DNA of 37,580 nucleotides from Fibrobacter sp. (GTDB lineage: Bacteria > Fibrobacterota > Fibrobacteria > Fibrobacterales > Fibrobacteraceae). The DNA lies in assembly GCA_017959225.1 (NCBI GenBank), contig JAGDBD010000117.1:1-37580 (forward strand), read 5' to 3'. The notes beneath the pieces are model-generated. The model was given only the letters and a program-made list of their open reading frames with translations, searched no databases and was not told the DNA's origin. The translations under genes and the position numbers were made by a program. Shown one piece after another: positions 1 through 37,580 of this stretch (the stretch's first letter is position 1; the number at the start of each line of letters is the position of its first letter).

Positions 1-1
1 A

Positions 2-1542
<1,541 letters not shown>

Positions 1543-1548
1543 AGATAA

Positions 1549-2259
1549 TTAATCTTGCTCTTTTTCCAAAATGACAAGGGCGCGGTCCTGCGTGCTGCGT
1601 GGAATGCGGTAGAAATGCTTGGAAACAAGCTTGAATCCGTAATCTTCCGGATGCAGAGTCGCGAGTTCGTCTTTGACGGCAGGCCCCTTCATAAAGTAAG
1701 CGCGTCCACCCGGAACGAGAGCTTTCTGAATTCTCGGAAGCGTAAGCTCGATCAGCTCAAAGGCTCGGCTGATGACACCTTGCACGGGGAAGGTTAAGCT
1801 TCGGCTTGTCACCTTGTGGCCGAAAACATCGATCCCTTTAAGTCCTAGCTCCTTAATGACGAGATTCAAAAATTCAATGCGGTTCGGGCGTGGTTCGCAA
1901 AGGGTCAATTGAATTTCCGGATTCACGAGCTTTAGGGGAATTCCTGGAAAACCCGCTCCGCTGCCGACGTCGATCATGCGTTTGGGCCATTCCGGCACGT
2001 AGGCGTTGATAAGGGTGCAGTCCGCATAATGGCGTTCTACAATGGTTTCAAAAGCGTTCAGACGGGTGAGGTCCTGATCTTTGTTGTTTTCGCGCAAAAG
2101 CTGGTGATAGGCCCACAGCTGTTCCAAGGTTTCCTTTTGAAGTTCAACACCGTGATATTCCAAAAGCTGCTTTAAACCGGCCACCGATGGAACGGCACGC
2201 TTACCGTTGAAGAGGGGGAAAACCTGATTGACTGGACGTTTTGAAAATTTAGAAGGCAT
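1549..2259 (-). CDS. rsmG: 16S rRNA (guanine-527-N7)-methyltransferase RsmG
   Basis: RsmG (GidB) methylates N7 of G527 in 16S rRNA using S-adenosylmethionine. The 236-aa protein has the family hallmarks: an N-terminal helical part with NNKDQDLTRLN, HYADCTLI, the SAM-binding motif MIDVGSGAGFPGIPLKLVNP (residues ~96-115), LCEPRPNRIEFLN, and VISRAFE in the catalytic/binding region. It is slightly longer than the E. coli protein (207 aa) because of an N-terminal extension of about 25 residues. No Shine-Dalgarno sequence precedes the ATG; a TAnnTTTG promoter-like octamer ends 4 nt before it, so the mRNA may be leaderless. The FISUMP lipoprotein gene follows after 6 bp. Confidence 0.97.
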   Translation of the reverse strand: MPSKFSKRPVNQVFPLFNGKRAVPSVAGLKQLLEYHGVELQKETLEQLWAYHQLLRENNKDQDLTRLNAFETIVERHYADCTLINAYVPEWPKRMIDVGSGAGFPGIPLKLVNPEIQLTLCEPRPNRIEFLNLVIKELGLKGIDVFGHKVTSRSLTFPVQGVISRAFELIELTLPRIQKALVPGGRAYFMKGPAVKDELATLHPEDYGFKLVSKHFYRIPRSTQDRALVILEKEQD

Positions 2260-2263
2260 GGTT

Positions 2264-2271
2264 CAAAAGTA
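2264..2271 (-). promoter_or_regulatory. Candidate promoter -7 element of rsmG (TACTTTTG)
   Basis: On the minus strand TACTTTTG lies 4 nt before the rsmG ATG. It matches TAnnTTTG, the -7 consensus known from Bacteroidetes (same FCB superphylum). There is no purine-rich ribosome binding site, so transcription would start at or next to the ATG. No clear -33 TTTG is visible, so this is tentative. Confidence 0.35.
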
Positions 2272-2333
2272 GAAAATTAAATGATTTTTCTCTGTTTTCT
2301 TTTTTGGAACGTCTTATCTGTGGAGCTGTTTAT

Positions 2334-2338
2334 AGGAG
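2334..2338 (+). promoter_or_regulatory. Ribosome binding site AGGAG that selects a TTG start
   Basis: AGGAG is followed by a 6-nt gap and TTG at 2345. No ATG or GTG in this frame is as well placed in front of the signal peptide, so the TTG start is preferred. Confidence 0.7.
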
Positions 2339-2344
2339 AATCTT

Positions 2345-3718
2345 TTGCTTCACGGATTTTTAAAAATTGGGACGTGCATCTGTTTTGCTTGCGTGATAAC
2401 GGGCTTTGCAAGTGAACGGGAAAATGTGACCGCCGAAGATGCCTTTTGGGCCTATGACGACGGACGGATAGGTTACGAGGAACTCGAAAGCTTGTTACAG
2501 TGGATCGATGCCGGGGAAGATTCGGAAGCTTGTGCCGAATGGGAAGCTTTAGGACAGGATCCCTGCAAAAAGACTCTATTCGATTTGCTTCAAAATTCGA
2601 ATGCTCATGGAAACGTCGGATATGGAATTTCGTATGATTCTTCGGGGAATATCCGAAATCAGAAGGCGCAGGGAAAGTTGCAATTCGGAATGTTTCGGGG
2701 AAGCTTTCGTTTGAAATCCAAAAAAACAGAAGGTTGGCATGTGGAGAATTTACGCATTTCTCTGACCGGTAAAAGCTTTGCCGCAGTGGCAGGGAATCTC
2801 TCTTCTGCGGACGTGGGAAGCGCTATCGCTTTGCAAAAAAATTGGGGCGGGCTTTTGCAGGGAAAATTTGACTTACTTCGCATGGGAACTTTTGCATTAA
2901 AAGATTCTACGGCTGGAATTTTTGCGGAAACTGGATCGCAAAAAAAGATCCAATTTCTGGGAATGGGAACGGCATCTTTAGACGGCTTCCAGGACGCTTT
3001 TTTTCGCATGCGGGGAGGGGCTTCCGATTTGCAAGTGATGTATTCTAAAGATTGGAAAACGCCGCTGCTTTATGTTTCGGCGAAGTCTCCGAAGTCTACC
3101 ATTTTAGGCGGAAGTTATCCCTTGGATTTTCGGTTTCGCGCATATATCCATGAAAATGATTCCCTTTCTGGAATTTTTCGATTGCCGAAATTGTTGCAAA
3201 AAAATCGGGCTTTTGCCAGTTCCACGGTTCAAATGCAAGTGGAAAATTGGAATTTTCGATTGCATGACCGTTTTCGGGTCCCTTTGGATTCTGGAACTGC
3301 CCGCTCTTCTGCTGAAATTTCATTTGTACGAAATCGAAAGCTTGCATCTGTCGGCGGGGGAATGCTTTTGAATGCAGTCGGGGATTCTCTTTCTGTACAA
3401 ATGAATGGTCGGGCTGGAATTCAGCTTTTTGATGCGGAAAGTCTTTTTACTGAAAAGCGTTTAATTTTGCAGGATTCTTTTGAAAAAATCTCGTATGAAA
3501 TTCGTCCGGGGATTCGCTTGGAATGGGAAAAAAATGTTTATTCCGATTGGACTCTGATTTTACGAGGGCCGCAAAAGAAACCCATCGCGCTGCGGCAAGA
3601 AACCCACATGCATTTTTCCCGAAAATGGAATGGAAAAAGTTCTTTGGAGCTTCGAGCGAAGCATTTGCGCCAAATGCATTTTTGGCGTTTTGGACTTGAA
3701 TTCCAAGGCACATGGTAA
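2345..3718 (+). CDS. Secreted protein of unknown function, possibly outer-membrane associated
   Basis: I do not recognise this 457-aa protein. It starts at TTG, chosen because AGGAG (2334-2338) sits 6 nt upstream and the first residues form a signal peptide (hydrophobic stretch to about residue 22, plausible cleavage after GFAS). Residues ~25-75 are acidic and helical (AEDAFWAYDDGRIGYEELES). The rest has alternating aromatic/hydrophobic and polar residues with many short Gly-rich turns (GKLQFGMFRGSFRLKSKK, VGYGISYDSSG), typical of beta strands, and it ends FGLEFQGTW with a terminal aromatic residue as in outer-membrane beta-barrels. The barrel suggestion is inference from composition. It stands alone, divergent from rsmG and convergent with glnS. 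Confidence 0.65.
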   Translation: MLHGFLKIGTCICFACVITGFASERENVTAEDAFWAYDDGRIGYEELESLLQWIDAGEDSEACAEWEALGQDPCKKTLFDLLQNSNAHGNVGYGISYDSSGNIRNQKAQGKLQFGMFRGSFRLKSKKTEGWHVENLRISLTGKSFAAVAGNLSSADVGSAIALQKNWGGLLQGKFDLLRMGTFALKDSTAGIFAETGSQKKIQFLGMGTASLDGFQDAFFRMRGGASDLQVMYSKDWKTPLLYVSAKSPKSTILGGSYPLDFRFRAYIHENDSLSGIFRLPKLLQKNRAFASSTVQMQVENWNFRLHDRFRVPLDSGTARSSAEISFVRNRKLASVGGGMLLNAVGDSLSVQMNGRAGIQLFDAESLFTEKRLILQDSFEKISYEIRPGIRLEWEKNVYSDWTLILRGPQKKPIALRQETHMHFSRKWNGKSSLELRAKHLRQMHFWRFGLEFQGTW

Positions 3719-3759
3719 AAAAAACTCCTTCCAAGAAAAGGAGTACCTTGGAAGGAGTT
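3717..3759 (-). terminator. Intrinsic terminator of glnS
   Basis: A perfect 13-bp inverted repeat (3723-3735 with 3747-3759, 11-nt loop) is bordered on its left by eight A residues (3717-3724). On the minus strand this reads as a hairpin followed by a T-run, about 100 bp past the glnS stop. There is no T-run on the plus side. Confidence 0.85.
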
Positions 3760-3856
3760 AAAGGGGGAGTGTTTGGTAACCTTTAAATTAGACTTTCTTT
3801 TTGAAGAGAGTTCCTATACCAAACAAATTCGTGTTTACGCTTGTAACCAAAGAGAA

Positions 3857-5533
3857 CTATTTCGCCTGAGCCTTGCTCCAGGAGTCCTTGAGACCCACGG
3901 TACGGTTGAAGACGAGATGTTCCGGTTTGGAATCGCGAGAATCCAAGCAGAAGTATCCCTGACGCATGAACTGGAAGCGATCGTCGAGAGTCGCGTTGGC
4001 AAGAGCCGGTTCAAGCTTTGCTTGCTTCACGATCATGGAATCCGGATTCAAATAGCTCAGCGGATCTTCTCCGTCTGGAACGTCGCCCGTGTTTTCGAGC
4101 GTAAAGAGATTGTCGAAAAGGCGAACTTCGGCGTCGAGGGCCGTCGGAGCGTATACCCAGTGGATTGTGCCTTTGACCTTGCGACCATCTGGAGAATCGC
4201 CACCCTTGGTGGCCGGGTCGTAGGTGCAGTGGATAGTTGTAATGTTTCCGTCCGCATCCTTTTCCACGCTGACGCATTTGATGAAATAAGCGCCTTTAAG
4301 ACGGACTTCGCCTTCCGGTTTAAGGCGGAAGTACTTCTTGGGCGGATTTTCCATGAAGTCGTCCCGTTCAATGAAAAGCTCCTTGCCAAATGGAACTTTG
4401 CGGGTTCCAGCATTGGGATCTTCCGGATTATTTTCGACTTCAACGTCTTCCACTTTGCCGTCTTCCCAGTTGTCGATAACGACCTTGATGGGGTCGAGTA
4501 CGGCCATGGCGCGGCTGGCTGTTTTGTTCAATTCTTCGCGGATGCAGAAGTAGAGCAGGTTGATGTCCACCATGCTGTCGGCTTTGGAAATGCCGATTCT
4601 ATCGCAGAATTCGCGGATCGAAGATGGCGTGTATCCGCGGCGGCGAAGACCGCAGACCGTCGGCATGCGCGGGTCGTCCCAACCCATGACGCGGCCGCTC
4701 TTGACAAGTTCTAACAGCTTGCGCTTGCTCATCACCGTATAGGAGAGATTCAAACGGGCAAATTCGATCTGTTGCGGACGCTTGGGAAGGTTGAGGGTTT
4801 CAAGGAACCAGTTGTACAGCGGACGGTGCGCTTCGAATTCAAGAGTGCAAATCGAGTGGGTAATGCCTTCGATCCAGTCGGAAATCGGGTGTGCGAAGTC
4901 GTACATCGGGTAGATGCACCACTTGTCGCCGGTGCGGTGGTGGGTCGCATGTTTAATGCGGTAGACCGCCGGGTCACGCATGTTCATGTTCGGGCTCGAA
5001 AGATCGAGCTTTGCACGGAGAGTCTTTGCTCCGTCGGCGAATTCGCCGGCTTTCATGCGGCGGAAAAGGTCCAGGTTTTCTTCCACGCTGCGGTCGCGGT
5101 ACGGCGAAGGCTTTGAAGGCTTGCCGGCGTCATTGCCGCGGTATTCGCGCATTTCTTCCGGAGAAAGATCGTCCACATAAGCTTTGCCAAGCTTAATCAG
5201 CTGTTCGGCAAAATCATAAAGCTGGTCGTAATAATCGCTCGCGTAGTGAACCGGTTCTTCCCAGTTAAAACCGAGCCAGTGCACGTCATTGTAAATCGAA
5301 TCGACGTATTCGGTATCTTCCTTGGTAGGGTTCGTGTCGTCGAAACGAAGATTCGTTTTACCGCAGAACTTCTTTGCAGTTCCAAAGTTCAGGCAAATGC
5401 TCTTGGCGTGGCCAATGTGAATATAACCGTTGGGTTCCGGCGGGAAACGGGTCAAAACGTGATCACGCTTTCCGGACTTCAAATCGTCTACGATGATGTC
5501 TTGAATAAAATTGGTAGATTCCGGGATATCCAT
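3857..5533 (-). CDS. glnS: Glutamine--tRNA ligase
   Basis: GlnRS charges tRNA-Gln with glutamine (class I aminoacyl-tRNA synthetase). The 558-aa length fits the E. coli type (554 aa). The Rossmann-fold motif [15 protein letters not shown] carries HIGH at residues 39-42, and VMSKR near residue 270 is the KMSKS equivalent. LRFDDTNP and [20 protein letters not shown] match the GlnRS subgroup and not bacterial GluRS. The C-terminal beta-barrel anticodon-binding region ([30 protein letters not shown]) is complete. ATG is preceded by GGAG with a 6-nt gap. A direct GlnRS means tRNA-Gln need not be made by transamidation in this organism. It diverges from nrdR across 71 bp. Confidence 0.98.
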
Positions 5534-5590
5534 AATGTTCTCCAGAAGGGAATTTCATGCAAAAAGTTAGAAAAGGTTTGGCGAAAAAAC

Positions 5591-5598
5591 TATATTCA
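5591..5598 (+). promoter_or_regulatory. Candidate promoter -10/-7 element of nrdR (TATATTCA)
   Basis: TATATT lies 8 nt before the nrdR ATG, with no ribosome binding site in between. It is a good -10 hexamer and a partial match to TAnnTTTG. If used, transcription would start at or within a base or two of the ATG. No clear upstream element was found. Confidence 0.35.
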
Positions 5599-5604
5599 TA
5601 ACGT

Positions 5605-6072
5605 ATGATTTGCCCTTATTGCCACCATACAGAAGACAAAGTTGTCGATAGCCGTTCCAGCGGTCTTTCGATTCGCCGTCGTCGTGAATGCCTAGCCTGC
5701 GGAAGGCGTTTCACCACTTATGAATATGTGGAAGTCGTTCCTTTGACGGTGACAAAGAGAGATGGCCGCCATGAACCGTTCAAGCGTGAAAAGCTTTTGG
5801 CGGGAATCGATGCCGCCTGCAAAAAACGCCCGGTCAGTCGCCAGACTATCGAAGAAATCGTGACCCGTGTCGAAAACACTTTGATGTCTAGCGAAACTCA
5901 AGAAGTCAGCTATTCCGAAATCGGAAATTTGGTGATGGAAGAACTTCGCAAAATCGACGCTGTGGCTTACGTGCGCTTCGCTTCCGTGTATCGTGAATTT
6001 AAGGAAGTTGACGAGTTTGTAAAACAAGTGATGCAGCTCGATCCACGATCCCAAACGTCTTCTAAAGAATAA
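5605..6072 (+). CDS. nrdR: Transcriptional repressor NrdR
   Basis: NrdR represses ribonucleotide reductase genes in response to ATP/dATP. The 155-aa protein is full length. An N-terminal zinc ribbon has CPYC (residues 3-6) and CLAC (about 31-34), with the RRRREC basic patch typical of the family. An ATP-cone follows from about residue 49 (VTKRDGRHEPFKREKLLAGI) to about 139 (YVRFASVYREF). No ribosome binding site is visible; a TATATT box 8 nt upstream suggests a leaderless transcript. The methyltransferase gene begins 5 nt downstream, so the two are probably co-transcribed. Assignment is firm. Confidence 0.98.
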   Translation: MICPYCHHTEDKVVDSRSSGLSIRRRRECLACGRRFTTYEYVEVVPLTVTKRDGRHEPFKREKLLAGIDAACKKRPVSRQTIEEIVTRVENTLMSSETQEVSYSEIGNLVMEELRKIDAVAYVRFASVYREFKEVDEFVKQVMQLDPRSQTSSKE

Positions 6073-6077
6073 CCGCT

Positions 6078-7040
6078 GTGAACGATTTTCGTGCCCTTCT
6101 CGAAAAAGCGTATTCCAAACGCTCCGGGCTCTTGGAACTTACCGATGCATTCCGTGTGGTAAACGGCTCGGACGATGGATTCCCTGGAGTTGCCATAGAC
6201 CAATACGGCGACCGTTTTCAGATCCAGTATTTTGGCACGGAGCTGCTTTCCTTTGAAAGCGAAATCGTTCGTGCAGTCAAAAACGTTTTTGCTCCGAAGT
6301 TTCTCGTTTCCAAGTTCCGCCTTTCTCCTTCGGGAAAATCTTTGGAAAAGCCCGAAATGCGCGTGGAAGTGGGAAGCGAAACGGAATCCTCTACAGTTGT
6401 CCGCGAAGGGAACTGCCGTTTTCACGTGGACCTTTTGGATACGGTCAACCCGGGCCTTTTTTTGGACATGCGGGATGGTCGCTTGGACGTAGAAGCCAGA
6501 TCCCGCGGAAAAGAAGTGCTGAATCTTTTTAGCTATACGTGCAGCTTTGCTGTACACGCAAGGATGGGCGGTGCGACACGGGCTGTCAACGCAGATATCA
6601 GCGGGAAAATTTTAGAAAAAGGCCGGGAAAATTACCGTTTAAACGGAATCGAACCTTTGAAAGGCGAATTTTTCAAGGGCGACAGCCGAGAATATTTGGC
6701 CTGGTGCCTTCGCAAAGGATTCCAATTTGATGGAGTCGTGCTAGATCCGCCGAGTTTTTCCAGAAACAAAGGAAAAGTCTTTTCCGTAAAAACCGATTTT
6801 CAGTCTTTAGTCGCGGAAGTTGCCGGGCTTCTTGCTCCAGGTGCGTTCTTCCTTGCGAGTACAAATTACAGCGCATTCACTCCCGATGAACTTGCCAAGG
6901 AAACCTTGCAAACGGTGAAAAGGCAATTTCCGAAGGCGAAAATCGCCTGGGCCAGAGGACAGGGGCCGGATTTTCCGGGATCGGGAAAACGGAAAGAAAG
7001 CGCTCTTTCCGCCGTGATGATCGAAGTGGGAGTTCCATGA
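6078..7040 (+). CDS. RlmI/RlmK-like 23S rRNA methyltransferase
   Basis: A class I SAM-dependent methyltransferase, 320 aa. The N-terminal part has DGFPGVAIDQYGDRFQIQYF, typical of the RlmI/RlmK family fold. The catalytic domain shows NPGLFLDMRDGR, motif I VLNLFSYTCSFAVHA (residues ~147-161), a SAM-ribose region NADISGKILEKGRENYRLNG, and motif IV LDPPSFSR (~233-240). Members methylate C1962 (RlmI) or G2069 (RlmK) of 23S rRNA; which base this one modifies cannot be told. It is shorter than E. coli RlmI (396 aa) and appears to lack the N-terminal PUA domain. The GTG start follows nrdR by 5 nt; its stop overlaps the next gene's start (ATGA), indicating translational coupling. Confidence 0.88.
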   Translation: MNDFRALLEKAYSKRSGLLELTDAFRVVNGSDDGFPGVAIDQYGDRFQIQYFGTELLSFESEIVRAVKNVFAPKFLVSKFRLSPSGKSLEKPEMRVEVGSETESSTVVREGNCRFHVDLLDTVNPGLFLDMRDGRLDVEARSRGKEVLNLFSYTCSFAVHARMGGATRAVNADISGKILEKGRENYRLNGIEPLKGEFFKGDSREYLAWCLRKGFQFDGVVLDPPSFSRNKGKVFSVKTDFQSLVAEVAGLLAPGAFFLASTNYSAFTPDELAKETLQTVKRQFPKAKIAWARGQGPDFPGSGKRKESALSAVMIEVGVP

Positions 7041-7645
7041 AATCCTTAAAAATTGTTCTTTGTTTACTTCTTCTTTTGCTTTGCCAATCGGAAGCCGCCA
7101 AAAAAACTTCCACTCATGCGCACAAGCTAAAAAAGTCCGAAGTGACGGATGCCCGAGATAAACAGAAATATCGCACGGTCAAAATCTCTGGCAGGGAATG
7201 GCTTGCCGACAATTTGAATTTTAAAACGGACGAAAGCTTTTGTTATGCGGAAGACGATAACAATTGCATGGCTTATGGAAGGCTTTATTCGTGGAACGCG
7301 GCGTCGAAGGCTTGCCCTGCAGGTTTTCGCCTTCCCACGGATGAAGATTTCGAAAGCCTTTGGACTGCTGCCGGGGCAGATTTTAATGCCGCTTATCTTT
7401 TAAAAACAGATTACGGCTGGTCTGGAGAAACTAACGGCAATGACACTCTCAAGTTCAGCGCTATGCCGGCAGGAAACCGTTTTGATGACGGCAATTATGG
7501 AAACTTGAGCAAAATGGCTTTTTTCTGGAGCGCAAGCGAAGACGGTGAAGATGCGAACGTTTGGTATATGACTTCCAAATCCATGGGCTTTGCCTATACG
7601 ACTAAGCCGAAAGCTTTTGGATTTTCCGTTCGCTGCGTAAAGTAA
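7037..7645 (+). CDS. Secreted FISUMP-domain protein
   Basis: A 202-aa exported protein of the Fibrobacter major paralogous (TIGR02145) type. A signal peptide (MKSLKIVLCLLLLLLCQSEA) is followed by a short basic spacer. The FISUMP domain covers residues ~35-202: KYRTVKISGREWLADNLNF, CYAEDDNNCMAYGRLYSWNAA, CPAGFRLPTDEDF, FWSASED and terminal FGFSVRCVK. Compared with the FISUMP lipoprotein at 397-1542 it has the same core and cysteine pattern but no Ser-rich linker and no convincing lipobox, so it should be released or held differently. It overlaps the methyltransferase stop by four bases and ends 3 nt from the convergent sigma-54 activator gene. Function of the domain is unknown. Confidence 0.9.
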   Translation: MKSLKIVLCLLLLLLCQSEAAKKTSTHAHKLKKSEVTDARDKQKYRTVKISGREWLADNLNFKTDESFCYAEDDNNCMAYGRLYSWNAASKACPAGFRLPTDEDFESLWTAAGADFNAAYLLKTDYGWSGETNGNDTLKFSAMPAGNRFDDGNYGNLSKMAFFWSASEDGEDANVWYMTSKSMGFAYTTKPKAFGFSVRCVK

Positions 7646-7648
7646 GGA

Positions 7649-9052
7649 CTAAATTTCGATTTTGTGATCTTTGAGCTTTCGCCAAAGCGTGGCTCGGCTA
7701 ATACCTAAACGTTCTGCCACTTCGGTCTTGTTACCCTTGCACACGTCAAGAGCGTGCAAAATGTGACGTTTTTCCAGTTCATCGAGAGTGATGATTTCGT
7801 CCGGGTTGCCGTATCCGATGGCTTTGACTTCGGAGGCCGCATCTTCGCGGACGTGGGAAGTCTTGGGCGCAGGCAAAAGGTCCTTGATGGGGTGGATGGG
7901 CTGTTGGGTCAGCTCTTCGGGCAAATCTTCCAAACGGATCGTTCCGTTTTCGGAAAGAACGAGCGCATGTTCAATGATGTTTTCGAGTTCGCGGACGTTA
8001 CCCGGATAATTGTAAGTCGCAAGAGCTACCTGAGCCGCATCATCGATTTTGTGAATGACTTTGTGCTGCTCTTTTTCAAATTTGAGGATAAAGTACTTGA
8101 CGAGATTCGGAATGGTGCTTCGGCGGTCCCGCAGAGGAGGAACGTTCAAATGGAACGTGTTCAAGCGGTAGTAAAGATCTTCGCGGAAGGTCTTCTTGAC
8201 CATGGCATCGGCAAGGTCCGCATTGGTGGCTGCAATAATCCGCACGTCCAAATAACGGGTTTCCGTTTCGCCTACGCGGCGTGTTTCATGGCTTTGCAAA
8301 AAGCGCAAAAGCTTGACCTGGGTTGCCTGGGAAAGTTCGCCGATTTCGTCAAGGAAAAGGGTTCCGCCGTTGGCTTCTTCAAAAAGCCCTTTTTTGTCGG
8401 AAGTTGCACCTGTAAAAGAGCCTTTTTTGCTACCGAACAGTTCGCTTTCCACCAGGTTTTCCGGGATAGCACTACAGTTTACGGCTACAAACGGTTCGTT
8501 TGCACGCTTGGAAAGCCTGTGCACAATGCGGGCGAGAAATTCCTTGCCCGAACCGGATTCACCGGTGATCAGCACGGAACTTGTGGTGGGAGCGACCTTT
8601 CTCAGCAAACGCAAAATCTTTTGCATCTCGGGAGTATTGCCGAGAAGGTTTTCCAAAAGATGGTTTTGCAGTTCGCGGTAATCGCTTGAATGTTCTAGGC
8701 CCTGCAGGTATTTTTTGGCGACATCTTCCAGCGTGCGGACTTCTACCGGTTTCACGAGGTATGAAGCGGCTCCGTGGGAAAGGGCTTTTTCGGCATCCTT
8801 TGCAGAGGATTGTTCGCAAAGGATGACCACTTCCGCATCGGGATTGTGGGATTTTAAAAAACTGATGACATCGACATCTTTATGCAAAAGAAGCGAAATA
8901 TCGACAAAAGCGAAGTCGATTGGATGCTCTTCGATGGTGTTAAAAAGGGCTGTCGAATTCGAAACTGTAAATAAGGACACGTCCGGAAGGGACCATGTGG
9001 AAGTCACATGGTCAATACCCCTCCTGTCCGCATCTGCTAACAGGACGTTCAT
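7649..9052 (-). CDS. Sigma-54-dependent response regulator, NtrC family
   Basis: A 467-aa activator of RNA polymerase-sigma54. Receiver domain (residues 1-~115) has Asp51 as phospho-acceptor and Lys101, with an acidic residue at position 7. The position that is normally the switch Thr/Ser is Cys79 (VVILCEQSS). The AAA+ domain (~135-365) has Walker A GESGSGKE (164-171), GSFTGA (211-216, the sigma-54 contact loop, usually GAFTGA), Walker B TLFLDEIGE (~231-239) and FREDLYYRLN. A C-terminal Fis-type helix-turn-helix (KTEVAERLGISRATLWRKL) ends the protein. It is the last gene of a kinase-receiver-activator operon, 14 nt after the receiver gene. Target genes are not evident; I found no convincing -24/-12 promoter in the window. 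Confidence 0.95.
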   Translation of the reverse strand: MNVLLADADRRGIDHVTSTWSLPDVSLFTVSNSTALFNTIEEHPIDFAFVDISLLLHKDVDVISFLKSHNPDAEVVILCEQSSAKDAEKALSHGAASYLVKPVEVRTLEDVAKKYLQGLEHSSDYRELQNHLLENLLGNTPEMQKILRLLRKVAPTTSSVLITGESGSGKEFLARIVHRLSKRANEPFVAVNCSAIPENLVESELFGSKKGSFTGATSDKKGLFEEANGGTLFLDEIGELSQATQVKLLRFLQSHETRRVGETETRYLDVRIIAATNADLADAMVKKTFREDLYYRLNTFHLNVPPLRDRRSTIPNLVKYFILKFEKEQHKVIHKIDDAAQVALATYNYPGNVRELENIIEHALVLSENGTIRLEDLPEELTQQPIHPIKDLLPAPKTSHVREDAASEVKAIGYGNPDEIITLDELEKRHILHALDVCKGNKTEVAERLGISRATLWRKLKDHKIEI

Positions 9053-9066
9053 CAGTTTGCCGGACC

Positions 9067-9441
9067 TTAAGCGTGAGATGCTACAATTTCGTCAACCTTG
9101 GCAATCAGGTCTTTGTAATTAGGCGGCTTCGAGAAAATCGAAGAAACGCCAAAGTGACTTGCAATGTTCAGGTAGTCTTCCGAAGAAGTACGTCCGCCGC
9201 CGCTAATCGCGATGACGCGGTCGATCTGATTCTTGCTGCGGTAGTCGAGAATCACTTCGAAACCGTCCTGTTCCGGCATGATGATGTCGGTAATGACAAC
9301 GTCATATTCGGTCTTGTCGTAAAGTTCTTTGGCTTTGCGACCGTCTTCGGCTGTATCCACTTCGTATCCGGACATGCCGAGCATGTCCTTCAAAACGGTG
9401 CGGATATCTTCTTCATCGTCGATAATCAATACTTTAGGCAT
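9067..9441 (-). CDS. CheY-like single-domain response regulator
   Basis: A 124-aa stand-alone receiver with a complete canonical set of residues: Asp8/Asp9, phospho-acceptor Asp52 (VVITDIIMP), Ser80 and Lys105 (FSKPP). There is no output domain. The ATG at 9441 is chosen over the in-frame ATG at 9450 because GGAGG (9451-9455) directly abuts the first ATG but is 9 nt from the second, and because MPKVLIIDDE is the usual receiver start. It overlaps the end of the kinase gene by 8 nt, so translation is coupled. It could be a phosphate sink, a relay intermediate, or a protein-interaction switch. The kinase upstream lacks a fused receiver, so this protein is a natural direct partner. Confidence 0.94.
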   Translation of the reverse strand: MPKVLIIDDEEDIRTVLKDMLGMSGYEVDTAEDGRKAKELYDKTEYDVVITDIIMPEQDGFEVILDYRSKNQIDRVIAISGGGRTSSEDYLNIASHFGVSSIFSKPPNYKDLIAKVDEIVASHA

Positions 9442-11683
9442 TAATTTCATCCTCCAATTTTTTAGCGATGGGCCAATACAAAATAAATTTAGTTCCTTTT
9501 CCGATAGTTGTTTCCAAATTTAAGTGTGCACCTGCGTCTTTTGTAAGGCGCATTGCGACAGAAAGTCCGATTCCCATTCCCTGTCCGGGGGCGCGGGTCG
9601 TAAAATAAGGTGTAAAGATGTGCTTTACCACGTCTGGAGTCATGCCGGCTCCGGTATCCTTGATGGTAATGTAGAGATATTTGCCAGGAGGAATCGTGGA
9701 GAACTGAGTAACGATTTTTTCCTTGACTTCGGTCTTTCGGCAGCTGTAGGTAAGCGTTCCCCCCGATTTCATGGCGAGAATGGCGTTTTTACCCATGTTC
9801 AACATGATGCGGTGGAAGTCGGTCTGGTTGCCGTAGGCGATCATATCGTCGCTTGTATTTTTGATGATTTGAATGTTGGACGGAAGCGTTGCCGAAAGGG
9901 CGTTGCGCACTTCGTCGAAAACAAGTCCCACGCTGAAGTTCGAAGCTTTGCTTGCATGGTCGCCTTGGCGTTCTTTGAGCTGGTCGTAGGTGCGTCTGAC
10001 GAGTTCTGTCGCATTCGTCAGGGATTTTTGCATGTTGTCCAAATACTTTTGGGTGCGGGCGCAATCTTCGGATTTGGGAAGGGTTGCTTCGGCAAGATCT
10101 CTGTACCCGATGATTCCGGCAAGCAGGTTGTTGAAGTCGTGGGCGAGACCGCCTGCCACGTTACTCATGTCTTCGAAGGTAGATGCTTTGACCAGGTTTT
10201 CCCGGAGCAGGTTTCGTTCTTCTTCCAGAGTGTGGAAATCGGTGGTGTCTTCAATTAAGCCGAGAACGCCTTTCACTCGAAGGGCTTCGTCATACAGAGG
10301 AATGGCGGTGTGCTTTTCCCAATGCTTTTTGCCGTTTTCGTCGAGAATCGTTTCATTCTTGACGACGATTCGGCCCGGGCTTTCCATCGCCTGGAGTTCT
10401 TGTTCGGTAAAGGGCTGCTCTTCGATGTGGCTTTTTAAGTTTCCACGGATAGCGATGTCTTTTTTGTTTTGCTGGGTATAGGCTCCGGTTAAATTTTTTG
10501 CCCAAAGTCTTGAAGGCAGATTGTTCAATAGGGAATTCAAAAAGATCTGCTGTTGCAGATAAAGTTTTTGCAGATTCACGATCCGCAAGCGTATTGCGTC
10601 ACGTTCGTCGTTGAATTCTGCTTGCAAACGGGAAAATCTCATTTGCACGTCGTCGTTTTTACGCAAATCGCGGAGGACCGCTTTGTATCCGAAGAGAATT
10701 CCATGGGACAGTAGCGGAGTAATCGAAATGGCTGCGGATACGGAATTGTTCTTCAGGTAGATCGGCACGTTACTCATGGGCGTTAAAACGGAAAGATCCG
10801 GAATGAACTGGGTAATCGGCTTTTGGAAAAGGCCCTTTTCGCCCACTCCGAACATGGCGTTCACCGCATGGTTTGAAAATTCGATTCTTCCGTTGGAATT
10901 CAAAATCAGAACGCCTTCTTCCAGTTCCTGAATGACGGACTTCAAAGACTTGGGCATGTCGAGACCGGTCTGGGCAAGAGCTGCCGTGCCGCGGTAAAGA
11001 ACGAAGGTAATTAGGAATAGGAAAATGGATGCGCTTTCGCCGTAGATGAAAAGTCCCATGGCGGGGAGGATTGCATCCATGGTGAATCCGGCGATGATGG
11101 AAGTTGTCTGCGCGACAAAGATCGAACGGAAAATCTTTTCCGCATTGGTCTGCTTCATCAGCTGGTATGCGACGATAGCAGAAAGGAACATCGGAAAAAT
11201 GAGGAAGAGAAGTATTGCAATGTTTGCAAGAGGAGAATTTGTGGCGGTAAAACCGTACCACGTCGAAATGATTCCCGTGTAAAAGTGCCCTGTAAATCCG
11301 GTGATCAAGCAGAAGAGGACTGCGATAATATCCCAGACGGTAAGGAATTTCCCGACGATTTTCCACCCGGGCTTTATGTTTTCACCGGCAATACCTACGA
11401 CCACTCGGTAGACCGCATAGCCGTACTGTACCCAGCAGATGGAGCCGACAATGTAAATGACATAGCGGACATCGTCCGAAACGTAAACGCGGGGGAGCTG
11501 TTCCACAAAAGCGAGAACATTCCAAACGATGTTTAAAATCAAAAGGTAAATGAGATTTTTTTGGAGCTGCTTTGCAAATGTATTGGAAAGCAGAGTAGTA
11601 AGGATCATGGGTAGCAAAGCAACACATGTAATCAGGGCGACAAACCCATGTAAAAAGTGCATGCTGAATTCAAATGCTTCCAT
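9434..11683 (-). CDS. Membrane histidine kinase with 7TM-like sensor and PAS domains
   Basis: A 749-aa sensor kinase. Residues ~10-235 contain about seven hydrophobic segments, like the 7TM sensor class. A PAS domain follows at ~250-350 (ELEEGVLILNSNGRIEFSNHA), then a coiled-coil stretch, and a second PAS-like domain at ~380-485 (LNNLPSRLWAKNLTGAYTQQ; GVLGLIEDTTDFH). The kinase core has the H-box GGLAHDFNNLLAGIIGY with His515, N-box MLNMGKNAI, G1 DTGAGM, F-box IFTPYFTT and G2 GMGIGLS. This H-box type (HDFNN) belongs to kinases often paired with NtrC-type regulators. The predicted ATG lacks a close ribosome binding site (AGGA is 12 nt away), so the exact start is uncertain. Ligand unknown. The GH9 gene upstream ends in a terminator, so the kinase has its own promoter. 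Confidence 0.94.
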   Translation of the reverse strand: MEAFEFSMHFLHGFVALITCVALLPMILTTLLSNTFAKQLQKNLIYLLILNIVWNVLAFVEQLPRVYVSDDVRYVIYIVGSICWVQYGYAVYRVVVGIAGENIKPGWKIVGKFLTVWDIIAVLFCLITGFTGHFYTGIISTWYGFTATNSPLANIAILLFLIFPMFLSAIVAYQLMKQTNAEKIFRSIFVAQTTSIIAGFTMDAILPAMGLFIYGESASIFLFLITFVLYRGTAALAQTGLDMPKSLKSVIQELEEGVLILNSNGRIEFSNHAVNAMFGVGEKGLFQKPITQFIPDLSVLTPMSNVPIYLKNNSVSAAISITPLLSHGILFGYKAVLRDLRKNDDVQMRFSRLQAEFNDERDAIRLRIVNLQKLYLQQQIFLNSLLNNLPSRLWAKNLTGAYTQQNKKDIAIRGNLKSHIEEQPFTEQELQAMESPGRIVVKNETILDENGKKHWEKHTAIPLYDEALRVKGVLGLIEDTTDFHTLEEERNLLRENLVKASTFEDMSNVAGGLAHDFNNLLAGIIGYRDLAEATLPKSEDCARTQKYLDNMQKSLTNATELVRRTYDQLKERQGDHASKASNFSVGLVFDEVRNALSATLPSNIQIIKNTSDDMIAYGNQTDFHRIMLNMGKNAILAMKSGGTLTYSCRKTEVKEKIVTQFSTIPPGKYLYITIKDTGAGMTPDVVKHIFTPYFTTRAPGQGMGIGLSVAMRLTKDAGAHLNLETTIGKGTKFILYWPIAKKLEDEINA
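9451..9455 (-). promoter_or_regulatory. GGAGG ribosome binding site deciding the receiver start
   Basis: GGAGG touches the first in-frame ATG (9448-9450) but is 9 nt before the second (9439-9441). This favours the shorter receiver protein. The site is inside the kinase coding sequence. Confidence 0.75.
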
Positions 11684-11747
11684 ATGAAATCGATTTCCTA
11701 CCCTCTCAATCTAATCTATACAAAGAAAAAATGCCTAGCTAAAATAG

Positions 11748-11777
11748 AAAAAGTGCGCTTTGTCTTGCGCACTTTTT
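11748..11777 (-). terminator. Intrinsic terminator of the 1913-aa GH9 gene
   Basis: A perfect 11-bp stem (11748-11758 with 11767-11777, 8-nt loop) has A-rich and T-rich ends on both sides, so it can work in both directions. It lies 20 bp past the GH9 stop and about 65 bp before the kinase start, separating the two transcripts. Confidence 0.88.
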
Positions 11778-11796
11778 GTGGAGGATAGAATAAATA

Positions 11797-12240
11797 TTAC
11801 TTGATTCGACGGATACCGAAGGTTTGCGTTTTGGTGTAGCTATCCTTGGAGGAGAATCGCTTTACCATGTCGCTGTCGAGTTCGGTATTCGGGTTGAACT
11901 TGGCCTGAATATCGATTTTTGCGATATATGCGCCCGTTCCGATGGCTCGTCCACTTTCCGAGGAAAGACCCTTGGTGCAGTTTGAAAGCCACTGCAAGCG
12001 CATTACGACCTGGTTGTCGCTCGAAAGATATTTCGGCGTCAGGTTGAAGCTTTGGTCGTAACGGTTTACGAATGAGCCGAGGTTCGTGTAGAACGGAAGG
12101 TCAATGTCGAAAAGGATGGATTTCCATGCCGGATCTTCACCGAAGCTCGTTCCGCGAGGAATGCCCATGTCGAGGATGTAGAGCATTCCGTCGAAGGTGT
12201 AAGCGTTGGTGTCGACGCTCGAAATCAGAACATCCTTTTC
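11797..12240 (-). other. Conserved C-terminal domain, candidate T9SS sorting domain (GH9, 1913 aa)
   Basis: The last ~145 residues align by eye with the end of the 2204-aa GH9 protein: GEDPAWKSILFD against GEDAWKATLKMN, YTNLGSFV against YSNTGSLV, RLQW against RLEW, SGRAIGTGAYI against SGRHVGTGAYI, and TQTFGIRR against TKTFGFRR. The Y-x3-G-x-F-V ... W ... GR-x-x-GTG-A-Y pattern is like a FlgD Ig-like fold, as in T9SS-type C-terminal domains. Function as a sorting signal is inference. Confidence 0.5.
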
Positions 12241-15200
12241 GTAAATATCCCACTGGCGAGTTTCCTGATTCAACACGATCAAGCGGAATGGTTCCTTGGT
12301 TTCCGTACAAGATTCGGACGTAGAAGAAATGTCGGAAACAGGATATTCCGGATGAACGTCGAAGGTAATCTGCGGAGCGCCAGAGCCTGCGACAGTTGCC
12401 CACGGATTTTCAAGCGACGGCTGGTTGCCGTTCTTGTCGAGGAAGAGGCTTCCGTCCAGCGGTGTAAAGCGAATGCGGTCACCTTCCTGAACTGCGGTTT
12501 CCGATTCCTGTTCATAAAGCATGTTGAACGTGTTCGTGCCGAGAGTCCAACGGTAAGCGGCAACGTTCACAGGACCGCTGCGTTCACGCTGGATCAGGCT
12601 ATGGGAAGAGTCTCCGACGACCAAAGGTTCGCTGGATTCCACAAGGAGCGATACGAAGGAACCTGCCGAGTTGATCGTTCCTGCTACGATGACAGGACCT
12701 GTCAAGTCTTCTGCCAACGTGGAATCGCTTTCGTAATTTGCGCCGCTGCCTTTGTGCTGCGTCAAAAGGCCCGCTCCGATGATGTCTCCGCCCTTAGAAG
12801 AAATTCCTGAATAATTGCCGTTTGTGTTGCCAAGCTTGAAAGCGGGTTCCAATGTAATGGTAGCCACGGTATTTTCGGAATTCCAAGAGAAGGTTTTTGC
12901 CCAAAGGGTTTCTGGAACGGCGCTGCCGAAGATGACCGATACACTGTCAGGAGAGTGGCGACTATCGACTGCAGAAACGAATTCCGCAGTAACACGTTCT
13001 GCAAGACCGTCACCGTCCGCATCCGAAATACTTGCATATTGCAGAGAGATCGGCAAAATCTTCAGGGTGAATGTCAAGATAGGCTGTTCGCAAAGAGAAG
13101 AAATTGCGTTGCCCGATTTATCGGTAATCGTCGCTGTCGAAAGGAGCTGTCCTTTCATGCCTTCGGTAATGAGCGAATTTCCGCTTGCGTCAAAAGAAAT
13201 CGTGTATTCCCAGACGTTCAGCTTTTCGTTGTAAAGCTTGGAGCTAGTAACGCTTGGCATCATGTCAAGGGCGTTGCCCGATGCGTCGAAAAGGGCGAGA
13301 GGCCAAGCGAGGCCCGGAGCGGAAATCGGTTCCGAGAACTGGATGTAAATACGGTCCACCGTCGCAGTGTCCAAACGTTCGAGCACGGAGAGCGAAAGGA
13401 TCGTCGGAGAAATGCCGTCCTGGTAGAAGTCCGTATGGGTTTTGATTTCACCCGAAATGTTGCTTTCGAGAGAAACGAAACCCTCCGGATTCGTGTAAAC
13501 GGAAGTGTCCTTCGGCGTAAAGTTGACCGAGATCATTGAATCCTGAACCGTTGCGCTAGAAACAGTGATGGTATCTCCGCGGTATTCAAAGGAAATCGAT
13601 GAGAAGTTTTGACCGGCCTGATAAGAAGCTGTCAAAATGACCATCAACTGATCCGGAACATTATCGCAGTCCGTATCCAGCATTTTCGCGTAATCGATAA
13701 TCGGCCACGGTGGAAGTTCTTCAATTAAAAGAACAGCCTTGGCAGAAGTGTAATTGTACTTGGAACTAGATGAAATGGAACTTGCATAGAGGATCGTTTC
13801 TAAAGGAGTGTCACTCGAAACGTAGAATGTAGCTGTTCCGTTTACGAGAGTGAGAGAGGTCGTTGCGATATCTGCCGTTGCAGACGTATAGAAGAACGCG
13901 GATCCGTCTTCCACAGAAAGGGAAATCGTAATGTCGTCATCGGTAATGATTGCTCCGGTGGAATCGTACAAAGTAACGATCACCTGGGCGCGCTTACCGA
14001 CATAGGCCTTAGCCGTATCCACGTTGAACACGAGATAACGCTTTTCTAGCGGGGTTACAATGGAATCCCATTCCACATTGGAACGGACCACTTTACAGGC
14101 GCAGTCGTAACTGCCCTTGGCGTTTGCACCGTGGTTATGCCAAGAAACCCAATCGATCATGTTGTTGCCGTAGGCGAGATTCTTGGAAATGGAGAAGATG
14201 TAATCGTCATATTCCTTGACGTATTGGGTGTTTGTACCGAAGTAAGAAACTCCGTTACCTTCGAAATCGTCCAGGAAGCCTGATGGGGAAACTGTACTTT
14301 CGCCGGAATAGGTTGCCGTGTTTAACGTATCTTCAAGCGATGTGGCCGGAGATTTGAACGGCGTTGCGAAGTCAAGTGTAATCGTGCGAGCAATGGAAAG
14401 GTCGCTAGAAGAAGCGTCATAATCTGGCGGGTAACCGTAGATGTGAGTTCCGTGGTAGAAGATGGTGACGTAGGGATCCTTTTTATATGCGCTTTCTAAG
14501 GATCCGTTGACTTCTTCGAGGAACGTGGATTCAGAACCTGTGTACAACGGGCCGCGGGTCAGATCGATACCCGAGAAATATTCTGGATCACTGGATTCCG
14601 TATGAGCGCGAAGAGACCAGGAGCCTTCTAGATCTCCGTAGGTGGCATTTGTAAACTGCATTTCGAATTGGAAGCTGCTAGAAACCCCGATCGTACCTTG
14701 GAGCGTTACAGGTAGATAATATCCACCGCTTGTGGCGTCGAACTGAGCTGCTCCGTAGGAAAGGGACATGCTCGAAGTGTCGTCGTAAGAAACTTTGGCA
14801 AGCTGTCCCCAACCTGTTGCAGAAACGCTCTTGGTCAAGTAGAAACGAAGTTCCACGTCGGAGTAGGGGATTGAATCGCTGTTCGTTACGATAACAAAGA
14901 ATGTGTTGCAGCTCTTCCAATCGGAGCAGCTGGAATTTTTACTTGCAGGCTTTACGTATACGCGGAAATCCACAAAGGTTGCTTCCGAAGACGTTGTAAA
15001 GCTGTAATGGCTACCGGAGTTGTTGTCTGTCGTTGCACCGGAAATCACATCGAAGTAATAAGTTTTACCCGGTTCGAGATCGGTGAGAACCGTTTCGTGG
15101 AAGCGTACCGCTTTACCGTCGTCAGCAATTGTAGACGCCGAAAGATCTGCAGTGGATGTTCCATATTTCACAATGCCGTTCATAGCGACGTCACCTGTCC

Positions 15201-17538
15201 ACCAGTAAATGCGAGCGCTGTTATTTGTCACTTGACAAATGGTGACGCCAGAAATGCTGACGGCCGTAGAGGATTGAGTCCAGGTGTACCACTGTCCGTG
15301 ATTGTCGTCAGTGGTGTAATTCTGTTTTACATCATGACCGACGAGATAGAAGTAGTAAGTTGTTCCCGAAGTAAGACCTGTGAGCGTCACGGATCCGCCG
15401 ACGCCTGCAACGGCTGTGACGGAATCCACCTTGGCTGCATCCGGAGTCGTGGCGTAGTACACGGTTACGATGGCACGTTCATCTGTATCCCAACTGATGA
15501 TTGCCGATGTGTCCGAAATGGCTGTACCGACTACGTTAGAAAATACCGGTCCGTCCACGTCTTCCGGAACTTTTTTGGAAAGGCTTAATCCCGGGATGAC
15601 GAACTGTGCAGAGAAGTCGATGCAGGTTTCAGTTGCCGTGTAATCGTTCCAGTCGTCTTTTAGCAGATTGTGGGGAGCGGAGCCGCCCATGAGTGCGCCC
15701 TTGGGACATTTGTATTCGTAAGGCATGCCGCCAGCGTTATAACCGTCCGGATTCGATGCGCGGTTGTGGGGGTGGTTTTCGTTGCGTGTTCCCGTTCCCA
15801 TGATGAACGAAAGTCCCCATGGGTTTGCGCCCATGTTGTAATAGAAGTTGTCGAGAGCGACATTCAAATATTGTTCGTCGCCCGTGATGTCGTAGAGCAT
15901 GAAGACCGCGTTTGCAGCGCCCATATTGTAACGGTTAAAGCCCCAATCGCTGGATGTCCAAACGAGATTATACGGGGGGACTACAGTAAAGGATCCGTAG
16001 GGGTTTGTGCTGACCGTCGAGTCTCCCTGGGTTCCGTCATCCGTTAAACGGGTCATGGTTGCAACAATGCGCGTGAGAAGCGTGTCTCGTTCTGCACTGG
16101 AAATTCCGTAGCTTTGAGCCTTGGCCACCGTGGGAAGAATCAATTTATCAAACGCAAAAAGAACATAGGCGTGGATGTTTTCATAGTCCGTCATCCAACC
16201 GCCCGGGTAGAATCCGCTTCTGTGTCCGAGATATCCACCGCGGAAGTAGGGCAAGTTGTACATGTAATTGCTAGCGTTGTCATTGATAGCCGTGTTCTTG
16301 TACAAGTCGAATGCGTACGTTGTGTCTTTGGTTGCGTACCAAAGAGCAAGGGCAGCTGCAGCTGCGTCGTCGTAAAGAGGGCCGCCACCGGTATAAAATC
16401 CGTTGAGGTTGTCTGTGTTTTTGCCGTCCGGAGCGTACTTGGCAATAATGTTCTTGTAAATGTCTTTTGCGGCTGCGATAAGAGAATCCGAGTAATGGTC
16501 ATCTTGGTACATTTCCCAGCCCACAGCGAAGAATGCCATGGCTGCTGCAAACATGCCAGCTGCGTTTGTTCCGATGCCGTCTGCGACCGGGCGTGGTGCA
16601 CCACCTTTGTCAGGACTTTGGACGTCTTGATGTTCGGGAACATCCCAGAACTGGTGGTCCGCAGAAGTGACTGCTACGGAATGGTACATGTCTCCACGAT
16701 CGATTAAACCTTCGGCTTTCGAAGCCTTGTACATTTTGTAAATCCAGTCCACACCGATTTTAGCTTCCCAAAGAATGTCGGGAATACCGTCTGTTGTGAC
16801 CGTATCCGCGTAAGAAGCTCCAAAGCGATCTTCGGCACGTTCCGAATAAACGTTATAAGCGATGGAAAGAACAAAGGCTGCATATCCAAGGGTCTGGCTC
16901 ACTTTAAAGTGGTCACCACAGTCATGCCAACCTCCACTCAAATCATGCCCGATTGCAGAACCGTCTTTTGTGTGGCAAGCTCCGTGAAGTTGAGAATTGG
17001 TTCCGCCGCAGCGCTGAATGCCGAAAAACTTCAACGTGGTTTCAAAAACAGCGTTAAAAAGGTATTCGTTAATGATGAAGTTAAAGGAAGTGTCTTTTCC
17101 GACGACAAGGAAGTAGGTGCCCGGGGAAGTCAAACCGGAAAAGTCCGCGCTGTAAAGATTTTCTGTTCCCGAAGTGGCTGCTGATGAATCCCCGAAGGAA
17201 TACACGGTGTTGATGGAGTTGAAAGCTCCGTTTACCCACATGTTCGGTTTGGGCCAATTGCCTACTGACGTGAGATTCCCTTCCCAAACGGAAGCTCCGC
17301 TAGAAGCATCGATCACTTTAAAAGTGGATTCGGAGGGATCCGACACAAAGGCGAACTTGTGATTATCCGACGGGCGAAAGCCGATCTGGTTTACACGAAT
17401 GACGGGACGGTCGTAAACGTTCAAACTGTCGAGATAGCGACGGCTGCATGTATCACAGGTAAAATCGATATTTGGAATTCTATCGTCTGCAAATAAGGTT
17501 GCAACCAACATCAATAGAAAAAAGACGAGGCGTACCAT
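11797..17538 (-). CDS. Giant multidomain GH9 cellulase (1913 aa)
   Basis: Secreted endoglucanase-type GH9 enzyme that hydrolyses beta-1,4-glucan with inversion. Signal peptide at 1-17. N-terminal Ig-like domain (CelD_N) at ~43-150 (RPVIRVNQIGFRPSDNHKFA). GH9 catalytic domain at ~160-655: SGGWHDCGDHFK with Asp206/Asp209, NENHPHNRASNPDG with the active-site His/Arg, and general acid Glu637 in YTATETCIDFSAQF. Then two fibronectin III-like domains (~665-865), a beta-rich domain resembling carbohydrate-binding modules (~870-1020; NSDSIPYSDVELRFYLT), several Ig-like modules including Ca-loop sequences DTDCDNVPD and DADGDGLAE, and a conserved C-terminal domain with SGRAIGTGAYI and a basic tail (TFGIRRIK). 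Most GH9 enzymes have 450-1000 residues. AAGGAGT precedes the ATG. Paralogue of the next gene upstream. Confidence 0.95.
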   Translation of the reverse strand: MVRLVFFLLMLVATLFADDRIPNIDFTCDTCSRRYLDSLNVYDRPVIRVNQIGFRPSDNHKFAFVSDPSESTFKVIDASSGASVWEGNLTSVGNWPKPNMWVNGAFNSINTVYSFGDSSAATSGTENLYSADFSGLTSPGTYFLVVGKDTSFNFIINEYLFNAVFETTLKFFGIQRCGGTNSQLHGACHTKDGSAIGHDLSGGWHDCGDHFKVSQTLGYAAFVLSIAYNVYSERAEDRFGASYADTVTTDGIPDILWEAKIGVDWIYKMYKASKAEGLIDRGDMYHSVAVTSADHQFWDVPEHQDVQSPDKGGAPRPVADGIGTNAAGMFAAAMAFFAVGWEMYQDDHYSDSLIAAAKDIYKNIIAKYAPDGKNTDNLNGFYTGGGPLYDDAAAAALALWYATKDTTYAFDLYKNTAINDNASNYMYNLPYFRGGYLGHRSGFYPGGWMTDYENIHAYVLFAFDKLILPTVAKAQSYGISSAERDTLLTRIVATMTRLTDDGTQGDSTVSTNPYGSFTVVPPYNLVWTSSDWGFNRYNMGAANAVFMLYDITGDEQYLNVALDNFYYNMGANPWGLSFIMGTGTRNENHPHNRASNPDGYNAGGMPYEYKCPKGALMGGSAPHNLLKDDWNDYTATETCIDFSAQFVIPGLSLSKKVPEDVDGPVFSNVVGTAISDTSAIISWDTDERAIVTVYYATTPDAAKVDSVTAVAGVGGSVTLTGLTSGTTYYFYLVGHDVKQNYTTDDNHGQWYTWTQSSTAVSISGVTICQVTNNSARIYWWTGDVAMNGIVKYGTSTADLSASTIADDGKAVRFHETVLTDLEPGKTYYFDVISGATTDNNSGSHYSFTTSSEATFVDFRVYVKPASKNSSCSDWKSCNTFFVIVTNSDSIPYSDVELRFYLTKSVSATGWGQLAKVSYDDTSSMSLSYGAAQFDATSGGYYLPVTLQGTIGVSSSFQFEMQFTNATYGDLEGSWSLRAHTESSDPEYFSGIDLTRGPLYTGSESTFLEEVNGSLESAYKKDPYVTIFYHGTHIYGYPPDYDASSSDLSIARTITLDFATPFKSPATSLEDTLNTATYSGESTVSPSGFLDDFEGNGVSYFGTNTQYVKEYDDYIFSISKNLAYGNNMIDWVSWHNHGANAKGSYDCACKVVRSNVEWDSIVTPLEKRYLVFNVDTAKAYVGKRAQVIVTLYDSTGAIITDDDITISLSVEDGSAFFYTSATADIATTSLTLVNGTATFYVSSDTPLETILYASSISSSSKYNYTSAKAVLLIEELPPWPIIDYAKMLDTDCDNVPDQLMVILTASYQAGQNFSSISFEYRGDTITVSSATVQDSMISVNFTPKDTSVYTNPEGFVSLESNISGEIKTHTDFYQDGISPTILSLSVLERLDTATVDRIYIQFSEPISAPGLAWPLALFDASGNALDMMPSVTSSKLYNEKLNVWEYTISFDASGNSLITEGMKGQLLSTATITDKSGNAISSLCEQPILTFTLKILPISLQYASISDADGDGLAERVTAEFVSAVDSRHSPDSVSVIFGSAVPETLWAKTFSWNSENTVATITLEPAFKLGNTNGNYSGISSKGGDIIGAGLLTQHKGSGANYESDSTLAEDLTGPVIVAGTINSAGSFVSLLVESSEPLVVGDSSHSLIQRERSGPVNVAAYRWTLGTNTFNMLYEQESETAVQEGDRIRFTPLDGSLFLDKNGNQPSLENPWATVAGSGAPQITFDVHPEYPVSDISSTSESCTETKEPFRLIVLNQETRQWDIYEKDVLISSVDTNAYTFDGMLYILDMGIPRGTSFGEDPAWKSILFDIDLPFYTNLGSFVNRYDQSFNLTPKYLSSDNQVVMRLQWLSNCTKGLSSESGRAIGTGAYIAKIDIQAKFNPNTELDSDMVKRFSSKDSYTKTQTFGIRRIK

Positions 17539-17542
17539 CGGG

Positions 17543-17549
17543 ACTCCTT
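17543..17549 (-). promoter_or_regulatory. Ribosome binding site AAGGAGT of the 1913-aa GH9 gene
   Basis: Strong Shine-Dalgarno 4 nt before the ATG at 17538. The upstream 130 bp, up to the terminator of the other GH9 gene, is AT-rich with no promoter I can name with confidence. Confidence 0.6.
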
Positions 17550-17670
17550 TTTAAAACCAAACCACTCTTTTCTAACACACCAACATCAAAAATACCTTTT
17601 TCGGTGGGTTAAGTTTTTAAAAAAGCAAGGACGTTTGCTTTTCTGTTCCCGGAGTGTTTTCCGAATATGC

Positions 17671-17701
17671 AAAAAAGGAAACCGATTTTCTCGGTTTCCT
17701 T
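17671..17701 (-). terminator. Intrinsic terminator of the 2204-aa GH9 gene
   Basis: Perfect 11-bp stem (17675-17685 with 17691-17701) and a 5-nt loop; six A residues at 17671-17676 give a U-run on the minus-strand transcript. It lies 30 bp after the stop codon, so the two GH9 genes are mostly transcribed separately. Confidence 0.88.
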
Positions 17702-17730
17702 GGGATTGTAAAGATTCAGAAACGAACCTT

Positions 17731-18150
17731 TTATTTAGCTCCGACGCGCCGGAAGCCGAAGGTCTTTGTCTTGTTGGAAGACTGCTTCTTCGACTGTCCC
17801 TTCTTGTACTTGCCGTTTGCCGTGTTGCCCACGGCATTTTCGTTAGCCTTGAAGGAGAATTTCGAAATGTAAGCGCCTGTTCCCACGTGACGTCCGCTTT
17901 CCGAGAACGGAGCGATACCGTCATGAGTGACCCATTCCAGGCGAAGCTTGATCACACCGTCCGTGCTCATCGCTTCCTTTGCAATGTCGGAGAGCGAGAA
18001 GGTATAGGAAGTGGTGGCGACAAGGCTTCCCGTGTTGCTGTAGATATCGGCATTCATCTTGAGGGTAGCCTTCCAAGCGTCTTCACCCAGGGAGTCTAGC
18101 TGCAAGAGAAGCGGAATTTCGACATCGATATTGAACGTCGGTCCACCGTG
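17731..18150 (-). other. Conserved C-terminal domain, candidate T9SS sorting domain (GH9, 2204 aa)
   Basis: The final ~140 residues match the end of the 1913-aa paralogue and share the FlgD-like pattern with the PorU tail: YSNTGSLV, RLEW, SGRHVGTGAYI. A Lys/Ser/Gln-rich segment (KYKKGQSKKQSSNK) is inserted before the terminal TKTFGFRR. The strongly basic end recalls the basic terminal domains described for Fibrobacter secreted enzymes; equivalence is not established here. Confidence 0.5.
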
Positions 18151-21100
18151 GATGTACGTTGTTGTATCGAAAGTCACCGGAGAAACCGCTTGAAGCTTTT
18201 TCTTTCCGCTTGCGATCAAGGTTTCCTTGTCGTCAACAAGGTATGTGAGGCGGAAGCTTTCGTCTCTTGTCGGAAGCTTGCCTGCATACATGTCTCTATC
18301 CGCCGGAACTTCCGTTACACCGGTGAGCATGTGAACCTTGAAGGAAACATCTTCGATGTCACCCTGGACAAGGACCCACGGGTTTTCTTTACCCGGGAAG
18401 TTTGCAGAGCCATCGCTTGCAATGGAGTATTCCGTACCGATCGGCAGACGGATGTAATCGCCAACGTGGACTTCGTTTTCTGAACCTTCGTCCGCATAAG
18501 AGAAGGTCCAAGTGGTACCCGTGTTGGTGAGACGGCCCGAATTGGTGAACCAGTAGAGGCTTTCGTCACGACGCTTCTGCAGGTAATTCGTGCCTGCGGA
18601 AGTGGAATCTTCCGTCATGGGTTCCGAGAGGTTCACACGGAGAATGTAGAAAGATTCTGTCGGCTTCGAAATGGTTGCGCTCAGAATGATCGGCGGACAT
18701 TTGTCGTAAAGGGCTGCGGTATTGTCGTCGAAGAAGCCTCCCAGCGGACCCTGACGCGGCAAGATCATACCGTTACCGTTACGGCTACCGTAGGTCTTCT
18801 TGTTGAACGTATCGCCTGTAATCGCCAAGTGGATTGCTGTAGTCGTGCTCTGAACGGAATCAATACCGAGGGTATCGATGGCCGGAACGAAGGTCGAATC
18901 CTGGGTGGTGATATAGCTTGCGCAGGTCTGCGACATATGGGATGTGGTATCGATTTTTGCGATGACCTGATCGCCATTTTCGTCAGTCGTGTATGTCGTA
19001 TCGAGCTTGTCGATGATTCTCACGTCCTGATAACTTTCGCAAGACTTCTTTTCGGAGCCCTTGACCCAAGTTCCTCTCGAAGAGTCAAGCTGCGTAATGT
19101 ACTTGGCGACCTTGTCACCGTAAACGGTGTCGAGATTCCAGCCTGTGCTCGGCATCGGGAATGCGGCATAGACTTCCGGCTTACCCCAGTACACGTCAAT
19201 CGTGTCCAGCATATCCTTTTCACGGAGAAGCTTCGTGAATTCGATATAGATTTCATCCGGCTGACCATCACCTTCATTGTCGATGATGTTTGCGTACTTC
19301 ACAGGAACCGGACGGACGGATTCGATGATCGTCACAGCACCGTTACAATCGGAGAGGGCGTTCGTTGCCATGTCAACCACCGAGAAGCCGGCCTTGATGA
19401 TTGCCTTGTAACCTTGCTTGATGTAGTTTCCGTTGGTATTGCCTTCGACCACGTACTCCCAGATCTTGCCGTTGTCCGTAGACTTGGCGCTGATCACTTT
19501 GATCGTGCTCTGGTCGATTTCTGCACCGGTGCTATCGTAAATCGCGAGGGGCCAAGAAGAGGTGCTGAGCGTTACGCGTTCCGAGAAGGCGATGCGCAAG
19601 GTATCCTGTGCGTTTTCGTGATTTTCGTTTTCAAGAATCGCAACGCTTGCAAGGGTCGGAGCGATACCGTCTGTAATTGCCTTTTCGGCGTATTTCACGA
19701 CACCGTCTTCGGTCATATAGATGGTCACAGTTCCCGACGGAGCTGCATTTTTCGGAACGTCAAGGCCCGCAAGCGAGAAGTTCGCCGTGGTACCGGTGAC
19801 TGTTGCCGAAGGCGTGACGAGAAGTTCCGTTGCAGCGGTCGTACTTGTGGAATCGAGAGAAATGCGGACGCTGTCCAGCTTAATCGAAGAGCCGTCAAAC
19901 TGGTTTCCGCTAAAGGTAATCGTCAAAGCGTCGGCGGTAGCATCGCAATCCGAGTCCGTAAGAATGGCCTTCTGCGGAATCGGAGTTGTAGGATCGGCAA
20001 AGAACGCCTGGGCTGTAGAATCTTCCGGATCTTCCACGTCGATGTAAACAACGGTTACCGTGTCACCGCCCAAGAGGGAAACCTTCGGAAGGCTTGCGTC
20101 TGCGCTGTTGACTGCGGAGAGCCATTCACTTTCGAAGTAGCCGAGAGTTGCATTGGTGCGGCTTAAGGATACTTCTGTGGAGTCTCCGGTGCGGGAATTG
20201 TGGAGCATCACGTGGATGGTTTCGTAACCGGCGTTATCCTTATCGCTGACAAAGACCTTGAACTTCATCGGGTCTTCCGTTACCGGGCTCGAAACGGAGC
20301 TTCCATCTTCGCGGAGAAGCTGGATCTTGCCCGCGGTGCGGTCACCCTTGCTGAACTGCACATAGTACGTACGGTTCACAAAAGCGCAGCCGCCGTTTTC
20401 AAGACATTCAGAACAATCCGGATCCGGACCGGCAAAAATCGTCACGTCAACCTTGTTCGTTCCGATGCTCATCTTCACCGGAATGTTCAAGTCAAAGCGG
20501 CCTGTTGCATAGTTGTACACGGCTGCTGTAGAAAGCTGATCCTTGGAAAGAGCCACGCCGTTCACCCAGATAGCTGTTACGTAACCGTTTTCCGAAATGG
20601 TGGCGTTACCCGTCAGACGCATGGTGCTGATGGTGGAGTCGATCTGGATGTAAGAACCGTTAGAAACGTTGAACGGAGCGTCGAAAGCCACGGTCATTTC
20701 GTAATTGGCACGTTTCTTTGTCATTTCCGAATAAGACGGGCTAAAGCCGACGACGAATTCATCCTTGCGGTAAACGACCACGTACGGGTTTACCGGAGCT
20801 TCGTCCTGGTCACCGTCATCCTTGCCCCATACTGGCATGCCGGCATAGTCGGCACCGTCCACGTCGCGCTGGTGCGGAGCCCAGGTCCAGTCGCCAGTAG
20901 AAGCTGTCATGCGCTTTTCCGGTGCGGTGCGCAACGGATCGCACTTGCCGTTCTGGTAAAGTCCTTGGGAGAATCCTAAGTCCATACGCATACGGGAAGA
21001 AGACTTGATGGTTGTAGATCCGAGCGGGATCGGAATGTACCAGTCGTAAGTTCCCTTTGCGGAATTGTAAGTATCTTCGAGTTTTACAGGGATTGCGCCA

Positions 21101-24100
21101 CGGAGCAAATCGCGGATTTCTCTGTCGGTTTCGCAAGGTTTGTTAAAACCGGCTTCGTCGTAGGCCTGGCAAATATCCAAGTCGAGCAAGAGCGGGCAGG
21201 ATCCCGGCTGGTTGTTTTCTCCGGCCTGGGCTTCGATCTGTTCCGGCTTTGCGGTCACATAGAGACGCAGAGTCAAGCTGTCAAACTGACGATCTTCGTT
21301 GTTGTAAATATTGATGTTTAAGAAGCCAAGACCACCGAATTCATACTGGTAAGTGCGAACATCGAAGTCGTAGGATGTGACAGGCGTCGTAAACTTAAGC
21401 GGCATTCCTTCGTCGTCGGTGCAACGAATGGCCGTGTTGCTCTGAACGCAGTAATAATAAGTCGTCTTTTCCTTTAATCCGCCGAACTTTACGTAATGGA
21501 AGCTTGTGGGAATGCCCGAAACGTCTGCGTTCGCTTCGAAATCACAGGTTCCAGTCGGAGAAGTGGGGCAGGTCATTTGGTCGTAAGACGTCAAGAGCGT
21601 ATCCCAGTAGACTTTAGATTCGTACTGGCCGTTCGGCGTGTACCACATGATTTCTGCGCTGTCGGAAGAAAGGTTGCAAACCTTGATATTTTGGATGTTG
21701 GCGTCAGCCGGCGGACTCACGAGAGTCGTAAACGAGAAAGGCGTACTGGTGCTGTCCACGAGCCATTTGGTGGTATAGGCTTCGCTGCGGATATTTATCG
21801 CAATGACCTTGAAGTAATAGGTCGTTCCGTTGGAAAGGCCTGTCATGTGAATTTCGTGGCTTACCGCGTTCACCGTATCTTTGAACATCTGGTTGAACGG
21901 ACCTGTTTCGCTTGTGCTGTAAAGGATCATGGCCGGACCGCGCTGGTCCTGAGTCACCTTCACAATGGCCGAATCATAACCGACATAGCGAATTTCCACA
22001 TTCACCTGTTCCGGAGCCTTGGAGCGGTCTTCTTCCTTCACTGCGACTGCGCAAGAAGCGACAAACATAGCCGTAGCATCGATACAGGTTTCCGAAAGAT
22101 GGTAATCTTCCCAGCTCATGGTGCTCGGAGCCCAGGCGTTGCCGTCGGTAACGCTCGGTGTCACGCCACCGAAGAGAGCGCCGGTAGGCGGATTATAAAC
22201 GTAGTTGGCGCCCGGCATGTTCTTGCCTTCCGGGTTAGAGGCGCGGTGGTGAGGGTGAGCGTCGTTTTTATCGCCAACGCCAAGGAGGAACGATACATCC
22301 CACGGGTTCACGCCCAGCATATAGTTCAGCTGGTTGATACCCAGCTTTTTCATTCCGGAAGAATTCCAGGTTTGGACGCCTTTTTGGGGAAGTTTGACGC
22401 CTTCTAAATCTTTGGTCACATCGGCATAGGCGAGAACTTCAAAAATATTACCTGCCTGGTAACGGTTGTAAATCCAGGTCTGGTCGGTCTGCATATTGTA
22501 CCAGAGATCACCGTAATAAACTGGCGTCGGGCCGTTCAGCGTCGGAATGGTGACGCTTTCGGTTCCTGATCCGCTCAAATAGCTCAGGTTTGTGCCCAAA
22601 ATCAAGGCCACGTTTTCGGCATACTTTAAACGGGTCTTGTTGTCGATACCGTACTTGAGACCGGTTGCTTCATCTTTGAGAAGCATCTTGTAGAAGCCGT
22701 AAAGCGTATAGGTATATGCGTTTGCCCAGCTAGTGTTCTTACTCGACTTGCGCATACCGTCGCGGTTCCAGGCCATCCAGCCGCCGTTGAAGAAGCCGAC
22801 GGAAGCTTCCTGGTCGTCACCGATTTCCGTATCTTCTACGGCATCGTTCAAATAATCCATGACTTTCGTATTTTCGTAAGTCGCATAATGGAGAGCGATT
22901 GCTGCAATGGCCAAGTCGTCGTGGGATTCGTTGTTGCCGTTATATGCAGAGCTAGCCCAACCGTCGGCAATGGTGTTATAAACATAAGGTTTACCATCGT
23001 CATAGGTTCCCGGGCCAAGGCTCTTTTCTTTAAGCTTCAGGTTCTTGGCAAATTCATACATCTTCTTTGCGACCATCAAGCAGGAATCGGCAAAAGCTTT
23101 GTCGTAATCCTGATAATCTTTACCGAGGATCGCAAGACCTGCAGCAATCTGACCGGAAATATTGGAACCCAGTTCTCCCAAGCGCAAATCGCGTTCATGA
23201 GGGCCACCACGGCCTGTAAGTGTTGTCGGGAGAGCGTCCTGATTTTCCGGACGGCCCCACCAACCGTGGTCCGCACCGAAATTACCGACGGAAACCACCA
23301 TGTTGTCGATCACGCCGTTTGCAAAAACATAAGAGCGCAAGAAGAAGTCTGCACCGTGCTTTGCTTCGCGAAGAATGTCTGGAACACCATCGGTGTTAAT
23401 GGTTTCGCCCATGTTGTAAGCGTAATTATCTTCATCACGATCCGGATTGGAAGCGGCCATTACGGCGAGCACCATAAAAGCATAGGCTTGGGTCTGGGAT
23501 TCCTTCAAATGGTCACCGCAGTCATACCAACCGCCCTGCAAAGCGCCTTCTTGAGAAGTAAAGCCGGATACAGCAGCGTCGCCTTGTACAAAAGATCCAC
23601 CGCCATCCTTGGTATGCCTCGGGTCGTGGAACCAGGATTCGGAATTGCCGGAGCGGTTGATGCCGTAGAACTTGAGGGTCGCATCACGGACCATCGAGTA
23701 AACTTTATCGCTGATAATAAAAGAAGCGGAGTATTGGTTCAAAACTTTCACGCGGTAACGGGTATCGGTCGAAAGGCCTGCCATCTGGGAAAGGTTACCC
23801 ACGCAGACTGTTCCCGAAGGACCGTCTTCTGCAACGGAATAGCGCTTTTGGTTGTTTGTCGCTGCATTCGTTCCGGCGATAATTGTCCAGGAAGAAGAGG
23901 TGGTTTTGCCTGTGGTTGCAAAGGTGCCCCCTTCTGCCACTGTATTTCCGTCCAAATCTACGACGGAATAAGTTTCTGCGCAGTTGCCGGCAGACACATA
24001 ATAAAACTGCTTTTCGGTATCGTCCGGAAGGTAACCAGCCTGGTTAATGCGGATACGGCCAATACGCACATTCTGAGCGTCGCGGTAAGCCTGGTTCAGA

Positions 24101-24345
24101 GAATCCGGGATAATGCCGTTTGGAACAAAGTCCTGTGGAACGGACCCAACTTCTGGAACCGGATTGTGCTTGGTTTTGTTTGGAACGTACTGGCTAAAGC
24201 TTTCCACCGTACCGCCGTCGTCTGTGGCAGCGGTGTCCCATTTCATCGGCCAAATAGGGCGAATCAGGTCGTAAGGGGTCGGTTGTTCTTGTTCGACTGC
24301 AAAAAGAGCGGCAGTAAACAGAAGTATATACGCAAAAACAGGCAC
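17731..24345 (-). CDS. Giant multidomain GH9 cellulase (2204 aa)
   Basis: Second secreted GH9 enzyme. It starts at GTG with GGAG 5 nt upstream; an in-frame stop a little further up rules out a longer protein. The signal peptide (MPVFAYILLFTAALFA) is unusual in having no basic residue. A Pro-rich extension (~20-95) precedes CelD_N (IGRIRINQAGYLPDD). GH9 domain: GGWYDCGDHLKES with Asp275/Asp278, NDAHPHHRASNPEG, and general acid Glu752 in YHLSETCIDATAMF. Two fibronectin III-like domains (~775-1010), a beta-rich CBM-like region with several Cys, Ig-like modules with DSDCDATAD and DNEGDGQPD loops, and the conserved C-terminal domain (SGRHVGTGAYI) ending in a Lys-rich stretch and TFGFRRVGAK. Module order matches the 1913-aa protein, so the pair arose by an old duplication. 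Attachment to the cell or fibre through the tail is plausible, not shown. Confidence 0.95.
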   Translation of the reverse strand: MPVFAYILLFTAALFAVEQEQPTPYDLIRPIWPMKWDTAATDDGGTVESFSQYVPNKTKHNPVPEVGSVPQDFVPNGIIPDSLNQAYRDAQNVRIGRIRINQAGYLPDDTEKQFYYVSAGNCAETYSVVDLDGNTVAEGGTFATTGKTTSSSWTIIAGTNAATNNQKRYSVAEDGPSGTVCVGNLSQMAGLSTDTRYRVKVLNQYSASFIISDKVYSMVRDATLKFYGINRSGNSESWFHDPRHTKDGGGSFVQGDAAVSGFTSQEGALQGGWYDCGDHLKESQTQAYAFMVLAVMAASNPDRDEDNYAYNMGETINTDGVPDILREAKHGADFFLRSYVFANGVIDNMVVSVGNFGADHGWWGRPENQDALPTTLTGRGGPHERDLRLGELGSNISGQIAAGLAILGKDYQDYDKAFADSCLMVAKKMYEFAKNLKLKEKSLGPGTYDDGKPYVYNTIADGWASSAYNGNNESHDDLAIAAIALHYATYENTKVMDYLNDAVEDTEIGDDQEASVGFFNGGWMAWNRDGMRKSSKNTSWANAYTYTLYGFYKMLLKDEATGLKYGIDNKTRLKYAENVALILGTNLSYLSGSGTESVTIPTLNGPTPVYYGDLWYNMQTDQTWIYNRYQAGNIFEVLAYADVTKDLEGVKLPQKGVQTWNSSGMKKLGINQLNYMLGVNPWDVSFLLGVGDKNDAHPHHRASNPEGKNMPGANYVYNPPTGALFGGVTPSVTDGNAWAPSTMSWEDYHLSETCIDATAMFVASCAVAVKEEDRSKAPEQVNVEIRYVGYDSAIVKVTQDQRGPAMILYSTSETGPFNQMFKDTVNAVSHEIHMTGLSNGTTYYFKVIAINIRSEAYTTKWLVDSTSTPFSFTTLVSPPADANIQNIKVCNLSSDSAEIMWYTPNGQYESKVYWDTLLTSYDQMTCPTSPTGTCDFEANADVSGIPTSFHYVKFGGLKEKTTYYYCVQSNTAIRCTDDEGMPLKFTTPVTSYDFDVRTYQYEFGGLGFLNINIYNNEDRQFDSLTLRLYVTAKPEQIEAQAGENNQPGSCPLLLDLDICQAYDEAGFNKPCETDREIRDLLRGAIPVKLEDTYNSAKGTYDWYIPIPLGSTTIKSSSRMRMDLGFSQGLYQNGKCDPLRTAPEKRMTASTGDWTWAPHQRDVDGADYAGMPVWGKDDGDQDEAPVNPYVVVYRKDEFVVGFSPSYSEMTKKRANYEMTVAFDAPFNVSNGSYIQIDSTISTMRLTGNATISENGYVTAIWVNGVALSKDQLSTAAVYNYATGRFDLNIPVKMSIGTNKVDVTIFAGPDPDCSECLENGGCAFVNRTYYVQFSKGDRTAGKIQLLREDGSSVSSPVTEDPMKFKVFVSDKDNAGYETIHVMLHNSRTGDSTEVSLSRTNATLGYFESEWLSAVNSADASLPKVSLLGGDTVTVVYIDVEDPEDSTAQAFFADPTTPIPQKAILTDSDCDATADALTITFSGNQFDGSSIKLDSVRISLDSTSTTAATELLVTPSATVTGTTANFSLAGLDVPKNAAPSGTVTIYMTEDGVVKYAEKAITDGIAPTLASVAILENENHENAQDTLRIAFSERVTLSTSSWPLAIYDSTGAEIDQSTIKVISAKSTDNGKIWEYVVEGNTNGNYIKQGYKAIIKAGFSVVDMATNALSDCNGAVTIIESVRPVPVKYANIIDNEGDGQPDEIYIEFTKLLREKDMLDTIDVYWGKPEVYAAFPMPSTGWNLDTVYGDKVAKYITQLDSSRGTWVKGSEKKSCESYQDVRIIDKLDTTYTTDENGDQVIAKIDTTSHMSQTCASYITTQDSTFVPAIDTLGIDSVQSTTTAIHLAITGDTFNKKTYGSRNGNGMILPRQGPLGGFFDDNTAALYDKCPPIILSATISKPTESFYILRVNLSEPMTEDSTSAGTNYLQKRRDESLYWFTNSGRLTNTGTTWTFSYADEGSENEVHVGDYIRLPIGTEYSIASDGSANFPGKENPWVLVQGDIEDVSFKVHMLTGVTEVPADRDMYAGKLPTRDESFRLTYLVDDKETLIASGKKKLQAVSPVTFDTTTYIHGGPTFNIDVEIPLLLQLDSLGEDAWKATLKMNADIYSNTGSLVATTSYTFSLSDIAKEAMSTDGVIKLRLEWVTHDGIAPFSESGRHVGTGAYISKFSFKANENAVGNTANGKYKKGQSKKQSSNKTKTFGFRRVGAK

Positions 24346-24469
24346 AAAAGCTCCTTTTTTGAATCCAAATACAATCCCGCCCTAAAATAACTCTTTTCGG
24401 CGGAACTCGTGCGTTCGTATTAAAAATGTTACAAACAAAAATTTACGGTTTGAGTGTATATTTGAGCCT
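24346..24469. promoter_or_regulatory. Divergent promoter region between GH9 (2204 aa) and Ser-rich lipoprotein
   Basis: These 124 bp separate two divergent starts and must hold both promoters. On the minus side only the GGAG (24351-24354) is clear. On the plus side TATATTTG (24457-24464) is 5 nt before the lipoprotein ATG. No operator-like palindrome of useful length was seen. Confidence 0.5.
24457..24464 (+). promoter_or_regulatory. Candidate promoter -7 element of the Ser-rich lipoprotein (TATATTTG)
   Basis: Exact TAnnTTTG match, 5 nt before the ATG at 24470, with no proper ribosome binding site in the gap. This implies a leaderless or nearly leaderless mRNA. The -33 TTTG element is not evident. 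Confidence 0.4.
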
Positions 24470-25615
24470 ATGAAACTGACCGGTTGTTTGCAAATTTTAT
24501 CTTGGACTTGCGCTTCTGCGCTTTTTTTGAGTTTGGCTGGCTGTGGAAGCGATTCCGGTTCTGGATCTAGCGATTCGGAATATTCTTCTTCTGCTACGGC
24601 CACGGAAGCTTCTTCGGGTTCTGTTGTAGGATCTTCCGCATCGACCGGTTCGAGCGCTTCGACGGGAGGATCTAGCGCTTCTACCGCAAAATCTTCGTCT
24701 TCGGCGGCAACGGAAACGCAGAGCAGCGATGAAGAATTGAATGCTGCGAATAAAGCGGTGAATGGTTCCTGTGGCCCCTCTTCGACTACAATCAATAAAG
24801 GGGATATTGCCACTTGGAAGTTCTACCGCGAATCCGGCGATGTTTATGCGCAAATTCTTGCCCCGTTCGTGTGGGTGTTTGAAGGCGTTTCCAATTCGAC
24901 TGTGCAGGGAAATGGCCTTCAGACGGTGAATGTGCGGTATGAAGATGCGGGATCTTTTGCCACGTATTTGAACGTGGACGGCAATGAAATCGCCTGTGAT
25001 TCGATCCAGGTGCAGGGAGTTCCGATTACGGTCAATTCTTGTGTGCCGAATACTTTGACTGCCAAAGCGGGTGAAACGATTACGTGGACAGTGGATGCTA
25101 CTTCCGAATCGAATATCACCGGATATGCCTGGTCTTCGACTTATGGCGAGATGACTGGCTCGGGAGCTTCGGGGTCGATGTCTGCACTTTCATCGATGCA
25201 TAAACAAAACGTGACAGCGACCGTTGCCATTTCGAATGCAGACAAGACGGTAGTGAAGTACAATTGTGAATCGGTTGCCGTGGTGGACCCGGAATCGGTG
25301 GATTTGGTTTTGCCGCTTGGAAGCATTAACTCCTCTGATTATGAATACGCTTCTGGCTTGGTTGCTGTTGCGGATTCTTTGGTGATTCCTTCGCAGACAG
25401 CGACAACGGTTCAAGTTCCGACGGGTGCTCCTTCGAATTGTACGGTGGGTTGCAAGCCTGTCAACAGTTCGGACTACATGAGCCTTCAGGTCTTCTGGGA
25501 TTCGGATGAAGCCTTGAGTAGCTTTGCCTACTTTAGCCCGAGCGGTTGTGCTGCTGGCAAGAAGTACACGGTAACGACCACGGTGGCTACAGTCTGCGTG
25601 GTGAACGCTCAGTAA
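24470..25615 (+). CDS. Ser-rich lipoprotein with Ig/PKD-like repeats, unknown function
   Basis: A 381-aa predicted lipoprotein. The signal peptide ends LSLAGC with Cys25 as the lipidation site. Residues ~26-90 are a Ser/Ala/Thr/Gly linker (GSDSGSGSSDSEYSSSATAT). The remainder is beta-rich and has repeated Ig/PKD-like pieces: GDIATWKFYRESG ... VWVFEGVSNS ... VRYEDAGSFATYLNVDGNE, then NTLTAKAGETITWTVDATSES ... YAWSSTYGEMTG. Cys pairs (CGP, ACDS, SCVP, NCES, NCTVGCK) suggest disulfides between or within these domains. It resembles Fibrobacter surface lipoproteins in layout but I do not recognise a named family. It diverges from the large GH9 gene, so a surface role near cellulose breakdown is possible. 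It ends at a strong terminator. Confidence 0.85.
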   Translation: MKLTGCLQILSWTCASALFLSLAGCGSDSGSGSSDSEYSSSATATEASSGSVVGSSASTGSSASTGGSSASTAKSSSSAATETQSSDEELNAANKAVNGSCGPSSTTINKGDIATWKFYRESGDVYAQILAPFVWVFEGVSNSTVQGNGLQTVNVRYEDAGSFATYLNVDGNEIACDSIQVQGVPITVNSCVPNTLTAKAGETITWTVDATSESNITGYAWSSTYGEMTGSGASGSMSALSSMHKQNVTATVAISNADKTVVKYNCESVAVVDPESVDLVLPLGSINSSDYEYASGLVAVADSLVIPSQTATTVQVPTGAPSNCTVGCKPVNSSDYMSLQVFWDSDEALSSFAYFSPSGCAAGKKYTVTTTVATVCVVNAQ

Positions 25616-25637
25616 TCGCTGGCTCATAAGTGCTTTG

Positions 25638-25668
25638 AAAAATCCCGGGCATCGGCTCGGGATTTTTT
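25638..25668 (+). terminator. Intrinsic terminator of the Ser-rich lipoprotein
   Basis: Stem AAAAATCCCG / CGGGATTTTT with an approximately 10-nt GC-rich loop, followed by T residues, 22 bp after the stop codon. Confidence 0.85.
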
Positions 25669-25680
25669 CGTATTGCCAAG

Positions 25681-25952
25681 GTTGCTTCGCTTCGCTCGCA
25701 ATGACATGGGGAATGCTCAGTGACAGAACATGAGTTGCTTCGCTTCGCTCGCAATGACAGCGGAACGTAGTCATTGCGAGGGATGAAATCCCGAAGCAAT
25801 CCGTGGACAAGGGGAGTTGAGGCGCACGACCGCATAGAGGAATGCTCAGTGACAGAACATGGGTTGCTTCGCTGCGCTCGCAATGACAGCAGAACGGTGT
25901 CATTACGAGTTATTTTTTCACCGTCATTGCGAGGAGCGTAGCGACGAAGCAA
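25681..25952. repeat. Intergenic array of the GTCATTGCGAG palindromic repeat
   Basis: The 397-bp gap between two convergent genes contains six copies of one repeat in both directions. Forward CTTCGCTCGCAATGAC-type units are at 25681-25705, 25734-25758 and 25863-25887 (one base varies). Inverted GTCATTGCGAG-type units are at 25770-25802, 25899-25909 (ATTACGAG) and 25923-25952. Neighbouring forward and inverted units can pair into long hairpins, as in REP/BIME elements. A larger ~71-bp composite (25710-25780) is repeated at 25839-25909 with few mismatches and begins GGAATGCTCAGTGACAGAAC. No transposase is nearby, so any mobility would have to come from elsewhere. The rest of the gap holds two terminators and nothing else I can name. 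Confidence 0.9.
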
Positions 25953-25987
25953 AAAAAACGATTCCCTCGTTTGGAGAGAATCGTTTT
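25951..25987 (-). terminator. Intrinsic terminator of the Ala/Pro-rich protein gene
   Basis: Stem AAAACGATTC (25955-25964) with GAATCGTTTT (25978-25987), 13-nt loop. Eight A residues at 25951-25958 give the U-run on the minus strand, 25 bp past the stop codon. Confidence 0.85.
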
Positions 25988-26012
25988 GAAAAGTTTCGAT
26001 GTTAAAAGGAGA

Positions 26013-26627
26013 TTAATCCTTGCCCGTGAAGATGATCACGAGAACGCTTGCGATGAATGCTGCGCTCACGATGATGAATTCAAGCGGGTTTTCCATAATG
26101 GTCTGACCGGCGGTACGCGGTTCTGCGTTCGGTTCAGCCTTCTGTTCTGCCTTGGCGGTATCAGCCGGAGCAGCGGCAGCAGTTGTGTCTGCAGCAGGAG
26201 CGACAGCGGCTGTCGTATCAGCCTTAGCGGTATCAGCCGGAGCAGCCTTTGCTTCGAGAACTTCTGCGGTATCAGCCTTTGCTGTGTCCACCGGAGCAGC
26301 TACCGTTTCTGTCTTTGCAGAGTCTGCCGGGGCAGCGGCTTCTGCTTTCGGAGCTTCAGCGGCAGGTGCAGCAGCTTCGGCCTTCGGAGCTTCAGCGGCA
26401 GGTGCAGCGGCTTCGGCCTTCGGAGCTTCAGCGGCAGGTGCAGCAGCTTCGGCCTTCGGAGCTTCAGCGGCAGGTGCAGCAGCTTCAGCCTTCGGAGCTT
26501 CAGCAGCCGGTGCAACAGCTTCAGTTTTTGCAGCTTCAGCGGCCGGGGCTGCCGGAGCGGCGGTTTCTGCCGCGAATGCGAATGCAGAAAGCATTACGGC
26601 AGCCAGGAGAGTTTTCTTCAGATTCAT
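26013..26627 (-). CDS. Ala/Pro/Glu/Lys-rich repeat protein with C-terminal membrane anchor
   Basis: A 204-aa protein of unknown function. The start is the ATG at 26627, which is preceded by GAGG and opens a clean signal peptide (MNLKKTLLAAVMLSAFAFA); the longer frame reaching 26699 adds a polar leader and overlaps the fumarase upstream region. After the signal, residues 43-101 are about five tandem copies of EAPKAEAAAPAA, followed by looser Ala/Asp/Thr/Lys-rich sequence (ADTAKADTTAA) to ~165. A single hydrophobic helix (IIVSAAFIASVLVIIF) near 180-197 and a short GKD tail end it. The layout (export signal, long Pro/Ala-rich rod, C-terminal anchor) would suit a periplasm-spanning spacer, but this is inference. 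The low-complexity composition gives long antisense open frames that should be ignored. Confidence 0.78.
   Translation of the reverse strand: MNLKKTLLAAVMLSAFAFAAETAAPAAPAAEAAKTEAVAPAAEAPKAEAAAPAAEAPKAEAAAPAAEAPKAEAAAPAAEAPKAEAAAPAAEAPKAEAAAPADSAKTETVAAPVDTAKADTAEVLEAKAAPADTAKADTTAAVAPAADTTAAAAPADTAKAEQKAEPNAEPRTAGQTIMENPLEFIIVSAAFIASVLVIIFTGKD
26325..26501. repeat. 36-bp tandem repeat encoding EAPKAEAAAPAA
   Basis: Nearly five tandem 36-bp units with only a few third-base differences, all in frame. Unit number is likely to vary between strains through slippage. Confidence 0.9.
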
Positions 26628-26779
26628 TGTATTCCTCGTATTGAAAAAGTCGGGGCAGTGCTCCTGCCTATTCCGCATTGAAAAATAACTCTTCTCCATG
26701 GAATGTGGTAAAAGAATTTTCCGAAATGCATGAAAATTCTATCTTCTATGTGCATCTATTTTCCCAATTCGAGGTTTCT

Positions 26780-28417
26780 ATGGCATTTAAATATGAAGCA
26801 ACCGTTCAACACGGCGTCGATACCACTGAATACGTTCATCTTGGAACGGAAGGTGTTTCTGTTACCGAATTTGAAGGCAAGAAGATTTTGAAAGTTTCGA
26901 AGGAAGCTTTGACGAAAGTCGCTCAAGCTGCATTCGAAGAAGTGGAATTCTGCCTCCGTCCGGCTCACACGGCTAAAGTGGCAAAAATCCTTCAGGATCC
27001 GGAAGCGAGCGATAACGATAAATTCGTCGCCATGACCATGTTGAAGAACGCTTGTGTGGCTGCCAAGGGAATCCTCCCGTTCTGTCAGGATACGGGTACG
27101 GCTATTTGCGTTGCCCACAAGGGACAGCAGGTGTGGACAGGCTTTGACGATATGGAAGCGATTTCGGAAGGCATTTACAATGCGTACACCACCAGAAATC
27201 TGCGCTACAGCCAGATCGCTCCGCTTTCCATGTACGAAGAAAAGAACACGGGTTGCAATCTTCCGGCTCAGATCGACATCCATGCCGAAGAAGGTGCCGA
27301 AATGAAGTTCCTCTTTGTGGCGAAGGGCGGCGGCTCTGCCAACAAGACGTACTACTGGCCCATGACGAAGGCGCTCCTCAACCCGAAGTCCTTAGAAAAA
27401 TTCATCAGCGAAAAAATCAAAACGTTGGGAACGGCTGCATGCCCTCCGTACCATTTGGCAATCGTAATCGGTGGAACTTCCGCTGAAATGAATACGCATA
27501 CGGTAAAGCTTGCAAGCTGCGGATATTACGACGATCTTCCGACTTCCGGTAGTGAAGGTGGACGCATTTTCCGCGACGTCGAAATGGAAGAAAAGGTGAT
27601 GCACATGTGCCAGAAGACAGGCATCGGTGCTCAGTTCGGTGGAAAATATTTTGTGCACGACGTTCGTGTGATTCGCGCTCCGCGTCATGCGGCTAGCTGC
27701 CCGGTTTCCATCGGCGTCTCTTGCTCTGCTGACCGCAACATCAAGGCGAAGATCGATGAAAACGGCATTTGGATCGAAAAGATGGAACACCATCCGGAAA
27801 AGTACATTCCGGAAGGAAATGTGGTGAACCTTGCACCGGCTGTGGAAATTGACCTGGACCGTCCGATGAAGGAAGTCCTTGCCGACCTCAGCAAGTATCC
27901 GGTGAAGACCCGTTTGAACCTCCGCGGAACGATGATCGTGGCTCGTGACATGGCTCATGCAAAGATTGCTGAAATCTTCGACAAGCAGGAACGCGGCGAA
28001 GAACTTTCCGACATCGAAAAGAAGGTGATCGAAGTGGCGTCCAACCATCCGATCTATTACGCAGGCCCGGCAAAGACCCCGCAGGGAATGCCGACCGGCA
28101 GCTTTGGACCGACGACCGCTGGCCGTATGGACCCGTACGTGATGCGCTTCCAGAGCAAGGGCGCTTCCTTGATTATGGTGGCGAAGGGTAACCGTTCCCA
28201 AGATGTGACGGATGCTTGCAAAAAGTACGGCGGCTTCTTCCTCGGATCCATTGGCGGTCCGGCAGCAATCCTTGCGGAACAGAACATTCTTTCGAATGAA
28301 ATCGTCGCTTTCCCGGAACTCGGTATGGAAGCAATCCGCAAAATCACGATCAAGGATTTCCCTGCGTTCATCCTCGTTGATGACAAGGGCAACAATTTCT
28401 TTGACGGTCTTCTTTAA
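26780..28417 (+). CDS. fumA: Class I fumarate hydratase (iron-sulfur)
   Basis: Interconverts fumarate and L-malate; in a succinate-producing anaerobe it would run from malate to fumarate in the reductive branch. The start is the ATG at 26780 with GAGG 5 nt upstream (545 aa, as in E. coli FumA, 548 aa), not an earlier in-frame codon. The three [4Fe-4S] cysteines fall at Cys102 (FCQDTGT), Cys221 (TAACPPYH) and Cys315 (GVSCSADR), each exactly three residues before the E. coli FumA positions 105/224/318. [25 protein letters not shown] splits into the known C-terminal FumA motifs and is intact. It is a single-chain fumarase, not the split alpha/beta type. hisH follows after 15 nt. Confidence 0.97.
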
Positions 28418-28432
28418 TTTCATAGGCTCCTC

Positions 28433-29056
28433 ATGGAACGCTTTATCGTCGTAGATTACAATGCAGGAAACTTGACTTCGGTGCTGAATGCTTTTGAACG
28501 TATCGGTGCAAATGTCAAGGCTTCCCGCGATCCTTCTGAAATCGCTGAAGCAGAACGCCTGGTCTTTCCCGGCGTGGGCGCTGCTCGTTCGGCGATGGAA
28601 ACTTTGGAAAAAACGGGTATCGGCAAAGCGATTGTCGAAGTCGTCCGCAAAAAACGACCGGTTCTCGGCATTTGCATTGGATGCCAGATTATTCTGCATT
28701 CCAGTGAAGAAAATGGCGGAGTCGATACTCTCGGTCTTATTGACGGTAAGGCTGTTCGTTTTCAGGATGAAGCTGGAATTAAAATTCCGCATATGGGATG
28801 GAACCAGGTGGAACTGTTGAAGGAACATCCTTTGTTCGAAGGTGTTCCAAACAGCAGCGATTTTTATTTCGTGCATTCTTTTCACCCGGCAGAAATCGCT
28901 GTGGAGAACGCTCTTTCCAAAACCACCTACGGATCGCAAACGTTTACATCGGCCGTTTGCAAGGAGAACCTGGTTGCAACGCAATTCCATTTGGAAAAAA
29001 GCGGCGACGTGGGACTTCGCGTTTTGAAAAACTTTAGCACCTGGAGCGGAAAATAA
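28433..29056 (+). CDS. hisH: Imidazole glycerol phosphate synthase, glutaminase subunit
   Basis: HisH releases ammonia from glutamine and passes it to HisF for histidine (and AICAR) synthesis. The 207-aa length is standard. The class I glutamine amidotransferase triad is Cys81 (LGICIGCQ), His186 and Glu188 (QFHLEKSG). VVDYNAGNLTSV and VFPGVGAARSAM are typical HisH segments. The usual GICLGMQ reads GICIGCQ here, placing a second Cys three residues after the nucleophile. Stop and hisF start overlap by one base (TAATG). No other his genes are in the window, so the histidine pathway is split in this genome. The Shine-Dalgarno before the ATG is weak. Confidence 0.95.
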   Translation: MERFIVVDYNAGNLTSVLNAFERIGANVKASRDPSEIAEAERLVFPGVGAARSAMETLEKTGIGKAIVEVVRKKRPVLGICIGCQIILHSSEENGGVDTLGLIDGKAVRFQDEAGIKIPHMGWNQVELLKEHPLFEGVPNSSDFYFVHSFHPAEIAVENALSKTTYGSQTFTSAVCKENLVATQFHLEKSGDVGLRVLKNFSTWSGK

Positions 29057-29835
29057 TGCTGACCAAACGTTTGATTATTTGCTTGGACGTTCGAAACCGC
29101 AAGGTGACGAAGGGCGTGAAGTTTAAGGGAAACATCGATGTGGGTGATCCCGTAGAGCTCGGAGCCAAGTACAGTGCCGATGGCGTAGACGAACTGGTTT
29201 TTTACGACATCACGGCCAGCGCAGAAAATCGCCCGTGCGACCTGGAAATGGTGCGAGACATTGCTAAGCATGTCTTTATTCCTTTTGCCGTCGGCGGTGG
29301 AATCCGTTCCTTGGACGACATGCATCAGGTGCTTCTTGCCGGTGCGGAAAAAGTGAGCGTGAACAGCCTTGCTGTTTTGCATCCGGAGATCATTGAACAG
29401 GGCGCCAAGGCTTTCGGTAACCAGTGCGTGGTGCTGGGAATGGATGCCAAACGTGTAGGTGTATCGGAAAAGTTCCCGTCCGGATATGAGATTTATATCA
29501 AGGGCGGTCGAGCAGCCACCGGGCTTGATGCGGTTGAATGGGCAAAGAAAGCGGAATCTCTCGGAGCGGGGGAAATCTGCTTGAACGCGATGGATACCGA
29601 CGGCGTCCGGGACGGTTACGAATTAGAAATTACAGACAAAGTAGCGAAAGCTGTAGGCATTCCGGTTATTGCATCGGGCGGAGCTGGAAAGCCTAGCCAC
29701 ATTGCAGACCTTTTTGCAAAAACGTCTGCGGATGCGGCCCTTGTCGCAAGCATGGTACATTTCGGAGATTATACCGTAGCCCAGATCAAGGAAGAAATGA
29801 GCAAGGCGAATATCCCTGTAAGGAAGATTGTGTAA
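29056..29835 (+). CDS. hisF: Imidazole glycerol phosphate synthase, cyclase subunit
   Basis: HisF is the (beta/alpha)8 cyclase that joins PRFAR and HisH-derived ammonia. The 259-aa protein has the catalytic pair Asp11 (ICLDVRN) and Asp130 (LGMDAKR) at the standard positions, plus phosphate-binding loops FAVGGGIRSLDD and VIASGGAGKPSH. Some usual residues vary (NAMDTDGVRDGYELE where SMDRDGTKDGYDLE is common). HisF-like proteins also act in surface-sugar amidotransfer (WbuZ type); the pairing with hisH does not separate these, but the sequence is close to the histidine-pathway form. tldD begins two bases after the stop codon. Confidence 0.94.
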   Translation: MLTKRLIICLDVRNRKVTKGVKFKGNIDVGDPVELGAKYSADGVDELVFYDITASAENRPCDLEMVRDIAKHVFIPFAVGGGIRSLDDMHQVLLAGAEKVSVNSLAVLHPEIIEQGAKAFGNQCVVLGMDAKRVGVSEKFPSGYEIYIKGGRAATGLDAVEWAKKAESLGAGEICLNAMDTDGVRDGYELEITDKVAKAVGIPVIASGGAGKPSHIADLFAKTSADAALVASMVHFGDYTVAQIKEEMSKANIPVRKIV

Positions 29836-29836
29836 A

Positions 29837-31216
29837 ATGAATCCAGACGTCGCAGAATCCATTCTCGAAGCCGGCAAAAGTTACGGCGCAGATTATGTGG
29901 AAATCTTTGAAGAAGAAACCCGCTCATCGACGCTTGCTCTCAAAGATCAAAAGATCGAAACGGCTTCGGCTGGCACGGAGTTTGGAATTGGCGTGCGTCT
30001 TTTGTACGGAACGGAAGTTCTGTACGCTTACACAAGCGACGAAAGCAAGGATGCTCTTTTGAACATGGTCAAAACCTTGGCGTTTGGACGCACAGGTTCA
30101 GGCCAAGGTTCTGTCACGTATGTGCCGACTCCCACAAAATTCGGCGAAAATTATCCGAATTTTATGGATCCCCGGCTTCTCGGCAACGGTTACAAGTTGG
30201 ACTTTTTGCATGCGGCAGACGCCAACGCTCGCAAAGTTTCAGACCGTATTTGCCAAGTCGTTGCAAGCATCACCGATTCCAGTTCCCACGTGAACATCAT
30301 CAGTTCAAGCGGTGTGAACGTTACCGATTACCGTTGCCACACCCGACTCGGAATCAATGTGACCGCAGGATCGGGGTCCGAAAAGATCGTGGCCCGTGAA
30401 GCGCCCGGTGCGCTTGCCGGTTACGAATCTCTTGAAACGTTCCATGTTTCGGAACTTGCGGAAATGGCGGCGGAACGTTCGCTTCGCATGCTCAATGCTG
30501 GTCACATTGCCGGCGGTGTTATGCCGGTGGTTATGGGCCCTGGCTTTGGCGGTGTGATTTTCCATGAAGCAGTGGGGCATCCCCTGGAAACGGAAGCCAT
30601 CCGTCACAACGCAAGCCCGTTCTGCGGTAAACTGGGACAGGTCGTTGCACAGCCGTGTTTAACAGCGATTGACGACGGGACAATCCCCGGATCGTGGGGA
30701 AGCGTTGCCGTAGACGATGAAGGCATGAAAACGGAACGGACCGTTTTGATTGAAAACGGCGTTTTGAAAAATTACATGTCGGACATGGTCGGCGCAATGG
30801 AAGTCGGCTGCGCTCGTACAGGCAGCGGTCGCAGAGAATCTTATAAATACGCTCCCGTGAGCCGTATGCGAAATTCCTTTATCGCTCCGGGCAAGGATTC
30901 TTTCGACGAAATGATCCGCAGCGTGGATCACGGCCTTTATGCGGCCAAAATGGCAGGTGGTTCCGTGAACCCGGCGACAGGGGAATTTAATTTTGCTGTG
31001 GAAGAAGGTTACGAAATCGACCATGGAAAAATCGGACGTCCGGTGCGCGGAGCGACCCTCATCGGTAAAGGCGACCAGGTTCTTCAAGGAATTTCCATGG
31101 TGGGAAACGACCTTTCGATTGCAGCCGGTGTCTGCGGAGCTTCTTCGGGATCAGTTCCTGTGACCGTAGGACAGCCAACGATAAAAGTGGATTCCATTCT
31201 TGTGGGAGGAAGATAA
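29837..31216 (+). CDS. tldD: Metalloprotease TldD
   Basis: TldD forms a heterodimer with TldE (PmbA) and degrades unfolded or modified peptides; it is also needed for microcin B17 maturation in E. coli. The chosen ATG gives 459 aa; an upstream TTG would overlap hisF and has no support. The zinc motif HEAVGHPLE gives His243, Glu244 and His247, and the third ligand is the Cys in GVCGASSGS near the C-terminus. NHSF/GSGRRESY-like loops and PVTVGQPTIKVDSILVGG close the domain. The partner gene tldE is not in the window. It lies between hisF and porU in one closely spaced run (3 nt before the porU start). Confidence 0.95.
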   Translation: MNPDVAESILEAGKSYGADYVEIFEEETRSSTLALKDQKIETASAGTEFGIGVRLLYGTEVLYAYTSDESKDALLNMVKTLAFGRTGSGQGSVTYVPTPTKFGENYPNFMDPRLLGNGYKLDFLHAADANARKVSDRICQVVASITDSSSHVNIISSSGVNVTDYRCHTRLGINVTAGSGSEKIVAREAPGALAGYESLETFHVSELAEMAAERSLRMLNAGHIAGGVMPVVMGPGFGGVIFHEAVGHPLETEAIRHNASPFCGKLGQVVAQPCLTAIDDGTIPGSWGSVAVDDEGMKTERTVLIENGVLKNYMSDMVGAMEVGCARTGSGRRESYKYAPVSRMRNSFIAPGKDSFDEMIRSVDHGLYAAKMAGGSVNPATGEFNFAVEEGYEIDHGKIGRPVRGATLIGKGDQVLQGISMVGNDLSIAAGVCGASSGSVPVTVGQPTIKVDSILVGGR

Positions 31217-31219
31217 CAG

Positions 31220-34200
31220 GTGCGTTTGACCGCTCTCTTCATCGCTTTGTTTGCGTCCCTTCTGTGGTCTTTTGAAACCGTGGAAGATTCCAAATCGCGC
31301 TTTGTTTTGCAAGACGGAATTGCGGACGTTACGCCTGTGGCTTGCGAAGAGGGCGATTACCATCTGCTTCCGGAGAATGCCGTTTACCAAAACGGATCCG
31401 GAATGCCTTACCGCATTTACCGGGTCGCGCTTCCTTCGAACGCAAAGCCTTCGGTGACGGTTTCGGATTCCGTCCGGACATCTTTTGGAAAGACCTGGTG
31501 CAAGTCCGATTCATTGAAAAACGGCTCGGTGCAAATTTCTGCCCCGAAGCTCCGCGATGGAGTCTGGGTTTCGGATATTTGGGTGCCGCTGTTGCAGGTT
31601 TCTGGAAATTCTGTTTTTGTGCGCAAAAATTTTCAGGTGAAAATTTCCTTTTCGGGCACTCCGCAGAACAAACGCCCGGGCAAACGCATCCTTGCACAGG
31701 TTTTAAATCCGAAAGGAGCTGCTTCTTTTGGAACGTCAACGAGTACCGCTAAAGTTCTTCGCAAAGCGGCCGCTTCGGATCTTTCAAACGTTACGTGGAT
31801 TTCCCGATTGAAAATCGGCGACACGGACAATGGAACCACTTCGGAAGACGGCCTTTACTTTGTGACGTACAAACAGGTTTATTCCGCATGCAAGGAAGTG
31901 GCCCGTTCCGCAGACTGCGAAGGAATTCCTGTGGAAAAACTTCGCATGTACGGCGCACCGCAGGATACCCTTTCGGATATGATCCGGAGTTCTCTTGAAA
32001 TCGTTCCGAACCGCTTGTTTGAAATTCCTCTCGACATCCGCGATAATGATGGAACGTTTAACGACGGCGATACGATTTTCTTCGTGGGCTATGGAACTTC
32101 CATGTGGAAACGTTTTGATTTGGAAGATTCCACTGCAACGCCCAAAATGCAGTACTATTATTCGTCTTCGCCCTATAGCTATTACCAGTATTTTCAGCTG
32201 GGGTATAGTTCTACAGGCAAAGGCTTGCGCCTTTCGACCGTATCTTCTCCCAGTTCCGGCTCGGACGTGAACGTGATGCGGTACGTACGCATGGAAAAAG
32301 ACCTTCTTTTGCGTGACGATTATTTTGGTGACGAAAGCTCCTGGGAAGAATATTCGGGAAAAGAATGGTTCTGGATTTGGAATACCGCCAGAGATTCGGT
32401 GGATGTTTCCTCTTCCACATTTGCTGCGCCCCGCGTTTCGACACTTCCGAACTTGATTTCGGATGGTGAAACTTATTTGGCGGTGTCCTACGTTCCCCAT
32501 TCAAAGACTATGTATACGCGTTCGCGATTTACATTTACGGTCAACGGAAACACCTATTCCACCTATAATCGTTTTCCGATGGGGAATTACATTGTCGAAA
32601 ATCCTGCGTTGAAAGCTTCTGGAAATACTTATTCCATGAGACTTTTGCCGAACGGTTCCGTAAACGATCGTTTTGACGGATTTTCCATCGCTTACACGTG
32701 GAATCCGACTCTTGAAAACGATTCTGCGGAATGGATTTTGCCGGGAAAGCAGAGCGGTCGCATTCGCATTCCGTTTACGACAAGCTCCCAAATTGCCGTG
32801 ATGAAGTTCGAAGATTTTGAACCGGTGGGACTTTTGAATTCTAAAAACGGCTACCTGTACGATAGTTTGTCTGCAAACGTGGACACGCGCTACCTGATTT
32901 ACAACAAAAAGAATCCTCATAAACTGGCGGGCATCGAAGGCGTTCCTGCGCATATTTCCGGAACCCTGTCGGATATTTCCCGTATATCTTCCAAAACGGA
33001 ATATTTGATTATTGCTCCTGAAGCGTTCCAGGTTCCAGCGGTTGAACTTGCCAAATTCCGTTCCGAAGGAAAAGCCTTCCAAACATTCAACACGACAGTC
33101 GTTCTTGCGGAAGATATTTACAGGGCCTATTCCGGCGGGGCAATGGATCCTGTAGCGATCCGCAATTATCTAGCTTACGCCCGAAGCGTTTCGCCTAATT
33201 TGACCTACGCTGTTCTCGCTGGTAACGGAAACTTCGATTACCGCGGAAAGTATTCCGGATTCAAAACCAATTGGATTCCACCTTTTGAAAAGGAAGATGC
33301 CGCTGCGGAAGACTTCTTTGCCGTTTTGGATTCGGGGGAAAGGGTTCTTCGCGGATCTTATGACTTGGACCTTTATGTGGGACGTTTGCCGCTTTCAAGC
33401 GTTGCCGATTTCAATGCGTACAACTTAAAGATCGAAGAATATGAAAGGACTGCCAGTGCGGACAACTCTTCTTGGAGAAATTCCTTGGTCATTACCGCCG
33501 ATGACGCGTGGACAGGATCTTCGACGGATGGCATTGACCATACGACTCCGGCGGAAGACCTTTCCCGTACGCTTTTGAACGCTTCGACGGAAGACAGCTT
33601 CCATCTCGACATTCACAAAATCTATCTGTTGGATTATACGGCGGATGCCGCGGGCCAAAAGCCAGACGCTTCCAATGACCTGATCAACCGCATCAATCAA
33701 GGTTCTCTTTTTACGGTATACTTTGGTCACGGCTCCATTTCGGACTGGGCCTTTGAAGGCTTAATGAAGCCCTCTTACATTTCGAGCCTTTCCAACGAAT
33801 CGCGTTACACGATCCTTGGATCTTTCTCGTGCACGGTGGGACGTTTTGACAAAGGCAATGAAACTTCGCTTTCGGAATATTTCATTCAGGCTTCCAAGCG
33901 AGGCTCTATTGCTGCCATCGGTGCGACACGCGAAACCTCCGGAAGTTACAACAAAGTATTTGCAAAATCCGTTTTGACAAATGCGCTTTTCCCGACGGGC
34001 AATACACTTGGAAAGGCTTTTGCAACCGCCAAAACCATGACGGGGCTCGGATATCAAAGCTCCGCGTCCCAGCGTTACAACAACGAACGCTATGTGCTTT
34101 TGGGAGAACCGGTCGTTCCGATGCCGAATGCTGCGTTAAACGTGAAGCTCGATCAAAAAGTGGATACGATCCGCGCCTTGGACAGCATGACCCTTTCGGG

Positions 34201-35209
34201 AACGGTCTCCGGCATTTCGAACGGATCGATTCACATTTCCATTTTGGAACAGAGCTATGAAAAGAAGCTCAGCCAGGAACCTGCAGAACGAGATTCCGTT
34301 GCCGTGCTTTATGACGGCTCGCAGATTTTTAGCGAAGAAGCGGAAATCAAAGACGGAAAGTTCCTTGTGAACTTTATTACACCGCGAAAAATTTCTTTTG
34401 GCGATACCGCTGCGGAAATCCGCATTTGGGCAAATTCCAATTCAACGCCTAAAATCGGACGCACGTTGGTTTCTGGAATTTCCATTGCGGGAATGTCTGC
34501 TTATGCGGATTCGATCATTGCAAACGATACAATTGCACCTTCGATTTCGATCCAGAGCTGCCTTTCTCCGGCATCGGGAACGTCCTTTGCCGAAGGCGAA
34601 ACGGTAACCCTTGCTTCTCCGGCATGTTTACAGGTGACCATCGAAGATTCAACGGCTATCGACTTCCGAGAAGAAGCGGATGAAGGCGTTTCCTTCGAAG
34701 TGGTGGGCTCCACCGTTTCCATGTCGCCATTCCATCCTTGGCCATACCTGGAACAGTCCAGCAAAAAAGCGGTTGCCCGGATGTCTTTTGCCGAAAGCAA
34801 GTTCCCAGCAGGGCTTTACACGTTCCGCGTTGCGGCGATGGATATTGTTGGTAATGAATCTACCCGTGAAATCAAGGTCAATGTGACCGATGGACTTTCG
34901 GAAGGCCTTTCCGACGTGTTTACTGTGCCAAACCCGATGAAGAAAAAGGGGACGACCTTCTACTTCAAAGACTTGGCGGTGGGCCGTTCCACGGACGTCA
35001 CGATCTTTATTTATAACCAGAATGGACGCTTAGTTTACCGCATTCCCAACGCCGTTTCGGGTGTGACAACTTGGGATGGCCGCGATTTCTACGGTCGTAA
35101 ACTTGCCAACGGCCTTTATCATTATATCGTGGTTTCCAAAGTGGCGGCAACGGACGGGGCTGCTGCAAAGACTTTCCGCAAAAAACAGAAGCTTGTTATT
35201 TCGAGGTAA
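31220..35209 (+). CDS. porU: PorU-like type IX secretion C25 peptidase/sortase
   Basis: PorU is the gingipain-family (C25) cysteine peptidase that removes T9SS C-terminal signals at the cell surface and links cargo to an anchor. The 1329-aa protein starts at GTG (GGAGG 10 nt upstream) with signal peptide VRLTALFIALFASLLWS. An N-terminal beta-rich region covers ~20-590. The C25 domain (~600-970) has IIAPEAF, a VGRLPLSS segment, the catalytic His837 in VYFGHGSISDW and catalytic Cys871 in GSFSCTVGRFD, each matching the PorU HG/SC pattern. Ig-like domains follow, and the last ~90 residues are a FlgD-like C-terminal domain (VPNPMKKKG, YNQNGRLVY, WDGRDFYGRKLANGLYHY) ending in basic residues. It is longer than P. 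gingivalis PorU (1158 aa). No PorV or other T9SS gene is adjacent. Confidence 0.88.
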   Translation: MRLTALFIALFASLLWSFETVEDSKSRFVLQDGIADVTPVACEEGDYHLLPENAVYQNGSGMPYRIYRVALPSNAKPSVTVSDSVRTSFGKTWCKSDSLKNGSVQISAPKLRDGVWVSDIWVPLLQVSGNSVFVRKNFQVKISFSGTPQNKRPGKRILAQVLNPKGAASFGTSTSTAKVLRKAAASDLSNVTWISRLKIGDTDNGTTSEDGLYFVTYKQVYSACKEVARSADCEGIPVEKLRMYGAPQDTLSDMIRSSLEIVPNRLFEIPLDIRDNDGTFNDGDTIFFVGYGTSMWKRFDLEDSTATPKMQYYYSSSPYSYYQYFQLGYSSTGKGLRLSTVSSPSSGSDVNVMRYVRMEKDLLLRDDYFGDESSWEEYSGKEWFWIWNTARDSVDVSSSTFAAPRVSTLPNLISDGETYLAVSYVPHSKTMYTRSRFTFTVNGNTYSTYNRFPMGNYIVENPALKASGNTYSMRLLPNGSVNDRFDGFSIAYTWNPTLENDSAEWILPGKQSGRIRIPFTTSSQIAVMKFEDFEPVGLLNSKNGYLYDSLSANVDTRYLIYNKKNPHKLAGIEGVPAHISGTLSDISRISSKTEYLIIAPEAFQVPAVELAKFRSEGKAFQTFNTTVVLAEDIYRAYSGGAMDPVAIRNYLAYARSVSPNLTYAVLAGNGNFDYRGKYSGFKTNWIPPFEKEDAAAEDFFAVLDSGERVLRGSYDLDLYVGRLPLSSVADFNAYNLKIEEYERTASADNSSWRNSLVITADDAWTGSSTDGIDHTTPAEDLSRTLLNASTEDSFHLDIHKIYLLDYTADAAGQKPDASNDLINRINQGSLFTVYFGHGSISDWAFEGLMKPSYISSLSNESRYTILGSFSCTVGRFDKGNETSLSEYFIQASKRGSIAAIGATRETSGSYNKVFAKSVLTNALFPTGNTLGKAFATAKTMTGLGYQSSASQRYNNERYVLLGEPVVPMPNAALNVKLDQKVDTIRALDSMTLSGTVSGISNGSIHISILEQSYEKKLSQEPAERDSVAVLYDGSQIFSEEAEIKDGKFLVNFITPRKISFGDTAAEIRIWANSNSTPKIGRTLVSGISIAGMSAYADSIIANDTIAPSISIQSCLSPASGTSFAEGETVTLASPACLQVTIEDSTAIDFREEADEGVSFEVVGSTVSMSPFHPWPYLEQSSKKAVARMSFAESKFPAGLYTFRVAAMDIVGNESTREIKVNVTDGLSEGLSDVFTVPNPMKKKGTTFYFKDLAVGRSTDVTIFIYNQNGRLVYRIPNAVSGVTTWDGRDFYGRKLANGLYHYIVVSKVAATDGAAAKTFRKKQKLVISR
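34900..35209 (+). other. FlgD-like C-terminal domain of PorU
   Basis: Residues ~1228-1329 carry PNP, then YNQNGRLV, TTWDGRD, YGRKLANGLYHY and a basic end (KKQKLVISR). The spacing and signature residues parallel the C-terminal domains of the two GH9 proteins. In known systems PorU keeps its own C-terminal domain. Confidence 0.65.
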
Positions 35210-35214
35210 TATTC

Positions 35215-36030
35215 ATGGATTTAAGAAAAAAAGCATCGCCGGTTCAAGTTTTGGGAGAAGGATTTCTGCGCTTTCGCTTGATCTTCTTGGTGGTATTTGC
35301 TGTTTTGTACGTTGTTTTTGCGCGGGATTTCAGTGCCACTTTCGCCTTTATTTTGGGAGCGGGGGAGTCCCTTGCTCAGACGGTGGTCGCTTGTAAACAG
35401 TCCGGATTTGCTGTTGCGGATTATCCGTTCTGGATTTCTTTGGGAGCGCTTTTTATTGTGCTTTTTCTTGTGCGTTTGTTCCTTGGAAAAATCCGTAACG
35501 CCCTTTCGTTTTTATTTTCGACCCTTTTTATGAGTGCACTTGCGCTCGCTTTGAATGAAGTAGAAGAATGCATCGCCTATGTGTTCCTCGGCTTTCTTTT
35601 GCTGAGTATGGTCTTTTATTTTGTCGTCCGCGTGGCGAGTTTTAAAGCGCTTCTTCCGGTGCTGCTTTCGAGTTTCTTTTGGATTTCCATGGCTGCGCTT
35701 TGGGCTGCGCCTTATTTTGTGGGCGTTTCTTTTGCAGTCCTTGCGCTTGCCGATATGCTTTCGATTTCGTTAGATGCCGGTGTGGAGCTTCGCAAAGGGA
35801 CGCCGGTGACGGGAGCTCTTGTCTCGGGATTTCGCAAGGCTTTTTTGCCGGCAGTCATTTCCGTTGCGCTTCTCGGCGGCTTCAATGGATACTATTACAA
35901 TATGCCCATTTGGATGGCGATTGTTTTACCGGTAATCTCCCTCGCTTTGTTTTTGCTTGTGGAATTTCCGGTGATGAGCTTTGCACCCATGAGCAAGATG
36001 CGCGCATCTCACCGCTCGATGAAGGTGTAA
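35215..36030 (+). CDS. Polytopic inner-membrane protein of unknown function
   Basis: A 271-aa protein with about eight hydrophobic segments (near residues 22-40, 72-90, 95-112, 118-137, 144-160, 163-182, 209-226 and 233-255). A conserved-looking stretch, DAGVELRKGTPVTGALVSGF followed by RKAFLPAVISVALLGG, resembles the membrane half of RND/MMPL-type transporters, but the protein is far too short for one and has no periplasmic loop, so I leave the family open. GAGG lies 8 nt before the ATG and the gene begins 5 nt after porU, so it is probably co-expressed; a role in export is possible only by association. The N-terminus MDLRKKASPVQVLGEG is positively charged, suiting a cytoplasmic start. Confidence 0.72.
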   Translation: MDLRKKASPVQVLGEGFLRFRLIFLVVFAVLYVVFARDFSATFAFILGAGESLAQTVVACKQSGFAVADYPFWISLGALFIVLFLVRLFLGKIRNALSFLFSTLFMSALALALNEVEECIAYVFLGFLLLSMVFYFVVRVASFKALLPVLLSSFFWISMAALWAAPYFVGVSFAVLALADMLSISLDAGVELRKGTPVTGALVSGFRKAFLPAVISVALLGGFNGYYYNMPIWMAIVLPVISLALFLLVEFPVMSFAPMSKMRASHRSMKV

Positions 36031-36108
36031 GTAAACAAAAAAAAACAATTGTCAACTGCGGTCATTTCTGATTACATTTCTAAAAAATCTTGCACTTTCA
36101 TCCATTAT

Positions 36109-36125
36109 TATTCTAAATTGGAATA
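36109..36125 (+). promoter_or_regulatory. Possible operator upstream of padR
   Basis: TATTC-N7-GAATA (5-bp arms) overlaps the promoter-like stretch TTGCAC (36090) ... CTAAAT (36113-36118), 13 nt before the padR ATG. A heptamer CATTTCT is also repeated 12 bp apart at 36063 and 36075. Both are short, so this is only a suggestion of an autoregulatory site. Confidence 0.2.
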
Positions 36126-36138
36126 TGGAGAATAAAAG

Positions 36139-36732
36139 ATGAATCGTTACGATCTCGTTTTGCTCGGCCTGATTAAGGAACACGAACGAAGCGGTTACGA
36201 CATTATGACGGAAATCAAGAACCGCGAACTGGATCGCTGGGCAAAAATCAGCACGTCCACGATCTACAACCGCCTGACGCGTCTTGAAAAGAATGGCTCC
36301 ATCGAAGGCCATGCGGAACGGGACGGCAACCGCCCGGAACGCACCGTCTACCGCATTCTCGAAAAAGGCTCCGAGCTTTTGAAAAAGGAAGTGTTGCGTC
36401 ACCTAACCGGTTTTAACGACGATCCGCGTACGCTGGGCTACGCCTTCCTTTATGCAGTCGATCCCATCGACACGATCCGTGTTCTTGAAGTTCACGAAAA
36501 AAAGCTTTTGGAAGAAATTTCCCGTTTGCAGAAAATGATTGACGAAGAACCGCGCCCGACCCTTTACCCGGAAGGCCCGTTCCTCAACTGCATGAGCCGC
36601 GACCACATTATGGTGGAACTCAAGTACACCCGTGCCGCGATTTCGATTTTACGCGATCCGCAAAAGAGCAAAAAGCTCGGCGGATACTTCTACATCAATT
36701 TCGGTTCTCGTGATTTCAACAAGAACTCCTGA
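36139..36732 (+). CDS. PadR-family transcriptional regulator
   Basis: A 197-aa winged-helix regulator. The PadR DNA-binding domain occupies ~1-80: DLVLLGLIKEHERSGYDIMTEIKNREL, WAKISTSTIYNRLTRLEKNGSI, then the wing RPERTVYRILEKG. The C-terminal part (~90-180) is the helical Vir_act_alpha_C-type dimerisation domain with LEVHEKKLLEEISRLQKMID forming a coiled coil. The ligand cannot be predicted. GGAG precedes the ATG by about 8 nt. A GH94 phosphorylase gene starts 30 nt downstream on the same strand, so this protein is a likely regulator of that gene and of itself. Confidence 0.93.
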   Translation: MNRYDLVLLGLIKEHERSGYDIMTEIKNRELDRWAKISTSTIYNRLTRLEKNGSIEGHAERDGNRPERTVYRILEKGSELLKKEVLRHLTGFNDDPRTLGYAFLYAVDPIDTIRVLEVHEKKLLEEISRLQKMIDEEPRPTLYPEGPFLNCMSRDHIMVELKYTRAAISILRDPQKSKKLGGYFYINFGSRDFNKNS

Positions 36733-36762
36733 TTTTTTTCATTCACCATCCACGGAGATAAA

Positions 36763-37580
36763 ATGACAGCAACGAAAAAGAAGCCGGCTGCTCCTAAGGC
36801 AAAAGCCTCCAAGAAGTACGGCTATTTCGATGACGCTAACAAAGAATACGTGCTCACCACCCCGGCAACCCCGATCAAGTGGTGCAACTATGTCGGTACG
36901 CTTGAATTCGGCGGTATCGTCGATACTACCGGTGGTACCCTCGTTTGTAAAGGCGACCCGGCTCTGAACCGTATCACGAAGTACATCGCCCAGATGCCGA
37001 ATGCGGACTTTAAGGCAAGCACCGTTTACATTCGCGTCAAGGACGGCAAGGGATACAAGTTCTTCTCCCCGTTCTACGTTCCGACTCTCCAGAAGCTCGA
37101 CAAGTGGGAATGCCACATCGGTCTTTCTTACAGCCGTTGGATCGCTGAAGCTTTCGGTCTCCGCGTCCAGGTGACGATTTTTGTTCCGACCAAGTCCAAC
37201 ACTCTCCTCCAGGATATTCAGATTACGAACATCGCTGGCGGTGCAAAGGAAGTGGACGTGATTCCGGTTTATGAATTCAGCCATTTCGAAGCTGAAAAGC
37301 AGCTCACGAACGCTGACTGGGTTCCGCAGACCATGACCCTCAAGGCTCATCCGGAAAAGGATGGCCACCTGGTTCTCGAACAGTACGCTTACATGAAGCG
37401 TGATTACGCCGTGAACTATGTGACGGCAGACTGCAAGATTTCGAGCTTCGACGGCGACCGTCGCGTGTTCCTCGGCCAGAACGAAATGGGTTCTTGGCAG
37501 CACCCGCTTTCCTTGGATAGCAAGGAACTTTCGAACAGCGAATGCGACCGTGGCGATAACATCGCTGCTCTCATGATCCA
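36763..37580 (+). CDS. GH94 cellobiose/cello-oligosaccharide phosphorylase, N-terminal part
   Basis: The frame is open to the right edge, so only the first 272 codons are present (full family length is ~800). After a Lys/Ala-rich start (MTATKKKPAAPKAKASKK), the N-terminal beta-sandwich domain is clear: YGYFDDANKEYVLTTPATPI, NYVGTLEFGGIVDTTGG, NRITKYI, CHIGLSYSRW, VTIFVP, and RVFLGQNEMG ending NSECDRGDNIAAL. GH94 enzymes split beta-linked disaccharides with phosphate, giving glucose 1-phosphate and a sugar, inside the cell. Cellobiose, cellodextrin and chitobiose enzymes cannot be told apart here because the catalytic (alpha/alpha)6 domain is outside the window. No signal peptide, so cytoplasmic. 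GGAG lies 5-6 nt before the ATG. Confidence 0.92.
   Translation, partial: MTATKKKPAAPKAKASKKYGYFDDANKEYVLTTPATPIKWCNYVGTLEFGGIVDTTGGTLVCKGDPALNRITKYIAQMPNADFKASTVYIRVKDGKGYKFFSPFYVPTLQKLDKWECHIGLSYSRWIAEAFGLRVQVTIFVPTKSNTLLQDIQITNIAGGAKEVDVIPVYEFSHFEAEKQLTNADWVPQTMTLKAHPEKDGHLVLEQYAYMKRDYAVNYVTADCKISSFDGDRRVFLGQNEMGSWQHPLSLDSKELSNSECDRGDNIAALMI

Follow-up and report, generated by a model that had tools for sequence, protein, structure and literature searches.

Two giant cellulases of Fibrobacter end in a likely sorting tail

Two giant GH9 proteins from Fibrobacter sp. likely carry, in their last ~105–140 residues, a divergent form of the C-terminal domain that sorts proteins for the type IX secretion system (T9SS). 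Both proteins are encoded in a 37,580-nucleotide stretch of DNA, called the window here, which also encodes a PorU-like C25 peptidase (Table 1). The signature blocks of the two tails come in the same order, YTNLGSFV..W..SGRAIGTGAYI..TFGIRRIK in GH9-1 and YSNTGSLV..W..SGRHVGTGAYI..TFGFRRVGAK in GH9-2, and the tails are 36% identical to each other over 197 aligned columns. The tail of the PorU-like protein reads YNQNGRLV..W..GRKLANGLYHY. All of these ends are basic: over the last 120 residues the isoelectric point is 9.3 and 9.8 in the GH9 proteins and 9.9 in PorU, against 4.5, 4.7 and 5.8, respectively, at full length. A first-pass annotation of this DNA had claimed that PorU and the GH9 proteins share an ordered signature and basic ends, and all of the quoted strings as well as the basic character of the ends were confirmed. 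The interval that it discussed, 31220–35209, holds PorU only; the GH9 tails map elsewhere, to 11800–12219 and 17734–18153 on the minus strand.

Table 1. Features of the window bearing on the candidate sorting tail.
Feature	Position	Strand	Description
Giant GH9 protein 1	11797..17538	-	1913 aa: signal peptide, CelD_N, GH9, fn3-like domains, tail domain
GH9-1 C-terminal sorting-tail domain (candidate)	11800..12219	-	Last 140 aa; YTNLGSFV, SGRAIGTGAYI
GH9-1 terminal motif TFGIRRIK, at stop codon	11800..11823	-	
Giant GH9 protein 2	17731..24345	-	2204 aa, GTG start: signal peptide, GH9, fn3-like domains, tail domain
GH9-2 C-terminal sorting-tail domain (candidate)	17734..18153	-	Last 140 aa; YSNTGSLV, SGRHVGTGAYI
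GH9-2 terminal motif TFGFRRVGAK, at stop codon	17734..17763	-	
PorU-like C25 peptidase (T9SS sortase homologue)	31220..35209	+	Intact, 1329 aa, GTG start, N-terminal signal peptide
His837, GHG motif, predicted catalytic His of PorU	33728..33730	+	Motif present
Cys871, SFSC motif, predicted catalytic Cys of PorU	33830..33832	+	Motif present
PorU C-terminal FlgD-Ig/CHU_C-type domain	34892..35206	+	CHU_C 28.1 bits (cut-off 27)

The assignment of a PorU sortase to this interval held up, in that the open reading frame matches Peptidase_C25 (E 3e-68) and aligns end to end with the PorU sortase model NF033707 (E 1.7e-118, model positions 13–1094 of 1095). Its score of 396.9 bits lies below the model cut-off of 420, which is passed in only 33 of 151 Fibrobacterota genomes, and we therefore call the protein PorU-like. 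A PorU homologue is found in 149 of the 151 genomes of the phylum. The protein has both the C25 His/Cys dyad and a C-terminal domain that scores 26.5 bits with FlgD_ig, just under the cut-off of 27, and that matches Porphyromonas gingivalis PorU (4.7e-5) and PorZ (0.044).

The tail is related to the C-terminal domains of PorU and PorZ

Pairwise BLASTP between PorU and the GH9 proteins does not align the tails, so the claimed likeness rests on profiles. A profile of 60 tail sequences, recruited without use of PorU similarity, was matched by hhalign to the PorU C-terminal domains with P 1.1e-7 (Prob 94), and reversed profiles used as controls gave P 0.77–0.8. Against the whole PorU alignment, the C-terminal domain was the best region. 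When the tail profile was compared with the whole PDB, FlgD, PorU (1111–1144) and PorZ were among the seven matches at E ≤ 10. Searched singly, 8 of 26 tails matched the NCBI model of PorU, the best of them at E 0.0027, and FlgD was matched by one tail (0.003). The curated cut-off of any sorting-domain model was reached by no tail member, and a Pfam scan of the 26 tails gave no relevant match. On sequence grounds, the GH9 tails, the PorU and PorZ C-terminal domains and FlgD belong to one Ig-like (FlgD-Ig/T9SS-CTD) superfamily, which bears out the FlgD-like pattern noted at first pass.

Predicted models of the GH9-1 C-terminus, for which the first-pass annotation expected a seven-stranded Ig-like sandwich, are confident and all-beta, both for the last 185 residues (pLDDT 91.1) and for the last 132 (pLDDT 88.2). 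A fold search of the PDB with the 185-residue model gave no clear match. With the trimmed 132-residue core, PorU (ranks 3 and 7) and FlgD (ranks 8, 9, 12, 15 and 18) came near the top at values that are not significant (E 0.08–0.15, TM about 0.3). Both searches brought up mostly generic Ig-like sandwiches.

By profile, the PorU and PorZ C-terminal domains are the closest relatives of the tail, with which they share the signature order (D/TNxG..V, W, GR..GxY), the terminal position and the basic end. The tail differs in the stretch that separates its signature blocks, where a longer insert frequently contains a pair of cysteines (C.D..F.GDC), and in its end, [WF]GxRR as against KQKLVISR. FlgD is the flagellar hook cap protein, and Ig-like FlgD domains are also found outside the T9SS. 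The similarity of the tail to the FlgD Ig-like domain (PF13860) is at the superfamily level; however, no A3 tail matches PF13860, and the tail carriers are exported enzymes and adhesins.

The tail is terminal and is found across Fibrobacterota

The family, which is unnamed and on which we found no publication, has the general form ..[FY]TNLGxFV..W..GRxxGTGAYI..(basic)..[WF]GxRR-stop. Its conserved terminal motif is [WF]-G-x-[RK]-R and not TFGxRR as first read from the GH9 proteins. The family is present in 61 of 61 Fibrobacteraceae genomes and in most other Fibrobacterota, and the initial description of it as Fibrobacter-specific thus gives way to a phylum-wide distribution. A contig scan with an alignment of GH9 tails only returned records of Fibrobacter and other Fibrobacteres exclusively.

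Every tail match inspected has a stop codon 0–32 residues away. The distance is 0–10 residues in ~39 non-redundant matches, 0–32 in two further sets (n = 14 and n = 20), at most 4 in 69 of 69 matches of another set, except for one outgroup type, and at most 25 in all 23 matches counted across two complete or nearly complete genomes. Eight carriers were examined in this genome: four fibro-slime proteins, one cadherin-repeat protein, one Big_5 protein and the two GH9 proteins. Visual inspection showed Sec-type signal peptides in the two GH9 proteins as well as in L089, L091, L093 and L094; signal peptides were judged where the N-terminus is present, those of L090 and L092 being cut off by contig ends. 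Restriction of the family to the ends of exported proteins, as anticipated at first pass, is therefore what the inspected matches show. In F. succinogenes S85, fibro-slime and GH9 proteins have been detected outside the cell (PMC4668043). The proposal of a sorting domain for cellulases was too narrow, because six of the eight carriers are not GH9 proteins, and too broad, because cellulases and hemicellulases of ordinary size in this genome have the standard type A domain instead.

It is conceivable, but unlikely, that the tail is an Ig-like module with a structural or binding role and that export follows another route, such as type II secretion. Within the multi-protein complex reported at the surface, such a module might serve for docking to partners, to peptidoglycan or to cellulose. 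Ig-like modules abound in large extracellular proteins, the fold search yields mainly generic sandwiches of this kind, and type II and III routes have been proposed from expression data (PMC4668043, PMC3079729). However, a binding module would be expected to have internal copies, and there is no internal tail domain among well over 100 matches inspected. Moreover, the motif adjoining the stop codon is conserved, in contrast to the variable linker before it, and profiles place the tail nearest to the domains of PorU, PorZ and FlgD, not to adhesive Ig domains of a generic kind.

Less probable still is that the tail is a diverged type A sorting domain, published as BTD/FPm-1, and no separate family. 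Type A domains resemble the tail in their C-terminal position, basic character and signature order, are found on exported carbohydrate-active proteins, and coexist with it in the genome. Their profile is related to that of the PorU C-terminal domains (P 5e-6), and BTD/FPm-1 has been proposed as a T9SS signal (PMC6851124). Yet neither TIGR04183 nor PF18962 recognizes any of the 26 tails at E ≤ 10, no tail position is among the TIGR04183 matches listed for this genome, and the match between the tail and type A profiles is weak (P 0.0099; for the PorU C-terminal domains, P is 1.1e-7). The tail also has its own insert and end motif. Its cargo consists of giant GH9, fibro-slime and cadherin-repeat proteins, whereas type A serves normal-size carbohydrate-active enzymes, and the GH9 protein FSU_0809 is listed without BTD and without a T9SS signal in Table 1 of the 2019 study (PMC6851124).

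In Bacteroidota, large adhesins of the cell surface are the cargo of the type B sorting domain (CHU_C, TIGR04131; PMC12618676, PMC10202324), which resembles the tail in being found on large surface proteins. A type B explanation was rejected, since CHU_C and TIGR04131 match 0 of 26 tails and the partner PorP/SprF, a shuttle whose gene is usually linked to type B cargo, was detected neither in this genome nor in G017 (in G033 the score is 18.8 bits against a cut-off of 90.55). Judged by these models, the tail is a family of its own, outside type A and type B. Finally, convergence of two Ig-like beta sandwiches with a common beta-hairpin signature is very improbable as the source of the PorU likeness: pairwise identity is negligible and the fold search is not significant, but the profile match comes with clean reversed controls, tail recruitment was independent of PorU similarity, and FlgD, PorU and PorZ all recur in the PDB profile search.

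T9SS components and a possible export route

The genome encodes a homologue of the SprA/Sov translocon (1208 bits, cut-off 200), several PorV-family proteins (144 and 107 bits, cut-off 90) and ~25 type A tails over cut-off. SprA/Sov and PorV belong to the T9SS gene set that the first-pass annotation had named as possible support; GldL/PorL, GldM/PorM and GldN/PorN (TIGR03513, TIGR03517, TIGR03523) gave no match over cut-off in the Fibrobacterota genomes tried, in searches run with no positive control. A T9SS gene cluster around PorV was considered and rejected, as the neighbors look like housekeeping genes.

We infer that the tail directs export and may be cleaved by PorU. After Sec export, the folded tail would dock on the SprA translocon, probably via a PorV-like shuttle, and would carry cellulases and fibro-slime adhesins across the outer membrane. 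PorU would then either remove the tail and attach the protein, or the tail would be kept. PorU keeps its own tail, and type B tails are thought to be kept. The conserved tail end fits the finding in P. gingivalis that T9SS export requires the terminal residues of the C-terminal domain (PMC11285876). Giant cellulases and cellulose-gripping adhesins probably share one way out of the cell.

A T9SS route for Fibrobacter cellulases, as the first-pass annotation suggested, is partly supported here; the idea was already published in 2019 (PMC6851124), and earlier authors had suggested that these enzymes are secreted by a type II or III system (PMC4668043). A broader scheme can be put forward only tentatively. 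Giant cellulases and fibro-slime adhesins might have to themselves a class of T9SS tail not described before, with a PorV-like shuttle of its own and a translocon whose drive is not recognizable as PorL/PorM. This system might constitute the outer-membrane route and shared display system behind the contact-dependent cellulose digestion of Fibrobacter.

Published models for the display of cellulases and cellulose-binding fibro-slime proteins in Fibrobacter invoke type II, type III and type IX secretion. Because a single tail definable by sequence is common to the conserved pair of giant GH9 proteins and the fibro-slime adhesins, cargo can be listed for any Fibrobacterota genome, which makes the type IX model testable. 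The several PorV-family proteins are candidate shuttles. The tail also raises the question of what powers a T9SS with no recognizable PorL, PorM or PorN.

Linkage of PorU to the GH9 genes was dropped as evidence for a shared operon. The proximity is absent in the genus g2 genomes looked at, such as G058, where the genes lie on different contigs; in the window's own genus, G017 included, the PorU and GH9 genes are near each other.

PorU and the giant GH9 proteins end in distantly homologous domains

The window is the complete contig C111, one of the 130 that make up a 2.43 Mb draft genome. The PorU sortase that the first-pass annotation placed there coincides exactly with an ORF. Its score against the PorU sortase model, 396.9 bits, lies below the NCBI cut-off of 420, which is passed in 33 of 151 genomes; most Fibrobacterota PorU proteins likewise fall below it. 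The C25 dyad, His837 and Cys871, is present.

Coordinates of the features discussed
Feature	Position	Strand	Remarks
Fib_succ_major protein	397-1542	-	PF09603, 7.7e-24; another Fibrobacter surface-protein family
Kinase-regulator stretch	7649-11683	-	directly downstream of GH9 pair
Sigma-54 response regulator	7649-9052	-	NtrC-type
Sensor kinase	9434-11683	-	membrane protein
GH9 protein 1	11797-17538	-	
GH9 protein 2	17731-24345	-	
hisH-hisF-TldD-PorU	28433-35209	+	gene order
PorU ORF	31220-35209	+	Peptidase_C25, 3e-68; PorU sortase model end to end, 1.7e-118

The same annotation had read a common C-terminal pattern in PorU and both GH9 proteins, and the strings it quoted and the basic ends are indeed present in all three. 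Pairwise BLASTP between the PorU and GH9 tails was uninformative, and the GH9 proteins matched neither sorting-domain nor FlgD models at E ≤ 10. We therefore turned to profiles. A search of the genome with the aligned GH9 tail pair yielded six further proteins with the same tail, and a 60-sequence profile was assembled from the 26-member tail alignment together with relatives from other families of the phylum. Comparing this profile with 32 PorU C-terminal domains, hhalign returned P 1.1e-7 (probability 94; reversed-profile controls, 0.77-0.8); when the whole PorU alignment was used, the C-terminal domain was the best region (P 1.5e-4). This test is not circular, because the profile members were recruited by similarity to the GH9 tails and not to PorU. 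A PDB profile search with the tails gave seven matches at E ≤ 10, including H. pylori FlgD, residues 1111-1144 of P. gingivalis PorU, and PorZ. Taken singly, eight of the 26 tails hit the PorU model, at E values down to 0.0027, and FlgD was hit by one (0.003). The profile, PDB and single-tail matches together show that the likeness is true distant homology.

The tail signature consists of [FY][TS]N[LT]Gx[FY]V, a stretch that in fibro-slime members often holds two cysteines (C.D..F.GDC), a W and then GRxxGTGAYI. A basic linker of variable sequence separates these from [WF]-G-[VIFY]-[RK]-R, which lies within a few residues of the stop. Outside Fibrobacteraceae the end reads FGFLR, FGYLR, VGVLR and similar. 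One subgroup of carriers (L093 on contig C62 of this genome, L022, L030, L033 and L038) ends in WG[VIL][HR]xG plus an acidic stretch, not WGxRR. No relevant Pfam family recognizes the tail. AlphaFold models of the GH9 tail were confident and all-beta, both for 185 aa (pLDDT 91.1, pTM 0.85) and for a 132-aa core (pLDDT 88.2, pTM 0.76). The fold search gave nothing significant. With the core as query, PorU took ranks 3 and 7 and FlgD ranks 8, 9, 12, 15 and 18 (E 0.08-0.15, TM about 0.3), a result that is only suggestive.

Inspected tail matches lie at protein ends across the phylum

Searches with the tail gave terminal matches alone among the reading frames inspected, as the proposal of a sorting domain had predicted. 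In every such frame the stop codon lay 0-32 residues past the match (some 39 non-redundant loci within the family and 34 in other families; many weaker matches from other genomes of the phylum are only partly among them). On named contigs 69/69 matches were ≤4 residues from the stop, one outgroup type excepted, and in two (near-)complete genomes 23/23 were ≤25 residues from it.

The tail occurs in 61/61 Fibrobacteraceae genomes, at 1-19 copies each, and in 55/57 other genomes of the phylum, mostly with lower scores. The suggestion that it is specific to Fibrobacter thus fails for the tail as a whole. When 84,980 species genomes were scanned for the GH9-tail form, all records that contained it belonged to Fibrobacter or other Fibrobacteres. 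The closest named relatives of the window's GH9 tail are in Fibrobacter sp. UBA4373 (90% identity) and RUI018 (86%).

Surface proteins fall into two tail classes

The window's genome has ten tail matches. Eight carriers were examined: the GH9 pair, four fibro-slime proteins (TIGR02148), one protein with cadherin repeats and one with a Big_5 domain. A Sec-type signal peptide was seen by eye in all carriers whose N-terminus is present in the assembly. The standard type A domain (TIGR04183/PF18962) is found on about 25 proteins; those sampled were a rhamnogalacturonan lyase, GH8, GH10, GH26, GH5 and normal-size GH9 enzymes, and two without a clear enzyme domain. The surface proteome is therefore split between ordinary CAZymes, with type A domains, and the largest proteins, including fibro-slime, with the new tail. 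The proposed "sorting domain for cellulases" is present on the GH9 pair, but the six other examined carriers are not GH9, and ordinary cellulases have type A domains. Fibro-slime proteins have been implicated in cellulose adhesion (PMC4668043, PMC6291624).

The Fibrobacter BTD/FPm-1 domain was previously proposed as a T9SS signal, and cellulases were proposed to travel by this route (Raut et al. 2019, PMC6851124); in the table of that paper, GH9 FSU_0809 has neither a BTD nor a T9SS signal. The CTD types named in reviews are A, B and C (PMC10202324). Our search of the open literature turned up no account of the present tail, nor any mention that giant GH9 and fibro-slime proteins share it.

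Type IX components and a candidate export route

No recognized T9SS genes lie beside PorU within the window. The sov (sprA) and porV homologues sought in the genome were both found: SprA/Sov is clear (1208 bits including neighboring pieces, cut-off 200) and PorV-family proteins occur in several copies. About six of the latter were noted (contigs C2, C65, C21, C5, C71 and C3), one of 784 aa; these paralogues could possibly be specialized shuttles. Nearly all genomes of the phylum encode a PorU-like protein, and the search was silent in 14 control genomes. SprA, PorU and PorV were found where tested in this genome (G000), in G017 of the same genus and in the further Fibrobacterota genomes G033, G073, G067 and G061; GldL and GldN were not recognizable in these six, nor was GldM in the genomes tried. 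No match to the PorL, PorM or PorN models exceeded its cut-off in the genomes tried, a set without a positive-control genome of known motor. The window's genome and G017 yielded no member of PorP/SprF, the shuttle family for type B.

The tail is homologous to the PorU domain, strictly terminal, conserved at its end and coexistent with SprA, PorU and PorV. Carriers would be exported by Sec, after which the tail would fold in the periplasm, be recognized at SprA via a PorV-like shuttle and allow passage through the outer membrane. The conserved end fits this scheme, because translocation in P. gingivalis needs the last residues of sorting domains (PMC11285876). PorU may cut the tail off or the tail may be kept: it is closer to the PorU CTD than to type A, PorU and PorZ retain the CTDs that they carry, and type B tails seem to escape cleavage (PMC10202324). 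The extracellular medium of strain S85 was found to contain several fibro-slime proteins and a tandem-tagged GH9 pair, Fisuc_0393/0394, with Fisuc_0393 at almost six-fold its outer-membrane level (PMC4668043); gene order suggests that Fisuc_0393/0394 are orthologous to the window's GH9 pair.

Gene neighborhood

TldD-PorU adjacency also occurs in G017 (locus L096). The sensor kinase and the sigma-54 regulator both had tblastn matches in 38 of the 41 related loci searched, so the gene order GH9-GH9-kinase-regulator seems to be conserved across Fibrobacter. Judging from this arrangement, the kinase-regulator pair may control the GH9 enzymes.
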